64,000 bases of DNA from Prosthecobacter vanneervenii (GTDB lineage Bacteria > Verrucomicrobiota > Verrucomicrobiia > Verrucomicrobiales > Verrucomicrobiaceae), in the NCBI RefSeq assembly GCF_014203095.1, contig NZ_JACHIG010000006.1:186001-250000 (forward strand), given 5' to 3'. The stretch's first letter is position 1; the number at the start of each line of letters is the position of its first letter. Shown here piece by piece: positions 1-64,000 of the stretch. A program made the translations under genes and the position numbers. Under the pieces are notes generated by a model that saw only the letters and a program-made list of their open reading frames with translations, was not told where the DNA came from and made no database searches.

Positions 1-1206
1 GAGTATCCGCTCACAGGCCGGTTCTGGATGGAGAATCAGGATGCAACGATCGGCGCATCTCCAGTGCCGGCCTTTGAGGGGTACAAGCATCTGCTGAACT
101 ATGCCCGAGAGTCGGTGCGCGCCTTTCGCCTGGCGGTGATCTTTGAGACGATGGAGCGCTATGCGGACCTGATGGACGGACTTGAGCTGGACTTTAACCG
201 CTTCCAGATTTTTTTCCCGCCGGGTGAGGCGGAAAAAGGCGCGCCGCTGATCACGGAGATGCTGCGGCGGGTGCGTTCACGGCTGGAGGAGCAATCGGCG
301 AAGCAGAAGCGTGCGATGCCGCTGATCGTGAGAGTGCCACCGGCGCTGAAGAACTGCGCGTGGTCTGGCCTGGAGGTGGAGAAGTGGATGCGAGAGCGGC
401 TGGTGGATGTCGTCATTCCAGCGCCGCTGATGACGCTGACGCATGACATGCCAATCGATGAATTTGTGTGCATTGCGAAGCCTGCGGGGGTGCAGATTGT
501 GGGCTCGATTTATGGCAGGGGCGGCTACAACTGGCCGTTTGCCGCGAATCATCAGGCTGCGACTTATGACATGGAGGTGAAGCGTGAGCCGGACGCCGCG
601 CAGATACTTGGCTCCATTCTGAACCAACGCCAGCTAGGTGCGGATGGCGTGCAGATCTTCAACTTCAGCTTTGCATCTGACAGTGCCAGCATGGCCGCTG
701 CGATCAAAGGAGGCATCTGGCGCGAGCCTCCCGGCAGCCGACGCTATCAGGTGACACAGAGCTATTTTCACGATTCGGAGGACAGCTACGAGTATCGCAA
801 GCAACTGCCGTTGGCACTAAGGCCTGGGGTTGTTTCAAAGCTGCGGCTGCTGATTGGCGAGTATTTGGCGAAGGCCGTGCCGAAGCCTGACTATGTCGGG
901 CTGCGTCTCGGTCTGTCCGGCGCGAACAAGACCTTTGCCCCGCTGGCGCTACGAGTGGTGGTGAACGGGCGTGCTTTTCACGAAGGCGATGTGGCCGGTC
1001 AGCTTGTTGTCACCACAGGCAAGCGCCATGGGAATGGATCGCACCCGCCGCCGACGGAGGCTTATGTGCAGTGGCCGGTGAGTGACCTGAGCCAGCTGCA
1101 CGAAGGATGGAATGACATCGAGATCACCCTTTTGCCCGCGAGTCTGGCCCAGCCTTTGCAGCTTGTGGAGCTGGAGGTCGGCGTGGTAGCCCAAACATCC
1201 AACTGA
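1..1206 (+). CDS. Family-10-like glycoside hydrolase, 5' end outside the window
   Basis: The reading frame is open to base 1, so the gene almost certainly starts upstream. An ATG at 28 exists, but a start there would remove the front half of a TIM barrel. The visible part contains GLELDFNRF followed by an FFPPGEA-like strand, a pattern I associate with the GHL10/DUF187-type barrels common in Planctomycetes and Verrucomicrobia. The last ~110 residues look like a beta-sandwich (RLGLSG, LRVVVNG). It is followed after 3 bases by a secreted DUF1080-like protein on the same strand, then by two lyase-like genes, which fits a role in polysaccharide breakdown. The substrate is unknown. The family call rests on a remembered motif, not a search. 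Confidence 0.55.
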   Translation, partial: EYPLTGRFWMENQDATIGASPVPAFEGYKHLLNYARESVRAFRLAVIFETMERYADLMDGLELDFNRFQIFFPPGEAEKGAPLITEMLRRVRSRLEEQSAKQKRAMPLIVRVPPALKNCAWSGLEVEKWMRERLVDVVIPAPLMTLTHDMPIDEFVCIAKPAGVQIVGSIYGRGGYNWPFAANHQAATYDMEVKREPDAAQILGSILNQRQLGADGVQIFNFSFASDSASMAAAIKGGIWREPPGSRRYQVTQSYFHDSEDSYEYRKQLPLALRPGVVSKLRLLIGEYLAKAVPKPDYVGLRLGLSGANKTFAPLALRVVVNGRAFHEGDVAGQLVVTTGKRHGNGSHPPPTEAYVQWPVSDLSQLHEGWNDIEITLLPASLAQPLQLVELEVGVVAQTSN

Positions 1207-1209
1207 TTC

Positions 1210-1977
1210 ATGAAGCTCACGATTCTTTTCCTCCTTGCTGTGACGAGCCTGGCTCTGGCTAATGATCCCAAGACGCTGATGACCGAGCGCGGGAAGCTGC
1301 TGGCAAGCGAGGATCTCTCCCAGATGCCGACGGACATTTTCAAAGGAGGCGGGCTCGCCAGCATGAGCCACGGCTGGTCGTTCAGACCTGGCCAGTGGGA
1401 TATTGTGGACGGTGCTCTCCGTGGCTATCAGCTCAAGAAGGACAATCATAGCGCGGCGGCGTTTTTTGCGCTGCCGTGGAAAAATGCGGTGCTGCAGTTT
1501 GATGTGAAGATCGACGGCTGCTCGCAGGTGGTCTTTTGTATTGATGATCCGGCGGCAATCAGGGCAGCCACGCCCACACGTCCTGCGCAAAACCGCGTGG
1601 AGCATCTGTGCCGCCTCATCATCAATAAAAACGGATTTTCCACGCAGAAGGACGACCACGACCATGACGGACCGGATGTGAACGAGCCATTTGGCGCGGT
1701 GAAGAAAGCCATGGCCATGGGGGAGTGGAAGACGGTGCTCATCGAGATTATGGAAGAGGAAATGGTCACCACCATTGACGGCCGAACCATTGCCGGGGCG
1801 CATCCGCAGGTGGCGGCTGACAAGGCCTACATCAGTTTTGGAGTCAGCGGCTACTCGAACGGCTTTGACAAAAGCCCGCCGCTCTCCGCTAGCTTTCGAA
1901 ATTTTCGCCTTTGGGAGGGCGTGCCCGCGAAAGGCTGGCCGGCGATGAAGGCGAAATTAAAGGCGCAGGTCGAATGA
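1210..1977 (+). CDS. Secreted DUF1080-like (3-keto-disaccharide hydrolase-like) protein
   Basis: 255 aa with a clear Sec signal peptide (residues 1-18, MKLTILFLLAVTSLALA). The rest is a single concanavalin-type jelly roll: WDIVDGALRG near residue 65, then FDVKIDGCSQVVF, and a final SFRNFRLWEG strand typical of DUF1080. Domains of this type bind or hydrolyse glycans, and some members act on 3-keto sugars. No catalytic residue can be assigned here. A histidine/aspartate-rich stretch (KDDHDHDGPD) near residues 148-157 may be a metal-binding loop. The gene starts 3 bases after the upstream hydrolase and is probably co-transcribed with it. The domain call is fairly secure; an enzymatic activity is not. 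Confidence 0.6.
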   Translation: MKLTILFLLAVTSLALANDPKTLMTERGKLLASEDLSQMPTDIFKGGGLASMSHGWSFRPGQWDIVDGALRGYQLKKDNHSAAAFFALPWKNAVLQFDVKIDGCSQVVFCIDDPAAIRAATPTRPAQNRVEHLCRLIINKNGFSTQKDDHDHDGPDVNEPFGAVKKAMAMGEWKTVLIEIMEEEMVTTIDGRTIAGAHPQVAADKAYISFGVSGYSNGFDKSPPLSASFRNFRLWEGVPAKGWPAMKAKLKAQVE

Positions 1978-2005
1978 AGGATCTGCCGGAGAACCCAAGC
2001 GTGAC

Positions 2006-2797
2006 ATGAGATTCAAACGTGTGCTGATCACTCTTGGGGGGCTTGCGTTCACGGTGTTCGCAGGACTGCTGGCGGTGCGGCTGGACTGGTTCGAGGAGCA
2101 GCCTGTGCGTGGTGAGAGCGCCTTTGTCTTCCGAGATGGTTTTGAAAACGCAGCCACGTTTCTCGAACTTTACCCGAAGGATCTCTCGCGCTGGCATGGG
2201 CGGCAGCTCGTGCCAGCGAATAACAGCATCAGTCTCACCATGGAGAAGGCCCATTCGGGAAAACAGTCCATCCAATGCTTTGCCACGGTGAAGCGAAATG
2301 ACATCACTTCAAAGTCTGACGTTGAACGCGAGCAGTTGCCTTTCACCAAAGGTGATCACGTTTGGTCGGAGGCCTGGTTCTGGCTCAAAAGAGGGCCGAG
2401 TTTTGAGCACGTTTTTCTCTGGGACCTTGAGACGAGTCACAAATGGCAGTCGCCAGGGCGCCGGGTGTATTTGCAAAAGGGCGGCGTCATCGCCTCTGAT
2501 CTGGGCAAGTGGTTCTCCGCGCGCACCTTTCGCCAGCCGCATGATTGCGCCATATCGTTTCCCACGGACCGCTGGGTTCGGCTGCGAGTGCACATGTTTC
2601 TGTCAGAGAATTTCGACGGCATCATGGAGATCTGGCAGGACGACACCAAGGTGATCGATGCCCGCGGACAAACGCTTCCCACCGCAAAAGTAGTCTATGA
2701 CCGCCTCGAAGTTGGCATCACCGCAAACGGCAGCACCGAGCATGAGCACATGCTGTATGTGGACGACGTGACCATTTCCAACCAGAGGTTTTGGTGA
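2006..2797 (+). CDS. Membrane-anchored polysaccharide-lyase-like jelly-roll protein
   Basis: 263 aa. An N-terminal hydrophobic segment (about residues 7-26) acts as a signal anchor. The remainder is a beta jelly roll with FRDGFENAATF, HSGKQSIQCF, VWSEAWFWLK and a C-terminal YVDDVTISNQRFW strand. This arrangement resembles the heparin-lyase-I-like fold (polysaccharide lyase families 7, 13, 14 and relatives). I cannot identify a catalytic set, so it may be a binding protein. It lies 28 bases after the DUF1080-like gene and 58 bases before the PL6 lyase on the same strand. The company suggests extracellular polyuronate or glycosaminoglycan recognition. Confidence 0.5.
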   Translation: MRFKRVLITLGGLAFTVFAGLLAVRLDWFEEQPVRGESAFVFRDGFENAATFLELYPKDLSRWHGRQLVPANNSISLTMEKAHSGKQSIQCFATVKRNDITSKSDVEREQLPFTKGDHVWSEAWFWLKRGPSFEHVFLWDLETSHKWQSPGRRVYLQKGGVIASDLGKWFSARTFRQPHDCAISFPTDRWVRLRVHMFLSENFDGIMEIWQDDTKVIDARGQTLPTAKVVYDRLEVGITANGSTEHEHMLYVDDVTISNQRFW

Positions 2798-2855
2798 GAT
2801 AGATGCCGCTGCGCCTGGAGGCGAAGAAAAAGAACCTGTCGACTATTCTAACCGC

Positions 2856-4250
2856 ATGAAAACCACCGCATGTATCTGGGCCTTCATCTCATGGCTGCTT
2901 GTCGCGCCTGGATCCACGTTCTGTGCTTCTGCTGACGAAGAACTGGAGACGGCACTGAACGCGGCGAAATGGCGGAGCGCTTTGCGGCTGGATCTTCAGC
3001 GTCCGATAGATCCCAGGCTGGCCAGAATTGAGGGTGGGGACATCCTGCGTTGCGGGTTGTTTGGTGGGAAGACACATCTGGTTCATGACGCGGCGGAGGT
3101 GCGACGGATCTCCGGCAGGCTGGCTCCGGGAGACCGGCTCGTGCTCGCGGCGGGAGAGTGGAAAGACCAGTCGTTTGTATTTGAAGGGCACGGCACCATG
3201 GAGGCTCCTCTTTTGATCTGTCCGGAGATGCCTGGTGGGGTGGTTTTCAGCGGTGGCTCCAGTGTGCGTTTTCATGGGGAGCATCTCATCGTGCACGACC
3301 TGGCCTTTCATGGCATCACAGTCACGAGAAACAACACCACTGTTTTCGCGGCAGGGAATGGGGAGCAGAAACCGGCTAACCAGTGCATTTTTCATCGCAT
3401 CCGCATCGAGGACTGCGGTTCTGCTGATCCCGCTGAGTGCTCGAAGATCCATGTCTGGCTCATGGCTTTGCGCGGCAGTGATAACACGGTGGCCAACTGC
3501 GTCTTTGAAAACTTTCGCAACATTGGCCAGATGCTTGGGGCGGCTGAGCTGCCAGCGCAGGGGCTGCAGCGGCTGCATATTCTCAACAACCGCTTTGCCA
3601 GCCGTCCGCATCTCGACAACCAAAACGGCTACGAGATCATCCAGATCGGGTGGAGCGGGGTGCGTGCGGCTTCCACGGGGGCGCTCATTCAGGGCAATAT
3701 CTTTGAGAAGTGCGATGGCGAGAATGAATTGATCACCCTGAAGGCGTCCGACATCGTGGTGCGCGGGAACCGCTTCCTCGGCAGCCAGGGGGTGCTCTGC
3801 CTGCGCACTGCTCGACGTGTTCTGGTGCAGGGCAATGTCTTCGACGGACAGGGGCGGGAAAACACTGGCGGTGTGCGTTTGCAGGGCGACGACCACATCA
3901 TCATTGGCAACACCTTCCGCAATCTTGGGAAGCCTGCAGACTATTATGGCTGGCCTGTCTCCCTGATGGCAGCGGATGTGGAAACTTTTGGTGAAAGCGA
4001 TGAACTGGGAGGCTATGGCCGTGCGAAAAACATTCTCATCGTGAGCAATCTTTTTGAGCACTGTGACAAGCGCATAGCCGCAGGCATCTATGCCCGCCCG
4101 GAATACCCGCTGCTGCCACAGAATGTGCAGGTGCAGGGCAATGTTTTCTCCGGCATGAAGACGGGCAGCTGTTTTGATTATGTCGCCCCCGATCCTGCAG
4201 GAGTGTTGCCGAACGAATTGCGGGAAGTGGAGAATCAGAATCTGCCCTGA
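2856..4250 (+). CDS. Polysaccharide lyase family 6 (alginate / chondroitin-B lyase type)
   Basis: 464 aa with a signal peptide (residues 1-25). The body is a right-handed parallel beta-helix of repeating turns of the NNxFxxxP, GNIFEKC, GNRFLGSQG and GNVFDGQG type. PL6 lyases cleave beta-linked uronates by Ca-assisted elimination, using a Lys/Arg pair. The matching positions here are the block ENELITLK (Ca-ligand-type acidic residues at 289-291 and Lys296) and LCLRTAR (Arg317), with an NGYEIIQIG strand before them. All key residues therefore appear intact. The protein is probably periplasmic or secreted. It converges on the PSD1 gene with only 14 bases between stop codons. The family call is strong; alginate versus dermatan/chondroitin substrate cannot be decided from sequence. 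Confidence 0.8.
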   Translation: MKTTACIWAFISWLLVAPGSTFCASADEELETALNAAKWRSALRLDLQRPIDPRLARIEGGDILRCGLFGGKTHLVHDAAEVRRISGRLAPGDRLVLAAGEWKDQSFVFEGHGTMEAPLLICPEMPGGVVFSGGSSVRFHGEHLIVHDLAFHGITVTRNNTTVFAAGNGEQKPANQCIFHRIRIEDCGSADPAECSKIHVWLMALRGSDNTVANCVFENFRNIGQMLGAAELPAQGLQRLHILNNRFASRPHLDNQNGYEIIQIGWSGVRAASTGALIQGNIFEKCDGENELITLKASDIVVRGNRFLGSQGVLCLRTARRVLVQGNVFDGQGRENTGGVRLQGDDHIIIGNTFRNLGKPADYYGWPVSLMAADVETFGESDELGGYGRAKNILIVSNLFEHCDKRIAAGIYARPEYPLLPQNVQVQGNVFSGMKTGSCFDYVAPDPAGVLPNELREVENQNLP

Positions 4251-4264
4251 GCACCGGACTCCAG

Positions 4265-7096
4265 CTAGGGTATGAAGAGAAACTCGTTGCTGTTGAAGAG
4301 GGCGCGGCAGAGGGCGGGGAGGCCGTGGTCGCGGACGAGGGGCAGGGTGTCGGCGAGTTCTTCGGGAGTGGGGGCTCGGCTGAGGGCGAGGCGGTAGGCG
4401 TGGGTGATTTGATGGGCGAGATCGGGGCCGGCTTCCTTTTTCACGCGATCGGCGAAGGCGGTGCTTTGCAGGATGGTGAAGCGGCTGTTGAAGAGGTTGA
4501 GGGCCTGGATGGGCGTGGTGCTTTCGATGCGGCGGGCGGTGCTCTGGCCGGCGTCGGGACAGTCGAAGGCGCCGAAGACGGTTTCGGGCTCGCGGCGCAC
4601 TTTGTGCGCGTAGATCATGCGGCGCTCGTTTTCGGGGGTGAAGGTCTCGATGGGATCAAAGCCGCTGAGGCCGCCACGCTGGTCGAAGAGATTGAAGCCA
4701 CGGCCATGCATTTTCAGGTTCAGGCGACCGCTCACGGCGAGCATGGAGTCGCGGATGGATTCGGCTTCGAGGCGGCGGGAGGGGAAGCGCCAGAGGTAGC
4801 GTGCTTCGGAGTCGGTGGTGCTTGCGGAGGTAGATAGGGAGACAATCAGATGGGGAGACAAGGAGACTGCTGAAGCGGAGCTTTTCTCCGTGTCTGATTG
4901 TCTCATGGTCTGATTGTCTTCAGCGATCTGCGAAGACTGCCCGTAGGTCTCCGACAGCACAATCAGCCGGTGCATGTGCTTCACGCTCCAGCCGCTGCGG
5001 ATGAACTCGGCGGCGAGGTAGTCGAGGAGTTCGGGGTGGGTGGGTTTCATGCCCATGTGGCCGAAGTCGCTGGCGGTCTGCACGAGGCCGGTGCCGAAGT
5101 GGCCCTGCCAGATGCGGTTGACCATGACGCGGGCGGTGAGCGGGTTTTGCTGGCTGGCGATCCAGTCGGCGAGGGCGCGGCGGCGCTGCTGCTCGGCGCT
5201 TTCTTTGGGCAGCTTCAAAGAGCCGAGTGAGCTAAGCACGGCGGGAGTCACCGATTCCTTGGGCTGCTCGGGATCGCCGCGATTGAGAAGGTGGATGTCG
5301 TCCGGGGTGCGGAAGGTGCCGGCGAATGCCTTCTGCGCGTTTTGTGCCTGGGTGATTTTGGATTCAGCGGCGGCTTTTTCCTGGATCAGCGGTTTGGCGC
5401 GTTTGGTTTCTTCGGCGGTGAGGCCGTTTAGCGTGGGCTTGGTTTTCTTGGTCTGATTTTTGGGATCAAACTTCTGGCGGTCGCTGGCGTCTGCCACGAT
5501 GTGCCAGGTGCCGGTGGCATCGCATGCTTCGATCTGGTAGTCGGTGGCGAGGCGGTCGGTGAACTTGCCTTCGCGGTCGCGGCCCCAGACGACGCGCTCG
5601 ATGGTTTGCTCCTGGCGGAACTCCAGCTCCACCCAACCCTGGCCGATCTTGTTGGAGAGCCAGCTTCTTGAGTTGCCGTAGCGGCCGTCGTTGAGGAAGC
5701 GCAGCTCGTGGCGCTCCGCCACGCCGATGTCGCCGGAGGATTTGCGCTGGGTGCCGGTGGTGGCGAGGGCGACGTTTTCGCCGGCGGTGTTGAAGACTTC
5801 CAGCTCGTCAATGCAGGGCTCCAGATTGGTGGTGGCCTTGATGGTGAAGCGCACACGTTTTGTTTTCACCGGAGGAAAGCGGTCGGCGTTTTCGCGGGCG
5901 TTGATCATGGGGCGCTCGGTCCCGGATTTGGCGAGAGGCACGAAGCGGGCGAGTTCTTTGTCGATCTCTGCGAGGCGTGCCTTGAGCTTCTTTTCCTCCG
6001 CACGCGCGGCCTCGGCCTCGGGAGTGTGCAGGTCGCGGTCGGCGTATTCGACACCGGCCACGAAGGCCTGCATGGCGTAGTAATCTTTGGAGGTGATGGG
6101 ATCGAATTTGTGATCGTGGCAGCGGGCGCAGCCGATGCTGAGGCCGAGGAAGGTCTGGCCGATGTTGACCACGATCTCGTCGATGGAGTCCTGGCGGGCG
6201 AGGCGCTTGGAGGCATCGTCTTTGCCGATCTGTCCTGGCAGCAGGACGGAGGCGGTGACGAGGAAGCCGGTGGCGGCATCCTGGCCCATGGCATCGCCCA
6301 CGATCTGCTCCTTGATGAAGCGGTCGTAGGGCGTGTCTTTGTTGAAGGAGCGGATGACGTAGTCACGGTAGGGCCAGGCATTGGGGCGCTCGGTGTTCAC
6401 CTCAAAGCCATGAGTGTCAGCGTAGCGCACCACGTCGAGCCAGTGCTGGGCCCAATGCTCGCCGTAGCGTTGGCTTTGGAGTAGGCGGTCAACCAGATGC
6501 TGGATGCTGGATGCTCGATCCTGGATGAACTCTTTTTCGAAGGCGGTGGTTTCTTCGGGGGTGGGCGGCAGGCCGGTGAGATCGAAGGTGATGCGGCGGA
6601 TGAGTGAGACGGGATCGGCGGGCGCGGAGCGGTGCAGATGCTTTTCGGCGAGCTTAGCGTCGATGAATTGATCGATGCTTTGTGCAGAACTTGAAACTTG
6701 GAGCGGTTTGAAACTCCAGTGATCGAGACGGTTTTCGAGTTTGGCGAGGTCGATGCCGTCGGGCCATGGGGCGCCTTCGTTGATCCAGGTGGTGAGAGTG
6801 GCGATGTCGTTGGTTGAGAGTTTGCCCTTCGGCGGCATGAGCTCGTCTTCGTCGTCGGTGGTAATGAAGTGGATGAGGGGGCTGTCCTTGGACTTGCCGG
6901 AGATGATGTCGGGGGCGTGCTTGTCGCCGCCTTTGAAGGCTTCGGATTTGATGTCGAGGCGCAGGCCGGACTTCTGCTTTTTTTCGCCATGGCAGCTGTA
7001 GCAGTGCTGCTGGAAAATGGGGCGCACGTCGCGCACGAAATCGACGGCGGCGGCGAGAGCGGAGGAGGCGAGCAGGAATGAGAGGGCGAGCTTCAT
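4265..7096 (-). CDS. PSD1 protein: PSCyt1 cytochrome-like + DUF1549 + DUF1553
   Basis: 943 aa with a signal peptide (1-17). It has a haem-binding type CYSCH motif (Cys32, Cys35, His36) in a planctomycete cytochrome C domain, a DUF1549 block (HWLDVVRYADTHGFEVN and a second CARCHDHKFDP motif), a central discoidin-like insert, and DUF1553 at the C-terminus (NPLTARVMVNRIWQGHFG, RLEAESIRDSMLAVSG). The biochemical role of this family is not established. It is the last gene of a sigma factor - FecR/LamG - PSD1 operon; its ATG overlaps the FecR stop by one base (TGATG at 7098-7094). Unusually, no DUF1501 partner follows. A repeat-derived in-frame insert of about 35 residues sits between two conserved DUF1553 blocks (4810-4925). 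Confidence 0.85.
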   Translation of the reverse strand: MKLALSFLLASSALAAAVDFVRDVRPIFQQHCYSCHGEKKQKSGLRLDIKSEAFKGGDKHAPDIISGKSKDSPLIHFITTDDEDELMPPKGKLSTNDIATLTTWINEGAPWPDGIDLAKLENRLDHWSFKPLQVSSSAQSIDQFIDAKLAEKHLHRSAPADPVSLIRRITFDLTGLPPTPEETTAFEKEFIQDRASSIQHLVDRLLQSQRYGEHWAQHWLDVVRYADTHGFEVNTERPNAWPYRDYVIRSFNKDTPYDRFIKEQIVGDAMGQDAATGFLVTASVLLPGQIGKDDASKRLARQDSIDEIVVNIGQTFLGLSIGCARCHDHKFDPITSKDYYAMQAFVAGVEYADRDLHTPEAEAARAEEKKLKARLAEIDKELARFVPLAKSGTERPMINARENADRFPPVKTKRVRFTIKATTNLEPCIDELEVFNTAGENVALATTGTQRKSSGDIGVAERHELRFLNDGRYGNSRSWLSNKIGQGWVELEFRQEQTIERVVWGRDREGKFTDRLATDYQIEACDATGTWHIVADASDRQKFDPKNQTKKTKPTLNGLTAEETKRAKPLIQEKAAAESKITQAQNAQKAFAGTFRTPDDIHLLNRGDPEQPKESVTPAVLSSLGSLKLPKESAEQQRRRALADWIASQQNPLTARVMVNRIWQGHFGTGLVQTASDFGHMGMKPTHPELLDYLAAEFIRSGWSVKHMHRLIVLSETYGQSSQIAEDNQTMRQSDTEKSSASAVSLSPHLIVSLSTSASTTDSEARYLWRFPSRRLEAESIRDSMLAVSGRLNLKMHGRGFNLFDQRGGLSGFDPIETFTPENERRMIYAHKVRREPETVFGAFDCPDAGQSTARRIESTTPIQALNLFNSRFTILQSTAFADRVKKEAGPDLAHQITHAYRLALSRAPTPEELADTLPLVRDHGLPALCRALFNSNEFLFIP
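4839..4918. repeat. Repeat-like insert with inverted decamers inside the PSD1 gene
   Basis: GACAATCAGA at 4841-4850 is answered by its reverse complement TCTGATTGTC at 4893-4902 and again at 4909-4918. Related GGGAGACA-type words lie between them. The insert keeps the reading frame and encodes Ser-rich text (HLIVSLSTS) in a linker where homologues, as I recall them, run directly from the LSETYxQSS block to the LWRFPxRRLEAE block. Confidence 0.6.
6495..6529. repeat. Heptanucleotide microrepeat (ATGCTGG)n within PSD1 coding sequence
   Basis: AGATGCTGGATGCTGGATGC is followed by two degenerate units (TCGATCC, TGGATG), about four to five copies of a 7-mer. It is translated in frame as part of a helical linker in the DUF1549 region. 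A related 7-mer repeat, ATGCTAG, occurs at 40598-40627. Confidence 0.55.
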
Positions 7097-8550
7097 CAGC
7101 GGTAGGGATTGCCAGCGGCGTGCAGGGCGTGGATTTCGGCGTCGCTCATGGCGCGGCCCAGCAGGAGCAGCTCGTCCACACGGCCGCTGAGCTTGCGATC
7201 CTGCTGGTTCCAGTTGCCGATCTGTGCGGGGCCCAGGCGTGCGGGCGGCGCGGTCTGCAGGCGGGTCTCGCTGTCGAACTGGCCATTGAGATAAAAGCGC
7301 GCTGTTTTCTGCGCGGAGTCATAGACGGCGGCCAGATGCACCCAGCGGCCCTGCTCCGGCAGCACGGGGGTGCGTGAGTCGGGGTGGCCCTGGCGTTCGA
7401 CGGAGCCGGGGGCGAGGACATTGCCGATGAGCGCGAGGCGCATGGTGGTGTCCCGGTTGATGATCCAGTGCACCTGGCCGGGGTTGTTCTGGCTCCAGCC
7501 ATCCGTGTGCAGCAGGGACTGGTAGGGCGCGCCGAGGCGGTCAATGCGCACCCACGCGGCGAGCGTGAGCTGCGGCCAGTCACGGCCACCGCCGACATCG
7601 AGCTTCAAATGATCGCCCACATTCACAAACTCCGGCGCGTGAGAGCCCGGCCAGCGGCCCTGCACTTTGCGATACACGCCGGGCAGTTCTTCGGCGGATT
7701 CAAAGTCGAGCAGCGCGATGAGCGCGGGATCTTTGCGTAAAGCAGCGAGCGCGCCCTCGGCCTGGGCACGCTGACCGGCGGCCAGGCCTGCGGTGAGGCC
7801 GGGCATTTCATCGGGCTGGATGAAGGCGGCGGAGCGCAGCTCGCGTGCGGTGCTGGCACCTGCGGCAAAGGTCACCGCATCGCCACCGCGCAGGCTCTGC
7901 TTGTCATGTGCGCCGGAGGCTTTGGCGATGACCTCGCCTTGAAACACGTGCACCTCCGCCGCGCCGCTGGTGGGCACGTCCACACCGAAGCGGGTGCCGA
8001 GATCCACCGCGTCTCCGGAAGGTGTGATGACGGTGAAGCCCTTGGCCGTGGGCGGCACATCGGCTGCCAGCCGCCCGCGCTTCATGTGCAGGCGTTGTGC
8101 AGACTCAAAGCGGAACTCCGCCGGGGCCTCGATGACGATGCGTGCGCCGCGTGCGGTGATGAGGGAGACACTGCCTGCGCGGATGTCGTGAGTCTCGCCG
8201 CGCAGGGCTGCGCCATCGGTCAGTTCCTGCACCCCTGCGGCTTTGGAAACGGTGGCATAGATGGTGTGGGCATGCTGCCAGTACCAAGCACCTAGCAGCA
8301 TGGCGATGCATGCAGCGGCAGCGGTGATCCAGCGTGGCGAAGAGGTGAGCCAGCGCGCAGGCTTTGGCTGCGCCGCCTTGGGGGTGGAGGTCCAATCCGC
8401 AGCCAGCGCTGCGAGGGCGGAGTCCACGTTGAGCAGTTCGGCGAATTCGCGGCGGGCTTCCGCGTCTGCCAGCAGCATGGCATTGAGCTGCTGCATCTGC
8501 GGCGGCGTGATGCTGCCGCTGAGGTAGGCGGCCATCAGCTCTGCTTTCAT
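7096..8550 (-). CDS. FecR-domain membrane protein with C-terminal LamG domain
   Basis: 484 aa from the ATG at 8550, chosen because this ATG overlaps the sigma-factor stop as ATGA and the longer frame only reads into the sigma gene. The N-terminal ~60 residues ([28 protein letters not shown]) resemble the cytoplasmic anti-sigma region of FecR-type regulators. One membrane segment follows near residues 88-108 ([18 protein letters not shown]). Then comes a periplasmic FecR domain ([34 protein letters not shown]) and a C-terminal LamG/Laminin_G_3 fold ([37 protein letters not shown]). It probably holds or activates the adjacent sigma factor in response to an extracellular glycan or protein. The role is inferred from architecture and coupling. 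Confidence 0.8.
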
Positions 8551-9080
8551 GAGGCGGCCTCCTCTGCCAAAACGCGGCGGATGCACTCCAGCAGCTTCTG
8601 CCGCATGCGGTGCAGCCACTGGTAAAAGCCGGGCACGCTGCGCCCGCTGTTTTGCGCAACTTCCTGGATGCTGGACTCGGGCTGGTAGGCCTGCATGAGG
8701 AGTCCGCGTTGGTCTGCGGGCACTTTTTGCATGCAGTGCTCCAAGGCCTCGCGCTGGCGCTCCAGCACAGGCTCCAGGGCGGTGGTTTCCTCGGCGATCT
8801 TGGAGACGACTTCCTCATCCAGCACGAGGCGGTCACGACCGCGATCTCTCAGCCAGGCCAGGACCTCGTAGCGTGCCACGCCGAAAGCCCAGGGCTTGAA
8901 GTCTGCGCCTTCAGCCAGGGAGTCAAATTTCTCCCACAGGACGACGCTGATCTCCTGCATGATGTCGTCCGCATCCGCCCGTGCGGGCACCAGCCGACGC
9001 ACATGGGCGCGGATGGCGGGCTCGTGCGCTGTGAAGCTGCGCAGGAAGCGGCGGTGGCGTTCGTGGTCGGTGGGAGGCAT
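8547..9080 (-). CDS. ECF sigma factor, Rhodopirellula/Verrucomicrobium type
   Basis: 177 aa. Sigma-70 region 2 is recognisable ([21 protein letters not shown] and [20 protein letters not shown], about residues 33-80), and region 4 follows ([20 protein letters not shown] then [24 protein letters not shown]). Such factors direct RNA polymerase to a small set of envelope-related promoters. It is the first gene of a three-gene minus-strand operon. Its TGA overlaps the ATG of the FecR/LamG gene by four bases, indicating translational coupling of a sigma factor with its membrane regulator. I saw no convincing autoregulatory ECF promoter on the coding strand upstream. Confidence 0.85.
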
Positions 9081-9414
9081 GCGAGTTCATTCTCTTATCT
9101 CCGCCTGGAGGCTGCTTTTTACGCGGGAACGCGATTTTTTGTCTTCGGCGGGGCATCGCCGCTGCTCTGAGTCAGAAGTTAAGTTCCTGACTGACGAGAT
9201 TCACTTGGGGACTGTTAGCTGAAGAATGTGTTTTTAGAACTCACCGCTTCTGATTCACTTTTGATTAATCATGCAGTGTATAAATTTCAAAAATATTGAT
9301 AATTTTGGCTGCTTTGATAGCCTGATGTTAATAATTTTTTACTTCCAGGAAGGTCAGGAGGGGCTTATTATCAAATAACTAAGTCATCCGGTTTCAATCT
9401 GCCACCTCCTGCGC
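9081..9414. other. 334-bp AT-rich divergent intergenic region
   Basis: No gene is seen. The half next to the methyltransferase (about 9230-9390) is much richer in A and T than its surroundings, with runs such as AAAAATATTGATAATTTTGG. The region separates the divergent sigma-factor operon (-) from the methyltransferase gene (+), so it should hold promoters for both. I cannot assign -35/-10 elements with confidence. Confidence 0.5.
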
Positions 9415-10362
9415 ATGCCGCCCACTGTCCTCCAAGAAAGCCATACCGTTCGCAAGAACGACTTTGCGCCGTTGATCGAGTGTGATGATCTGCTGCGCGA
9501 GCTTATCGCCTGCGGTGGCCCCATGCCGAGCGATTATGCACACATGAACCGTGCGCTGAGGCGGCTTGGTGATGCGGTAAAGGCTGGAGTGATCGCTCGG
9601 GAAGACGTGATCGCCTACTCTCACGACATCACCAGCCGACATCTGGAGGGCACCATGCAAGCCCGGGCGCTGGGCAAGAAATACGGCTACAGCGGTGATT
9701 TTGAGATTATTGAGGCCATTTACACCATGCAGATCGCGCAGGAGCCGCATCTGCGGCGCTGGGATCTCTACTTCCACTCCCAGGCGGCACCGAATGCCGT
9801 GCGCAACCGCAAGGCCTACTTTCACCAGCTGCTCAATTCCCACTCTGCTGGGCGCGCCCGGACGCCCCTGAATGTGCTGAATGTGGCCAGCGGCCCTGCC
9901 CGGGATGTGCGTGAGTGGGTGCTGGACAATCCCGAGTGCGAGGTGTTCTTCGACTGCGTGGACGCCGAGGCGCATGCCATCGAGCGTGCGCGGAAGCTGT
10001 GCGCTCCATTTGGAAAGAGGGTGGAGTTTTACCATCGCAACGTGCTGCGCTTTCTGCCCACCAAGGGGTATGAGCTGGTGTGGTCGGCCGGCTTGTTCGA
10101 CTACCTCACGGATCGCACCTTTGTCTTTCTGCTCAAGGCGCTCATGGCCGTGACCAAGCGCGGCGGGGAAGTGGTGGTGGGGAATTTCTCCGACTACAAC
10201 CCCAGCCGCGACTACATGGAGCTGCTGGGAGACTGGGTGCTGCACCACCGTACGAGCGATCAACTCCGCGCCCTGGCCTTGGAGGCCGGAGCACCTGCCG
10301 ACTCGATCGAGGTGATGTGGGAACCGGAGGGGGTGAATCTGTTTTTGCACATCCGAAGGTAG
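9415..10362 (+). CDS. Class I SAM-dependent methyltransferase, possibly PhcB-like
   Basis: 315 aa. A helical N-terminal region (1-115) ends in KKYGYSGDFEIIEAIYT. A Rossmann methyltransferase core follows, with the SAM-binding motif LNVASGPARDV (about residues 158-168), an acidic FDCVDAE strand and LVWSAGLFDYL. The GYxGDxxxxxxIY block before the core recalls proteins annotated as 3-hydroxypalmitic acid methyl ester biosynthesis (PhcB-type), but that is memory and not a search. The substrate is therefore open. No neighbour helps: it stands alone between two long intergenic regions. There is no signal peptide, so it should act in the cytoplasm. Confidence 0.65.
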   Translation: MPPTVLQESHTVRKNDFAPLIECDDLLRELIACGGPMPSDYAHMNRALRRLGDAVKAGVIAREDVIAYSHDITSRHLEGTMQARALGKKYGYSGDFEIIEAIYTMQIAQEPHLRRWDLYFHSQAAPNAVRNRKAYFHQLLNSHSAGRARTPLNVLNVASGPARDVREWVLDNPECEVFFDCVDAEAHAIERARKLCAPFGKRVEFYHRNVLRFLPTKGYELVWSAGLFDYLTDRTFVFLLKALMAVTKRGGEVVVGNFSDYNPSRDYMELLGDWVLHHRTSDQLRALALEAGAPADSIEVMWEPEGVNLFLHIRR

Positions 10363-10513
10363 GGAGCTGGTTTTGCGTGAAGCCATGGCAGCAAAATGCA
10401 TGGGGGAATGATGCCGCCTTTTTTCCTTAAACACTGATGCAACTGCACTCGGATGCGCTTGCATGCCTCCACATGCCATGGCCTGCAGGCTCCCTGAGTG
10501 GTGAAAACGGAAG

Positions 10514-10554
10514 TGATGCCTGATGCCGCGCCTAAGCACGGCATCACGGCATCA
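10514..10554 (+). repeat. 41-bp palindromic repeat, left copy
   Basis: It reads TGATGCCTGATGCCGCGCCT then AAGCACGGCATCACGGCATC plus a final A. Doubled TGATGCC units face doubled GGCATCA units across a short loop, so one copy can fold on itself. The reverse complement of the right copy matches it at 39 of 41 bases. Confidence 0.75.
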
Positions 10555-10909
10555 AAGCCTGCGGAGGGGGCGCAGGCACTGCTGCTTCCCATGTTTGGCA
10601 ACGAGAGCAGGTCTGCGGCATAGAATGGCGCTGGTGAAGAAGTGATGAGCCTTGCCCCTCCAAGGGGGGAAATATTTGTGCCTATGAATCTCTCAATGAA
10701 TGCATGCTGCCATGTGCGCGTGGCATGTCCGGCATTGATTGCATGCGGCTGTGGCCAGCTGCTTCTCTGGCGCGTGTTCACGGCAGCAAATGGAGCTGCT
10801 AAATGCTGCCACACCCGGCGAGGGTTGCTGAAAACTTTTTTCACATCAATGCCATGAAATGCTTTTTGATACCATTCAATGCACAGGTGAGAGGCTGTGG
10901 CTGAAGAAA

Positions 10910-10950
10910 TGATGCCGTGATGCCGTGCTTAGGCGTGGTATCAGGCATCA
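10910..10950 (-). repeat. 41-bp palindromic repeat, right copy (inverted)
   Basis: Inverted partner of the repeat at 10514-10554, differing at two positions (G to A in the first arm). The 355 bp between the copies show no gene. The pair resembles a REP doublet (BIME) or the ends of a small non-autonomous element. Confidence 0.75.
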
Positions 10951-11044
10951 AATTCAGCGAACCGTGATTCAGGACACCTGCGGGGGGCTTGCACCGATGT
11001 GATGTCTGAGCGGGAAGGTGGAATCTGTTTCTGCCCAGCGGGTG

Positions 11045-11701
11045 CTACATGAGTGGCACCCACTCTCCCGAGCTCCACTCCAGATACTCCATGCCGCGAA
11101 ACTGCTTCTTGTAGTCATACACGCTGGGTTCGCGGGTGGCGTAGCCGGGGTAAAGCCAGCGGAGGCCTGAAGTCTGGCAGTGCTGGATTTCCAGCAGCAG
11201 GGTGTAGATGCCGAGGCTTCGTTTGGAGCATTCGGGTTCAAAAAGGCCGTAGATGCTGGAGGCGGCCTGCTGGCCGACATCGAAGAAGCTGGCGGCGATG
11301 AGCCGTGGGCCGTCGAAGACGCGGATCATGCGGCACTCGCAGGGGCCGTGGGAGGGATCGGGGCCGAGAAAGGTTTCGAGGGTGTCGGGGATGTTGTGGG
11401 TGAAGCGCTGCTTGTGGCGCTGGAAGAGGGCGCGCAGGTCGGAGTCGATGGCGGCGGGGGCGATCTCGCTGCGCAGGCCGGTGTTTTTGTTGAGCACGCG
11501 GCGCTGGCTTTTGGTGAAGGTGCAGGCTGCGAGATCGATGCGCAGCGGGGTGATGGTCTGCAGCCCGCCCTCCGGGGCCGGCTGGGTGCTGTAGCGGAAG
11601 AAGTACCGGCCAAAATGACGCCACCCTGCCGCCCACACCTGGTCCATGACCTCGGGAGGCACGGAATCGCAGATGAATGCATCGTTGAGGACGGGCGTCA
11701 T
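11045..11701 (-). CDS. Arginyl/leucyl-tRNA--protein transferase-like protein (ATE/Bpt C-domain)
   Basis: 218 aa. ATE-type enzymes transfer an amino acid from aminoacyl-tRNA to protein N-termini and mark them for ClpS/ClpAP degradation. Hallmarks visible are PLRIDLAACTFTKSQRRVLNKN (about residues 51-72), SLGIYTLLLEIQHC and LYPGYATREPSVYDYKKQF near the C-terminus. The N-terminal half is short, and the Cys cluster typical of the ATE N-domain (C-x-x-C type, binding a cofactor) is not present; only Cys10 lies in that part. It is therefore a minimal relative whose activity is uncertain. It is divergent from the DUF4407 gene across 82 bases and apparently monocistronic. Confidence 0.65.
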   Translation of the reverse strand: MTPVLNDAFICDSVPPEVMDQVWAAGWRHFGRYFFRYSTQPAPEGGLQTITPLRIDLAACTFTKSQRRVLNKNTGLRSEIAPAAIDSDLRALFQRHKQRFTHNIPDTLETFLGPDPSHGPCECRMIRVFDGPRLIAASFFDVGQQAASSIYGLFEPECSKRSLGIYTLLLEIQHCQTSGLRWLYPGYATREPSVYDYKKQFRGMEYLEWSSGEWVPLM

Positions 11702-11783
11702 AGATAGGGCTTAATAATCCATACCCGCAGATTGACAATCCCGCCCGTGACCCCACCTTCGCCAACGGCACCCTCACACGCCC

Positions 11784-13508
11784 ATGAACCTCCTCCAGCG
11801 CATCGAACGCGTTTTCTTCTGGCTCTCCTCAGCCTCCTCCGACAACCTCGATGACTGCCCGGCATGGGAGCGGCGGAAGTATGTGGCCTTTGGCGCCACG
11901 GTGCTGGTGCCCTCCACCTTTGCCATCATCGCCTGCGCGTATGCGCTTAGCACGCTGACGGACAACTGGATGGTCATCGCGCCGGTGTCGCTGGTGTGGT
12001 CTTTCATCATCCTGACGGTGGACCGTGCACTGCTGGCCACCTACCGCGCCTACCAGTCTATCTTCCGCAAGGCCGCGCAATTTTCCCTGCGCATGGTGGT
12101 GGCGGCGCTCATGGGTATCACCATCTCCCATCCGCTGACGCTGCTGCTGTTTAAAGACACGATCACTTCCGTGGTGGAAAAGCACCGCCAGGGCGAGATC
12201 GAGGCCGCGCGTGAAACCGCCAAGCAGCAGAAGGCCGCCGTGGAAGAGCGGCTGGCCACGCTGGAGACGGACATCGCCAAGCAGCGCGAAAACTGGAATG
12301 CGACCTTCAACGCCAAGTTCCTCGATGAAAACGGCAAGCCGGTGGAAAAGCCTCTGACTGCCGATGAGAAAGCCGCCAAGGCCGAACGCGAAGGCAAGAT
12401 CGCCGATGCGGTGGCTCCGGGGAAGGAACGCCTGACCAAGCTGGATACCGAGATGGCCAAGCTGAGCCAGGATTACCAAAAGATCGCCGAGGAGCTGAAC
12501 CACTGGCAGTCTGAATTTGAGCGCGAGGTGAATGGCCAGCGCAGCGGCATCGTGGGCCTGGGGCCGCGTGCCAAGAGCATTCAGGAGGACCAGCTGACCT
12601 GGCGCCGTGCCGAGTCCGCCCGTCTGAGCGGTGTGCTGGACACGATGACGAAGAACCGTGTGGCGCTGGTGGCCGAGATCAAAGCCGCTGAGGACGGAGT
12701 CAATGCAGCGCTGGATGCCAAAGCGCTGGAAGAAGCCGCACGCAACAAAGCGGAGCAGGACCGCATCTCCGCGCTGAAGCAGAAGGTGCAGACGGAGCAG
12801 GCGGACCAGTTTGTCTCCCAGCAAAACGCCATCCGCGAGACGCTCAAGACGCAGATTGATGCGCTGCTGCTGCAGCAGAAAAATCTGCACGCGGAGATCG
12901 GCCAGCTCATCAAGGACGAGGACACGCGCATCTCAGGCATCCGTGCTGAGCCGCGCCGGGACATCCTGACGCAGACGCTGGCGCTGCACGAGCTCTTTGA
13001 CCAAGGCGCGGAAGGCGGCAAATTCGCGCTGGCCGCGTATCTGGTGCTGACGCTGCTCTTTATGCTGGTGGACACCATTCCGCTGATCGTGAAGTTCTTC
13101 TCCAAGCCCGGCCCCTACGACACGCTGCTGGACCGCGAGGAGCGCCTCTATGATGGCGAGCGCAAGGCCTACCTGGAGGGCTTCAGCCGCCAGATGAAGG
13201 AGCTGAGCGAGAGCAAGGTGCTGAACCTCACGCGCAACAAGCCGCTGGAGCGCGCCCTCGTCACCGGTGTGGATGGCGCACGCTCGGCCAAGGAGTTCCT
13301 CGTCTATCTCATGGATCTGGAACGCGAGTTTGAAGAGAAAAACCGCGTGGCCCGCGAGCTGGCCGCCAAGAGCGGCGTCAGCCACACGGCGGAGGTGCTG
13401 GAGGAGATGTCCCGCAATTTCTACGCCGACCTGCGCGAACGCATGCAGACCTACTTCAGCGACGACGACCGCCGCCGCCGGACCACGCCTGCCACGGGCC
13501 GGGCATGA
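11784..13508 (+). CDS. DUF4407 membrane protein with long coiled coil
   Basis: 574 aa. N-terminal membrane segments at roughly 34-54 and 59-77, and a third near 97-118, are followed by a long charged coiled coil (about 130-400, rich in Lys, Glu, Ala and Gln). A further hydrophobic segment lies near 413-434 (FALAAYLVLTLLFMLVDTIPLIVKFF), then a cytoplasmic tail. The arrangement, together with the DRALLATYR motif after TM2, matches the DUF4407 family, whose function is unknown. The gene appears monocistronic. The coiled coil suggests a structural or tethering role at the inner membrane; this is inference. Confidence 0.75.
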   Translation: MNLLQRIERVFFWLSSASSDNLDDCPAWERRKYVAFGATVLVPSTFAIIACAYALSTLTDNWMVIAPVSLVWSFIILTVDRALLATYRAYQSIFRKAAQFSLRMVVAALMGITISHPLTLLLFKDTITSVVEKHRQGEIEAARETAKQQKAAVEERLATLETDIAKQRENWNATFNAKFLDENGKPVEKPLTADEKAAKAEREGKIADAVAPGKERLTKLDTEMAKLSQDYQKIAEELNHWQSEFEREVNGQRSGIVGLGPRAKSIQEDQLTWRRAESARLSGVLDTMTKNRVALVAEIKAAEDGVNAALDAKALEEAARNKAEQDRISALKQKVQTEQADQFVSQQNAIRETLKTQIDALLLQQKNLHAEIGQLIKDEDTRISGIRAEPRRDILTQTLALHELFDQGAEGGKFALAAYLVLTLLFMLVDTIPLIVKFFSKPGPYDTLLDREERLYDGERKAYLEGFSRQMKELSESKVLNLTRNKPLERALVTGVDGARSAKEFLVYLMDLEREFEEKNRVARELAAKSGVSHTAEVLEEMSRNFYADLRERMQTYFSDDDRRRRTTPATGRA

Positions 13509-13529
13509 CGGCTTTGGAGTGTCTTCCTG

Positions 13530-13946
13530 CTACTCCAGCATGCGGGCTCTTAACTCAGGTGTGGGCATCATGCACGATTCATGCTTTCCGAACCAGCGGT
13601 AGCGGTTGCGGGCGATGAAGGCGTAGGCGGCATCGCGGAGGAAATGAGGCACGGGTTTGAAGAGGAGCGCCAGCTTCCATGGAATGCCGAGAGTGCGGGC
13701 GATCTCGAGTGCAGCATCGCTTTCTTTGAAGGCTCCCTTGGGCGTGAGAAAGAGCATGGAGCCGGGGGCATCAGGGTCCAGGCCATGACGTGAGTAGAGC
13801 TCGCGGCCGAGGGGGCTCTGAATGGGGGCGAACTTGATGCACCCTGCGGCATCGTGCCGCACGATGAAGCGCACGCTGGCATCGCAAAGATGGCAGACGC
13901 CATCAAAGAGCAGGAGGTGGTCGTGGCTGGGATCGTAGCTGGGCAC
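13530..13946 (-). CDS. DCC-family thiol-disulfide oxidoreductase-like protein (DUF393)
   Basis: 138 aa. It opens with the family signature LLLFDGVCHLCDASVRF, containing the C-x-x-C pair (Cys at about 17 and 20). FAPIQSPLGRELY and LFLTPKGAFKESDAALEIARTLG follow, as in YuxK-type proteins. A C-terminal YAFIARNRYRWFGK block completes the family pattern. Members are predicted thioredoxin-like redox proteins without a settled substrate. It begins two bases after the stop of the upstream DUF1361 gene, so the two form an operon. Length is normal for the family. Confidence 0.85.
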   Translation of the reverse strand: MPSYDPSHDHLLLFDGVCHLCDASVRFIVRHDAAGCIKFAPIQSPLGRELYSRHGLDPDAPGSMLFLTPKGAFKESDAALEIARTLGIPWKLALLFKPVPHFLRDAAYAFIARNRYRWFGKHESCMMPTPELRARMLE

Positions 13947-13948
13947 GG

Positions 13949-14599
13949 CTATTCTATTTTACGATTCACAGGGGCTGCAGCTGCTGAGGAAAGCCAGAAA
14001 AGATAGGCCAGGATCAGCAGGGTGCCGAAGCCGAGAGTGAAACCCCAGGTGCGAGAATGCGCCAGAGGGTGCAGCACGTAGGAGGCGATGCGGGTGAGCA
14101 GGGAAGCGGGCCGGTGCAGGAGGTCCCAGCTGTTCCAGCGGTCAAAGCGGCCCAGGTAAACGCCGAAGCCGCTCAGGCCGAGCGAGCCCACGCTGACGCA
14201 CCACGCGGTGGCATGAGAGAACTTCCGCGCAAACCAGTGCTGCACGATGTGCAGGGACTGAAAGCCGAGCCAGAGAGAGACGAGGGCAAAGGAGAGCAGC
14301 ATCAGCAGGTCCAGCCATTTGGGTACGTTGGCGGGGTGCTCGTTGAGGTGTATCAGGTCCGTGAGGACATAGGGGGCATTGGGGAAGAACAGCAGCCAAA
14401 GCGCCAGCACCGGTAGAGCCAGGGAGAGACGGCTGATTCTGCTCAGGCCCAGGCTGAGACCCAGCGGAATGGCGGCCAGGAAGAGATTCCACACCATGAA
14501 GGCGTAATGATGATGCCCAGCCAGATGAATGCGCAGCACCAGGGTGAAGCAGCACCACAGGCAGGCGCACAGGTTCAGCAAAAAGACGCGGGCGGACAT
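13949..14599 (-). CDS. DUF1361 integral membrane protein
   Basis: 216 aa, almost entirely hydrophobic with six to seven predicted membrane segments. The family pattern LFFPNAPYVLTDLIHL (residues ~71-86) and YLGRFDRWNSWDLL (~150-163) is clear. DUF1361 proteins have no assigned function. The downstream DCC protein is two bases away, so the pair is probably co-translated; a membrane-associated redox role is a guess from that pairing only. The 92 bases upstream, to the rlmN stop, contain no other gene. Confidence 0.8.
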   Translation of the reverse strand: MSARVFLLNLCACLWCCFTLVLRIHLAGHHHYAFMVWNLFLAAIPLGLSLGLSRISRLSLALPVLALWLLFFPNAPYVLTDLIHLNEHPANVPKWLDLLMLLSFALVSLWLGFQSLHIVQHWFARKFSHATAWCVSVGSLGLSGFGVYLGRFDRWNSWDLLHRPASLLTRIASYVLHPLAHSRTWGFTLGFGTLLILAYLFWLSSAAAAPVNRKIE

Positions 14600-14691
14600 G
14601 GCTGCGAAAACGATACGCCCTGCTACGAGGGGGCGGCAAGCGAGGGATGGTTTAGTGAAGCCGAATTCACATGGGCTTCACGGGGAGTTCA

Positions 14692-15762
14692 TCAGGCGGC
14701 TGCTTTGCGCCGATTTTTCAGCGCCTTGAGCTGCCCGCAGCCGGCGGCGACGTCGATGCCGCGGCGCTGGCGGATGGTGCAGGGGAATCCGGCGTCCTGG
14801 AGGATGCGGTGGAAGGCATCGGCGGCGGTGCTGGTGCTTTCCTCTCCCGAGTAGCCGTCGGTGCGGTTGAGGGGGATGAGATTGATGTGGGCGTCGAGAC
14901 CGTGGAGCAGTTCGGCGATGCGCTTTGCGTGCTCGGGGGTGTCATTGACGCCATCAATCAAAGTCCAGGCAAAGAAGATGCGGCGGCCCGTCTGCGCATT
15001 GTAGCTGCGGCAGGCGGCCATCAGATCAGTGAGCGGCCAGCGCTGGTTGGCGGGGATGAGTTTGGCCCGCTCCTCCTCGGTGGCGGCGTGCAGGCTCACG
15101 GCCAGGTTGTAGGGCCGGTTTTCCGCCGCCATGCGCAGGATGCCGGGCACCACGCCCACGGTGGAGACGCTGATCTTGCTGGGGCCGATGTTGAGGCCGC
15201 GCGTGTCGCAGATGATGTCCAGCGCGGTCATCACGGAGTCGTAGTTGTGCAGGGGCTCGCCCATGCCCATAAAGACGAGATTGCGCAGGCCTTTTTCCCC
15301 TTTGGCGCGCACGCAGCGCTGGGCATGCAGCACCTGGGCCACGATCTCGCCGGGGCGCAGGTGGCGCACAAAGCCCATCTGCCCAGTGGCGCAGAAGACA
15401 CAGCCCATGGCGCAGCCGGCCTGGGTGCTGATGCAGGCGGTATGGCGGCCGGTGTAGCCCATGATGACGGTCTCGATCTCCTGTGCATCGGCCATGCGGA
15501 GGAGGTATTTGTGCGTGAGGCCATCACTGCTGGGCGTGTCGAGAGAGATGGGCGGCACGTCCAGCATCCAGTTGCCGTCAGTGAGCACCTGCGTAAGCCA
15601 TTTTCGCAGCGGGGGTGCCAGGTCTTCACGGGCCAGCGGATCGGCCATGGCCCGGAAGTGCAGGGTGTTCCAAAGCGTGCCGGTGTGGGCCGGGCGCAGG
15701 CCTGCCGAGACGAGCACCTCGCGGAGCTGGTCATAGGTCAGGTCATGCAGTGAACGCGGCAT
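14692..15762 (-). CDS. rlmN: Dual-specificity RNA methyltransferase RlmN
   Basis: 356 aa. This radical-SAM enzyme methylates C2 of A2503 in 23S rRNA and of A37 in some tRNAs. The 4Fe-4S motif is CAMGCVFC (Cys117, 121, 124), preceded by TACISTQAG. The methyl-carrying second cysteine of the family corresponds to Cys342 in AGCGQLK. Family landmarks such as NLVFMGMGEPLHNYD and ISVSTVGVVPGI are intact, and the length is normal. It lies 23 bases downstream of the metallo-hydrolase gene on the same strand and is probably co-transcribed with it. Confidence 0.95.
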   Translation of the reverse strand: MPRSLHDLTYDQLREVLVSAGLRPAHTGTLWNTLHFRAMADPLAREDLAPPLRKWLTQVLTDGNWMLDVPPISLDTPSSDGLTHKYLLRMADAQEIETVIMGYTGRHTACISTQAGCAMGCVFCATGQMGFVRHLRPGEIVAQVLHAQRCVRAKGEKGLRNLVFMGMGEPLHNYDSVMTALDIICDTRGLNIGPSKISVSTVGVVPGILRMAAENRPYNLAVSLHAATEEERAKLIPANQRWPLTDLMAACRSYNAQTGRRIFFAWTLIDGVNDTPEHAKRIAELLHGLDAHINLIPLNRTDGYSGEESTSTAADAFHRILQDAGFPCTIRQRRGIDVAAGCGQLKALKNRRKAAA

Positions 15763-15785
15763 TAGGTGAATTGACGATCAGGGTG

Positions 15786-16436
15786 TCACGTGAGAAACGG
15801 ATTCTCAAGCCGTTCCCGGCCTATGGTGGTGTCATCGCCGTGGCCGGGAAAGACGCGTGTGGCATCGGGCAGAGGGAACAATTTTTTGATGATACCGCTG
15901 AGCAGCAGTGCGCCGGAACCTCCGGGTAAATCGGTGCGGCCCACGCTGTCAAGAAAGAGCACGTCGCCGCCAAAAAGCAGGTCCTGATTTTCCAGGTAGT
16001 AGCACAGGCTGTCGGGCGAATGGCCGGGCACATGGAAGAGCTTCCAGGTCTCTCCGAGGACCTCCACCTGGCTCTCTCCTTTGAGAGCGATATCGACGTC
16101 AAAAGGAGGCACGGAGAAAGGGCTGCCGCTGGCCGCACCGTAGAGGGTTTCCAGTGTCAGGTCGCGTGAATACGGGGCAAAGGAATAGACCGGGCAGCCG
16201 TGCTCCGCCTTCACGGCAGCGGCATCCAGCACATGGTCGAAATGCTGGTGGGTCAGGAGCACGGCATCCACCTTGATCTTGTTGAGCCGGAGCCAGCCGG
16301 ATATGCCATCAGGGGCATCGACAAGCACCGTGCCGCCGGGCAGGGAGAGGACGTGACCATTGGTGGCGGCGATGCCGCCGGTGTAGGTGGAGATTTGAGG
16401 CATGGAGGAGGCGAAAGACGGGAAAGAGTTGGACAT
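15786..16436 (-). CDS. MBL-fold metallo-hydrolase (YcbL / glyoxalase II type)
   Basis: 216 aa from the ATG at 16436. Longer frames run back into the divergent protease gene, and an alternative ATG exists at 16403. The zinc-binding signature THQHFDH is present. It is followed by HVPGHSPDS, GGDVLFLDSVGRTDLPGG and a C-terminal FPGHGDDTTIGRERLENPF. That last block is characteristic of YcbL-like hydrolases, which cleave thioesters such as S-lactoylglutathione, though the natural substrate is often unknown. The protein is cytoplasmic. It is divergent from the C-terminal protease and upstream of rlmN. Confidence 0.85.
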   Translation of the reverse strand: MSNSFPSFASSMPQISTYTGGIAATNGHVLSLPGGTVLVDAPDGISGWLRLNKIKVDAVLLTHQHFDHVLDAAAVKAEHGCPVYSFAPYSRDLTLETLYGAASGSPFSVPPFDVDIALKGESQVEVLGETWKLFHVPGHSPDSLCYYLENQDLLFGGDVLFLDSVGRTDLPGGSGALLLSGIIKKLFPLPDATRVFPGHGDDTTIGRERLENPFLT

Positions 16437-16512
16437 TTCAACTCTGAAAAGGCAAAATCTGAACGCAAAACGCGCCGCGAGGTTCGTTATATAGATCTGG
16501 ACGACCCCCACC

Positions 16513-18876
16513 ATGACTCGCAATTTCTTCACCCCCGTCGCGGCTGCGGCCTCCGCCCTCGCGCTTCTCCTTCCTACCGCGCAGGCAGAGACCAATTTCG
16601 GCCAGGTGGCCATGCACGTGGCCTACATGCTGCAGAACCACCACTACTCGAAGCAGGACTTTGACGACAAGGTGTCCGGGGAGATGCTGCACAACTACCT
16701 GAACATGCTGGACTTCAAGCACATCTTCTTTACCGAGCAGGATGTGGCGGGCTTCAAGGACAAGTATGAGACCACCCTCGACGACCATGTGCTGATGCGT
16801 AACATCAGCCCGGCGATCGAGATCTATGACATCTACAAGGAGCGTGTGAAGGAGCGCGTGGAATTCCTGAAGAAGGCGCTGGAGACCAACAAGTTCACCT
16901 TTGACTCCAAGCGCACCATCCAGATCAAGCGCGACAAGGCCCCCTGGCCGAAAGACAAGGCCGAACAGGACAAGCTCTGGCTGGACATCATCGAGGACAA
17001 TCTGCTGGCAGAGCGCATCGCCGACGAGACCCGTGAGCGCGACGAAAAAAAGAAGGCTGAGAAGGCTGCCGCCAAGAAGGCCGAAAGCGCTGCCGCCAAG
17101 CCCGAGGCAAAAGCGGAGGAGCCCAAAGCCGCCGCCCCGGCCAAGCCTGAGGTCGCCGCCAAGAAAGACAAGGACAAGGACGACAAAGACCTGACGCCCA
17201 AGGAACGTGTGCTGAAGGACTACACCCGCCTGCTCGAAAGCATCAACGAGAACGACACCAAGGATGTGGTGAACTTCTTCCTCTCCAGCCTCGCCACCGC
17301 CTACGACCCGCACACGGAGTACATGAGCACGGATGAGAGCGACAACTTCCGCATCCACATGTCCCACAAGCTGGTGGGCATCGGCGCACTGCTCGGCCAG
17401 AAGGACGATGGTGCCGAGATCCAGGGCATCGTGGTCGGCGGCCCTGCTGACAAGCAAGGGCAGCTCAAGCTGAATGACCGCATCATCGCCGTGGCCCAGG
17501 GCGACGACGAGTTTGTGGACGTGAAGTACCTCAAGCTGCAGAAGATCGTGGACATGATCCGCGGCGAGAAGAACACCACCGTTCGCATCAAGATTGTCCC
17601 GGCTGATGACCCCGCCGGCACCCGCATCATCGCCATCGTGCGTGATGAGGTGCCGCTGAAGGAAAAGCTGGCCAATGCCGAGCTGCTGGTGACTCCGCCG
17701 GACCTGGGCAAGACGCTCAAAGTGGGCTGGATCAACCTCTCCAACTTCTATGCCGACATGGAAAACGGCACCGTCAGTACCAGTGCTGACGTGGAGCGCC
17801 TGCTGCGTCGTCTGATGAAGGAAAAGATCGACGGTCTGGTGCTGGATCTGCGTGACAACGGCGGCGGCTCCCTGGATGAAGCCATCAAGCTCACCGGCCT
17901 CTTTGTCCCCGCCGGACCTGTGGTGCAGGCCAAGGACTGGCGTGGCAGCATCACCTGGCGCGATTGCGAAAACGAGAAGCCGGTGTATGACGGCCCGATG
18001 ATCGTGCTGACCAACAAGGCCAGCGCCTCCGCCTCTGAAATTTTGGCCGCCGCCCTGCAGGACTACCACCGCGCGCTGATTGTGGGAGACAAGTCCACCT
18101 TCGGCAAAGGCACGGTGCAGACCATCCTGCCTGTGGAGCGCTACATGCCCTTCTTCAGCGACAAGAAAGGTGCTGGTGACCTGAAGGTGACGATTCAGAA
18201 GTTCTACCGCATCGCCGGTGGCTCCACCCAGCTCAAGGGCGTGGAGGCTGACGTGCCGCTGCCCTCCATCCGTGACGTGCTGGACATCGGCGAAGCCTCC
18301 GCTGAGAATCCGCTGCCCTACGACACCATCCCGCCGCGCAAGTATCCGCTCTTCCGCAAGGACCCGTTTCCGATCGAAGAGATCAATGCCCGAGTGAAGA
18401 GCCGCCTGGCCACCAATCCTGAATTCCAGAACGTGGTCGATGAGGCCAAGCGCCTGAAGGACAAGATCGACCGCAACACGGTGAGCCTGAACCTGCAGGA
18501 GCGCGAGAAAGAGCGCCTGGACAACGAAGCTCGACGCGACAAGCAGACCGAAGAGCGCGCCAAGCGTGTGAAGGAAGTGGCTGAGCGCATCAAGGACAAC
18601 GGCTTCAAGACCTACCACCTGACGCTCGACAATGTGGACAAGCCCGACCTCGTACCCGAGTCCGCTTTTACCAAGGAGATGAACTCCGGCATGCGCACGG
18701 CCTCCAAGGATGAAGAGGGTGGCAGTGACGAATCCAAGTTCCCGTATGGCGTGGAGCCCGTGAAGTTGGAAACCATCCACGTCCTGCGCGATCTGCTGGA
18801 GTTGGACCACAAGCCGACCACCGCTGCCAAGACGGAGGACAAAGCCGCTGCTGCGGACAAGCCTCAGGCTCAGTAA
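16513..18876 (+). CDS. Carboxy-terminal processing protease (Tsp/Prc, S41A)
   Basis: 787 aa with a signal peptide (1-25, ending AQAET). A periplasmic serine-lysine protease that trims C-termini and degrades damaged proteins. The order is N-terminal helical domain, PDZ domain (about 275-385, LVGIGALLGQKDDGAEI), protease core, and C-terminal DUF3340-type tail. The catalytic pair is recognisable: Ser506 in ASASASEILAAALQDY and Lys532 in STFGKGTVQ. An unusual Lys/Ala/Glu-rich insert (about residues 175-225) sits between the N-terminal and PDZ domains. It is divergent from the metallo-hydrolase and is followed after 20 bases by mog. Confidence 0.93.
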   Translation: MTRNFFTPVAAAASALALLLPTAQAETNFGQVAMHVAYMLQNHHYSKQDFDDKVSGEMLHNYLNMLDFKHIFFTEQDVAGFKDKYETTLDDHVLMRNISPAIEIYDIYKERVKERVEFLKKALETNKFTFDSKRTIQIKRDKAPWPKDKAEQDKLWLDIIEDNLLAERIADETRERDEKKKAEKAAAKKAESAAAKPEAKAEEPKAAAPAKPEVAAKKDKDKDDKDLTPKERVLKDYTRLLESINENDTKDVVNFFLSSLATAYDPHTEYMSTDESDNFRIHMSHKLVGIGALLGQKDDGAEIQGIVVGGPADKQGQLKLNDRIIAVAQGDDEFVDVKYLKLQKIVDMIRGEKNTTVRIKIVPADDPAGTRIIAIVRDEVPLKEKLANAELLVTPPDLGKTLKVGWINLSNFYADMENGTVSTSADVERLLRRLMKEKIDGLVLDLRDNGGGSLDEAIKLTGLFVPAGPVVQAKDWRGSITWRDCENEKPVYDGPMIVLTNKASASASEILAAALQDYHRALIVGDKSTFGKGTVQTILPVERYMPFFSDKKGAGDLKVTIQKFYRIAGGSTQLKGVEADVPLPSIRDVLDIGEASAENPLPYDTIPPRKYPLFRKDPFPIEEINARVKSRLATNPEFQNVVDEAKRLKDKIDRNTVSLNLQEREKERLDNEARRDKQTEERAKRVKEVAERIKDNGFKTYHLTLDNVDKPDLVPESAFTKEMNSGMRTASKDEEGGSDESKFPYGVEPVKLETIHVLRDLLELDHKPTTAAKTEDKAAAADKPQAQ

Positions 18877-18896
18877 TCGCCTTCTTTTCATCAAGA

Positions 18897-19373
18897 ATGC
18901 AGGTAGGCATCATCACGGTATCTGATCGCGCCAGCGAGGGCGTGTATGAGGATCTGGGCGGCCCGGCGCTGAAAAAGGCGGCGGAAGGCTATGGCTGGAC
19001 TGTCGCCGCGGAGGCGATCGTCCCAGACGATCTGAAGCGCATCCAGGAGACGATTCATTCCTTTGGAGCCCAGGGCTGCGCGCTCATTCTTACCACGGGT
19101 GGTACGGGCATCGCCGAGCGGGATGTCACACCCGAGGCCATTCGTGGCATTATGCGGGTGGAGATTCCCGGCTTTGGCGAGCTCATGCGCATGAAGTCAC
19201 TGGAACTGACGCCCAATGCCATCCTCTCCCGCAGCCTTGCGGCAGTGGTGGAGCGCAGCCTCGTCATCGCCCTGCCAGGCAAGCCGCAGGGTGCCGTGGA
19301 CTGCCTCGGCTTTGTCCTGGGGGCCATTCCCCATACGGTAAAGCTGGCCCAGCGCGTGCCGACGAGCTGCTAA
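18897..19373 (+). CDS. mog: Molybdopterin adenylyltransferase (MogA/MoaB family)
   Basis: 158 aa. The enzyme adenylylates molybdopterin before molybdenum insertion. Motifs are ITVSDRASEGVYEDLGGP at the N-terminus, LTTGGTGIAERDVTPEAI (residues ~62-79), and PGKPQGAVDC near the C-terminus. Full family length. It starts 20 bases after the protease gene and may share its transcript. No other molybdenum-cofactor gene and no molybdoenzyme are visible in the window. Confidence 0.9.
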   Translation: MQVGIITVSDRASEGVYEDLGGPALKKAAEGYGWTVAAEAIVPDDLKRIQETIHSFGAQGCALILTTGGTGIAERDVTPEAIRGIMRVEIPGFGELMRMKSLELTPNAILSRSLAAVVERSLVIALPGKPQGAVDCLGFVLGAIPHTVKLAQRVPTSC

Positions 19374-19449
19374 CTGGAGTAACTGAATTTTGCGGCTCGA
19401 CTCCGGGGCGGAGTCCCGTTTAAATCCAGTCATCCGTCAAACCACCGCC

Positions 19450-20829
19450 ATGAAACGCATTCCTGTTTCCTCCCGCCGTCAGTTCCTTGCCAGGTCCGCA
19501 GCCGCCATCGGCTTTCCCACCATCATCCCGGCCAGTGTGCTGGGGCAGAACGCCCCCTCCAACAAGATCACCATGGCTGTCTTTGGCTGGGGCATGATGG
19601 GGCCGAGCAACACGAGCAAATTTTTGCAGGAGCAGGACTGCCAGATCGTGGCTGCGTGTGACATTGACAAGCGCAACCTGCAGAAGGCGCTGGAGGTCAT
19701 CAATGGCGCTTACAAGAATCAAGACTGCAAGCCCTACCATGACTACCGTGAGGTGATGGCGCGCAAGGACATCGACACCGTGATGCTGGCGCTGCCGGAC
19801 AACTGGCATGCGCTGACCGCCATCGAAGCGGCGAAGAACGGCAAGGACATCTACGGTGAGAAGCCGCTGGCACGCACCATCGCCGAGCAGCAGGCCATTG
19901 TGAAAGCGGTGCAGAAGCACGGACGCATCTGGCAGACGGGCTCGTGGCAGCGCAGCGAGGACAACTTCCGCATCGGCGCGGAGATCGTGCGCAACGGGCT
20001 CATCGGAAAGCTCAAGGAGGTGCACGTGGGGCTGCCTGATGGGCACAAGGATTTTGCAGGCACCGGCGACAAGCGCAGCGTGACGCCACCGCCTCCCGAA
20101 CTGGACTATGAAATGTGGATCGGGCCTGCGACGATGCAGGACTACATTGAGTGCCGCGTGCACAAGAACTGGCGCTGGGACTACAACATCGGCGGCGGTC
20201 AGCTTCTCGACTGGATCGGGCACCACTGCGACATCGCGCACTGGGGAATGGACATGGACCGCAGCGGTCCCAATGAGGTGAGCCCCATCCAGGTGGACAT
20301 GCCACCGCGCACCGACATCTGGAACACCGCCACCAAGTACCGCGCCGAGGCCAAGTATGCCGGCGGCATCACCATGACCATCGCGGGCGGCCATGACGAC
20401 ATCAAGATGGGCACCAAGTGGATCGGCACGGACGGCTGGGTGTATGTGAACCGTGGCGGCGCGTATGATTGCTCCAACCCGGCGCTCAAACAGATGGTCA
20501 AGAAGCGGAAGGATGAGAAGGACCCGAAGAGCGAGATCATCGAAGTGGCCAAGGCTCCGAAGCTGGGAGATGACATCATCAAGACCCGCCTCTACGAAAC
20601 CAAGGGGCACCACCGCAACTTCCTCGATTGCGTGAAGAGCCGCCAGCCCACTGTGACTCCGGTGGAGACCGCGCATCACAGTGCCACGCCAGGCCACCTT
20701 GCCCTGATTTCCTTCCTCACCAACCGCTCTATCAAGTGGGATCCGGTGAAAGAGGAGATCCTGGGTGATGCCGATGCCGCCAAGCTGCTGGGCCGTGAGT
20801 ATCGCGGGCCTTGGAAGCTGGAGGTGTGA
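19450..20829 (+). CDS. Gfo/Idh/MocA-family oxidoreductase with Tat signal
   Basis: 459 aa from the ATG at 19450; an upstream TTG only adds unlikely residues. A twin-arginine signal (SSRRQFLARSAAAIGFP) points to export in folded form. A Rossmann NAD(P) fold follows (ITMAVFGWGMMGPSNTSKF, VAACDIDKRN), with YGEKPLARTIAEQ, the family Glu-Lys-Pro motif near residue 138. A substrate domain contains GGGQLLDWIGHHCDIAHWGM. Family members oxidise or isomerise sugars and inositols; exported forms are frequent in Planctomycetes and Verrucomicrobia. It converges on the DUF1501 pair, with one 71-bp palindromic element between them. Confidence 0.85.
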   Translation: MKRIPVSSRRQFLARSAAAIGFPTIIPASVLGQNAPSNKITMAVFGWGMMGPSNTSKFLQEQDCQIVAACDIDKRNLQKALEVINGAYKNQDCKPYHDYREVMARKDIDTVMLALPDNWHALTAIEAAKNGKDIYGEKPLARTIAEQQAIVKAVQKHGRIWQTGSWQRSEDNFRIGAEIVRNGLIGKLKEVHVGLPDGHKDFAGTGDKRSVTPPPPELDYEMWIGPATMQDYIECRVHKNWRWDYNIGGGQLLDWIGHHCDIAHWGMDMDRSGPNEVSPIQVDMPPRTDIWNTATKYRAEAKYAGGITMTIAGGHDDIKMGTKWIGTDGWVYVNRGGAYDCSNPALKQMVKKRKDEKDPKSEIIEVAKAPKLGDDIIKTRLYETKGHHRNFLDCVKSRQPTVTPVETAHHSATPGHLALISFLTNRSIKWDPVKEEILGDADAAKLLGREYRGPWKLEV

Positions 20830-20861
20830 GCCTGAAGTAACCGTCTGCGCGAACCTTCATC

Positions 20862-20932
20862 GAGTGCTCCAGTCCTCTGGAGCGTTGTGAAGGATTGTGA
20901 ACGTTCGAAAGCGCCGGAGGACCGGCGCACTC
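20862..20932 (+). repeat. 71-bp palindromic element, copy 1
   Basis: Outer ends GAGTGC / GCACTC are inverted. Inside are two perfect 7-bp hairpins with 4-base loops: GCTCCAG-TCCT-CTGGAGC (20866-20883) and GCGCCGG-AGGA-CCGGCGC (20911-20928). Copy 2 at 24351-24421 has the same length and the same parts in reverse orientation. It is a REP/BIME-like element in the convergent gap between the Gfo/Idh/MocA gene and the DUF1501 pair. Confidence 0.8.
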
Positions 20933-20967
20933 CAAGACGCTCTCGAGAGATTTTGCGAATGCCTTGC

Positions 20968-22371
20968 CTACGCGATCACATCGCGCAGCACATTGCCGTG
21001 GACATCGGTGAGCCGCAGATCGCGGCCGCTGAAGCGGTAGGTGAGCTGCTCGTGGTCGATGCCCATCAGGTGCAGCACGGTGGCCCACATGTCATAGACA
21101 GTGCAGACGTTTTCGATGGCATCGTAACCGAAGTCGTCCGTGGCGCCGTAGATGTGGCCGGGCTTGATGCCGCCGCCGGCCATCCAGATGGTGAAGCCGT
21201 AGGGGTTGTGATCGCGGCCGTCGGTGCCCTGGGCAAAGGGGGTGCGGCCAAACTCACCAGCCCAGATGACCAGCGTGCTGTCCAGCAGGCCACGTGATTT
21301 GAGATCTTTGACGAGGGCAGCGATGGGCTGGTCCACCTGATAGGCCATGTTGGCGTGGCCTTTTTTGATTTCTCCGTGCTGATCCCAGGGGTTCGCCGCT
21401 TGTTTGCCGCCGAGCTTTTGCGGCAGACAGCTCAGCTCTACAAAGCGCACGCCGCGCTCCACCAGCCGACGTGCGAGCAGGCACTGCCGCGCATAGGCGG
21501 TGCGGGTGTCGTCCGGGCCGTCCATGCCGTAGAGCTTTTTCGTGGCCTCGGTCTCGCCGGAGATGTCGCACAGCTCGGGCACGGCGGACTGCATGCGCCA
21601 GGCCATTTCGTAATTGGCGATGGCGGCATCCACATGCACGTCGTGCTGCGCCATGCTGGCAAAGCGGTGGTCCATGTCACTGATGAAGTCTAGCTGGCGG
21701 CGCTGTCTGGCGCGCGGCTGCCGGGAGCGGATGTTTTTCACGGCTTCTTCGGCATCGGCCTTGATGATGCTGGCCTGATGCTGCGCGGGCAGGAAGCCGT
21801 TGCTGAAGACTCCCACACCGCCGTGCGGCACCGTGGCGTCGCCGCTTTGCAGCACGATGTAGCCGGGAAGGTCACGCGACTCCGTGCCAAGACCATAGCT
21901 GGCCCAGGCACCAGCGCTCGGATAACCGAGAAAGGGGAAGCCGCTGTGCATGAAGAAATTTCCCTGCGCGTGCTCGCTGAACTTGGCCGTCATGCTGCGG
22001 ATGACGCAGATCTCATCCGCCAGCGTGGCCATGTGCGGGAAGAGCTCGCTCACCGGCATGCCGCTCTGGCCGTGGCGATGAAAAGCCCAGTGCGCGGGCT
22101 GGACGGTGCCGTTGTTGTTGAACTGCGTCTTCTTCACCTCCACCGGCATGGGCTGCCCGGCGTATTTTTCCAGCAGCGGCTTCGGATCAAAGGAGTCGAG
22201 GTGAGAGACCCCGCCGCTCATGTAGCAGAAGATCACGCTGCGGGCCTTCGGGGCAAAGCGCTTCGCACGATTCACCGGCGACTCCGCCTGCATGAGTCCC
22301 GCAAGCGCGGCCATGCCAAAGCCGGTGGAGGCATGGGCGAGCATCTGGCGGCGTGAGAGGAGGGAATTCAT
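20968..22371 (-). CDS. DUF1501 protein with Tat signal, second of a tandem pair
   Basis: 467 aa. The twin-arginine leader [19 protein letters not shown] precedes the DUF1501 body ([71 protein letters not shown]). The fold is alkaline-phosphatase/sulfatase-like, but the biochemical function of DUF1501 is not established. Its ATG overlaps the stop of the upstream paralogue by one base (TGATG), so the two are translationally coupled. By eye they are clearly more than two-thirds identical, indicating recent tandem duplication. This is the last gene of the IclR - PSD1 operon. Confidence 0.85.
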
Positions 22372-23789
22372 CAGGCGATGATGTCTTTGAGCACGTTGCC
22401 ATGCACATCCGTCAGGCGCAGATCACGACCGCTGAAGCGGTAGGTGAGCTGCTCGTGGTCGATGCCCATGAGGTGCAGCACGGTGGCCCACATGTCATAG
22501 ACGGTGGAGATGTTTTCGACGGCGTTGTAGCCGAAGTCATCGGTGGCACCGTACACGTGGCCGCCTTTGACGCCACCACCGGCCATCCAGACGGTGAAGC
22601 CGTAGGGATTGTGGTCGCGGCCATTGGTGCCCTGGGCAAAGGGCGTGCGGCCAAATTCACCGGCCCAGACGAGAAGCGTGCTGTCCAGCAGGCCGCGCGA
22701 GCGCAGGTCTTTGATGAGCGCGGCGATGGGCTGGTCGATCTGGTTCGCCATCTTGCCGTGGCCTTCCTTGATCGCGCCGTGGTGGTCCCAGGGGTTGGCA
22801 CCGTTGCCACCGCCCACGTTGTAGGCCAGCGTGCTCAGCTCGATGAAGCGCACGCCACGCTCGACGAGCCGACGCGCCAGCAGGCACTGGCGGGCGTAGG
22901 CGGCTTTTTTGGGTTCCGGATCATCCAGACCGTAGAGCTTCTTGGTGGTTTCGGTTTCGCCGGAGATGTCGCAGAGTTCGGGCACGGCGGACTGCATGCG
23001 CCAGGCCATCTCGTAGTTGGAGATGGCGGCCTCGATGTGCATATCGTGCTGCGTGGTGCTGACAAAGCGGCGGTCCATGCTGCCGATGAAGTCGAGCTGC
23101 CTGCGCTGCATGTCGTGCGGCTGGCGCGGGCGGATGTTGGCCACAGCTTCGGCTTCATCAGCTTTCACGATGCTGGCCTGATGCTGCGCGGGGAGGAAGC
23201 CATTGCTGAAGAGGCCCACGCCGCCATGCGGAGTGGAGGCACCGCCGCTCTGCAGCACGATGTAGCCGGGAAGATCGCTCGACTCGGTGCCGAGCCCGTA
23301 GCTCGTCCATGCTCCTGCGCTGGGATAGCCGAGGAAGGGGAAGCCGGTGTGCATGAAGAAATTTCCCTGCGCATGCTCGCTGAATTTGGCCGTCATGCCA
23401 CGGAGCTGGCATAGCTCGTCCACCACACCGCCAATCTGCGGAAAGAGGTCGCTGACCTCCAGGCCGGACTGTCCGTAGCGTTTGAAGTCCCAATGCGAGG
23501 GCTGGACGGTGCCGTTGTTGTTGAACTGCGTCTTCTTCACCGCGCCGGGCATCGGCTGGCCCGCATACTTGGTGAGGAGCGGCTTGTGATCGAAGGAGTC
23601 CACGTGAGAGACACCGCCGCTCATGTAGAGGAAGATGACGCTGCGGGCTTTGGAAGCAAAGCGCTTGGCGCGATTGACGAGCGGCAGCGCCGCTTGAGCC
23701 TCTTCCTGCATGAGACCCGCAAGTGCGGCCATGCCGAAACCGGTGGAGGCTCGGGAGAGAATTTGACGGCGGGAGAGGGGGGAGTTCAT
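22371..23789 (-). CDS. DUF1501 protein with Tat signal, first of a tandem pair
   Basis: 472 aa from the ATG at 23789. This start is chosen because the Tat leader [19 protein letters not shown] begins there and the ATG overlaps the DUF4375 stop as ATGA. The body carries the same DUF1501 landmarks as its neighbour ([47 protein letters not shown]). It differs mainly in a longer leader (EEAQAALPL) and in a segment near residue 310 ([17 protein letters not shown]). DUF1501 genes usually follow a PSD1 gene directly. Here a DUF4375 gene and a palindromic repeat separate it from the PSD1 gene at 24453. Confidence 0.85.
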
Positions 23790-24331
23790 GGCTTGTCCTT
23801 GAGGCGAGTGAAGAAGAGACTGTTTGAGCGGAACCAGGCGCACAAAGCTTCGGCAATCGCTTTTTGATTGTCTTGCAAATGAGAAGTCTCTGACCTCAGA
23901 TCATCTTTGCCGTCCAACTGTAACAATCGCTCCTGATCGTCATCATCGTTGAACGGATGTGTGCCGTAAAAGGCCTGAATCTGTGTTCTGCGTTCTGTAG
24001 TGTCTGTCGGAGGAGTTACAGAACCAAATAGTTTACGAGCTGCTGAGCAAAGGATTTCTGACTCGGTTTGGCAGCCAATCTTTGCGAGGTCAGCAATCTG
24101 ATCGGCGGTAAAAGCACCACTAGAGTTCCAGAAGTACTGAGGCAGACCGCCATTGTTTAACTCAGCTTTGAACCAGTAAAATCGTACGGCCATCTTCCGG
24201 CCCTCATTTAAGCCAAGATATTTTGATCTGGCCCATTCAGGCCTCACGTCCTTGTCGAATAGATAGTCGAATCGTTCAAAGCATCGGGCTTTGGACGCAA
24301 ATTTTTGCCAAGTTGGAGAGAAGCCAATCAT
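23786..24331 (-). CDS. DUF4375 (DMP19-like) protein
   Basis: 181 aa from the ATG at 24331. A longer frame reading from 24424 is rejected because its first 31 codons lie in the 71-bp repeat. The middle contains [19 protein letters not shown] followed by [12 protein letters not shown], the family pattern of DUF4375, whose function is unknown. There is no signal peptide. By eye the gene is clearly poorer in G and C than its neighbours, which suggests acquisition by transfer. Its stop overlaps the DUF1501 start by four bases, so it is nevertheless coupled into the operon. The C-terminal ~60 residues are charged ([18 protein letters not shown]). Confidence 0.7.
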
Positions 24332-24350
24332 TGTGCACGTGAGCGTTTTG

Positions 24351-24421
24351 GAGTGCGCCGGTCCTCCGGCGCTTTCGGGTGGCCACCGGCTTGCGCAAAG
24401 CTCCAGAGGACTGGAGCACTC
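24351..24421 (-). repeat. 71-bp palindromic element, copy 2 (inverted)
   Basis: Same length and parts as the element at 20862-20932 but reversed: GCGCCGG-TCCT-CCGGCGC at 24355-24372 and GCTCCAG-AGGA-CTGGAGC at 24400-24417, with GAGTGC/GCACTC ends. Only the central spacer differs between copies. It lies in the 121-bp gap between the PSD1 and DUF4375 genes. Confidence 0.8.
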
Positions 24422-24452
24422 CAAAACGCTGGCGCGGGTTTTGAGGGCGTGT

Positions 24453-27400
24453 TCATTTCAGGTAAATAAACTCCTTCAGGTTGATGAGTGATTGCGCGAG
24501 GCTGGTCCAGCTTTGGACGGTGGCGTCGTCGCCAGCGGTGGAGGCGCGGAGGGATTCGAGTTGTTTTGACTGCTCGTCGCGCTGGGTTTGAAGCTGGGTG
24601 AGCTGCTGGCGTTGATCCGGTGTGAGTGCGGCGAGAATATCGGCCTCGGTGATGGAGCTGGATTCGATGCGGGCGGTTTGGGCGATCTCTTCGGGTGTCA
24701 GCGCACGGTCATAAAGACGGGCGCGGAAGATGCGACCCGTGAGGCCTTTGTTGCCGGCAGGGGCACCGTGGCGGCAGCCGAGGAGGATCTGGGAGGCGTC
24801 GGCGGCGAAGGTGGCAGCGGGGGCTTTGCGGTAGGTGCGGCCGTAGGGCTTGCCATCGCGGTAGCCGGAGATGGTGCCATCGGGCTGGTAAACCACAGCA
24901 ATGTGCACGGGGCGGGTGGTGGCTTCGGTTTCGGCGCTGCCTTCAAAGAGCTCGCTGCGGTCAAAGAAGTTGCTGCCAGCCACCCAGTGTTGCGGGGTTT
25001 TCTCGGCAAAGACGATGGAGTCAAACTGGCCGCCGTCCTTGTGCTGCACGGTGACTACACCGCCTCCGCGCTGCGTGAGATTGTCCAGCATGACCCAGGC
25101 TTCGAGGGTTTTGGTGGTGAGCGTCTTCGGCAGGGAGCCGGATTTGGCCATGGACTTGCCGTCCAGGATGAGAGCGCCGTTTTCCACACGAGCGTTGCCG
25201 ACGAGTTCGAGGTTCATGCGGCCTTCGGTGTCGCGGGCGTCTTTGTCAAAGGTCCACTCGGCCAGCGGGGCAGGGGTGTTGAGCGGCACGGCGGGCAGCT
25301 TGCGCTCGGTCTGCAGTCGAGTGCGTGCGGGCTCCAGCAGGGCGGAGATTTGCTGCGTGACTGCCGCGAGCTTTTGTTCCTTGGAGTTCAGCTCCTGGAC
25401 GAGTTCGTTGTTTTCCTGCTGCAAGATGCCGAGGTAGGCCAGGCTTTGCTTCACCTCATCGGGGGTGGCTTCGCGCGCGAAGGCCTCGCGGAACATCTGC
25501 TGCACACGGGCTTTGTCGTCGAGCTTGCTGGAGCGCAGCGCCCATTCGCGTGACCAGCGGATGACGTTGTTGTCGTTGAGCAGGGTGAGGGACTGTGCGG
25601 GGACGTTGGTGGTGTCGCGCTTGCCACGGGTGGCAAAGGGGACGGGAGAGTCGAAGGTGGTGAGGAAGGGATCGAGTGAATTGCGGATGACTTTCACGTA
25701 GATGCTGCGGCGTGTGTTGCCGCTGCCGATGGGTTCACCATAGAGCTCGGGGTCGAGCTTGCCGGTGAGGGTGAGGATTGAGTCGCGGATGGACTCGGCC
25801 TCCAGGCGGTGGATGGTCCAGTGGCTGAGCAGTTTGTTTTCAGGGTCCTTCTGCATCGCGATCTCCGAGGCCTGCGCGCTGCGCTGGAAGGCCCGTGAGC
25901 TGACCATGAGCTTGAGCATGGCCTTGATATCGCCGCCGCTGTCGATGAAGCGCTGGGCCAGGAAGTCGAGCAGTTCGGGATGTGTGGGCAGGTCGCCGAG
26001 CTTGCCGAAGTTGTCCACAGTAGAGACAATGCCGCGGCCAAAGACATGGTGCCAGAGGCGGTTGACGATGACACGTGCGGTGAGCGGGTTGTTCTTCAGG
26101 TCTGCCATGTGCTCGGCCAGTTGGAGGCGACCGCTGCCGGTGGTGTTGAATGGCGCGGGATCGAGGGCGTCGAGGAAGCGGCGGGGAACGATTTCCGAAG
26201 GCTGCTTGTGGTCGCCACGGACAAAGAGCGGCGCGTCTTTGGCATCGGCCTCGATCACGCCGGGCACGCGTGTGGGCATGGGCAGGCGGGCTTCGATCTC
26301 GCGGTAGCGTGCCACCAGCTTGGCGGCCTCGGGAAGATCGGCGAGTTTGTTGGGCAGCCTGCCGGTCTGCACAAGGCGGTTGAGCACCTCCGCCTGCGTG
26401 TCCGTCAGCGTGCCTTTCTGCCAGGACTGAATGAGATCGCTCGCGGCGAACGGGGCGCGTGCCTCGACAGATGGAGGTGTTTTGTCCTGAGTGATGAACA
26501 CGTCGGTGAGGCCAAACCACGAGCGGGCATCCTTGTTGAACTCAGCAGGCAGGTCGGCGGCGGTGGTGATCTGGATGAAGATTTCATCGCCCTTCCAGAA
26601 TTCGAGATCGAGGGAGCGCCAGCCGAGCTTTTCATCCTTGGCATCGCTGAGGACGACTGCCTTGTGGATGGTGCCGGTGCGTGGGTAGTTTTGCACCACA
26701 TACTTGGCCTTCACGCCGCCATTGCCTGCCACGCGGAACCACAGCGTGCCGCCTTCGCATTTGAAGCGGTTGGAGAAAAGCACGGCGCGTTCCTTGGTGC
26801 TGAGCAGGTCGCTGAAATAGCCGCCAGGGTGGATCTGCGAGACTGCGTTTTCGCCTTCGAGTGCGATGGAAAATTCTCCTGCCTTGGTGAGGCTTACGCC
26901 ATTGGCAAACCACTGCAGTTTGCCCAGGCCGGGGTGCGTGGATTCGGTGTTCTCGCTGGCGGTGATTTTGGCGGCTGACTTGAGCCAGTGCGCAGCCACG
27001 GCGTCTTTGATCTGTGCCTTGAGCCTGGCCAGTTCCTCGCGCTCGGCTTTGCCTGTGCCAGGGGCATTCACGTCAATGACGGCAGGGTGGGTGCTGGTGA
27101 AGATGCCGTAGAGGGAGTAGAAATCGGTCTGCGAGATGGCGTCAAACTTGTGGTTGTGGCAGCGGGCGCAGCTCACAGTCAGGGACTGGAAGGCCTTGGT
27201 GACGGTGTCGATCTGGTTGTCGGTGAAGGTGACCATTTCATCCAGAGAATCGACGGGCGAGAAGCCATGCAGCACCATGCGGAGCTGGGCGATGCCGATG
27301 GCGCTTTCGTTGATGCCGTTCTTGATTCGGGGCTTGGCGAGGAGATCGCCAGCGATGGCTTCCTTGACGAGCTGCGGATAGGGCACGTTGTCATTGAAGG

Positions 27401-28160
27401 CACGGATGAGGTAGTCGCGGTACTGGTGGGCGTAGGGGATGGCGGGGTCGCCCTCGGAGCCGTAGGTCTCAGCGTAGCGCACCCAGTCCATGAAGTGGCG
27501 GGCCCACTTCTCGCCAAAGTGCGGGGAGGTCAGCAGGTCGTCGATGCTTTGAACGCCTGAGGGCGGCAGGCCGGTGAGCACGTAGCTCAGGCGGCGGCGC
27601 AGTGTTTGTGCATCGGCAGGTGCTGCGGCGGGGATGCCTTGCTTGGCCAGCTCTGCGTCGATGTAGTCATCGATGGTTTTGTTCGCGGGCTGCTTGGAGA
27701 CGGGTTGGAAGGACCACCACTGCTTGCGGCGGTCGAGGATGCTCTTCCAGTCGGTCTCCTTGGCGATCTCTGCTTTGGAGGGTGCGGTGTCGCGCGGGTC
27801 GGCGGCACCGTCGCGGATCCATTGCTCAAAGTCGGCGATGACCTTGTCATCGAGCTTGGCCCCGGCCTTGGGCATCTTGATGTCGTCGTGCTCGTGCTTG
27901 ATGGTTTGCAGCAGCAGCGACTCGGCGGGATTTCCCGGTTTGATGACATCGCCGGATTCGCCGCCCGACTGCCAGCCGGGGCGGGAGTCGAGCACGAGGC
28001 CGCCCTTCTTCTTGGTGGCCGTGCTGTGGCACTCGTAGCACTCCTGCGCGAGGATGGGGCGGATCTTCGACTCGAAGAATTCGATCTGCGCAGCTGTGGG
28101 CGCAGCATGCAGACTGCCACAGAGGAACGCAGCAGCGGAGATGAAAAGATGCTTGTTCAT
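24453..28160 (-). CDS. PSD1 protein: PSCyt1 + DUF1549 + DUF1553 + C-terminal LamG
   Basis: 1235 aa with a signal peptide (1-20). A haem-type CYECH motif (Cys41, Cys44, His45) lies in a PSCyt1 domain. DUF1549 follows (HFMDWVRYAETYGSEGD; second motif CARCHNHKFDA), then a central carbohydrate-binding-like insert and DUF1553 (NPLTARVIVNRLWHHVFGRG, RLEAESIRDSILTLTG). Unlike the PSD1 protein at 4265-7096 it has a C-terminal extension with a LamG fold (LEAWVMLDNLTQRGG, RARLYDRALTPEEI) flanked by coiled-coil stretches. Its ATG overlaps the IclR-regulator stop as ATGA (28160-28157), so regulator and target are translationally coupled. The function of the family is unresolved; substrate binding at the envelope is likely. 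Confidence 0.85.
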   Translation of the reverse strand: MNKHLFISAAAFLCGSLHAAPTAAQIEFFESKIRPILAQECYECHSTATKKKGGLVLDSRPGWQSGGESGDVIKPGNPAESLLLQTIKHEHDDIKMPKAGAKLDDKVIADFEQWIRDGAADPRDTAPSKAEIAKETDWKSILDRRKQWWSFQPVSKQPANKTIDDYIDAELAKQGIPAAAPADAQTLRRRLSYVLTGLPPSGVQSIDDLLTSPHFGEKWARHFMDWVRYAETYGSEGDPAIPYAHQYRDYLIRAFNDNVPYPQLVKEAIAGDLLAKPRIKNGINESAIGIAQLRMVLHGFSPVDSLDEMVTFTDNQIDTVTKAFQSLTVSCARCHNHKFDAISQTDFYSLYGIFTSTHPAVIDVNAPGTGKAEREELARLKAQIKDAVAAHWLKSAAKITASENTESTHPGLGKLQWFANGVSLTKAGEFSIALEGENAVSQIHPGGYFSDLLSTKERAVLFSNRFKCEGGTLWFRVAGNGGVKAKYVVQNYPRTGTIHKAVVLSDAKDEKLGWRSLDLEFWKGDEIFIQITTAADLPAEFNKDARSWFGLTDVFITQDKTPPSVEARAPFAASDLIQSWQKGTLTDTQAEVLNRLVQTGRLPNKLADLPEAAKLVARYREIEARLPMPTRVPGVIEADAKDAPLFVRGDHKQPSEIVPRRFLDALDPAPFNTTGSGRLQLAEHMADLKNNPLTARVIVNRLWHHVFGRGIVSTVDNFGKLGDLPTHPELLDFLAQRFIDSGGDIKAMLKLMVSSRAFQRSAQASEIAMQKDPENKLLSHWTIHRLEAESIRDSILTLTGKLDPELYGEPIGSGNTRRSIYVKVIRNSLDPFLTTFDSPVPFATRGKRDTTNVPAQSLTLLNDNNVIRWSREWALRSSKLDDKARVQQMFREAFAREATPDEVKQSLAYLGILQQENNELVQELNSKEQKLAAVTQQISALLEPARTRLQTERKLPAVPLNTPAPLAEWTFDKDARDTEGRMNLELVGNARVENGALILDGKSMAKSGSLPKTLTTKTLEAWVMLDNLTQRGGGVVTVQHKDGGQFDSIVFAEKTPQHWVAGSNFFDRSELFEGSAETEATTRPVHIAVVYQPDGTISGYRDGKPYGRTYRKAPAATFAADASQILLGCRHGAPAGNKGLTGRIFRARLYDRALTPEEIAQTARIESSSITEADILAALTPDQRQQLTQLQTQRDEQSKQLESLRASTAGDDATVQSWTSLAQSLINLKEFIYLK

Positions 28161-28942
28161 GCCAGGAGCCTCTGGGTGATGGTTGCTGCGGCCTCGATGC
28201 AGAGTCTGCCGGCTTTTTCAAACTGGTCGCGCTTCAGGCGGAAGGAGGGCGCCATGACGGTGATGGCAGCGACGGGGTAGCGGTATTCATCCAGGATGGC
28301 GGCAGCGACACAATGGATGCCCTCCAGGCCTTCGGCGATGTCCGTGGAGTAGCCGCGTTTGCGTGTTTTGGCCAGATCAGCGGTGAGCAGTTCGGGGGCG
28401 GCCAGGGTGGTGGGGGTGTATTGCTTGAGCTGCACGGCGGCAAAGAACTGGTCCAGCTCCACTGGAGGGAGATTTGCCAGAACCGCCTTGCCTGGAGCGC
28501 AGGAGTACATGGGCACCTGCAGGCCGACGGTGCTGCTGACCTTGATGGGCTGGGAGGAGATGCACTGCTCTAGCACGGTCATCTTGTGGTTCACGCTGGC
28601 GAGAATTTGAGTGGTTTCGCCGGTTTCATCGCGCAGCCATTTGAGGGATTCCAGAGCGCAGACGACGAGGCTCTTTTCGCGCACCTGCGGGCGGGAGAGA
28701 TCAAAGAGCTTGTTGGTGAGCACAAAGCGCTTGTCGTCTTCCCGGCGCTGGAGGTAGCCGCGATTGTGCAGCGTACCGGTGATGCGGAAGACGGAATTGA
28801 CCGGCAGGTCGAGCTCTCTCGCGATCTCGGTGAGGCTGAGTCCGGCGCGGTGGCGGCCCAGGAGTTCCAGGATGGCGAGAGTACGCTCCGTGCCGGGGGC
28901 GAGCGTGTCGTCGGTGAGAGGGATGGCGGCTTCCTTAAGCAT
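28157..28942 (-). CDS. IclR-family transcriptional regulator
   Basis: 261 aa. An N-terminal winged helix-turn-helix (about 19-75: ERTLAILELLGRHRAGLSL, TEIARELDLPVNSVFRITGTL) precedes an IclR effector-binding domain (about 90-255; YSCAPGKAVLANLPP, RGYSTDIAEGLEGIHCVAAAI, YPVAAITVMAP). IclR regulators commonly sense small carbon compounds. It is the first gene of the operon with PSD1, DUF4375 and two DUF1501 genes, with a four-base overlap to PSD1. A palindromic site lies immediately upstream of its start, consistent with autoregulation of the operon. Confidence 0.9.
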   Translation of the reverse strand: MLKEAAIPLTDDTLAPGTERTLAILELLGRHRAGLSLTEIARELDLPVNSVFRITGTLHNRGYLQRREDDKRFVLTNKLFDLSRPQVREKSLVVCALESLKWLRDETGETTQILASVNHKMTVLEQCISSQPIKVSSTVGLQVPMYSCAPGKAVLANLPPVELDQFFAAVQLKQYTPTTLAAPELLTADLAKTRKRGYSTDIAEGLEGIHCVAAAILDEYRYPVAAITVMAPSFRLKRDQFEKAGRLCIEAAATITQRLLA

Positions 28943-28952
28943 TCTGAATTTA

Positions 28953-28975
28953 GAAACGTTTCCACATTTGGAAAA
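28953..28975. promoter_or_regulatory. Candidate IclR operator
   Basis: A perfect 10-bp palindrome GAAACGTTTC (28953-28962) overlaps an inverted pair GTTTCC (28958-28963) / GGAAAA (28970-28975). On the minus strand this reads GGAAACGTTTC, resembling GGAAA-TTTCC IclR-type boxes. It lies 11 bases upstream of the IclR start codon, in the divergent gap with queF. Confidence 0.5.
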
Positions 28976-29116
28976 CTATCAATTTTCCTGTTTCACCAGA
29001 TTCGCCCGGCTAGTCTGACAGCGCCCGCCCGCGCAGCCGCGGAAAAAGATGTGCCTTTTTTGCAAATCCATGCTCGGCGTTGCATTCCCCTCCGTGGCGG
29101 GCATTCTGGAGAGAAC

Positions 29117-29548
29117 ATGTCTTCCTCCCCTGATCTCACCCTGCTCGGACGTTCCGAAAACCGCCTGCCCGCCTCGCCGGACGTGGCGGTGCTGGAGACC
29201 TTCCCGAACCGCACACCAGGCCGCAACTACCGCATTCACCTCAGCGCGCCGGAATTCAGCTCCATTTGCCCTGTGACTGGGCAGCCCGATTCAGCACATC
29301 TGGAGATTTATTACATCCCGGATGAGAAGTGCGTGGAGACAAAGTCGCTGAAATTCTATCTGGCATCCTACCGCAACCATGCCTCCTTCAATGAGGCCAT
29401 CGTGAACCGCGTGCTGGACGACATCGTGAAAGCCTGCGCTCCAAAGCAGGTGGTGGTGCGGGGGAAATTTGGCGCACGCGGCGGGATCCAGCTCACCTGC
29501 GAGGCCCGCTTTCCCGACATTGAAGAAACGCTGCGCCTGCCAGAATGA
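29117..29548 (+). CDS. queF: NADPH-dependent 7-cyano-7-deazaguanine reductase
   Basis: 143 aa from the ATG at 29117; the open frame continues 177 codons upstream only as the antisense shadow of the IclR gene. The enzyme reduces preQ0 to preQ1 in queuosine synthesis. The short (type I) form is seen: catalytic-type Cys51 and Asp58 in FSSICPVTGQPDSAHL, and SLKFYLASYRNHASFNE. In the Bacillus enzyme as I recall it, this last block ends in FHE; here it is FNE, so the conserved His is Asn92 while Glu93 remains. The stop overlaps the queC start as ATGA. Confidence 0.88.
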   Translation: MSSSPDLTLLGRSENRLPASPDVAVLETFPNRTPGRNYRIHLSAPEFSSICPVTGQPDSAHLEIYYIPDEKCVETKSLKFYLASYRNHASFNEAIVNRVLDDIVKACAPKQVVVRGKFGARGGIQLTCEARFPDIEETLRLPE

Positions 29549-30201
29549 AAACGCTCGTGCTGCTCTCCGGTGGGATGGATTCCGTGACGGCTCTCTACTG
29601 GGCGCGTCACGAGCATGAGGTCGTGGGTGCGGTGAGCTTTGACTACGGTGCCAAGCACAACCACCGGGAGATCCCGCTGGCGGCGTGGCATTGTGCGACA
29701 TCTGGCGTGAAACACGACATCATTGATCTCGGCTTCATGAACCAGCACTTTGCCTCTGATCTGCTGAAGTCTGGCGGCACCATCCCCGAGGGGCACTATG
29801 CGGATGAAAACATGAAGAAGACCGTGGTGCCATTTCGCAACGGCATCATGCTCTCCATTGCCTGTGGGCTGGCGGAGAGCTGCGGGGCGGATGCGCTGGT
29901 GATCGCTGCGCATGCGGGTGATCACACGATCTATCCCGACTGCCGTGAGCCCTTTATGCAAGGCATGGCGGCCGCCATGCGGGAGGGGACGTATGCGCAC
30001 ATCGAGCTGATGCGCCCTTTTATTCATCTGGACAAGGCGGGCATCGCCAAAACCGGCGCGGAGCTGGGGGTGGACTACGGAAAGACGTGGTCATGCTACA
30101 AAGGCGGCGATCTTCACTGCGGCAAATGCGGCACCTGCGTGGAACGCATCGAGGCCTTCGTGCTGGCCGGGTTGCCAGACCCGACGGTTTACGAAGAGTG
30201 A
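29545..30201 (+). CDS. queC: 7-cyano-7-deazaguanine (preQ0) synthase
   Basis: 218 aa. It converts 7-carboxy-7-deazaguanine to preQ0 with ATP and ammonia. The PP-loop LLSGGMDSVTAL lies at residues 6-17. A zinc site of four cysteines, with spacing C-x7-C-x2-C-x2-C (CYKGGDLHCGKCGTC), lies near the C-terminus. VPFRNGIMLSIACGLAE and HAGDHTIYPDCREPF are family blocks. It is coupled to queF by a four-base overlap. The rest of the pathway (queD, queE, tgt) is not in the window. I found no preQ1 riboswitch motif upstream of queF. Confidence 0.93.
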   Translation: MKTLVLLSGGMDSVTALYWARHEHEVVGAVSFDYGAKHNHREIPLAAWHCATSGVKHDIIDLGFMNQHFASDLLKSGGTIPEGHYADENMKKTVVPFRNGIMLSIACGLAESCGADALVIAAHAGDHTIYPDCREPFMQGMAAAMREGTYAHIELMRPFIHLDKAGIAKTGAELGVDYGKTWSCYKGGDLHCGKCGTCVERIEAFVLAGLPDPTVYEE

Positions 30202-30245
30202 TGGATCTCGCTGCTCCAGCGGTGAGTGGAGCGGGCTGTCTTTTC

Positions 30246-30275
30246 GAGTGTGCAGGCTAGAACTGTTGCACACTC
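30246..30275 (+). terminator. Hairpin downstream of queFC, possible terminator
   Basis: Perfect 9-bp stem GAGTGTGCA / TGCACACTC with a 12-base loop, 44 bases after the queC stop. No T-tract follows, so a classic intrinsic terminator is not certain. Confidence 0.35.
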
Positions 30276-30361
30276 CGATGCTTCTAAATGGGTGTTTGGT
30301 ATCAGGGAATATTGGAGTGTAATGTTTGATTTTGCCGAATGATTCATTACATGAACGGTCT

Positions 30362-31324
30362 ATGACCACTCGGGAAGCCTTGGATTTACTGGAAATTGCC
30401 GCCCCTATAACCCGGGAATCTTTAAATACCGCCTACCAGCAGATGGCCACGGTATGGAATCCGGGCAGCTTTGCGGGAATGGAAGAAATGCGTGCCAAAG
30501 CGGTTGCTAAGTCGGAGCGGATTTATCAGGCTTACTTGTGGCTTTATCATCTGCCAGAGGATCAGTTTCCTTACCGCGTGGTATATGAAAAACGAGGATC
30601 ACTCCAGAGGGTGCAGTCTCTGCCAGAAGCAGTTTTGTCCGCATCCGCTCGCGGTCCAAAGGCGGTCGAAGTGCGGCGGGCAAAAGTTGCCGGATGTCCT
30701 GCTGGGATGGTGGACATAGCGGCCCCTTTCATGAGGCGGGTGGGGGCCTTCGTGATCGACACTGGATTGGTGCTTTTTGCCATGATGGGGGTGCTTTTTC
30801 TGAAGGAGTTTCTCGCGATCCAAGAAATGGCCGTGACAGGCAAGAATCTACCAGCAGCACAGGAGATGACGAATGGCCTTAGGCTGCTGGTGTCAGCATG
30901 TGTCCTGCTTTATTATGCACTGCTGGAGTGTTCCGGCATGCAGGCATCACTGGGAAAGCGAATGCTGGGACTGGTGGTGACAGACAGGCATGGTGTGCGT
31001 GTCAATTTCGGTCAGGGGATGCTGCGTGTGGCCGGCATGATGGCTTCCATTCTTTTTTTGCCGCTTTACCTTGCCTGCCTGTGGACGCCCAGTCGCCAAT
31101 GTCTGCATGATCTGCTGGCTGGATGCCAGGTGATGTGGCGTCTTCCTGCCGAATCAGCACAGGCTGCCATGGAAAAGGAGGCAGCCAGCCAGCTCAGCCT
31201 GAAGCAGGTGGGCGGCTTGCTGGCAGCACTCCTGATCGCCGGACTGGCGCGGGTGGTGAAAGATGCCATGAAGAATCCGTCAAAATATCCTGCTCCCTAC
31301 GTCGCCCCGGCATCGAGGCCATAA
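30362..31324 (+). CDS. RDD membrane protein with J-domain-like N-terminus
   Basis: 320 aa from the ATG at 30362. The first ~65 residues (EALDLLEIAAPITRESLN, TAYQQMATVWNPGSF) follow the helix pattern of a J-domain, but the essential HPD is replaced by W32-N33-P34, so Hsp70 stimulation is unlikely. An RDD domain follows: FMRRVGAFVIDTGLVLF (Arg125-126, Asp133) with several membrane segments and GKRMLGLVVTDRHGVRVNF. A last hydrophobic stretch lies near residues 290-305. RDD proteins are proposed transporters or channels. It stands alone after queFC. The J-like call is from pattern only. Confidence 0.6.
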   Translation: MTTREALDLLEIAAPITRESLNTAYQQMATVWNPGSFAGMEEMRAKAVAKSERIYQAYLWLYHLPEDQFPYRVVYEKRGSLQRVQSLPEAVLSASARGPKAVEVRRAKVAGCPAGMVDIAAPFMRRVGAFVIDTGLVLFAMMGVLFLKEFLAIQEMAVTGKNLPAAQEMTNGLRLLVSACVLLYYALLECSGMQASLGKRMLGLVVTDRHGVRVNFGQGMLRVAGMMASILFLPLYLACLWTPSRQCLHDLLAGCQVMWRLPAESAQAAMEKEAASQLSLKQVGGLLAALLIAGLARVVKDAMKNPSKYPAPYVAPASRP

Positions 31325-31411
31325 GGCGTGGCGTGGAATGGATGGGCTCATCGTTGGATTTCCAAAGTGAGAGTTTCGGACGAATTCACCGCTGTTTTGA
31401 TGAAGCGTTCT

Positions 31412-32899
31412 TCAGGCCGGGGGAGGAGGTAATGCCTGTGTCACGCTGCGCCTGCGGTGCGTGCGCACCATGTTCAGCTCCTTGAGCTTGCGTTGCAGGG
31501 TGCGGCGGCTCATGCCCAGCATTTCGGCGGCGACGGTGCGGTTGTTGCCGCTGCGCTGCAGGGCGGTGAGGATGAGCTGGTGCTCGGCCTCGTTCACATC
31601 CAGATCGCTCTTGGGTCTGGCGATGGCATCTGGGGTGTCGGCTGAAGCGGTGGCAGGCAGCGCGGCTGCTGCGTCTTTGGCGGCGATCAAAGAGGGAGCG
31701 CGGAGTCCGAAGCCCAGGCCGTGCGGATTGAGCAGGTAGGAGGGCAGGTGCTTGAGCATCACGCGGTTGCTGTTGCTCATGACTACTCCGTGCTCAATGG
31801 CGGCGCGCAGCTCACGGATGTTGCCGGGCCAGTCGTAGTTCATCATGGCGGGCAGGGCGTCCTCTCCGAGGGGCTTGTAGGCCTTGCCGTTGGCCTTGGC
31901 CAGCTCCTTGAGAAAGTGATCCGCCAGCACGGAGATGTCGCTCTTGCGTGCACGCAGCGGCGGCAGCTTGATGGTGACTACGCGCAGGCGCCAGTAGAGG
32001 TCCTCGCGGAATTTGCCTTCTTCCACCATCTTGGCCAGGTCGCGGTTCGTCGCAGCGATGACGCGTACATTGATCTGTATGGGCTTGCTGCTGCCCACAC
32101 GCTCGATGGTCTGTTCTCCGAGGGCGCGCAGCAGTTTCACCTGGGTGCTGGCGTCGATCTCGCCAATTTCATCGAGGAAAAGCGTGCCGCCGTTGGCCTG
32201 CTCAAAGCGGCCGATGCGGCGCTCTTGCGCACCGGTGAAGGCGCCTTTTTCATGGCCGAAGAGCTCGCTCTCCAGGATCTGTGGGGAAAGGGCGGCACAG
32301 TGCACGGAGACGATGCTGGCCTTGGGGCGGCCGCTGAGATTGTGAATGGCGCGGGCCACCAGCTCTTTGCCGGTGCCGCTTTCACCTTCAATCAAAACCG
32401 TGGCGCGGGAGGGAGCCACCTGCTGGATGGTGTCCAGGATGGGTTTCATCACCTCGGCCTGGCCAAGGATGCCCTCGATGGAGAATTTGCGCTCCACCTG
32501 CTGCTTGAGGGCGACGTTTTCGTGCTCCAGCGAGCGGCTGCGCAGGGCGCGTTTGATGAGCAGCTCCACCTCGTCGAGGTTCAGCGGCTTGGTGACGAAA
32601 TGGTAGGCTCCGCGGCGCATGGCCTCCACGGCGGTGTCCACGCTGCCGTAGGCGGTCATCATGATGCAGACAGGCGGCTTGGGCAGGGCTAGGGCGGCAT
32701 CCAGCAGCTTCATGCCGTCGTCCTCGCCGAGGCGGAGGTCCGTGAGCATCACATCGATGTGGTCATTTTGCAGGTATTCCATCGCCTCGGCGGCGTTGGC
32801 AGCCACATAGCAGTCGAAGTCATCTTCCAGCGAGAGGCGCAGGCCGTCGCGGGTGTGCTTCTCGTCATCGACGATCAGGACTGTGGCTTGGTCGTGCAT
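31412..32899 (-). CDS. Sigma-54-dependent response regulator (NtrC/AtoC type)
   Basis: 495 aa. The receiver domain (1-120) has phospho-acceptor Asp54 and Lys104. The AAA+ sigma-54 activator domain (about 143-375) has Walker A GESGTGK (172-178), the sigma-54 contact loop GAFTGA (219-224) and Walker B GGTLFLDEIGE. A C-terminal Fis-type helix-turn-helix follows (about 445-485, NRTVAAEMLGMSRRTLQRKL). It activates transcription from -12/-24 promoters after phosphorylation. All key residues are intact. No histidine kinase lies beside it, so it is an orphan regulator whose partner is elsewhere. Low-complexity Ala/Thr-rich residues link the AAA+ and DNA-binding parts. Confidence 0.93.
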   Translation of the reverse strand: MHDQATVLIVDDEKHTRDGLRLSLEDDFDCYVAANAAEAMEYLQNDHIDVMLTDLRLGEDDGMKLLDAALALPKPPVCIMMTAYGSVDTAVEAMRRGAYHFVTKPLNLDEVELLIKRALRSRSLEHENVALKQQVERKFSIEGILGQAEVMKPILDTIQQVAPSRATVLIEGESGTGKELVARAIHNLSGRPKASIVSVHCAALSPQILESELFGHEKGAFTGAQERRIGRFEQANGGTLFLDEIGEIDASTQVKLLRALGEQTIERVGSSKPIQINVRVIAATNRDLAKMVEEGKFREDLYWRLRVVTIKLPPLRARKSDISVLADHFLKELAKANGKAYKPLGEDALPAMMNYDWPGNIRELRAAIEHGVVMSNSNRVMLKHLPSYLLNPHGLGFGLRAPSLIAAKDAAAALPATASADTPDAIARPKSDLDVNEAEHQLILTALQRSGNNRTVAAEMLGMSRRTLQRKLKELNMVRTHRRRSVTQALPPPPA

Positions 32900-32977
32900 G
32901 AGTGAAAGAATGGCACAGTTTTGGAAAAAGACGAGCTACTAAATGGAGGAGTGATAAGTGGAGGGTCTTGAAAATAG

Positions 32978-33006
32978 TTGACTAAACGTCTAGTTCGTTG
33001 ATTATG
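32978..33006 (+). promoter_or_regulatory. Promoter with TetR-type operator
   Basis: A -35-like TTGACT (32978-32983) and a -10-like ATTATG (33001-33006) are spaced by 17 bases. Overlapping them is the palindrome ACTAAACGTCTAGT (32981-32994), symmetric except for one mirrored position pair. This is a plausible binding site for the TetR protein encoded 26 bases downstream. Confidence 0.5.
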
Positions 33007-33031
33007 CAATACCACAGCCTAAAACATCCCC

Positions 33032-33628
33032 ATGGGACGCACCTCCACCGCCAAAGACCGCCTGATAGAATCCATGATCGAACTGATCTGGATAGGCAGC
33101 TATGGCAGCACTTCGGTGGATCAGATTTGCGAGAGGGCAGGGGTCAAGAAGGGAAGCTTCTACCATTTCTTTGAGTCCAAGACGGAACTGGCCCTCACCG
33201 CGATCGAGCATGGCTGGGTCGAGCACCGCAAGGAGCTGGATCAAATTTTCTCCCCTGTGGTGCCGCCAGTGGAACGGATCCTGAACTGTTTCCGCAATTT
33301 TCGCCAGGAACAGGAGGAGCTGTTTCAAAAACATGGCCGAGTGCTAGGCTGTCCCATTCATTCCCTGGGTGCGGAGGTCAGCACGGTGGATGAGCGCCTG
33401 CGGGACAAACTGCAGGAAATCCTGGCCCAGTTCATCCGCTACTATGAGAGCGCCATCCGTGATGCGCAGGCGCAGGGCAGCATTGTCACGCACGATGCCA
33501 TGGCTCTGGCACGGATCGTGTTTGCCTACAGCGAAGGCCTGCTGCTGCATGCCCGCATGTGGAACGATCTTGGCCGTCTGGATGAGTTTGAGGCCGGAGC
33601 CAAGATCATTCTCGGAGTCAAAGACTGA
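33032..33628 (+). CDS. TetR/AcrR-family transcriptional repressor
   Basis: 198 aa. N-terminal helix-turn-helix (about 10-58: STSVDQICERAGVKKGSFYHFF, ESKTELALTAIE) and an all-helical ligand domain with a C-terminal TetR_C-like segment. Proteins of this kind repress neighbouring efflux or detoxification genes and release DNA on ligand binding. It precedes an RND adaptor, pump and outer-membrane channel on the same strand, so it probably controls them and itself. Dyad sites lie upstream of this gene and in the gap before the adaptor gene. Confidence 0.88.
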   Translation: MGRTSTAKDRLIESMIELIWIGSYGSTSVDQICERAGVKKGSFYHFFESKTELALTAIEHGWVEHRKELDQIFSPVVPPVERILNCFRNFRQEQEELFQKHGRVLGCPIHSLGAEVSTVDERLRDKLQEILAQFIRYYESAIRDAQAQGSIVTHDAMALARIVFAYSEGLLLHARMWNDLGRLDEFEAGAKIILGVKD

Positions 33629-33652
33629 GATGGGTCATTTTTTGCTTTCAAA

Positions 33653-33668
33653 TTAACCAACTGGTCAA
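33653..33668. promoter_or_regulatory. Dyad upstream of the efflux genes, possible second TetR site
   Basis: TTAACCAACTGGTCAA: the core ACCA-AC-TGGT is an inverted repeat, extended by TT/AA ends. Its reverse complement begins TTGACC, similar to the TTGACT at the first TetR-type site. It lies 30 bases before the adaptor start codon. Confidence 0.4.
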
Positions 33669-33697
33669 CTTTTACACCCCAAAACCTAACGCGCCCC

Positions 33698-34849
33698 GTG
33701 AAAATCCAAAACCTTCTCCCTCTTGTCCTGCTTCTGGCTGCCTGTGGCAAACCGCCTGGTGGTGGCCATGGCGGGCAGATGCCCCCGGCACCGGTCACGC
33801 TCGCACCGGTCGAGCAGAAAGAACTCGTTGAGTGGGAGGAGTTCACGGGGCGTGTTGAGCCGGTGGAAACGGTGGAACTGAAGCCACGAGTGTCCGGCTA
33901 CATCACAGAGGTGCATTTTAAAGCCGGGGCCATGGTGAACAAGGGAGACATTCTTTTCACCATCGACCAGCGTCCCTTCCAGACCCGCCTGCGTTCCACG
34001 GCGGCCGAGGTGGCACGTGCGGAGGCGAACGCCATGGCGATGAAGCGTGAGTTTGACCGTGTGAAGACCCTGCTGGAGGCCAAAGCCATCGCCCCAGAGC
34101 AGGCGGAGGCACGTGAGTCGATGAACCTACAGGCCATTGCCGGGCTGGAGGCCGCCAAGGCGGCGCAGCACAGCGCGGAGATCGAGTTTGAGCACAGCAC
34201 GGTGAAGGCGCCCATCAGCGGCCGGATCAGCCGTGCCATCACCACGACAGGCAACTATGTCACCGCCGGGACCACGCTGCTGACGACCATTGTGACCGTG
34301 GACCCCGTCTATGTTTATGCCGACATCGATGAAAACAGCCTGCTGAAACTGCAGGCGATGCAGCGAGATAAAAAGACCTTCACCAATGGGGACGGCCGAG
34401 TGCCCGTGGAACTGCAGCTCTCCAATGAGAAGGGTTTCCCACACCATGGGCACATCGAGTCCTTCGACAACCGGCTGGACGCCGGCACGGGCAGCATGGT
34501 GCTGCGCGCTGAATTCTCCAATGGCGACAACATCCTCACGCCGGGGCTGTTTGCGCGCATCCGAATTCCTATGACGGGCAAGTACCAGGCGCTGCTGGTG
34601 GATGAAAAAAGCATCCTTACAGATCAGGCCAACAAGTATGTCCTGGGGATCGACCAGTCCAAGACGCCTGCACTGTCGGTTTACAAGCCCATCGTGATCG
34701 GGCCAAGCATCGACGGCAAGCGCATCATCCGCAGCGGCCTGGCGGCGGGAGACAAGATCATCGTGAATGGGCAGGCGCGTCTGCCGCAGCCAGGCATGCC
34801 GGTGCAGCCGGTGGATGCGCCGCCTGCCAAGGAAACGGCGGCCAAGTAA
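33698..34849 (+). CDS. RND efflux periplasmic adaptor (AcrA/MexA family)
   Basis: 383 aa from a GTG at 33698. The N-terminus is a lipoprotein signal (LLPLVLLLAACGK; lipidated Cys at about 16). The order is beta-barrel/lipoyl halves with an alpha-hairpin between them (VEPVETVELKPRVSGYITEV, FTIDQRPFQTRLRSTAAEV, KAPISGRISRA), then a membrane-proximal domain (LAAGDKIIVNGQARLPQPG). It bridges the inner-membrane pump and the outer-membrane channel. Adaptor, pump and channel genes are closely spaced (31 and 8 bases). The substrate is unknown; a multidrug or solvent role would fit the TetR control. Confidence 0.92.
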   Translation: MKIQNLLPLVLLLAACGKPPGGGHGGQMPPAPVTLAPVEQKELVEWEEFTGRVEPVETVELKPRVSGYITEVHFKAGAMVNKGDILFTIDQRPFQTRLRSTAAEVARAEANAMAMKREFDRVKTLLEAKAIAPEQAEARESMNLQAIAGLEAAKAAQHSAEIEFEHSTVKAPISGRISRAITTTGNYVTAGTTLLTTIVTVDPVYVYADIDENSLLKLQAMQRDKKTFTNGDGRVPVELQLSNEKGFPHHGHIESFDNRLDAGTGSMVLRAEFSNGDNILTPGLFARIRIPMTGKYQALLVDEKSILTDQANKYVLGIDQSKTPALSVYKPIVIGPSIDGKRIIRSGLAAGDKIIVNGQARLPQPGMPVQPVDAPPAKETAAK

Positions 34850-34880
34850 TCGCAAAGCGAAACATACCCCCTACGCTTGC

Positions 34881-37800
34881 ATGAACATTTCCCGATTTTT
34901 TATCACCCGTCCCATCTTTGCGGGTGTGCTGTCGCTGCTGATTTTCATTCTCGGCGGCATCTCCCTCTTTCAGCTGCCGATCTCCGAGTATCCTGAGGTC
35001 GTGCCGCCGACGGTCATTGTGACGGCGACCTATCCCGGTGCGAATCCGAAGACCATTGCCGAAACGGTGGCCTCGCCGCTGGAGCAGACGATCAACGGCA
35101 TCGAAAACATGCTCTACATGTCGTCGATGAGCACGGCCAATGGCGTGATGACGCTCACCGTCACGTTCAAGATCGGCACGGAGCTCGACCTCGCGCAGAT
35201 GCAGGTGCAGAACCGCGTGGCGCAGGTGCTTCCCAAGCTGCCGGAGGAGGTGCGCCGTTTCGGGGTCACCACGGTGAAGTCTTCTCCCAACATGACGCTG
35301 GTGGTGCATCTGCTCTCCCCCAACGAGCGCTATGACGAGATCTACCTGCGCAACTACGCCACCCTCAATGTGAAGGACGAGCTGTCGCGACTCTCCGGTG
35401 TGGGGCAGGTGAACATCTTCGGCGGCGGCGACTACGCCATGCGCATCTGGATCGATCCCGACAAGGCCGCCGCGCGTGGCCTGACCTCCGGCGACATCGT
35501 GAACGCCATCCGCGAGCAGAACATCCAGGTGGCCGCGGGCACCATCGGCCAGCAGCCCACCAAGGACTCCGCCTTTGAGCTGACGGTGAATGCCAAGGGC
35601 CGCCTTATCAGCGAGGAGGAGTTTGAGCAGATCATCGTCAAGACCGGGCCGCATGGGGAAAAGCTCCGCCTGCGGGATGTCGCACGCTCCGAGATGGGCT
35701 CGGGCGACTACTCGCTGCGCGCGCTGCTCAACAACAAGCGTGCCGTCGGCATGGGCGTATTCCAGCTTCCCGGCGCGAATGCGCTCGCCGTCTCCGAGGC
35801 GGTGCGCCATTGCATGGCTGAGCTGAAGAAGAAAATGCCCGAGGGCGTGGACTACGCCATCGCCTATGACCCCACGGTGTTCGTGGAGAAGTCCATCGAT
35901 GCGGTCATCCACACGCTGCTGGAGGCTCTGGTGCTCGTCGTGCTGGTCGTCGTTATCTTCCTGCAGACCTGGCGTGCCTCCATCATCCCGCTGGCGGCGG
36001 TGCCGGTGTCTCTCGTCGGCACCTTTGCGGTGATGCATGCGCTCGGGTTCTCGATCAACAATCTTTCCCTCTTCGGCCTCGTGCTTGCCATCGGCATCGT
36101 GGTGGATGACGCCATCGTGGTCGTCGAAAACGTGGAGCGTAACATTCAGAACGGTCTCAAGCCGCTGGCGGCCACGCAGCAGGCCATGACGGAGGTGACA
36201 GGGCCCATCGTGGCCACGGCGCTTGTGCTGTGCGCGGTGTTCATTCCCACGGCATTCATCAGCGGGCTCAGCGGCCAGTTCTACAAGCAGTTCGCCGTCA
36301 CCATCGCCATCTCCACGGTCATTTCGGCCATCAACTCGCTCACGCTTTCTCCGGCGCTCTCCGCGCTGCTGCTGAAGGGCCACGGTGACAAGCGTGACAT
36401 CCTCACCAAGCTCATCGACGGTCTGTTTGGCTGGTTCTTCCGGCCGTTCAACCGCTTCTTTGAGTGGTCGTCCAATGTGTATGTGGGCCTGGTGAAACGC
36501 ATCATCCGTTTCAGCTTCATCGCCGTCATCATCTACGGCGGTCTTGTCTGGGCCACATGGAAAGGTTTTGAAACTGTGCCCGAGGGCTTTGTGCCCAGCC
36601 AGGACAAGCAGTACCTCGTCGGCTTTGCGCAGCTGCCAGATGGCGCTTCTCTTGACCGCACCGACGACGTCATGCGTCGGATGTCCCAGATCGCCATGGA
36701 CGAGCCGGGCGTGAAGGACGCCATCGCTTTCCCGGGCCTGTCCATCCAGGGTTTCACCATCAGCCCCAATGCGGGCATCGTGTTCGTCGGCCTCGACAAC
36801 TTCGAGGACCGCAAGTCGCCGGAGCTCAGCGGCGCGGCCATCGCCAATTCGCTCAACGGCAAGTTCATGGCCATCCAGGACGCCATGGTGATGATGTTCC
36901 CGCCACCGCCTGTGAACGGCATCGGCACCACGGGCGGGTTCAAGCTCATGGTGGAAGACCGAGGCAACCAGGGCTACGCGGCGCTTTATCAGGCCACGCA
37001 GAAGCTCGTCGGCGCAGCCTATGGCACCCAGAAGCTCACGCAGGTTTACTCCGGCTACACCGTCAATGTGCCGCAGCTTGAGGCGGACGTGGATCGTGAG
37101 AAAGCGAAGGTTCAGGGCGTGCCGCTGGCGAATCTGTTTGAGACATTGCAGGTCAACCTCGGCAGCCTTTACGTGAACGACTTCAACCGCTTTGGCCGCA
37201 CCTACCAGGTCGTGGCGCAGGCGGAGCAGCAGTTCCGTGACGACGCCAGCGACATCACGCGGCTGAAAACGCGCAACGCTGCGGGTGAGATGGTGCCCGT
37301 GGGATCATTGGTGAAAGTGAAGGAGGGCTTTGGCCCGGACCGTGTCACGCATTACAACGGCTACCTCGCCGCCGACCTGAACGGTGCCCCCATGCCGCCG
37401 CTGAGCTCCGGCCAGGCGGAGGAGCTCATCTCCAAGCTGGCCAAAGAAGGCCTGCCGGGCGGGTTTGAGTTTGAGTGGACGGACCTCACCTACCAGAAGA
37501 TAATCGCCGGAAACACCGCCATCTACATCTACCCGCTGTGCATCCTGCTGGTGTTCATGGTGCTGGCCGCCCAGTATGAGAGCCTGCGCCTGCCGCTGGC
37601 CATCATCCTCATCGTGCCGCTGTGCCTGCTGTTTGCGCTGGCGGGGGTGATGATCACGGGTGGTGACAACAACATCTTCACGCAGATCGGCTTCATCGTG
37701 CTGATCGGGCTGGCCTGCAAAAACGCGATTCTGATCGTGGAGTTTGCGAAGGAGAAATTTGATCACGGCCTCAGTCCGCTGGAAGCGGCCATCGAGTCCT

Positions 37801-38063
37801 GCCGCCTGCGCCTGCGTCCGATTTTGATGACGTCCATCGCCTTCATCGCTGGTGTGTATCCGCTGGTGGTCTCCACCGGTGCGGGCGCTGAAATGCGCCG
37901 CGCCATGGGCACCGCCGTGTTTGCCGGCATGATCGGCGTGACCTTCCTGGGCCTGTTCTTCACGCCGGTGTTTTATGTGCTGGTGATGCTGTGGCAGAAG
38001 AAAAAGAAGGCCTCCGCTTCTGCCGACGAAATCCCTTCCGCTGCTCTTCCTGTTCCTCACTGA
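34881..38063 (+). CDS. RND efflux pump, HAE1 family (AcrB-like)
   Basis: 1060 aa from the ATG at 34881; the longer frame overlaps the adaptor gene and lacks the typical start. The N-terminus NISRFFITRPIFAGVLSL and the first porter region PISEYPEVVPPTVIVTATYPG are classic HAE1. The proton-relay Asp pair is present in TM4 (GIVVDDAIVVVENVERN), as are the 12 membrane segments and two large periplasmic loops. The C-terminal TM10-12 block (VLIGLACKNAILIVEFAKE) is normal. It forms a tripartite pump with its neighbours. Full length, no disruption seen. Confidence 0.95.
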   Translation: MNISRFFITRPIFAGVLSLLIFILGGISLFQLPISEYPEVVPPTVIVTATYPGANPKTIAETVASPLEQTINGIENMLYMSSMSTANGVMTLTVTFKIGTELDLAQMQVQNRVAQVLPKLPEEVRRFGVTTVKSSPNMTLVVHLLSPNERYDEIYLRNYATLNVKDELSRLSGVGQVNIFGGGDYAMRIWIDPDKAAARGLTSGDIVNAIREQNIQVAAGTIGQQPTKDSAFELTVNAKGRLISEEEFEQIIVKTGPHGEKLRLRDVARSEMGSGDYSLRALLNNKRAVGMGVFQLPGANALAVSEAVRHCMAELKKKMPEGVDYAIAYDPTVFVEKSIDAVIHTLLEALVLVVLVVVIFLQTWRASIIPLAAVPVSLVGTFAVMHALGFSINNLSLFGLVLAIGIVVDDAIVVVENVERNIQNGLKPLAATQQAMTEVTGPIVATALVLCAVFIPTAFISGLSGQFYKQFAVTIAISTVISAINSLTLSPALSALLLKGHGDKRDILTKLIDGLFGWFFRPFNRFFEWSSNVYVGLVKRIIRFSFIAVIIYGGLVWATWKGFETVPEGFVPSQDKQYLVGFAQLPDGASLDRTDDVMRRMSQIAMDEPGVKDAIAFPGLSIQGFTISPNAGIVFVGLDNFEDRKSPELSGAAIANSLNGKFMAIQDAMVMMFPPPPVNGIGTTGGFKLMVEDRGNQGYAALYQATQKLVGAAYGTQKLTQVYSGYTVNVPQLEADVDREKAKVQGVPLANLFETLQVNLGSLYVNDFNRFGRTYQVVAQAEQQFRDDASDITRLKTRNAAGEMVPVGSLVKVKEGFGPDRVTHYNGYLAADLNGAPMPPLSSGQAEELISKLAKEGLPGGFEFEWTDLTYQKIIAGNTAIYIYPLCILLVFMVLAAQYESLRLPLAIILIVPLCLLFALAGVMITGGDNNIFTQIGFIVLIGLACKNAILIVEFAKEKFDHGLSPLEAAIESCRLRLRPILMTSIAFIAGVYPLVVSTGAGAEMRRAMGTAVFAGMIGVTFLGLFFTPVFYVLVMLWQKKKKASASADEIPSAALPVPH

Positions 38064-38071
38064 TTTTCGCC

Positions 38072-39583
38072 ATGCGCTTTTTCATTCCATTTCTTTTTGC
38101 GACTAGTGTCATCGCCCAGATCGGGCCGAATTACGAACGGCCGGAAACTGTGACGCCAGCAGGCTACAAAGGTGCCGTGAACTGGCGTGAAGCACGCCCG
38201 CTCGATACACTGCCGAAAGGTGCGTGGTGGCGCGTGTTTGGCGATGCCAGGCTGAACAGCCTCATGGAGATGGCCACGGCAAACAACCAGACGCTGAAGG
38301 CATCGGTGGCGCGCTTTGACCAGGCGCGGGCGGGTACGGGGCTGGCGCGTGCGGCGTTTTTCCCCACGGCGGATATTAATTCCGCCTTCACCACGCAGCG
38401 CACTTCCCCCAACATGCCCAGCGCCTTTCCGCTGAACGGCCTGCATTACGTTGGGCCGAGCTACACGGTGCCGCTGGATTTTAGCTGGGAACTGGATCTG
38501 TGGGGAAAGATCCGTCGCCAGAACGAAAGCGCGCGTGCGGATGCCGCTGCTGCCGCCAACCAAATGCAAAACGTGCTGCTCGGAGTGCATGCCGACGTGG
38601 CCACGAACTACTTCCGCATTCGTGCTCTCGATGGCGAACTGGCCACCGTGCGCGCGGCCGTGGGCTGGCGCAGGCAGGCGCTGGACATCGCACGTGCTCG
38701 CGTGAAGGCTGGTGCAGGCAGTGAACTGGAGCAGGCGCAGGCCGAGACCGAGGTGGCCAGCGCCGAGGCCGAAGTGGGAGCACTGCAAAATCAGCGTGAC
38801 CAGCTGGAAAATGCCATTGCTCTGCTGACGGGAACAAACCCCAGTGCCTTTAAGATGGGGGGCAATCCAAGCCAGCTGCCTTCTCCGCCCGTCGTCCCAG
38901 CGGGTGTGCCTACTGATCTACTTGAGCGTCGCCCTGATGTGGCGGCTGCCGAGCGCACTCTGGCCTCCACCACTGCGCAGATCGGTGTGACGAAAGCCAA
39001 TTTCTTTCCCAGCATCCGGCTCACGGGCCGCACAGGCTATCTGAGCGGCGATGTGGAAAAGCTCTTTGAGATGGGAAGCATGAACTGGAACATCGGCCCG
39101 AGCATCACGGTGCCGCTGTTTGCCGGTGGCAAGAACCGCGCCTACATGGAACGTGCCCGCGCCGCGCATGATGAAGCGCTGGCTAACTACCGACAGGCGA
39201 TCCTGGCGTCGTTCAATGATGTGGAAAACGCCCTGGCTGCCATGCGCAATCTCAGCAACCAGACTGAGGCGCAGCACCGTGCACGCGCCAGCGCGCAGCA
39301 GGCGGCAAAGATCGCCCATGCACGCTATGAGGCTGGCACCAGTCCTTATCTGGATGTGATCGAGGCCAACCGCTCTCTGCTAACGACCGAGCGCGCCTGT
39401 GCCACGCTGGCCGGTCAGCGACTGATCGCCAGCGTGAGCCTGGTCAAAGCTCTCGGCGGTGGCTGGGATCAAAACCTGCCCGTGACGGTGCCTGCCATCA
39501 CGCCTGATCCGGAGGCAATGGGTTCCACCGCACCGAAGAAAGGCTTTTTCACGAAGGTGAAGGGGTGGTTTAAGAAGGATTGA
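38072..39583 (+). CDS. Outer-membrane efflux channel (TolC/NodT family)
   Basis: 503 aa from the ATG at 38072, which starts a signal peptide (FFIPFLFATSVIAQ); the longer frame overlaps the pump gene. It shows the OprM/NodT pattern: GPNYERPETVTPAGYKG at the mature N-terminus, WWRVFGDARLNSLMEMA, FSWELDLWGKIRRQNESARADA, LLERRPDVAAAERTLASTTAQIGVTKANFFPSI and a second repeat half. No lipobox Cys is visible at the cleavage site, unlike many OprM relatives. A short C-terminal extension is Lys-rich (KKGFFTKVKGWFKK). Last gene of the efflux operon. Confidence 0.92.
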   Translation: MRFFIPFLFATSVIAQIGPNYERPETVTPAGYKGAVNWREARPLDTLPKGAWWRVFGDARLNSLMEMATANNQTLKASVARFDQARAGTGLARAAFFPTADINSAFTTQRTSPNMPSAFPLNGLHYVGPSYTVPLDFSWELDLWGKIRRQNESARADAAAAANQMQNVLLGVHADVATNYFRIRALDGELATVRAAVGWRRQALDIARARVKAGAGSELEQAQAETEVASAEAEVGALQNQRDQLENAIALLTGTNPSAFKMGGNPSQLPSPPVVPAGVPTDLLERRPDVAAAERTLASTTAQIGVTKANFFPSIRLTGRTGYLSGDVEKLFEMGSMNWNIGPSITVPLFAGGKNRAYMERARAAHDEALANYRQAILASFNDVENALAAMRNLSNQTEAQHRARASAQQAAKIAHARYEAGTSPYLDVIEANRSLLTTERACATLAGQRLIASVSLVKALGGGWDQNLPVTVPAITPDPEAMGSTAPKKGFFTKVKGWFKKD

Positions 39584-39586
39584 TTC

Positions 39587-39615
39587 GTGCGACGGACAGG
39601 GAGTGTACGTCGTAC
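39587..39615. terminator. Hairpin between convergent genes, possible bidirectional terminator
   Basis: GTGCGACG (39587-39594) pairs with CGTCGTAC (39608-39615) with one wobble, in the 33-bp gap between the efflux channel and squalene synthase stop codons. There is no T-tract. Confidence 0.3.
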
Positions 39616-39616
39616 C

Positions 39617-40594
39617 TCAAGCTTCCGCCAGCTTCCGATAGAGCTTCTCCATCGCCCCCGCGCTGCGGCAGGCGATGGCGGCCTGGGCGAGGATGCTGGC
39701 GACGTCGAGACGGGAGATTTTGACGCCCTGCTGAATCTTATCCCACGTAGAGGTGCGCATTTTGGCCACGGTTTGGATGCCAAGGAGCAGGGGCAGGGCT
39801 GTGGCATAGCGGAGCTTGCCGTGGGCCACGTGCTGGACGTACCGCAGGCCGCACTCGAGATGCTCGGTGCAGGTTTGCAGCCAGAGGCTCCATTCTGTCT
39901 GGATGTCCTCGGGCTGGCAGGGCAGGTAGCAGCGGCCGTCGCGGGTGTCTTCACCGATGTCTCGCAGGATGTTGATAAGCTGCAGGCCTTTGCCCATGCG
40001 AGCGCCCCATTCCTGCATCTGGGCGGTGCTCACGGCGGGGTCAAGAGAGGCGGGCAGCTCGCTGGCGCAGAGCTGGGTCCAGAATTCGCCCACGCATCCG
40101 GCCACCAGCCAGGTGTACTCGTCCAGCTCCTTTGCGCTGGCCAGGCGGCGCAGCTGGCCGTCTGAGGGAAAGCGGCGGATGTCGAGCATCTGACCGTCGA
40201 TGATGTGCTCCAGCACGCTCTGAATGGCGGCCAGCGGTGCGGGTTGCATGGTGCGCATCCAGGCGATGCCATCGGCAAATTTTTCCATCAGGCGGCGCTC
40301 GGCATCATCGCTCTGCTGCGGGCAGAACTGGCGGATGAGCATGTTGGCGAGGCTTTGAACGTCACCAGTGCCACGAACAAGAGCGCGGTAGCGCTCGAGG
40401 CAGTCGAGGCGGATGGCGGCGTCCACGCTGGCAGTGTCGGCGATGGTGTCCGCCGTGCGGGCCAGCAGGTAAGCGAGGGAGATGGGCTCGCGCAGTTCCT
40501 TGGGCAATGCCTTGAGGGTGAGATAGAAAGAACGCGAGACCGATGCCAGCAGCTGGCCGCCGAGTTCGCGTTCATGGTGGGATTCGTCAGACAT
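39617..40594 (-). CDS. Squalene/phytoene synthase family protein
   Basis: 325 aa from the ATG at 40594; the longer frame only adds codons from a microrepeat region. The enzyme condenses two prenyl diphosphates head to head. Visible motifs: SRSFYLTLKALPKELREPIS, the first Asp-rich motif in ARTADTIADT, and the second in INILRDIGEDTRDGRCYLP. The YLLARTADTIADT form is of the type I associate with bacterial squalene rather than carotenoid synthases, but the product cannot be decided. No hopanoid or carotenoid genes are adjacent. It is divergent from hemW. Confidence 0.85.
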   Translation of the reverse strand: MSDESHHERELGGQLLASVSRSFYLTLKALPKELREPISLAYLLARTADTIADTASVDAAIRLDCLERYRALVRGTGDVQSLANMLIRQFCPQQSDDAERRLMEKFADGIAWMRTMQPAPLAAIQSVLEHIIDGQMLDIRRFPSDGQLRRLASAKELDEYTWLVAGCVGEFWTQLCASELPASLDPAVSTAQMQEWGARMGKGLQLINILRDIGEDTRDGRCYLPCQPEDIQTEWSLWLQTCTEHLECGLRYVQHVAHGKLRYATALPLLLGIQTVAKMRTSTWDKIQQGVKISRLDVASILAQAAIACRSAGAMEKLYRKLAEA

Positions 40595-40597
40595 GGT

Positions 40598-40627
40598 TCT
40601 AGGTGCTAGATGGTAGATGCTAGATGC
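40598..40627. repeat. Heptanucleotide microrepeat (ATGCTAG)n
   Basis: Four or so degenerate 7-mers (CTAGGTG, CTAGATG, GTAGATG, CTAGATG) fill the gap between the squalene synthase and hemW starts. They are related to the ATGCTGG repeat at 6495-6529. Confidence 0.5.
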
Positions 40628-40659
40628 CGGAGCAAGCATTCTCTGCTAGCATTGGGAGA

Positions 40660-41748
40660 GTGAAGCACCTTTACGTTCATATTCCATTCTGCCACCGCAT
40701 CTGCCCCTACTGCAGCTTTCACAAGCACACGCCGGGTGGCACGGACATGACGGCATTTGTGGATGCGCTGCTGAGGGAGGTGGAAAAACAGCCGCTGCAG
40801 CCGCAGACGATTTTCTTTGGCGGTGGTACGCCCACGATGCTGAGCGACGTGCATCTGGAGCGCCTGCTGTACGGGCTGAAGGAGCGGGTGGATTTCTCGC
40901 AGATGGTGGAGTTTACGATGGAGGCCAATCCTCGCAGTGTCACAGAGTCCAAGGCGGCGCTGATGCGTGCCATGGGCGTCACACGTATCAGTCTGGGCAT
41001 CCAGGCCTGGGATGACGAAACGCTCAAAACCCTGGGCCGTGATCATGCAAGAGCTGATGCGGAAGAGACGTGGCAGGTGCTAAAAGCGGAAGGTTTTCCC
41101 AGTCTGAACTTGGACCTGATGTTTTCCATCCCGGGGCAGAGCATGGACACGTGGCGCAGCACGTTGGAGCACACCATCGCCCTACAGCCTGACCACATCT
41201 CCGCCTACAACCTGAACTATGAGGAGGACACGGACTTTTTCCGCCGACTCAAGGCTGGGGAGTACCGCGAGGACGAAGGGCGCGACGCGGATTTTTTCAA
41301 TCTGGCGATCGATCTGCTGGAGGCAGACGGCTTTGAGCACTACGAGATCTCCAACTACGCCAAAGCGGGGCACCGCTCCGTGCACAACGAGGCCTACTGG
41401 ATGGGAGAAGACTATTTGGGCATCGGGCCTGGCGCTTTTTCAACCGTGGGTGGCAGGCGCTGGCACAATGTCAAAGACACCCCGCGCTACATGGCGATGA
41501 CGCTGGCCGGAGAAGATACCGCCGTGGAGGTGGAGGAACTCACACCTGATCAACGCCGCACCGAGCGTTTTGGCCTGGAACTGCGAACGGCGCGCGGCCT
41601 GCCGCTGGAGCTGATCGCCCCGGAGTCGCGCAAAATGCTCGAGACTCTGCGAGATCAGGGGCTGCTGAGCTATGACGAAAGTCACTTACGGCTGACCCGA
41701 GCAGGGAAGCCGCTGGTTGATCCCATCGCTGTGGCGCTGATGGGGTAG
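40660..41748 (+). CDS. hemW: Radical SAM haem chaperone HemW
   Basis: 362 aa from a GTG at 40660, which puts the family start KHLYVHIPFC at the N-terminus; an ATG at 40624 lies in the microrepeat. HemW binds haem and transfers it to respiratory enzymes. The 4Fe-4S motif is C-x3-C-x2-C (FCHRICPYCSF). FFGGGTPTMLS, DLMFSIPGQSMDTW and the HemW signature HNEAYWMGEDYLGIGPGAF are present, distinguishing it from the oxygen-independent coproporphyrinogen dehydrogenase HemN. It is divergent from the squalene synthase gene. Start choice is the only doubt. Confidence 0.9.
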   Translation: MKHLYVHIPFCHRICPYCSFHKHTPGGTDMTAFVDALLREVEKQPLQPQTIFFGGGTPTMLSDVHLERLLYGLKERVDFSQMVEFTMEANPRSVTESKAALMRAMGVTRISLGIQAWDDETLKTLGRDHARADAEETWQVLKAEGFPSLNLDLMFSIPGQSMDTWRSTLEHTIALQPDHISAYNLNYEEDTDFFRRLKAGEYREDEGRDADFFNLAIDLLEADGFEHYEISNYAKAGHRSVHNEAYWMGEDYLGIGPGAFSTVGGRRWHNVKDTPRYMAMTLAGEDTAVEVEELTPDQRRTERFGLELRTARGLPLELIAPESRKMLETLRDQGLLSYDESHLRLTRAGKPLVDPIAVALMG

Positions 41749-41755
41749 GGCAGGT

Positions 41756-42280
41756 TTATTTCACCGGGAAGGCGCCGGATTTCAGCGCAGCGGTGGTGCC
41801 CAGTGCCACTACGCCAATGATAGCGATCAAGTACAGGGAAAGCATGATGATCATCATGACGCCAACGAATTTCCAGAAGCCACGTTGTTCATTCAGGGCC
41901 TTGTCCAGATCGGCCAGGCTATGTGAGGCTGCTAGGGAGCCGATGCGGTTGGCATATTTCCAGAGTTTGGTGGCGGGGATGATGTACAAAACAGCAAAGA
42001 ACACGTAAATCGCGGCTAGCGCGATGAACTGCACGTCACCAAAAGGGGAGTTGCCAGCCAGCTTGCCCTTGCCGATGGCGGCCACAACCGCCATGGCTCC
42101 GGCTGCCAGCAGCATGAAGATGACGCCGATCCACATCATCACTGACATGAAGCGTACCCAGGGCTTGGTGCCGGTAAGCTGAGCGATGGTGCTGGGGGCA
42201 ACGATGTCGGAACTCACACCCGCAGGGGCCCCGTACAAGTTGGCAGATGGGGTGGAGTAAGGGTTGGCGGGTGTTTCCAT
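41756..42280 (-). CDS. Small membrane protein, DUF5362-like
   Basis: 174 aa from the ATG at 42280. The N-terminal ~35 residues are a Pro/Ser/Asn-rich tail (NPYSTPSANLYGAPAG). Four membrane segments follow (about 47-70, 83-105, 137-165 as the strongest). A charged ASHSLADLDKALNEQRGFWKFVG block before the last segment is typical of DUF5362-like proteins that carry an N-terminal proline-rich tail. Function unknown. It is divergent from the RDD gene of the MoxR operon (116-bp gap) and converges on hemW. Confidence 0.55.
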   Translation of the reverse strand: METPANPYSTPSANLYGAPAGVSSDIVAPSTIAQLTGTKPWVRFMSVMMWIGVIFMLLAAGAMAVVAAIGKGKLAGNSPFGDVQFIALAAIYVFFAVLYIIPATKLWKYANRIGSLAASHSLADLDKALNEQRGFWKFVGVMMIIMLSLYLIAIIGVVALGTTAALKSGAFPVK

Positions 42281-42396
42281 GATAGGTGTGGAGATTGAGG
42301 TGAATGAGCGTCGGGTGTGAACCCGCACATTATTCAAACCTACGAAAATAATTCGATGGTTGTCAAAACCAATCGGAGCCGCTTCATTAGGCACCA

Positions 42397-43164
42397 ATGG
42401 CAGCGGCGCGCGCGGACACCTTGCAATCAGTCGAACTCGCAGATGGCGTGGAGATTCAGCTCCGCGTCGCGGGTGTGGCAGTTCGCAGCATGGCTTACTT
42501 GATTGACCTGCTGATCCGCATAGCCATCTACATTGGTGCTTCCATCCTCATGTTCTGGCTTCTGGCAGACGTGCTGGGGCCGCAGGTCACTCTGGGACTG
42601 TTCCTACTTTTCATTTTCTTCATGGAGTGGTTTTACAACGTCATCTTTGAAGCGGGTGCCAAGGGTGCAACACCTGGGCAGCGCGTTTTCAAGCTGCGGG
42701 TCATGAGCATGACAGGGGGCCCGGTGACGCTGGCGCAGGCCGTGATGCGAAACTTTTTGCGCGTGGTGGATTTCATGCCGTTTTTTTACCTTACAGGGAT
42801 TGTCTGCATGCTTTTCACCCGGCGATTTCAGCGGTTGGGAGATCTGGTGGCGAACACGGTGGTGACGTATGTCGAGCTGCCGCACACCGTTGTAGCTCAA
42901 GTACCAATTCAAGCAGAGCGCCTGGCACCCTCCCAGGTGCTCACGCGGGAGGAGCAGGCGGCGCTGTTGCAGTTCATCGAGCGTGCACCGTTATGGGCGG
43001 ATGAGCGGCGTCTTGAACTGGCCTCGCTGGCGCAGCCACTGACAAAGGCACCCGGCCCAGAAGGATTGCGACGCCTTTGCGGCATGGCACTGTGGCTGCA
43101 GGAACCTGAGGAGAAACGCGCCACACCGCCACCGCTGAAAGGAGCAGCCTACTCCCGCTCATGA
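42397..43164 (+). CDS. RDD-family membrane protein
   Basis: 255 aa. The RDD signature is in the first membrane segment (VRSMAYLIDLLIRIAIYI; Arg30 and Asp37), with two or three further segments and GATPGQRVFKLRVMSMTGGPVTL between them. A cytoplasmic C-terminal tail of ~85 residues is predicted. RDD proteins of this length often accompany SpoIIM and MoxR/DUF58 genes; some RDD proteins have been linked to ion transport. It is the first gene of a six-gene plus-strand operon and overlaps the SpoIIM-like gene by four bases (ATGA). Confidence 0.85.
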   Translation: MAAARADTLQSVELADGVEIQLRVAGVAVRSMAYLIDLLIRIAIYIGASILMFWLLADVLGPQVTLGLFLLFIFFMEWFYNVIFEAGAKGATPGQRVFKLRVMSMTGGPVTLAQAVMRNFLRVVDFMPFFYLTGIVCMLFTRRFQRLGDLVANTVVTYVELPHTVVAQVPIQAERLAPSQVLTREEQAALLQFIERAPLWADERRLELASLAQPLTKAPGPEGLRRLCGMALWLQEPEEKRATPPPLKGAAYSRS

Positions 43165-44132
43165 CACCGGCGCAGTTTGAAAAGCAGATCGAGCCCCGCT
43201 GGCAGAAGCTGGAAAAGCTGCTGGCAGAGGCCGAGCAGAATCACCCCACGGCGGCGGTGGACGAACTGCCAGCCACCTTTCGCCAGGTTTGCCATGACCT
43301 GAGCGTGGCGCAGCACCGCATGAGCCCGCAGCGCCTCACTCAGAAGCTCAATGCGCTGGCCCTGCGGACGTACCGTGTGCTTGAGCGCCACAGCGCCGGG
43401 GGCTGGGAGGCGTTTGTGCGGCTGTTCTTTGTGGAGTTTCCCCAGGCGGTACGGGCAGAATGGAGACTCTTCTGGTGGTGCACCGCGCTGTTCTACCTGC
43501 CGGCAGTGCTGATCGCCGCCATTACTCCGGCACATCCGGAGTGGGCCATGGCGCTGCTGGGGCCGGAAGGCATGGTGCAGATCGAGAGCATGTACGGAGA
43601 GTCCAGCAAGCCCTCTGATTTTGTGCGTGAGAGCTATGGCTCTGGCTTTGCGGCCTTCTGCTTCTACATCTGGAACAACGTCAGCATCAATTTCAAGACT
43701 TTCGCCGGAGGCATCCTCGGCGGTGTGGGCTCTTTGTTTGTTCTGATGTTCAATTCCTTGTTTCTTGGCGCGGTATTTGGCTACGTGCACTATTCCGGCA
43801 ATCCTATGACGCTGTATGCGTGGGTGGTCGCACACGGAGCGCCTGAAATCACCGGCATGATCATCGCTGCCATGGCAGGGATGCGGGTGGGGTGGTCGGT
43901 GCTGCGGCCGGGCCGCATGGAGAGGCGCGAGGCGCTGGTGCTGGCGGGGCGCAAAGCGCTGCCGCTGCTGATCGGTGCTGCGATCCTGACGAGCCTGGCG
44001 GCAGTGCTGGAGGGCTTTTGGTCGCCGCTGAACCTGCCGCTTTCGATCAAATTTGCCTCGGGTGGCATGTGCTGGGTGCTGCTGACGGTGTTTCTACTTT
44101 TTAGCGGAAGGAGGAGCGGCAATGCGGCTTGA
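43161..44132 (+). CDS. SpoIIM-like membrane protein (DUF95)
   Basis: 323 aa. The N-terminal ~110 residues are soluble and helical (QIEPRWQKLEKLLAEAEQ). Five membrane segments follow, with the conserved patterns FYIWNNVSINFKTFAGGILGG and HGAPEITGMIIAAMAGM characteristic of stage II sporulation protein M homologues in non-sporulating bacteria. In this setting (RDD-SpoIIM-MoxR-DUF58) the protein is thought to belong to a membrane complex, not to sporulation. It overlaps the preceding gene by 4 bases and the following one by 11. Confidence 0.85.
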   Translation: MTPAQFEKQIEPRWQKLEKLLAEAEQNHPTAAVDELPATFRQVCHDLSVAQHRMSPQRLTQKLNALALRTYRVLERHSAGGWEAFVRLFFVEFPQAVRAEWRLFWWCTALFYLPAVLIAAITPAHPEWAMALLGPEGMVQIESMYGESSKPSDFVRESYGSGFAAFCFYIWNNVSINFKTFAGGILGGVGSLFVLMFNSLFLGAVFGYVHYSGNPMTLYAWVVAHGAPEITGMIIAAMAGMRVGWSVLRPGRMERREALVLAGRKALPLLIGAAILTSLAAVLEGFWSPLNLPLSIKFASGGMCWVLLTVFLLFSGRRSGNAA

Positions 44133-45663
44133 AAACATCACCGTAAATCTGCGGCCGCGCCAGCCGTGGGAGGCTGTGGACCTGGGCTGTGCGATGGTGC
44201 GCCGGGACTACGGGCGCATCATTCTGCTTTGGGCCTGCACGGTGCTGCCGCTGTGGGTGCTGGTATGCATGCTGCTGCACGCTGCGCCGGTGTGGATTCC
44301 GCTCGTGGTGTGGTGGCTCAAGCCACTCTATGACCGTGTGCCGCTCTTCTTTCTGAGTCGCGCCGCCTTTGGAGAGCGCCCTGGCTTTGCCGAGACGATG
44401 AAACAGTGGCCGCGGCTGTGGCTCAAGAACTGCCTGCCTGCGCTTCTTTGGCGCAGGTTATCCTTCATCCGCAGCTTTGCGCTGCCCGCGCAGATGCTGG
44501 AGGGCCTAAGCGGAGGGGCTGCCAACCAGCGTATCAAGACATTGGCCATGGACGGAGGCGGCTCCGGGCTGAGCTTGTCGTATGTGTTTAGCAAGATCGA
44601 GCTGGCTGCCTGGATTGGCCTGATGGCAGGCACCTATGATCTGCTGCCGGAGGCTGCCCAGCCGGAATGGAGCGGGCTTTCCGCTGCGCTGGATATCGAA
44701 AGCAGCATCCCGCGTGCCTTCCTCTGGTGGGGAGCGGCCTGCCATATGCTTATCGTCACACTTATCGAGCCTTTTTATGTGGGGGCGGGCTTTGCGCTTT
44801 ATCTGAACTGCCGCACACGCATTGAGGGCTGGGATGTGGAGCTGGCCTTCCGGCGCATGGCTGCGCGCCTGACTTCCGGCTCGGCTGCGCTTGTCATCGC
44901 CCTGCTGGCTTTGATGGCCGCTTCTTCGCCGCTGCATGCCGCAGACCCAAAGCTGGCGCAGGCTGATACCAACCCGGAATTGCGCAAGATGCTCGGTGAA
45001 CTGGAGGGCAATATTAAGAAGGCAAGGCTGGGCTCTGAAGTGAAATCAGATCCCGCCAAGACCGTGGAGAAGGTGCTCAAAGAGCCGGAATTTGAAATCC
45101 ATAAGATCAAAAGCAAGAAGTGGGTGCCCGATTTCAAATCTGAAAAGAAAAGCTCGGCTGAGATGCCATCGCTGGGCTTTTTGGAGATCATAGGGAAGGG
45201 CTTGTTCTGGCTCCTGCTCATTGGGCTGACTTCCTGGCTGGTGTATTATCTGGTGAGGAACCGTCATCTTTTCATCTCACGCAGTGCGAGCAGGGCACCA
45301 GTACGTGCGCCCAAGGTGCTCATGGGCATGAACATCACACGCGAGAGCCTGCCAGATGACATTGTGGCCGCTGCACGCGCCGCCTGGGCGACAGGAGACG
45401 GCAAAGAAGCGCTCAGCCTGCTTTATCGCGGTTCATTGTCCTGGCTGGTAAACCGCCGTCGGGTGCCGATCTCCGACAGCGATACGGAGGAAGACTGTCT
45501 GATGCAGGTGATCCAGGCCGGAGAGAAGCCTGAGGCAGAGTATTTTCGCCAGCTGACGGGGGCCTGGGTGCAGGTGGCCTATGCATTGCTGCCTGTGTCA
45601 GATGCCGAGATGGGTGCACTGTGTGATCAGTGGCCCTTCATTGAGAAAGGAGGGGCAGCATGA
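44122..45663 (+). CDS. Membrane protein with C-terminal DUF4129-like domain
   Basis: 513 aa. The N-terminal half (1-270) has about five membrane segments and reads like an integral-membrane accessory domain (QPWEAVDLGCAMVRRDYGRI). A periplasmic charged linker follows (about 275-350), then a membrane segment (~357-377, GLFWLLLIGLTSWLVYYLV) and a cytoplasmic DUF4129-like tail (AARAAWATGDGKEALSLLYRGSL). A strong ribosome site AAGGAGG (44108-44114) fixes the start inside the SpoIIM gene. DUF4129 proteins regularly partner MoxR and DUF58. The start of the next gene overlaps by four bases. Confidence 0.7.
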   Translation: MRLENITVNLRPRQPWEAVDLGCAMVRRDYGRIILLWACTVLPLWVLVCMLLHAAPVWIPLVVWWLKPLYDRVPLFFLSRAAFGERPGFAETMKQWPRLWLKNCLPALLWRRLSFIRSFALPAQMLEGLSGGAANQRIKTLAMDGGGSGLSLSYVFSKIELAAWIGLMAGTYDLLPEAAQPEWSGLSAALDIESSIPRAFLWWGAACHMLIVTLIEPFYVGAGFALYLNCRTRIEGWDVELAFRRMAARLTSGSAALVIALLALMAASSPLHAADPKLAQADTNPELRKMLGELEGNIKKARLGSEVKSDPAKTVEKVLKEPEFEIHKIKSKKWVPDFKSEKKSSAEMPSLGFLEIIGKGLFWLLLIGLTSWLVYYLVRNRHLFISRSASRAPVRAPKVLMGMNITRESLPDDIVAAARAAWATGDGKEALSLLYRGSLSWLVNRRRVPISDSDTEEDCLMQVIQAGEKPEAEYFRQLTGAWVQVAYALLPVSDAEMGALCDQWPFIEKGGAA

Positions 45664-46976
45664 CTCCTCGGCTTGCCATTCGCAGCCTTCTCATGCTGTG
45701 CAGCCTGCTGATGATCTGCTCGTGCGATGGGCACTGGGAGGATGTGGAAATAACCACAGGCTACAAGGGCAAGGCGCGTGTGAACCCCTTCCTGGCCGCC
45801 GAGCGTCTGCTGGACGAACTCGGCCACGATGCCCATGGAGCGAAGTCTCTGACCAAGATGCCAAAGCACGATGCCGTGATCCTCATCTCAGGGGAGGGTG
45901 GTCTGCCGCAGGGCCGGGCCAAGCAGCTGCTGCGCTGGGCCTACAGCGGAGGCCATCTCATCTACTGTCTGTCCGGCACACGTCCCTACAACGACTTTGA
46001 AACCCAGTTTGGCTCCTTTATCTCCGCTCTGCTGCTGGAAGAGGAAAAGGACACCGTTCTGGAGCAGCTCGGTGTCGGGGTGCAGAAGCGCTTGCCGGCC
46101 GAAGAGCTGCCGGGCTTGCTGGAAAAATTCCACGGAGAGGAAAAAGCCCCGGGCGCCAAGAAAGAAAAAGAGAAGGACAAGGCCGGGCAGAAGGAGGATG
46201 TCGGAGAGCAGGGGGCAAAAGACAAAAAGGCCAAAACCCAGGAGGAAAAAGACAAGGAGATGGAGGCAAATGAGGAGGTGTCATGGAATGGCAGGACCTA
46301 CCATCTTAGCCTGGGCGGCTATCAAAGCATGGTGCTCAAGCGCAAGCTGCGAGCGGGGGAGTTTTCCGCCGGGTCCAAGAACGACTCCCTGGCGCTGCAT
46401 CTGAAGCATGGCATGGGCAGCGTGACGCTGCTGGCGCATGCGCGTCCGTTCCGTAATCACTGGATCGGGGAGCATGACCATGCGAGCTGGCTGTCCGCGT
46501 TGGTGGGTGAAAATGCACGCAAGGAGGTGCTCTTTGTGGCCAGCACCTCGGGCAGCTTTTTTGGCATGCTGTGGCAGCATGGCTGGAAGGCGTTGGTGGC
46601 CCTGGGGCTTTGCCTGGTATTCTGGCTCTGGCAGCAGATGCCACGATTTGGGCCGCTCATGGAAGTGGAACTGGACGCCACTCGCCACTTTGCCAGCCAC
46701 ATCGGCGCACTGGGGGAGTTCTTCTGGCGCATGCGTCGTGCGCCCATGCTGGTGGATGCAGCACGCGAGGCTGTGTGGGAGCGGGTGCGGGAGCGCCACC
46801 GGCCGCTGGACGACGGCAGCCGGCAGATGAATGACCGTCTGGCCGAGGAAATCTCCCGCCGCACCGGGCTGCCAGCCAAGCGTGTGGCAGCCGCCTTTGA
46901 TGCCGCACCGCCTGATAGCGCCCACAACTTTGTCAATCTCATGCGCGATCTCCAAGCCATGCGCCGTGTCCTTTAA
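45660..46976 (+). CDS. DUF4350 protein, membrane-anchored
   Basis: 438 aa with a lipoprotein-like leader (LLMLCSLLMICSC). It has a DUF4350 domain of Rossmann/ThuA-like type (AERLLDELGHDAHGAKSL, HDAVILISGEGG, LLRWAYSGGHLIYCL). A Lys/Glu-rich linker (about 155-205, e.g. KEKEKDKAGQKEDVGEQ) interrupts the domain. One membrane segment lies near 305-325 and a cytoplasmic tail is rich in Arg. A near-perfect ribosome site AAGGAGG (45647-45653) lies 6 bases before the ATG, which itself overlaps the upstream stop. Function unknown; it belongs to the MoxR/DUF58 assembly by context. Confidence 0.8.
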   Translation: MTPRLAIRSLLMLCSLLMICSCDGHWEDVEITTGYKGKARVNPFLAAERLLDELGHDAHGAKSLTKMPKHDAVILISGEGGLPQGRAKQLLRWAYSGGHLIYCLSGTRPYNDFETQFGSFISALLLEEEKDTVLEQLGVGVQKRLPAEELPGLLEKFHGEEKAPGAKKEKEKDKAGQKEDVGEQGAKDKKAKTQEEKDKEMEANEEVSWNGRTYHLSLGGYQSMVLKRKLRAGEFSAGSKNDSLALHLKHGMGSVTLLAHARPFRNHWIGEHDHASWLSALVGENARKEVLFVASTSGSFFGMLWQHGWKALVALGLCLVFWLWQQMPRFGPLMEVELDATRHFASHIGALGEFFWRMRRAPMLVDAAREAVWERVRERHRPLDDGSRQMNDRLAEEISRRTGLPAKRVAAAFDAAPPDSAHNFVNLMRDLQAMRRVL

Positions 46977-46997
46977 ACATCCATCATCCTCACCTCC

Positions 46998-48044
46998 ATG
47001 AACCCCATTCTTCCAGAACCTGATGTGTCGAGCCTCTACACGCCGCCGCCTGCGGGTCAGCTTCCACCAGCAGGCTATTCGCCTCCGGTGGTGCCGCAGA
47101 GCACAGGGATTTTCCAGCAGATCCGCCAGGCGGTGGGGCAGGTCTTTGTGGGGCAGGAGGAGGTGCTGAACCAAGTGCTTGCCGCATTGCTGGCAGGAGG
47201 GCACGTGCTGCTGGAGGGAAAGCCTGGCCTGGGCAAGACGCACCTCGTCCTGGCGCTCTCACGCACGTTTGGCGGCAGCTTTCGTCGCATCCAGTTCACG
47301 CCAGATTTGATGCCTTCGGATGTTTGCGGCCATACGCTTTTTGACATGACCAGCGGCACCTTCCGAGTGCGGCGGGGGCCGGTCTTTGCCAATCTGCTGC
47401 TGGCGGATGAAATCAACCGCGCTCCAGCCAAGACGCAATCCGCACTGCTGGAGGTGATGCAGGAGACGCAGGTGACGATCGATGGAGAGAGCCACACGCT
47501 GGCACCGCCTTTCATGACCTTTGCCACGCAGAATCCCATCGAGCAGGAGGGCACCTACCCGCTGCCAGAGGCGCAGCTCGACCGCTTTTTGCTCAAAGTG
47601 CTCATCGACTACCCGGACGCAGCTAACGAGACCTGGGTGGTGAAGGCGGTGTCATCCCGTGCTTCGGGCGGCGGGCTCTCCACCTCCGAGGTGCCGCAGG
47701 TCTGCACGCCGCAGGACATTCTGGCAGCACAGGCAGAAGCCGCAGCCGTGCAGGCGGTGGAGCAGGTGGTGGATTATGCCGTCAAGATCGTGCGCGCTAC
47801 ACGCCAGCACAGCGCCATCTCGCTGGGGGCTGGCACGCGTGGGGCCATCAGCCTCGTGCGTGTGGCCAAAGCCTACGCACTGCTGGAGGGGCGCGGCTAC
47901 ATCACCCCAGCGGATGTGAAGCGCGCCGTGCTGCCGGTGCTTAGACATCGTGTGCAGCTTGCGCCAGAAATCGCCATCAGCGGCCAAAGCGTGGATGACA
48001 TGCTGAACTCCCTGATCAAGACCATCGAAGCCCCCCGCGTCTGA
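46998..48044 (+). CDS. MoxR-family AAA+ ATPase
   Basis: 348 aa. Walker A EGKPGLGKTHLV (about residues 74-85), Walker B LLLADEINRAPAKTQSALLEVM, sensor-1-like FATQNPIEQEGTYPLPEAQLDRF and a C-terminal lid (SLGAGTRGAISLVRVAKAYAL) are all intact. MoxR ATPases act as chaperones that activate or mature partner complexes, usually containing VWA or DUF58 proteins. The first ~35 residues are a Pro-rich leader not typical of the family. It starts 21 bases after DUF4350 and ends 5 bases before DUF58. Confidence 0.95.
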   Translation: MNPILPEPDVSSLYTPPPAGQLPPAGYSPPVVPQSTGIFQQIRQAVGQVFVGQEEVLNQVLAALLAGGHVLLEGKPGLGKTHLVLALSRTFGGSFRRIQFTPDLMPSDVCGHTLFDMTSGTFRVRRGPVFANLLLADEINRAPAKTQSALLEVMQETQVTIDGESHTLAPPFMTFATQNPIEQEGTYPLPEAQLDRFLLKVLIDYPDAANETWVVKAVSSRASGGGLSTSEVPQVCTPQDILAAQAEAAAVQAVEQVVDYAVKIVRATRQHSAISLGAGTRGAISLVRVAKAYALLEGRGYITPADVKRAVLPVLRHRVQLAPEIAISGQSVDDMLNSLIKTIEAPRV

Positions 48045-48049
48045 TTTTC

Positions 48050-49354
48050 ATGCGTCCGACTGCCGAACTGCTCAGACTCTTCATCGCCTGGCTGGCGCTG
48101 GCGCTGGCGGCCTGTGTCTGGGAGAGTTTTGTCATCCTCTGGCAGATTGGAGGCGGGTTGCTGTTTTTGCTGCTCGCAGTAGATGCCCTGACTTTGCCAA
48201 GGCGTGGTCGTATTACCGGCCAGCGTTCGCTGCCGGGGCGTTTTGCGCTGGGGGTGAGCTCGCAGGTGACGCTGACGGTCACGCATACAGTCAGACGCAC
48301 ACTGAAGCTGGAGGTGTTTGATGGCATCCCTACTGCTGCGGAGGCGGAAGGGCTTCCGCATCAGGTCAGCATCCCACCCGGAGAATATGCCGCCATTTCG
48401 TATGACGTGAGCTTTGTGCGTCGCGGGCAGCATGTCTTCACAGCAGCGCATGTGCTGGTCGGCTCCGCGCTCGGGCTGTGGCGCAGGCTGCATTTTATTG
48501 CCGGGGAGAGCCAGACCAAGGCGTATCCCAATTATGAGCCGGTGGTGCGCTTTGCCCTCCTGGCGATGGCTAACCGGGTGGAGCAGATGGGTATTGTGCG
48601 CCGCCGCCGCATGGGGGCCTCGCTGGATTTCCACCAGCTGCGTGATTATCAGGATGGAGACATTCTCTCCCGCATCGACTGGAAGGCCACCTCGCGTCGC
48701 TCCACGCTGGTAAGTCGTGACTATGAGGAGACCCGCAATCAGACGATCCTGCTGGTGCCGGACTGCGGCCGCCGCATGCGTGCCCTGGACGGTGGGCTGA
48801 GCCAGTTTGACCACTGCCTCAATGCCATGCTGCTCATCGCCTTCATCGCATTGAGGCAGGGAGATGAGGTTGGCGTGGCTGGTTTTGGCGGAGTGCAGCG
48901 CTGGCTGCCGCCGGTGAAGGGGGCGCACAGCATGCCCAAGCTGCTGAACCACCTCTACAACTACGAAGCAAGCAGCGAGCCCAGTGATTTCATCGAGGCC
49001 GCCGAGCGTGTGATGACGCTGCAAAAGCGACGTGCGCTCGTCATCATGCTGACCAATCTGCGCAGCGAGGATGGGGCTACACTGGCCGCCGCCGCCAGCG
49101 CCATGCAACGCCGTCACCTGGTGCTGGCCGCCACCCTGAGGGAGCAGGAGCTGGATCAGAAGGCCGCAGCCCCCATCGACAATCTACATGATGCGCTGCA
49201 GTACGGAGCGCTCTCGCACTACTTTGGCGAGCGCCGCCAGCTGCTGGAGTCCCTGCGTGCGCGCAAGATCCTGACGGTGGATGAGTCCGCCCAGATGCTG
49301 CCGGTGGCACTGGCCAACAAGTACTTGGACGTGAAGGCAGGCGGTCTGCTCTGA
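48050..49354 (+). CDS. DUF58 / VWA-like protein
   Basis: 434 aa. Two adjacent N-terminal membrane segments (about 9-45) are followed by a beta-rich stretch and the DUF58 signature GASLDFHQLRDYQDGDILSRIDWKATSRR (seen in two parts around residues 188-216). A von Willebrand A-like domain follows (TILLVPDCGRRM, where the metal-site sequence is degenerate). It is the usual partner of MoxR and forms the last gene of this operon. A 102-bp gap with an imperfect GC-rich dyad (TGTCGC 49394-49399 / GCGACA 49426-49431) separates it from the DegT gene. Confidence 0.88.
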   Translation: MRPTAELLRLFIAWLALALAACVWESFVILWQIGGGLLFLLLAVDALTLPRRGRITGQRSLPGRFALGVSSQVTLTVTHTVRRTLKLEVFDGIPTAAEAEGLPHQVSIPPGEYAAISYDVSFVRRGQHVFTAAHVLVGSALGLWRRLHFIAGESQTKAYPNYEPVVRFALLAMANRVEQMGIVRRRRMGASLDFHQLRDYQDGDILSRIDWKATSRRSTLVSRDYEETRNQTILLVPDCGRRMRALDGGLSQFDHCLNAMLLIAFIALRQGDEVGVAGFGGVQRWLPPVKGAHSMPKLLNHLYNYEASSEPSDFIEAAERVMTLQKRRALVIMLTNLRSEDGATLAAAASAMQRRHLVLAATLREQELDQKAAAPIDNLHDALQYGALSHYFGERRQLLESLRARKILTVDESAQMLPVALANKYLDVKAGGLL

Positions 49355-49456
49355 GCCTTTGCCAGACGCGTGTTAAGCCGCGTATTTACATGATGTCGCG
49401 TTTTTCGCCACGCGTAGCGTTATTTGCGACAAAACTGTCGTGCTGGAGTATTTGGC

Positions 49457-50587
49457 ATGCCCAGTCTCCTCAACACATTGTCAGTGCCCTATCCCTTGGC
49501 GGATCAGCACCGGCATGAGCCTGCACTGAGAGGTGCATGGCAGCGTGTGTGTGAGAGCGGCAGCTACATTTTGGGGCGGGAAGTAGAGGCGTTTGAGAAG
49601 GAGTATGCGGCGTTTCTTGGCGGTGGCCGGGTGGTGGGCGTGGCCAGCGGCACAGATGCGATTGAGCTGATGCTGCGCGCACTGAACATCGGGTCTGGCA
49701 GCAAAGTGGTGGTGCCTTCCTTCGCGCCTTCAGCCGTGGCTTCCGGTGTGCGGCGCAGTGGCGCGGAGGTGGTGTTTGCAGACATTGATCCGCACACATT
49801 TACACTCTGCCCCGAGTCCTTGGCCGCCCTGCTGCGATCTCCGCAGGGGAGCGGCGTAGATGCGGCACTGGTGGTTCATTTGTATGGGCACCCGGCAGAC
49901 TGGCAGGGGCTGCGCAGTGTGGCCGTAGAGCACGGCATCGAGCTGCTGGAAGACTGCGCGCAGGCGCACGGCGCACTCTGGCAGGGGCGCATGGCTGGCA
50001 CTCTGGGCAGGGCTGCTGCGTTCAGCTTTTATCCCACCAAGAACCTGGCCGCGCTGGGAGATGCGGGTGCGGTGGCCACACAGGATGCTGAACTGGCGGA
50101 GCGCCTGCGCCTGATTCGCGAGTATGGCTGGGGCCGCCGGAATGTCAGCGACTTTGCCGGTGTGAACAGCCGGCTGGATGAACTGCAAGCCGCTGTCCTG
50201 CGGGTCAAACTGGGCTCATTGCGTGACAACGTCCTGCAGCGGAGGCGGCTGGCGGCGGTGTATGATGCCAGTTTAAGCGGCTGCCGTATGGTGGTGCCGC
50301 CGGTGGTGCGCGGCGGCTGCGAGCATGCCTACCATCAGTATGTGATCCGCACCAAAAATCGCGAGGCTTTGCTGCAGCATCTGCAGCAGGCGGGCATACC
50401 TGCGGCGGTGCACTACCCTGTGCCGCTGCACCGGCAGCGTGCTTTTGCCGGCAGTCACATGCCGCTGTCGGAGGCTGAGCGTGCTGCCTCTGAGGTTATC
50501 TCCCTGCCAGTGCACCCCTACCTTTCCGAAGAAGCTCCTGCCGAAGTGGGTGAAGTCATAGAAAGGTTTGATCATGCGTGCGGCTGA
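49457..50587 (+). CDS. DegT/DnrJ/EryC1/StrS sugar aminotransferase (FdtB/QdtB-like)
   Basis: 376 aa from the ATG at 49457 (an upstream TTG is rejected). PLP-dependent transfer of an amino group to a keto-deoxysugar nucleotide. The PLP lysine is Lys195 in FSFYPTKNLAALGDAG, with Asp166 in EDCAQAHGA and VASGTDAIEL as further family blocks. The presence of an FdtA-like 3,4-ketoisomerase four genes on suggests synthesis of a 3-amino-3,6-dideoxyhexose (Fuc3N or Qui3N type). No nucleotidyltransferase or dehydratase is in the window. The gene overlaps the methyltransferase by 14 bases. Confidence 0.9.
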   Translation: MPSLLNTLSVPYPLADQHRHEPALRGAWQRVCESGSYILGREVEAFEKEYAAFLGGGRVVGVASGTDAIELMLRALNIGSGSKVVVPSFAPSAVASGVRRSGAEVVFADIDPHTFTLCPESLAALLRSPQGSGVDAALVVHLYGHPADWQGLRSVAVEHGIELLEDCAQAHGALWQGRMAGTLGRAAAFSFYPTKNLAALGDAGAVATQDAELAERLRLIREYGWGRRNVSDFAGVNSRLDELQAAVLRVKLGSLRDNVLQRRRLAAVYDASLSGCRMVVPPVVRGGCEHAYHQYVIRTKNREALLQHLQQAGIPAAVHYPVPLHRQRAFAGSHMPLSEAERAASEVISLPVHPYLSEEAPAEVGEVIERFDHACG

Positions 50588-51332
50588 ATACGACCTGATG
50601 CATGCCGTGGAGGACGGGCACTGGTGGTATGCTGTGCTGCGAGGCCTCGTGGACGAAGCGCTGGCGGGGCGGCTGCCTGCTGCGGCGCGGCTGCTGGATG
50701 CCGGGTGCGGCACCGGCGGTATGCTGGCCTATCTGCAAACGCGGAAAGCGGATATGGAGCTGTCTGGTGTGGATGCCGCAGAACAGGCCGTGCGCTACTG
50801 CCAGCAGCGGGGCCTGGCTGCTGTGCAGCAGGGGTGGGTGGAGGCGCTGCCTTTTGCTGATGATGCTTTTGATGCTGTCCTCTGCCTGGATGTGCTCTAT
50901 CACAGCGATGTTCATGAGCAGCAGGCGCTGGCAGAGCTGGCCCGTGTGCTGCGCCCACAAGGTCTGCTGCTGCTCAACCTGCCAGCCTTTTCCGTGCTGC
51001 GCGGCGCGCACGATGCTGCTGTGGGCGGTGCCAGGCGCTATGAGGCAGGCCAGGTGCGTGCGTTGCTAAGCCGCTCCAGCTTGGCTGTGGAGAAGATCCA
51101 CTACTGGAACGCATGGCTGTGCCTGCCGCTGCTCGTGTGGCGACAGCTGAGCCGACTAACCAAAAGCACCGCCTCAGACCTGGGCTGTGCTCCGGTGTGG
51201 ATGAACCGAATGCTGGCGTGCGCAGGCCGGCTGGATGCAGGGCTTTGCCGCTCCCTCCTAGTGCCCTTTGGCTCATCGGTCTTCGCCGTGGCACGAAAAA
51301 CAAACTGCTCAGCCGGGAGGAAAGCTGCATGA
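50574..51332 (+). CDS. Class I SAM-dependent methyltransferase
   Basis: 252 aa from the ATG at 50574, preceded at a suitable distance by GAAAGG (50561-50566); the alternative TTG at 50568 adds two residues. The SAM-binding motif LLDAGCGTGGMLAYL lies near residues 40-54. VDAAEQAVRYCQQRGL and DAVLCLDVLYH are the following strands of the fold. The EDGHWWYAVLRGL start recalls methyltransferases found in glycan clusters. The target may be the sugar or its lipid carrier, but this is not shown. It overlaps the glycosyltransferase start (ATGA). Confidence 0.8.
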   Translation: MRAAEYDLMHAVEDGHWWYAVLRGLVDEALAGRLPAAARLLDAGCGTGGMLAYLQTRKADMELSGVDAAEQAVRYCQQRGLAAVQQGWVEALPFADDAFDAVLCLDVLYHSDVHEQQALAELARVLRPQGLLLLNLPAFSVLRGAHDAAVGGARRYEAGQVRALLSRSSLAVEKIHYWNAWLCLPLLVWRQLSRLTKSTASDLGCAPVWMNRMLACAGRLDAGLCRSLLVPFGSSVFAVARKTNCSAGRKAA

Positions 51333-52288
51333 CTGTCATGAGCGACATGCCGGAAATGAGCTTTGTGGTGCCGCTTTACAACACGGGTGCGGGCCTGAAG
51401 CCGCTGCTGGATGCTTTTCGCGCCCTTTCCATCCCGGAAGCGTGGGAGCTGGTGCTGGTGGATGATGGCAGTGCGGACGACACCTTTCAGATGGCTCAGC
51501 GGCTCACGACTGATTTTCCCGTGCCGGTGACGCTTGTAGAGCTGGCGCGCAACTATGGTGAGCATGCCGCCGTGCTGGAAGGGTACCGCCGCGCACGCGG
51601 ACGCTTGGTGGTGAATCTGGACGACGATCTACAAAACCCGCCGGAAGAAGCCGTCAAACTGCTGCGGCACCTGCGGTTCACCGGGGCTGAGGTGGTTTAC
51701 TCACGCTATGCCCAGAAGAAGCATCCCTGGGCGCGCAATGCGGGCAGCTGGCTGGTGAACCGTTGTGCCACCTTTCTGCTCGGCAAACCCCGGGATCTCT
51801 ATCTCTCCAGCTTTCGTGCACTGCGCCAGGAGCTGGTCGGGCGCATTGTGAGCTATCGCGGACCCTATCCATACATCGATGGTCTAATCCTCGGCGCGAC
51901 CAACCGCATCGCCACGCTGGAGGTGGCACACGTAGAGCGCAGCATGGGCCGCAGCGGCTACACTCTGCGCAAGCTGGTGCGTCTGGCCATGAGCCTGCTT
52001 TTTGACTTCAGCGTGATGCCGCTACGCATGGCCAGCGTGCTGGGCCTGCTGCTTTGTGCCTTAGGCGGCCTGGTGCTGGCTGAAGTGGTGGCGGAGACTC
52101 TGATGGTGGGCCAGCGGCAGCTCGGCTGGGGCTCCCTGATGGGGGCGCTGGCAGTCTTCAGCGGAGCGCAGCTGCTGATGCTGGGTCTCATCGGTGAATA
52201 CATCGGGCGTGCCTTTCTCACCGTCTCTGGCAAACCGCAGTCATTGGTGCGCGCGCTGATTCCGAATCCCGGGCCAACTTCCGCATGA
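51329..52288 (+). CDS. GT2 glycosyltransferase, polyprenyl-phosphate type (GtrB/ArnC-like)
   Basis: 319 aa from the ATG at 51329, which overlaps the upstream stop and has a ribosome site GGGAGG at 51315-51320; a frame starting at 51113 lies inside the methyltransferase. The GT-A core has FVVPLYNTGAG, VLVDDGSADDT (about 44-52) and the metal/nucleotide motif VVNLDDDLQNPPEE (about 95-107). Two C-terminal membrane segments (about 230-290) and GLIGEYIGRAF complete the architecture of DPM1/GtrB/ArnC enzymes, which load a sugar onto undecaprenyl phosphate. It overlaps the FdtA-like gene by four bases. Confidence 0.88.
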   Translation: MTVMSDMPEMSFVVPLYNTGAGLKPLLDAFRALSIPEAWELVLVDDGSADDTFQMAQRLTTDFPVPVTLVELARNYGEHAAVLEGYRRARGRLVVNLDDDLQNPPEEAVKLLRHLRFTGAEVVYSRYAQKKHPWARNAGSWLVNRCATFLLGKPRDLYLSSFRALRQELVGRIVSYRGPYPYIDGLILGATNRIATLEVAHVERSMGRSGYTLRKLVRLAMSLLFDFSVMPLRMASVLGLLLCALGGLVLAEVVAETLMVGQRQLGWGSLMGALAVFSGAQLLMLGLIGEYIGRAFLTVSGKPQSLVRALIPNPGPTSA

Positions 52289-52740
52289 TCCACGAAACCG
52301 TCATCGAGAACTGCTCAGTGCGCGGTGTGCATCTTTTTGAGATGCGCCATGTGGTGGACCATGTGCGCGGCCATCTGACGGCGCTGGAGTTCACTCAGGA
52401 CCTGCCGTTTGTGCCTCAGCGCATTTTCATGACCTATGGCATCCCATCCCTGTGCACGCGCGGGGAGCACGCCCACCGGCAGTGCGCGCAGTTTCTGGTC
52501 TGCGTGCATGGGGAGTGCCATGTGATCGTGGACGATGGGGAGAACCGCGAGGAGTTCTGCCTGAACCGGCCCACCTTCGGCTTGAGCGTGCCACCCATGG
52601 TCTGGGCGCAGGAGCATCTGCACTCGCAGGATTCAGTGCTGATGGTGCTGGCATCAAGGCCGTATGAAGCGGCGGATTACATTCGTGATTACCAGCAATT
52701 TCTGACTATGGTAAAGGAGGGGATGAACACAGCCGCATGA
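52285..52740 (+). CDS. Sugar 3,4-ketoisomerase (FdtA/QdtA/WxcM-like cupin)
   Basis: 151 aa. Cupin fold with the family motif TRGEHAHRQC (His62, His64, the positions of catalytic histidines in FdtA) and a C-terminal EAADYIRDYQQF, also typical. FdtA-type enzymes isomerise dTDP-4-keto-6-deoxyglucose to the 3-keto sugar, the substrate of FdtB/QdtB aminotransferases such as the DegT protein in this operon. Overlaps of four bases tie it to the GT2 gene upstream and to the histidine kinase downstream. The substrate is inferred from family and context. Confidence 0.88.
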   Translation: MIHETVIENCSVRGVHLFEMRHVVDHVRGHLTALEFTQDLPFVPQRIFMTYGIPSLCTRGEHAHRQCAQFLVCVHGECHVIVDDGENREEFCLNRPTFGLSVPPMVWAQEHLHSQDSVLMVLASRPYEAADYIRDYQQFLTMVKEGMNTAA

Positions 52741-53852
52741 ACACCAGCACAGACACCTCAGGCAAGAACGAGGAGGCAAGGGATAACGTGGCCGCGCTCT
52801 GGAGCAGGATCACCAACGAAATGCGCCGCCGCAGCCCGTGGACGACGGTGGCGCTCACGGCCTCCTTCACCCTTATCATCGGCTGGCTGGACCACATCAC
52901 CGGTTTTGAGGTCACGTGGTTTGTTATTTACGGCATCCCGATTTTCATGACGGTTTGGTGGGCTGGCAACAAGCCTGGTCTCTTCATTGCGGTACTATCC
53001 GGCCTCGTCTGGTGGCTGGCCAACATGAGCACCACTCCCTACGAGACACAGCTTGGCTATGCCTGGGCGCTGGCCAACCGTCTGGTCTATCTCTGTGTGG
53101 GCGTTTTTGCCGTGACTGCGCTGCGCAACAAGCAGGAGGCTGACGAGGCACGCATCCAGATGCTGGAGGAGCGGCGGCAGCTGGAGAAGGATATCGTAAC
53201 CGTCAGCGAGCACGAGCAGCAGCGTATCGGGCAGGATCTGCACGATGGCATTTGCCAGCAGTTGGCGGCCATCGGATTGGCGGTGCGTGTGCTGGCGGAG
53301 GATCTCCAGGCGCAGGGCGTGCAGTCTGCCGAGGATGCCAGCTTGATTGAAAACTCCCTGCAGCAGGTGGTGCTGGAGGCGCGCAATCTCGCACGTGGGA
53401 TCTTTCCTGTGCATGTGGATCGCAGCGGCCTGGCTGCAGCGCTGGCAGATCTGGGAAGAATCACCAGCAAGCTCACGGGCACGCCCATTTCAGTCGACGA
53501 CTGCGTGGACGTGCCTTTGGACGCTCCTGAGATTTCCATGCATCTTTACCGCATCGCGCAGGAGGCCGTGGCCAATGCCGTGCGGCACAGCGGCGCCACG
53601 GAGGTGCAGATCTCCACCAGGCTAAGCGGAGATCTGCTGGAGCTGCGCGTGGAGGACAATGGCAGAGGCATGCCTGCCACCTCCGCCGCACGTGGCGAGG
53701 GCATGGGACTGCGCACCATGCACTATCGCGCCCAGATGTTGCAGGCTGAGCTTTCGCTCGGCACACGCCCGAAGGGCGGTGCACATGTGACCTGCCGACT
53801 AGATCTGAGAAAAATCAAACCCACACCCAGTCATCCCAATGAAAAAAACTGA
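52737..53852 (+). CDS. Sensor histidine kinase, NarX/UhpB class, four-TM sensor
   Basis: 371 aa. The N-terminal membrane domain (about 36-128) is Trp-rich: LIIGWLDHITGFEVTWF, VWWAGNKPG, VWWLANMSTTPYET. A coiled coil leads to a HisKA_3 dimerisation domain with phospho-acceptor His169 in IGQDLHDGICQQLAAIG. An HATPase domain follows, with the N box HLYRIAQEAVANAVRHSG and G box VEDNGRGMP. This class phosphorylates LuxR-type response regulators; one is encoded next, overlapping by 14 bases. Its ATG overlaps the FdtA-like stop, so sugar genes and sensor are translationally coupled. A close paralogue lies at 56710-57840. Confidence 0.93.
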   Translation: MNTSTDTSGKNEEARDNVAALWSRITNEMRRRSPWTTVALTASFTLIIGWLDHITGFEVTWFVIYGIPIFMTVWWAGNKPGLFIAVLSGLVWWLANMSTTPYETQLGYAWALANRLVYLCVGVFAVTALRNKQEADEARIQMLEERRQLEKDIVTVSEHEQQRIGQDLHDGICQQLAAIGLAVRVLAEDLQAQGVQSAEDASLIENSLQQVVLEARNLARGIFPVHVDRSGLAAALADLGRITSKLTGTPISVDDCVDVPLDAPEISMHLYRIAQEAVANAVRHSGATEVQISTRLSGDLLELRVEDNGRGMPATSAARGEGMGLRTMHYRAQMLQAELSLGTRPKGGAHVTCRLDLRKIKPTPSHPNEKN

Positions 53853-54516
53853 AGTTAAAGAAGCCAACGGTTACAAGGTGCTCCTCGTCGAAGACCATCC
53901 CATGTTTCGTGAACATCTGGGCCAGCTCATTGACAGGGATCTCGGCATGTCAGTCTGCGGGGAGGCGGACAACATCCGCGACGCCATGCGCCTTATTCTG
54001 GAGACCAAGCCTGACATTGCGATTGTGGACATCACGCTGCACGGCTCCAGCGGTCTGGAACTGCTGAAGGACATCAAGGCACAGGGGCTCGAAATCAATG
54101 TGCTCGTGCTTTCGATGCATGACGAAGAGTTGTACGCTGAACGTGCGCTGCGTGCCGGCGCGAAGGGGTACATTACCAAAAACGAAGCTTCCAGCGAGGT
54201 GATCGAGGCCATCCGCTGTGTGATGCGCGGAGACGTGTACGCCAGCCGACAGATGACTGCCAAGCTGCTGGAGCGCATGACGCAAAAGCGCAGCAACTCC
54301 GAACTGGCAGGCATGGAGACACTGGCGGACCGCGAACTCGAAGTCTTCCAGATGCTGGGCCGGGGCAAGAGCACGCGCGAGATCGCGCAAACACTCAACC
54401 TTGGGGAATCCACCGTGGAAACGTACCGTGCGCGCATCAAGGAAAAGCTGCAGCTGCGCAGTGCTGCAGAGCTGTATCTGCGCGCCGGGCAGTGGGTGCG
54501 CGATCATGGTGCCTGA
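53839..54516 (+). CDS. LuxR/NarL-family response regulator
   Basis: 225 aa. The receiver domain has the acidic pair Glu18-Asp19 and phospho-acceptor Asp64 (DIAIVDITLHG), then a conserved Lys in AKGYITKNEAS. A C-terminal LuxR-type helix-turn-helix follows (about 158-215: LADRELEVFQMLGRGKSTREIAQ, STVETYRARIKEKL). It is the cognate partner of the kinase at 52737. Its target promoters are unknown; likely candidates are its own operon and the TPR gene that follows. It overlaps the kinase gene by 14 bases. Confidence 0.93.
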   Translation: MKKTEVKEANGYKVLLVEDHPMFREHLGQLIDRDLGMSVCGEADNIRDAMRLILETKPDIAIVDITLHGSSGLELLKDIKAQGLEINVLVLSMHDEELYAERALRAGAKGYITKNEASSEVIEAIRCVMRGDVYASRQMTAKLLERMTQKRSNSELAGMETLADRELEVFQMLGRGKSTREIAQTLNLGESTVETYRARIKEKLQLRSAAELYLRAGQWVRDHGA

Positions 54517-54544
54517 ACATGCGCTGAGTGTCAGCTTTAGCGGC

Positions 54545-54563
54545 TGTGGTGATGCTTACCACA
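54545..54563 (+). terminator. Small hairpin after the response regulator
   Basis: TGTGGT / ACCACA stem of 6 bp with a 7-base loop, 28 bases after the stop, followed by a short TCTTTTG run. It may attenuate transcription between the regulator and the TPR gene. Confidence 0.3.
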
Positions 54564-54630
54564 AGGCATGTCTTTTGCTCAAATCAGGCGTTTCAGGGCA
54601 AAATAACAGCATAACTAATCCCTGAGCCAT

Positions 54631-56622
54631 ATGTCCAAACGCAGCCGTCAAAAGCACTCCGGAAGCAAAGCAGTGGAACGCGCCTCCGCACCCCTTGTCG
54701 AAGCCGCTGTTCCGCATGCTGAAAATGAGGCGCTAATGCCGGCTTCTGATGGGGGTGAGAGTCCTGTTGCAGTCGCACAAAAGACTCCGGCGTGGGTTCA
54801 TGCTGCAGTAGCCGTATTGCTTGCAGGACTCTGCGTGGGCCTTTACAGCTGGACGGCAGATTTTCCGATGGCTTTTGATGACCATACTTATCTCAAGGAT
54901 AATCCTTTTTTCAAGGATGGTGCCACCTTTGACTACCTGAAGAACTTTGAGGAGTTTGCCAACCGCCCTGCAAAGATGGGCTCCGACCCTGACTATGCAG
55001 TCAACGCAGTGCTCCGCCCAGTGGCGTATGTCAGCTTTCGTCTGAATTATTTGCTCGATGGATTCCGGCCCCACTGGTACCGACTGGTGAATGTGGCGGT
55101 GCATGCGGTGAATGCGTTTCTGGTCTATGCACTCGTAGGTGTGCTGCTCGGTCATTCATCGCGAGTGCAGAAAGTGCAGCGCAGTTCTGTATTCTTCATC
55201 GCAACGGCAGCAGCCCTGCTGTTTGCCGCGCATCCGCTGGCCACGGAGTCGGTGACTTACATCATCCAGCGCTTCACCTCCCTGGTGGTTCTTTTCTCGC
55301 TGATCAGCCTGTGGCTGTATTTTGCGTCATTTCACATTCAGGAGCGGTGGGGAGGGCGGTTCCTACGCGGTGGAGCGGTGGTGGCGGCTTTGCTGGCCAT
55401 GCAGACCAAGGAGGATGCAGTGATGGTGCCTCTGCTGGCCCTGCTGCTGGACTGGCTGGTGCTGGGCACGGGCCTGCGCGCCGCCCTGCTGCGTGCGCTG
55501 CCCCTGCTGCTGCTGCTGCCGGTAGTGCCCGGACTGGTGCTCATGACCTCGTCAGCACAGCATGGCGGACACGACTGGCATGCGGCCATGAACATTGTGA
55601 ACTCGCGCGATGATCCGCTGAACCACTGGCACTACATCGTGACCGAACTGACGGTGATGACTCATTATCTGCGGCAGATGTTCTGGCCCAAGGGGATGAA
55701 CCTTGACCCCGAGTGGCCGCTTTACAAATCCTTCTGGGAGCGGCCTGTGCTCCAGGCGGTTATTGTTCTGACTGGGATGGTGCTGGCGGCATGGAAGCTC
55801 TTTCAGCGGCATCGGCGAGATGCCAGATTTGCCCTCGGCTTTGCCTGTGTGATCTGGTTTTTGCTCACCGTGTTTGTGTCCTCCGGACTGGTGCCGCTGC
55901 CTGACCTAGTGGCGGAGCACCGCTCCTATCTGCCCTCCATCGGCATCATGATCCTGGTGGCTTGTCTCCTGGACTGGCTGCGCAGCAGCGGCCTGCACAG
56001 GCATGCGCTGCGCATCGGGGTTCCAGTCTTTACGCTTCTGTGCGTGGCTGCGCTCTCCTGGAAGACCTGTGTGAGAAACAATGTGTGGCGCACACGCGAG
56101 AGCCTGTGGGAAGACACTGTGGCCAAGAGCCCCGGAAAATATCGCACTTGGGGCAATCTGGGTGCCGCCTACTCCGATGCAGGCAAAAACGAAAAAGCAG
56201 TTCACTGCTTCCGCGAGGCGCTCAAGGTGGAGCCCCGTTTTCAGAACGGACTGCTCAACCTTTCCAATTCGCTGCTCAGGCTTAATCGTCCAAAGGAGGC
56301 CTTGGATACCACGATGAAACTTATCAAGATGGACAGTACAGCCACGACCAAGCCACCAGTGGCTTTCACTCTAGGCCTGAGTCTCGCGGGAGTGGGCAGG
56401 TATGACGAGGCTGTAGCAGTCTTCCGGGACATCTTGCATGCCATGCCTGATGATCCGCAGGCTCATAAGGCCCTGGGGCTAGTCTATTACCAGACCGGCT
56501 TGCCGCACAGGGCGCTAGATCATTACAATGCCGCTGCTCAGGTGCAGCCGAATGACCCTCAGCTGGAGCGCCTCATCGAAGCCGCCAAGGTGGCGTTGGC
56601 CAACAAGGGCAGACCGCGATAG
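54631..56622 (+). CDS. TMTC-like membrane protein with TPR repeats (GT-C type)
   Basis: 663 aa. After a short cytoplasmic tail come about ten membrane segments (about 55-475). The first luminal loop carries FPMAFDDHTYLKDNPFF, with Asp83-Asp84 in the position of the acidic motif of GT-C glycosyltransferases. LYKSFWERPV and related blocks match the TMTC/DUF1736 pattern. TPR repeats follow (about 505-650: NLGAAYSDAGKNEKAVHCF, ALGLVYYQTGLPHRALDHY). TMTC proteins are O-mannosyltransferases in animals; bacterial relatives are uncharacterised. Lying after a polyprenyl-phosphate GT2 and sugar genes, it may be the enzyme that transfers the finished sugar to a target. That is inference. Confidence 0.75.
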   Translation: MSKRSRQKHSGSKAVERASAPLVEAAVPHAENEALMPASDGGESPVAVAQKTPAWVHAAVAVLLAGLCVGLYSWTADFPMAFDDHTYLKDNPFFKDGATFDYLKNFEEFANRPAKMGSDPDYAVNAVLRPVAYVSFRLNYLLDGFRPHWYRLVNVAVHAVNAFLVYALVGVLLGHSSRVQKVQRSSVFFIATAAALLFAAHPLATESVTYIIQRFTSLVVLFSLISLWLYFASFHIQERWGGRFLRGGAVVAALLAMQTKEDAVMVPLLALLLDWLVLGTGLRAALLRALPLLLLLPVVPGLVLMTSSAQHGGHDWHAAMNIVNSRDDPLNHWHYIVTELTVMTHYLRQMFWPKGMNLDPEWPLYKSFWERPVLQAVIVLTGMVLAAWKLFQRHRRDARFALGFACVIWFLLTVFVSSGLVPLPDLVAEHRSYLPSIGIMILVACLLDWLRSSGLHRHALRIGVPVFTLLCVAALSWKTCVRNNVWRTRESLWEDTVAKSPGKYRTWGNLGAAYSDAGKNEKAVHCFREALKVEPRFQNGLLNLSNSLLRLNRPKEALDTTMKLIKMDSTATTKPPVAFTLGLSLAGVGRYDEAVAVFRDILHAMPDDPQAHKALGLVYYQTGLPHRALDHYNAAAQVQPNDPQLERLIEAAKVALANKGRPR

Positions 56623-56656
56623 GTTGTGCGCCGGAGGGGGAAGGATGCAGTTCATT

Positions 56657-56683
56657 GTATTTCAGACTTTAAGTCTGAAATAC
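56657..56683. promoter_or_regulatory. Perfect 27-bp palindrome upstream of the second histidine kinase
   Basis: Arms GTATTTCAGACTT / AAGTCTGAAATAC (13 bp each) around a single T, AT-rich, 26 bases before the kinase start and 34 bases after the TPR stop. Symmetry this long suits a dimeric regulator's operator; without a T-tract a terminator is less likely. It could also be a REP-type repeat. Confidence 0.55.
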
Positions 56684-56709
56684 GAGTGCATATGATACTG
56701 CGTTAATTC

Positions 56710-57840
56710 ATGACAGCGACCTCATCCACCCATGCCGAAAAGGCCGCATTTCCTGCTGCCAAAGGAGGGATGGCGAACTTGGAAGATGCCAGCTCTTCTA
56801 CCGCGCCGGCTGGCAGTCGCGTGAGCGAGCTCACGGTCAAAATGCGCGCCAGCCCGATTTGGATGGCGCTTGCGATGCCCATGTTTCTGACGGTGGTTCT
56901 TGGCTGGCTTGATCAGATCACCAGCTGGGAGATCAGCTGGTTCATTTTCTATGCAGTTCCCATCATCATGGCCGTGTGGTGGGCCGGCGTCAGAGGTGGC
57001 ATGCTCACTGCCATTTTTTCCGGTGCAGTGTGGTGGGTGGCCAACCGGTACACCAGTCCCTATAAGACGGAGATGGGCTATGCCTGGGCTATGCTCAACC
57101 GGGAGTTTTATTTTTGCGTGCTGGTTTTTGCTGTGAATGCCGTGCGCGGCAAGCAGGACGCAGACGCTGCCCACATTCGCATGCTGGAAGAGCGCAGACA
57201 GTTGGAGAAAGACATCGTCAGCGTGAGCGAGCATGAACAGCAGCGCATCGGCCAGGACCTGCACGACGGCCTCTGCCAGCAGCTGGCTGCCATAGGCTGC
57301 GCCTTGCATGCGCTGGCGGAGGATCTCTATGCACAGAGGCTGCCAGCGGCACAAGATGCCGCCCTGGTGGAAGAGTCCGTGCAGCAGGCTGTGGCGGACG
57401 CGCGCAATCTCGCCCGGGGTATTTTCCCAGTGCATGTGGATCACGCCGGCTTCTCCGCCGCACTGAAAGAACTGGCGGGGAATACCAGCAGGCTGACGGG
57501 TGTCTCCATCGTCATCCAAGAGAGCGGAGAGACGCAGATCGAAAATCCCAAGGTGGCGATGCATCTCTACCGCATCGCGCAAGAGGCGGTGGCCAATGCC
57601 GTGCGGCATGGTGGCGCACGTGAAATCGTCATCTCTGTAAACCGCCATCGCGATGCGCTGGAACTGAACTTGGAAGACAATGGCACCGGCTTGCCTGAAG
57701 GCTCGCCACCTACTGCAGGCATGGGCCTCCGCACGATGCGCTACCGGGCTCAGAGCTTGGGTGCCAGCTTCGAGATCATGCCCCGTCGCTCCGGCCCTGG
57801 CACCTGTGTCCGCTGCTGCCTGCCGATCAAAGATTTCTAA
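56710..57840 (+). CDS. Sensor histidine kinase, paralogue of the one at 52737
   Basis: 376 aa. Same architecture and closely similar sequence to the kinase at 52737-53852: Trp-rich four-TM sensor (VVLGWLDQITSWEISWF, VWWAGVRGG, VWWVANRYTSPYKT), HisKA_3 with His185 in IGQDLHDGLCQQLAAIG, and HATPase (HLYRIAQEAVANAVRHGG, LEDNGTGLPEG). The N-terminal 45 residues differ and are Ala/Ser-rich. No response regulator follows. It may cross-talk with the regulator at 53839 or serve a distant one. A perfect 27-bp palindrome precedes the gene. Confidence 0.92.
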   Translation: MTATSSTHAEKAAFPAAKGGMANLEDASSSTAPAGSRVSELTVKMRASPIWMALAMPMFLTVVLGWLDQITSWEISWFIFYAVPIIMAVWWAGVRGGMLTAIFSGAVWWVANRYTSPYKTEMGYAWAMLNREFYFCVLVFAVNAVRGKQDADAAHIRMLEERRQLEKDIVSVSEHEQQRIGQDLHDGLCQQLAAIGCALHALAEDLYAQRLPAAQDAALVEESVQQAVADARNLARGIFPVHVDHAGFSAALKELAGNTSRLTGVSIVIQESGETQIENPKVAMHLYRIAQEAVANAVRHGGAREIVISVNRHRDALELNLEDNGTGLPEGSPPTAGMGLRTMRYRAQSLGASFEIMPRRSGPGTCVRCCLPIKDF

Positions 57841-57873
57841 AGGCTGCCGGGCCTATGATGAGAGGGGGCGGAT

Positions 57874-59052
57874 CTAACGCTGCAGGGCAGAACTCGCTGC
57901 CGATGCGGTGTTGATCCATTCGCCGATGATCTTGAGAACCTCCGTGCGTTTTCGGAAAAAGAGAAAATGATCGTCCTGCTCAAAGCAGCGGGTGGTGACG
58001 CGCATGCCGCTTCTCTCCAATTTCTCAGCGTAGCCTGATACATAATCCCATGGCACACGGTCATCGCTCCCGCCTGAAATGACGAGCGCAGGGCGGCCCT
58101 TCAGACGTGAGGCCAGTGTGGATGGGGAAATGCGGTTGTGCAGCACGGCAGAGAGGAAGATGAGCGTGCGGAATTTGGGCCCCTCAGAGGACTCCGCCAG
58201 GCACATCCCCTTGCCGCCGTTGGAAAGGCCCATGAGGTGAATCTGCTCCGGGTCGATGGTGGCGTGGTTTCCCGCATCGGTGATGGCGCGCGTGATGGCT
58301 TCGTAGCCGCCCTTTTTCTCCCAATTTCCAAGGCCAAAGGTCGGCGCGATGACGGTGATGCCCAGCTCATCCGCGAGCTTTGAGAGAAGCCAGATGTAGG
58401 CTTTGAAGTTGCCACCGCTGCCGTGCAGAAAGACTAGCGCGGGCGTTGGCTTGCTGCGGTCCACCTTCGCAGGAATGTAGTGGAAGTAATGTCCGTCGCG
58501 AAACTGGCCAAAGCTCATCTCATGATAAATAGAGGGCAGGGCGGAGCCTGCAGCGGTGAAGTCCGGTTCTGAACCTATCTCGGCATAGATAGAGTCAGTC
58601 ATCGCAGAGAGTTCGCGGCGCTGCTTTTGATTGAAGAAGGGATCCAAGGCCGAAGCGACGGCATAGCCGAGATGGATCTGATCGATTTCCGGCAGCATGG
58701 AGCCCAGGGCCAGACGGTCGTAGTGCCAACCGCCATCGGAGTAGCGTGAATGAATGCGCGCTGTCTCTGGTGTATGCGCCGTGGGCGTCTGCCAGAGAAC
58801 AACCATTATTCCCGTCGCAGCCAAGGCAAGCATGGTTTTCGACAGCCGCATCTGCAGCACGGAGCCACGCTCGTCACCGATCCAGTACAGCAACGGCCCC
58901 AGGCCGAGCAATCCTGCTGCGCTGAGCAGCATGCCCTGCCAGGTGATGACACAGCACAGACCGAAGAGACTCAACGGCACCGCAAACAGCGCCAGCATGA
59001 GCGAGGCAGCTTTCAGGAGAACTTGAGGAGACGGCATATGCCGAATACTCAA
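57874..59052 (-). CDS. Alpha/beta hydrolase with N-terminal membrane segments
   Basis: 392 aa. Three hydrophobic segments (about 10-35, 37-57 and 68-85) are followed by an esterase/peptidase-type hydrolase domain: FLHGSGGNFKAYIW (oxyanion region), the nucleophile elbow GLSNGGKGM, VISGGSDDRVPW (acid) and a late His in RCFEQDDHFLFF. All parts of a Ser-Asp-His triad appear present. The catalytic part probably faces the periplasm. It is the only gene of its unit; purL ends 24 bases from its start on the same strand, so read-through from purL is possible. Substrate unknown. Confidence 0.75.
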   Translation of the reverse strand: MSIRHMPSPQVLLKAASLMLALFAVPLSLFGLCCVITWQGMLLSAAGLLGLGPLLYWIGDERGSVLQMRLSKTMLALAATGIMVVLWQTPTAHTPETARIHSRYSDGGWHYDRLALGSMLPEIDQIHLGYAVASALDPFFNQKQRRELSAMTDSIYAEIGSEPDFTAAGSALPSIYHEMSFGQFRDGHYFHYIPAKVDRSKPTPALVFLHGSGGNFKAYIWLLSKLADELGITVIAPTFGLGNWEKKGGYEAITRAITDAGNHATIDPEQIHLMGLSNGGKGMCLAESSEGPKFRTLIFLSAVLHNRISPSTLASRLKGRPALVISGGSDDRVPWDYVSGYAEKLERSGMRVTTRCFEQDDHFLFFRKRTEVLKIIGEWINTASAASSALQR

Positions 59053-59076
59053 GCAGAGCCAGTTTTCCCGGGCGAA

Positions 59077-61464
59077 TCAATAATACTTCACCAGCCCATC
59101 TCTCCACAGAGGCTTGAGCTGATCGACGGGGGAGTCAATGAGCGTGGTGCCATTGTGGGAGATGTAGAGGTAGGGGTCGCGGGTGGAGTCGCCGATGATG
59201 ACGAGGCCGGCGGCTTCGGCGGCTTCGACATGCTCGGGGTCGATTTCGACAAGGAGGCGGCCGGGAGTTTCGCCAAAGAGGAGTTCGGCGGTGGTGAGGC
59301 CGGCGGCGGCGGGCATCTTGTCGGTGGCAATGCGGAGCCCGGCTTTGCCGCTGAAGGCCATTTCGGCCAGTGCGACGGCGAGGCCGCCTTCGCCGATGTC
59401 GTGGGCGCTGAGGATGGCGCCCTGCTTCACCAGCTCGTAGTAGCGGCGGTAGGCGGCGAGGCTTTCGACTTCGCAGAAATCAGGCGCTGCGTCCATGCCG
59501 ATGCCCTTGGTGTACTTGGCCACGATGCTGCCGCGAAGTCCGGCGCTGGCCTTTCCGAGGATGGCGATGCTGCTGCCGACGCGGCGCAGGGATGCACCCA
59601 CCACGTGCTTGGCATCTTCCACAATGCCGAAGCCGCTGACGAGCAGCGTGACGGGGATGGACACGGGGCCTTCGTCGGTGACGAAGTAGTTGTAGAAGCT
59701 GTCCTTGCCGGAGACGAAGGGGGTGGCGTAGGCAGTGGCGGTTTTGGCCATGCCCTTGGTGCATTCCACGAGGGCTCCAAGCTCGCGCTCGCTGTCGGGG
59801 TTGCCCATGCAGAAGTTGTCCAGAATGGCGATGCGGTCGGGATTGGAGCCCATGGCCACGAGCTGGCGCATGCACTCATCCACCACGGCGCGGCCCATGA
59901 GATTTGGGTCGGTCTTGCCCCATTCAGGAAGGAGGGCGCATGCCATGGCGACGAGCTGGTTGCTGCCATCCACGCGGATGACGCTCCCGTCCTGCGGGGC
60001 ATCGCCGGAGGCTCCGGCCAGGGGCTTGAGGACGGTATTGCCCTGCACCTCGTGGTCGTACTCACGGATGACGGGCTCGCGGGAGACGATGGCAAAGTCT
60101 GCCAGCAGTGTCTTGAGTGTTTCAGTCCAGGATTCCGGGCGCACGGGCACGGCGGGCTTCACGGCGGGCTGGGTGCGCCATTTGGCCTTCATCTCGCGGC
60201 GTGGGGCCTCGTGCAGAGCGGCTACGTGCAGATCGCACACAGTGGTGCCGTGGTGCAGCACTTTCAGTCGCTGGGAGCCGTCTGCCTTGGCCAGCACGCA
60301 GAGCTCAGTCTGATAGATGGCGGCCAGTTCCTGCATGGCTGGGAGGTCTTTCTCCTCGATGGCGATGACCATGCGCTCCTGGGATTCGCTGATGAAGACC
60401 TGCCAGCTTTCGAGGTCGGGGGCTTTGAGGGGAGCGTTTTCCAGCCAGACCTCACCGCCGGTCTCGCGCAGCATTTCGCCTGCGGCGGAGCTGAAGCCGC
60501 CTGCACCGCAGTCGGTGACGAACTGGATGAGGCCCTTCTCACGTGCGGCGAGCACGAAGTCGGCGGCCTTCTTTTCCTCGATGGGATTGCCGATTTGCAC
60601 GGCGGTCTGGTCTTCCTCGTGGGAGTCGGTGGTCAGCTCGGCGGAGGAGAAGGTGGCACCTTTGAGGCCGTCCTTGCCAGTGCGGCCGCCCGCAGCGATG
60701 AGCAGGTGGCCGGGCTTCACCTCCTTGGCGATGTCCTTGATCGGGATGATGCCGGCGGTGCCGCAGAAGACGAGGGGATTGTAGATGAAGGTGTCGTCAA
60801 ACTGGATGGCACCATTCACGGTGGGGATGCCCATGCGGTTGCCGTAGTCGCGCACGCCGCGCACCACGCCACGCATGACGCCGAGGGGGTGGATGACGTC
60901 CTTGGCCTTGATCTGGTCCTGCTCGATGTCGGGCGGGCCGAAGCAGAAGACGTCGATGGAGGCCACGGGCTTGGCACCCTTGCCTGCGCCGAGGATGTCG
61001 CGGATCACGCCGCCGAGGCCGGTATTGGCTCCGGCGTAGGGTTCGATGGCGCTGGGGTGGTTGTGAGTCTCCACCTTGAGGCACACGGCCTTGTCATCGT
61101 CCAGGCGGACGAAGCCGGCGTTGTCCTCAAAGGCGCTGAGTACGAAGTCGGGCTTGTTCTTGCAGATCTCCTCCGTGACGGCGCGGATGTAAGTCTTGAA
61201 GAGGCCGTCCACGGTTTCTTCCTTGCCGTCCAGCACGTGGGTGATCTTAGCGCCAAAGATGCGGTGCTTGCAGTGCTCGCTCCAGGTCTGGGCGATGACT
61301 TCCATCTCGACGTCCGTGGGCTCGCGGCCTTCGTCCTGGTAGATCTTCTGCACGGCCAGCATGTCGGCGCGTGAGAGCGAGAGCTTCATGCGCTTGGAGA
61401 GGTCAAGAAGCTGGTCGGCGTTGAGATCGCGGAGGGGGATGGTGCGGAAAACGGCTTTGGACAT
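59077..61464 (-). CDS. purL: Phosphoribosylformylglycinamidine synthase subunit PurL
   Basis: 795 aa. Fourth step of purine synthesis: amidation of FGAR to FGAM with ATP, using ammonia from a PurQ glutaminase. It is the small-type PurL without a glutaminase domain. Landmarks: QTWSEHCKHRIF near the N-terminus, VCLKVETHNHPSAIEPYAGA, GGIIRD-like GLGGVIRDILGAG, and FVTDCGAGGFSSAAGEM; the second AIR-synthase half has ILSAHDIGEGGLAVALAEM. purQ and purS are not in the window. The length is somewhat above the ~740 aa common for this type. Confidence 0.95.
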   Translation of the reverse strand: MSKAVFRTIPLRDLNADQLLDLSKRMKLSLSRADMLAVQKIYQDEGREPTDVEMEVIAQTWSEHCKHRIFGAKITHVLDGKEETVDGLFKTYIRAVTEEICKNKPDFVLSAFEDNAGFVRLDDDKAVCLKVETHNHPSAIEPYAGANTGLGGVIRDILGAGKGAKPVASIDVFCFGPPDIEQDQIKAKDVIHPLGVMRGVVRGVRDYGNRMGIPTVNGAIQFDDTFIYNPLVFCGTAGIIPIKDIAKEVKPGHLLIAAGGRTGKDGLKGATFSSAELTTDSHEEDQTAVQIGNPIEEKKAADFVLAAREKGLIQFVTDCGAGGFSSAAGEMLRETGGEVWLENAPLKAPDLESWQVFISESQERMVIAIEEKDLPAMQELAAIYQTELCVLAKADGSQRLKVLHHGTTVCDLHVAALHEAPRREMKAKWRTQPAVKPAVPVRPESWTETLKTLLADFAIVSREPVIREYDHEVQGNTVLKPLAGASGDAPQDGSVIRVDGSNQLVAMACALLPEWGKTDPNLMGRAVVDECMRQLVAMGSNPDRIAILDNFCMGNPDSERELGALVECTKGMAKTATAYATPFVSGKDSFYNYFVTDEGPVSIPVTLLVSGFGIVEDAKHVVGASLRRVGSSIAILGKASAGLRGSIVAKYTKGIGMDAAPDFCEVESLAAYRRYYELVKQGAILSAHDIGEGGLAVALAEMAFSGKAGLRIATDKMPAAAGLTTAELLFGETPGRLLVEIDPEHVEAAEAAGLVIIGDSTRDPYLYISHNGTTLIDSPVDQLKPLWRDGLVKYY

Positions 61465-61601
61465 GGGTGGGAACCCCCTGACTAGGCGAGGAATCGGCCG
61501 GGTTCAATGCCGGAGGCGGGGGAAAATGCTCGGTGCAGCCCGGATAGGAGGAGGTGTGAAATGGTTGCTGTTCTTTCGCGCACCGCTTTTATCCTTCCCT
61601 T

Positions 61602-62816
61602 ATGGCAACCATTGCAGTCCTCGGCACCCTCGACACCAAAGGTCATGAACACGCCTATGTGGCGGAGATCATCCGCGCACGCGGGCATCAGACACTGCTG
61701 ATCGACACAGGCAGCGGGGACGCACCGCAGGTGCGGCCGGATGTGACGCGGGAGCAGGTGGCGGCGGCGGGTGGCGTGGATCTGGCGGGAATCATGGAGC
61801 GCAAGGACCGCGGGGAGGCCGTTACCGCCATGGCGGGGGCGGCGGCGGCGTTTTTGTCGGCGCTGGTGGTGAGCGGCAAGGTGCAGGGCGTCATCTCTCT
61901 GGGCGGCGGCGGCGGCACAGCCATCGGCACAGCGGCCATGCGGGCGCTGCCGGTGGGCTTTCCGAAGGTGATGGTCTCCACCCTGGCGGCAGGCAATGTG
62001 GCTCCGTATGTTGGAACCAAGGACATTGTGATGTTTCCCAGCATCGTGGATGTCAGTGGCATCAACCGCATCTCCCGCGTGCTGCTGGCGCGCGCTGCCG
62101 GGGCCATCTGCGGCATGGTGGAAACCGCCGTGCCAGCAGGTGAGGATAAGCCTCTGATCGCGGCCTCGATGTTTGGCAACACGACCGAGTGCGTGAACAA
62201 GGCCAAGCAGATTCTCGAAGACGCGGGCTATGAAGTGCTCGTCTTCCATGCCACCGGCACGGGGGGCAAGATCATGGAATCGCTCATTGAGAGCGGCATG
62301 TTTGCCGGAGTGCTGGACATCACTACCACTGAGTGGGCTGATGAACTGGTGGGGGGCATTCTCGGTGCCGGGCCGACTCGTCTGGATGCCGCTGCAAAGG
62401 CCGGCATCCCCACCATCATCACGCCAGGCTGTCTGGATATGGTGAACTTCGGCGAGCGCGCCAGCGTGCCCGCGAAGTTTGAGGGCCGCACCTTCTACAT
62501 TCACAACCCGCAGGTCACGCTGATGCGCACCAATGCGGCTGAATGCGCCGAACTGGGCCGCATTTTGGCGGGGAAAGCGAATGCCTACAACGGGCCCGTG
62601 ACTGTGTTGCTGCCGCTGAAGGCGATCAGCATCATCAGCGCAGATGGGAAGCCTTTCCATGATGCCGAGGCGGACGCAGCCTTGTTCGACGCCATTCGCC
62701 ACAACCTGCGGCCCGGCATCCCGCTCGTGGCACTGGACTGCGAGATCAACGCACCGGAGTTTGCCGAGGCCTGTGCGGGGGCTCTGCTGAGCAGCATGCC
62801 GCAAGCGGCGAGCTGA
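61602..62816 (+). CDS. UPF0261 / Tm-1-like ATP-binding protein
   Basis: 404 aa, soluble. The start ATIAVLGTLDTKGHEHAYV and the following GVISLGGGGGTAIGTAAMRALPVG are characteristic of the Tm-1-like/UPF0261 family. The second half has VLVFHATGTGGKIMESLIESG and GCLDMVNFGERASVP. The plant member Tm-1 binds ATP and inhibits a viral RNA polymerase; bacterial members have no assigned role, and some lie in catabolic clusters. It is divergent from purL with 137 bases between starts and seems monocistronic. Confidence 0.85.
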   Translation: MATIAVLGTLDTKGHEHAYVAEIIRARGHQTLLIDTGSGDAPQVRPDVTREQVAAAGGVDLAGIMERKDRGEAVTAMAGAAAAFLSALVVSGKVQGVISLGGGGGTAIGTAAMRALPVGFPKVMVSTLAAGNVAPYVGTKDIVMFPSIVDVSGINRISRVLLARAAGAICGMVETAVPAGEDKPLIAASMFGNTTECVNKAKQILEDAGYEVLVFHATGTGGKIMESLIESGMFAGVLDITTTEWADELVGGILGAGPTRLDAAAKAGIPTIITPGCLDMVNFGERASVPAKFEGRTFYIHNPQVTLMRTNAAECAELGRILAGKANAYNGPVTVLLPLKAISIISADGKPFHDAEADAALFDAIRHNLRPGIPLVALDCEINAPEFAEACAGALLSSMPQAAS

Positions 62817-62878
62817 TTGCAAATCTGCGGCTGTTCTATCATTGCCTCCGTCTTGGGGACGTCCACCTTGGCGGCCTA

Positions 62879-63472
62879 ATGTACTACCCGCTTAACTTCC
62901 GCTTCAAGCTCATGACGTTCACGCCGGAGATCGACGTCACGGATGCTTACGGCGGCACGATCTGCCATGTGAGGCAGCAGTTTTTCCGGCTGCGAGAAAA
63001 GGTGGATGTGTACGCCGATGACTCGGAGAGGACGCTGCTGGCCACGATCGAGGCAGACCGCGTCATCGACTGGTCGGCGCGCTACACTTTCAGGGCTCCG
63101 GATGGCCGGGAACTCGGCGCCGTGGGCAGGCAGGGAATGAGGTCGCTGTGGCGTGCGCACTATGATGTCTATGCGCCTGGAGCAGAGACTCCCACGTTCG
63201 TGATTCAAGAGTCGAATCCCTTTGTGAAGCTGCTCGATGGCCTGGTGGGAGAGATTCCCATTCTCGGGATGTTCACCGGCTACATGCTGCACCCAAGCTA
63301 CATCGCCACGCGAGGCGAGGGCGGGCCGCCCGTTCTCAAGCTGACCAAGAAGCCCGCGCTTTTAGAGGGGCGCTTTGCGCTCACGCAGGAAGGCCCGGCC
63401 AATGAGGGCGAGCAGCTGGCGCTGCTGCTGTCCTTTCTGATGATGAATCTGCTGGAAAAGAATCGGGGATGA
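62879..63472 (+). CDS. LURP-one-related / scramblase-like protein
   Basis: 197 aa. It begins MYYPLNFRFKLMTFTPEID and continues with a beta-barrel of short strands (DAYGGTICHVRQQFFRLREKVDVY, LLATIEADRVIDWSARYTF) around a later hydrophobic helix, as in the LURP-one/Tubby-like fold. Bacterial members are unassigned; the eukaryotic relatives are phospholipid scramblases. There is no signal peptide. It converges on the unknown gene at 63473, whose stop adjoins its own. Confidence 0.65.
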   Translation: MYYPLNFRFKLMTFTPEIDVTDAYGGTICHVRQQFFRLREKVDVYADDSERTLLATIEADRVIDWSARYTFRAPDGRELGAVGRQGMRSLWRAHYDVYAPGAETPTFVIQESNPFVKLLDGLVGEIPILGMFTGYMLHPSYIATRGEGGPPVLKLTKKPALLEGRFALTQEGPANEGEQLALLLSFLMMNLLEKNRG

Positions 63473-63823
63473 TCAGATCTGCGGGATTCTTTCCCCCTCG
63501 CGCACCAAGGTGCCGCGCTGGAGGAGGAGCTGGCCCTGCTTGATGGTGAAGAATTCGAAATGCGGATCTTCCTGGTCGTCATCGATCTCACAGCGCAGCT
63601 CGCCTTCGGCGTCCACCAGCGTTCTGGCCACTTCCCTGAAGACCTTCAGGATGGCCTGATTGCGCTCCTGGCCCATCCAGGAGAAATCCAGGGATTGCAG
63701 GGCCAGATCCACCTCGAGGTCATTCTCTGCAAAGAGTTCATCCAGGTGGTCCGCCTTTTCGCGGGCGAGCATTTTGAAGCTAAAACTGCCGTCGTACGTT
63801 CTGATTTCCGTCATGCATGACAT
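63473..63823 (-). CDS. Hypothetical acidic protein
   Basis: 116 aa; an in-frame ATG three codons downstream (63814) is an equally likely start. I do not recognise the family. The sequence is acidic and soluble, with one helical stretch (ERNQAILKVFREVARTLVDAEG) and a short beta region (FEFFTIKQGQLLLQRGTLV). The DDDQEDPHFEFF segment is strongly acidic. It abuts the scramblase-like gene tail to tail. No partner gene is visible within the window. Consistent codon use supports it being real. Confidence 0.55.
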   Translation of the reverse strand: MSCMTEIRTYDGSFSFKMLAREKADHLDELFAENDLEVDLALQSLDFSWMGQERNQAILKVFREVARTLVDAEGELRCEIDDDQEDPHFEFFTIKQGQLLLQRGTLVREGERIPQI

Positions 63824-63955
63824 GCTTGGCAGCTTTTTCTCAAGGAGCCAGTCTTAACCCGGCAAGTGCTGCAAAAAGTGCGGTTCGCGCTCAGAGCCGC
63901 CGGATGAAAAAGCTTCTCATCATCTGACAAACCACGTAGCATCATCACTGCTGCC

Positions 63956-64000
63956 ATGAACTCCCAGGACACACTCCGCGCGAAAAGCAGGGATAAGGTT
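63956..64000 (+). CDS. Start of a gene cut by the right edge
   Basis: An ATG at 63956 opens a frame of 15 codons (MNSQDTLRAKSRDKV) that runs off the end. Too little is present to name it. The 132 bases upstream, after the divergent start at 63823, are open for a promoter. Confidence 0.4.
   Translation, partial: MNSQDTLRAKSRDKV

Follow-up and report, generated by a model that had tools for sequence, protein, structure and literature searches.

A locus of Prosthecobacter vanneervenii probably encodes a glycosylation module, leading from amino sugar synthesis to transfer by a GT-C enzyme, that is placed under a dedicated two-component switch. This model builds on gene order, co-occurrence, a confined shared DNA site, conserved residues of a TMTC-like protein, and its predicted GT-C fold. 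The locus was analyzed within a window of 64,000 nucleotides (assembly GCF_014203095.1, contig NZ_JACHIG010000006.1, positions 186,001 to 250,000 of the forward strand), and its features are collected in Table 1. MT designates the methyltransferase, HK and HK2 the first and second kinases, RR the response regulator, and box the 34-base composite site. The first-pass annotation had described six overlapping genes, with genes for a TMTC-like GT-C/TPR protein and another kinase after them, and the open reading frames and overlaps matched this description exactly. The run DegT-MT-GT2-FdtA-HK-RR displayed successive overlaps of 14, 4, 4, 4, and 14 bases by open reading frame coordinates, and gaps of 114 bases (RR to TMTC) and 87 bases (TMTC to HK2) followed. 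However, the term "physical fusion" was too strong, as these are separate proteins with overlapping reading frames.

Table 1. Features of the locus and of its predicted control sites (positions within the window)
Feature	Position	Strand	Basis or score
Predicted RR site (box) upstream of DegT, TGTCGCGTTTTTCGCCACGCGTAGCGTTATTTGC	49394..49427	+	Best host-genome match, E 2.0e-4
DegT-family sugar aminotransferase, probably acting at C-3 (FdtB/QdtB/DesV-like)	49457..50587	+	Pfam DegT_DnrJ_EryC1 2.7e-95
MT, class I SAM-dependent methyltransferase	50574..51332	+	Pfam Methyltransf_11 3.5e-20
Decayed counterpart of the box found inside MT in relatives	51024..51057	+	-2.4 bits; 59/300 permutations as high
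GT2, ArnC/GtrB type, probably loads sugar on polyprenyl phosphate	51329..52288	+	Pfam Glycos_transf_2 3.4e-22
FdtA-type sugar 3,4-ketoisomerase, stand-alone	52285..52740	+	Pfam FdtA (PF05523) 4.5e-48
HK, HisKA_3 sensor kinase	52737..53852	+	Pfam HisKA_3 and HATPase_c
RR, NarL/LuxR-type response regulator	53839..54516	+	Pfam Response_reg and GerE
Predicted RR site (box) upstream of TMTC, TGTGGTGATGCTTACCACAAGGCATGTCTTTTGC	54545..54578	+	E 0.0076 in host genome
-35/-10-like pair TTGCTC-N18-CAAAAT adjoining the TMTC box	54575..54604	+	Read by eye
TMTC-like GT-C glycosyltransferase with C-terminal TPR repeats	54631..56622	+	Pfam TPRs
HK2, paralogue of HK	56710..57840	+	Pfam scan

The gene order, which had been set beforehand as a refuting test, was found to be conserved in relatives. 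FdtA lies directly before HK in 27 of the 31 genus members that carry RR, and all seven genes (DegT-MT-GT2-FdtA-HK-RR-TMTC) follow in order on one contig in 21 of these 31; the arrangement exceeds chance, and since the relatives share ancestry, the genome counts do not represent independent events. Deviating loci were observed in G002, which has no FdtA between GT2 and HK, and in G021, where most of the kinase and TMTC is lost; the G021 kinase is also the only one of 46 aligned kinase matches without the DLHD motif. Among 142 relatives, RR was present in all 35 genomes with TMTC and GT2 in 33 of them. The sugar block and the HK-RR-TMTC block co-occur even when unlinked, and in several genera the latter is found on another contig than the sugar genes. 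These distributions bear on the possibility that the sugar block feeds an exopolysaccharide, while TMTC and the kinase-regulator pair form a separate system sharing the neighborhood. We consider this improbable. It would be in line with 11 GT2-positive genomes that hold the sugar block without RR and TMTC and with HK-RR pairs that have no sugar genes beside them (3 of the 31 RR-carrying genus members, G006, G013, and G044, as well as other families), and the pair is not exclusive to glycosylation. The co-occurrence of TMTC and GT2, also where unlinked, argues against it, as do the presence of MT in either block, the combination of the same genes in a different order in another family (G091), and a single box type upstream of both units. 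Conserved order, co-occurrence when unlinked, and the common box thus bear out the earlier view that the two-component system goes with the sugar genes. The assumption of one transcript for everything was not supported, because TMTC, which has a separate upstream region carrying a further copy of the box and lies apart in the genera mentioned above, probably constitutes a separate co-regulated unit. The RR gene tree, in which 20 of 41 inner branches stayed open, was too weakly resolved to show when the blocks were joined; its starred branches force at least two linkage changes.

The same 34-base element precedes both DegT and TMTC, and this composite site upstream of both genes is new here. 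In the 6.66-Mb host genome, only the DegT and TMTC promoter regions gave matches at E ≤ 0.01, the next match having an E value of 0.61. A search of 386 genomes of the order with model R1 resulted in 52 matches at E ≤ 0.01, distributed over 33 genomes (17 before DegT, 29 before TMTC, 4 inside MT, 1 before HK, and 1 in G080). Hence, 51 of the 52 were located at DegT, TMTC, MT, or HK of the system, and the match in G080, from another family, lies beside a kinase-regulator pair. Training sites of the model made up 37 of the 52 matches; the 15 outside the training set were all found at such places. Weights trained on TMTC boxes, with the window excluded, ranked the TMTC box of the window first and its DegT box second in the 64 kb, and with DegT-trained weights the TMTC box was not among the top 8. 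RR was present in all 33 box-bearing genomes, and no box match was obtained in 99 relatives lacking RR. Because the box is confined to genes of the system and to RR carriers, HK-RR is most likely a dedicated local regulator of the glycosylation genes, and from the co-distribution we infer that the box is bound by RR.

There is a small chance that the box instead serves a different regulator, or a sigma factor, of the same distribution, with HK-RR being a passenger pair. Binding of the box by RR is a prediction, and 10 of the 43 RR carriers have no clear box (none at E < 0.01), which would suit such a regulator. This explanation is opposed by the co-distribution and by boxes found before HK-RR itself, at 34.0 bits in G013 and more weakly in G063, G044, and G056 (14.3, 11.3, and 11.2 bits). 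Moreover, the box is an inverted repeat, which suits a dimeric LuxR-type regulator such as RR. The promoter-like pair next to the TMTC box was not among the output of a consensus promoter/terminator scan, which yielded nothing decisive; its -10-like half is also present in most of the genus members that were displayed.

In relatives, a further box is situated inside the MT gene. It scores at least 14 bits in 17 of 29 distinct linked loci, and synonymous permutation reached its score in 0 of 300 cases for 12 of these loci and in 1 to 10 of 300 for the other 5, so a mere coding coincidence was rejected. In loci lacking RR (L159, L160, L161, and L164), 57 to 135 of 300 permutations were as high; the corresponding range for unlinked loci of RR carriers (L113, L117, L119, and L121) was 37 to 186. 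The protein stretch encoded over the box in many relatives reads CG[AV]RRYxxCHV.

HK is a HisKA_3 kinase with its histidine, and RR is a CheY-GerE regulator with its aspartate that is 81 to 96% identical in most genus members. The N-terminal part of HK is a hydrophobic membrane region, and no periplasmic domain was recognized; a match to DUF4118 stayed under the curated cutoff. HK2 is 56% identical to HK over 353 columns, has neither an RR of its own nor a box, and does not adjoin TMTC in relatives L034 and L036.

According to our model, RmlA and RmlB, which are encoded elsewhere in the host genome (415.2 bits at a cutoff of 360.65 and 462.3 bits at a cutoff of 365.1, respectively), would provide dTDP-4-keto-6-deoxyglucose. 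FdtA would shift the keto group and DegT would aminate C-3, resulting in a 3-amino-3,6-dideoxyhexose that MT may methylate. The HAH residues 62 to 64 of FdtA, presumably catalytic, are invariant in 11 aligned sequences, and the protein stands alone here, whereas its relatives from other genera carry a fused acetyltransferase. Against solved structures, DesV, WbpE, and QdtB outscored ArnB- and PseC-type enzymes as matches of DegT, a similarity that cannot fix the amination position. An FdtA-type ketoisomerase adjoining a DegT aminotransferase, which at our locus is a probable C-3 enzyme, is also found in the FdtA/FdtB/FdtC, QdtA/B/C, and WxcM pathways (Fuc3NAc and Qui3NAc). Unlike these, our locus contains no N-acetyltransferase (FdtC/QdtC or WxcM N-terminal domain), has MT instead, and is attached to a polyprenyl-phosphate-type GT2 and TMTC. 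The best N-acetyltransferase candidate elsewhere in the genome (35% over 125 residues) adjoins RmlA and was set aside as a generic left-handed beta-helix acetyltransferase. Assignment of MT as a DesVI/TylM1-type sugar N-methyltransferase was also rejected, neither name being among the 43 solved matches listed.

The ArnC-like GT2 would then transfer the sugar to polyprenyl phosphate, and the TMTC-like enzyme would pass it on at the outer face of the inner membrane, probably to an exported protein. The presence of a GT2 together with a GT-C protein makes the lipid carrier route of the first-pass annotation plausible, and the transfer itself is a proposal. RR would act at the box upstream of DegT-MT-GT2-FdtA-HK-RR, hence on its own genes too, and at the same box type upstream of TMTC, so that HK/RR would control both transcription units. 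The binding by RR, the direction of control, the signal, the sugar, the MT substrate, and the acceptor are the parts of this model that we infer.

The motifs of the TMTC family (DD in the first outer loop, K/E, and R before a late transmembrane helix), with roles assigned in excerpts of PMC7801869, are present in our protein. Residues D83 D84, R129 P130, E261, and H430 R431 are invariant in 37 sequences, and K260 is conserved in at least 90%. The predicted structure (pLDDT 90.2) suggests a GT-C fold like that of STT3, Pmt4, and ArnT, followed by TPR repeats. VIA-align gave Z scores of 20.9 (STT3), 18.1 (Pmt4), and 17.8 (ArnT), where differences below 1 are ties. These folds matched residues 47 to 516, approximately, and TPR proteins matched about 500 to 663; Foldseek alone found TPR proteins among the 50 matches listed, and it was VIA-align that provided the matches to GT-C enzymes.

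Among working systems, the locus comes closest to the Arn operon, which under PmrAB/PhoPQ attaches L-Ara4N to lipid A and likewise puts a DegT aminotransferase, an ArnC-type GT2, and a GT-C transferase under a two-component system. An Arn-like modification of lipid A or another glycolipid could make use of this pathway and its control unchanged, with TMTC acting like ArnT, which we regard as rather unlikely. ArnC is the nearest relative of the GT2, ArnT is among the closest membrane-domain folds, and the control of Arn genes by PmrAB-type systems is the most familiar example of such logic. The locus differs from the Arn operon in that all Arn model scores are far under threshold (ArnC on GT2, 164.7 bits with a cutoff of 529; ArnB, 137 bits with a cutoff of 631), FdtA replaces ArnA, and a Pfam scan of the eight locus proteins detected no ArnA/ArnD-like gene. 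The GT-C protein bears TPRs, and the regulators are of HisKA_3/LuxR type instead of OmpR type, with genes that overlap the sugar genes. Against a glycolipid acceptor, the protein-glycosylating enzymes STT3 and Pmt4 fit no worse than ArnT, and in G055 a giant TSP3-repeat protein is encoded after TMTC. By analogy with eukaryotic TMTC proteins (excerpts of PMC7801869), the TPR domain and TMTC motifs would likewise point to protein acceptors.

Animal TMTC1-4 O-mannosyltransferases resemble our protein in having a GT-C domain with the DD, K/E, and R motifs and C-terminal TPRs, but the present protein is bacterial, and its neighbor genes point to an amino-deoxysugar donor and not to mannose. Pgf glycosylation of streptococcal adhesins pairs a GT2 with a GT-C partner, as at our locus, whose GT2 is PgfS-like (109.7 bits, with a cutoff of 500); to our knowledge, the Pgf system has neither the amino-sugar genes nor the two-component system found here. 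A more detailed version of our model, which we put forward tentatively, is a bacterial TMTC-type protein glycosylation with giant surface proteins as acceptors and a dedicated membrane-embedded kinase. A polyprenyl-linked, possibly N-methylated 3-amino-3,6-dideoxyhexose would replace mannose as the donor, and in many relatives one of the regulator sites would lie within MT codons, the encoded protein stretch and the site having co-evolved.

Full-length TMTC-like proteins have been noted in poorly characterized prokaryotes (excerpts of PMC7801869), and a search of open-licence PMC papers, represented by excerpts, found neither a function for them nor a description of this locus. With this locus, prokaryotic TMTC gains candidates for its donor pathway and its control circuit, together with a precise DNA site. 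If the model is true, Verrucomicrobiota would possess a regulated envelope or protein glycosylation that was assembled from two blocks, one of sugar genes and one of kinase, regulator, and TMTC.

The first-pass annotation had listed six overlapping genes plus two after them, proposing amino-deoxysugar genes joined to their own two-component system. The list matched the genes found on contig 6 of the 6.66-Mb host genome: a DegT-family sugar aminotransferase (DegT), a methyltransferase (MT), an ArnC/GtrB-type glycosyltransferase (GT2), a 3,4-ketoisomerase (FdtA), a sensor kinase (HK), a NarL/LuxR-type response regulator (RR), a TMTC-like GT-C glycosyltransferase (TMTC) and HK2, a paralogue of HK. 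We compared the window proteins with the neighborhoods of FdtA hits, found in 56 of 142 relatives, with those of RR hits (43 of 142) and with 48 named contigs. The proposed system proved to be real and conserved: among the 31 RR-carrying genomes of the genus, FdtA lies immediately 5′ of HK in 27, and the full order DegT-MT-GT2-FdtA-HK-RR-TMTC occupies a single contig in 21 (in G015, one of these, a contig end cuts DegT). G046 keeps the order at 30 to 68% identity, G002 is without FdtA, and G006, G013 and G044 have no sugar genes beside HK-RR. Six genomes from other genera of the family (G052, G055, G057, G061, G062 and G063) carry the sugar genes and HK-RR-TMTC on separate contigs. In G056, GT2-FdtA and MT-HK-RR-TMTC lie on two different contigs, and the MT belongs to the HK-RR-TMTC block in G055 and G062 as well. 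The joined six-gene block is present in G054, and G091, of another family, shows the order GT2-TMTC-MT-FdtA-DegT-RR. Many close relatives share the genes found immediately 5′ of DegT in the window (SpoIIM-DUF4129-DUF4350-MoxR-DUF58).

At strict thresholds, RR was found in 43, TMTC in 35 and GT2 in 45 of the 142 relatives. All 35 TMTC genomes carry RR and 33 carry GT2, the exceptions being G043, whose contig begins at FdtA, and G091, which has a more distant GT2. Among the 48 genomes of the genus, TMTC occurs in 26 and GT2 in 26, every one an RR carrier. Elsewhere, RR is absent from 11 GT2-positive genomes. The Fisher values (6.8e-26 for RR versus TMTC, for example) are inflated and take no account of shared ancestry.

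Domain and similarity searches identified the window FdtA as a clear PF05523 member with WxcM proteins as its nearest relatives. FdtA stands alone in the window's genus; in the three RR-lacking, GT2-positive loci that were read (L160, L161 and L163) it is fused to an N-terminal WxcM-kind acetyltransferase, and G063 has the same fusion although RR is present. Among named sugar enzymes, the solved DegT relatives DesV (as 2oga, "Transaminase"), WbpE and QdtB, which we take to be C-3 specific, outscored ArnB-, PseC- and perosamine-type enzymes. ArnC is nearest to GT2, yet the GT2 score falls far under the ArnC model cut-off. Supply of dTDP-4-keto-6-deoxyglucose needs RmlA and RmlB, whose genes adjoin each other elsewhere in the host genome. 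Past an amino-deoxysugar on a lipid carrier, we infer both the further chemistry and the acceptor. In the TMTC structure model (pLDDT, 90.2; pTM, 0.87), the membrane domain matches STT3 (Z, 20.9), Pmt4 (18.1) and ArnT (17.8), and residues about 500 to 663 match TPR proteins. The DD pair and the other TMTC motifs, with roles taken from PMC7801869, show full or almost full conservation across 37 sequences. Directly 3′ of TMTC, G055 encodes a 2004-residue TSP3-repeat protein, and G062, of the same genus, has a similar giant protein after TMTC, with the contig ending 285 residues in. Position alone makes these proteins candidate acceptors; the window TMTC has no such neighbor.

Alignment of relatives revealed that the DegT upstream region and the RR-TMTC gap carry the same 34-base composite element (consensus TGTGGCGnnnnnCGCnACAnGTnGTGTCATTTGC) with identical spacing. 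When weights were derived from TMTC sites with the window excluded, the top two ranks went to the window's own TMTC site (29.6 bits) and DegT site (12.1 bits), in that order, ahead of a match of 7.2 bits; in the reverse training, with DegT-site weights, the window TMTC site was absent from the top 8. A sequence-only model built from 38 sites was then scanned against the 142 relatives, 35 genomes (laxer filters) and 386 genomes of the order. The last scan gave 52 matches (E ≤ 0.01) in 33 genomes: 17 before DegT, 29 before TMTC, 4 inside MT, 1 before HK (G013) and 1 in G080. Training sites made up 37 of these, and the remaining 15 all lay at the same kinds of place. No match away from this system was seen in the 386 genomes at E ≤ 0.01 per genome, where about four were expected by chance. 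In the host genome, this locus accounts for both matches below 0.01, and the next has an E value of 0.61. All 33 site-bearing genomes carry RR. The 142 relatives, the set in which RR presence was searched, include 99 genomes without RR, and none of these had a match (E ≤ 0.01). A match was found in 7 of the 17 RR carriers that gave no training site, and 10 of the 43 RR carriers had no site at E < 0.01. In G080, of another family, a gene for a giant LEPR-XLL secreted-type protein (at least 2306 amino acids) begins 231 bases past the site, and no sugar genes were seen in the stretch examined around HK-RR. In G057, a strong site copy lies upstream of three of four tandem TMTC paralogues.

Coordinates of the features discussed
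Feature	Contig or locus	Position
Shared element before DegT	window	49394-49427
Shared element before TMTC	window	54545-54578
Decayed copy of the site inside MT	window	51024-51057
Site inside MT	L158	9467
Site inside MT	L153	8260
Site inside MT	L156	5940
Site inside MT	L148	9240 (among others)
Site between HK-RR and LEPR-XLL gene (G080)	L126	10818-10851
FdtA fused to left-handed β-helix acetyltransferase (WxcM type), other genera	L160	8437-9384
Same fusion	L161	9821-10720
Same fusion	L163	4588-5514
Same fusion	L117	6449-7276
TSP3-repeat protein gene (G055)	L110	599-6613
Similar giant protein gene (G062)	L114	3-854
Four tandem TMTC paralogues beside HK-RR (G057)	L112	5116-13571
HK gene with internal deletion (G021)	L149	2518-2952
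SpoIIM to DUF58 genes	window	43161-49354
Palindrome between TMTC and HK2	window	56657-56683

Of the 29 distinct linked loci, 17 carry an extra site of at least 14 bits within the MT gene, and this site is in frame with a CG[AV]RRYxxCHV-like stretch. When synonymous codons were permuted within each gene (300 trials), the observed score was reached in 0 permutations at 12 of the 17 loci and in 1 to 10 at the other 5; the intragenic site exceeds what synonymous codon permutation yields. The score was reached in 57 to 135 permutations at four RR-lacking loci and in 37 to 186 at four unlinked loci. The window's copy is decayed (59 of 300). Instead of the intragenic site, L135, L136 and L138 have one in the intergenic region upstream of GT2.

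In most of the genus members shown, the box before TMTC ends with a -35-like TTGC, and a -10-like CAAAAT follows the box at a fixed distance, a promoter-like layout that would suit activation. The element before DegT ends 29 bases upstream of the start codon, and no -10 was evident after it. Because the RR gene lies within the DegT unit, control of this unit would also be autoregulation. Predicted sites before HK in G013 (34.0 bits) and, more weakly, in G063 (14.3 bits), G044 (11.3 bits) and G056 (11.2 bits) suggest that autoregulation is not bound to the sugar genes. Relative to G002, G013 (L131) carries a deletion of about 2.8 kb in which the stretch from DegT to GT2 was almost entirely lost, but the DegT-type site survives ahead of HK-RR; this genome also lacks TMTC. 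In G021, an in-frame internal deletion removed most of the kinase core from the HK gene; TMTC is missing, and the sugar genes and RR are retained. A perfect palindrome, GTATTTCAGACTTTAAGTCTGAAATAC, lies between TMTC and HK2 in the window, where its core occurs once; it could be a terminator, a site or the remnant of a mobile element.

Beyond the finding that the system seen in the first-pass annotation is real and conserved, a stronger statement can be made: the two-component system most likely serves as a dedicated regulator, local in its reach, that acts at two transcription units here.
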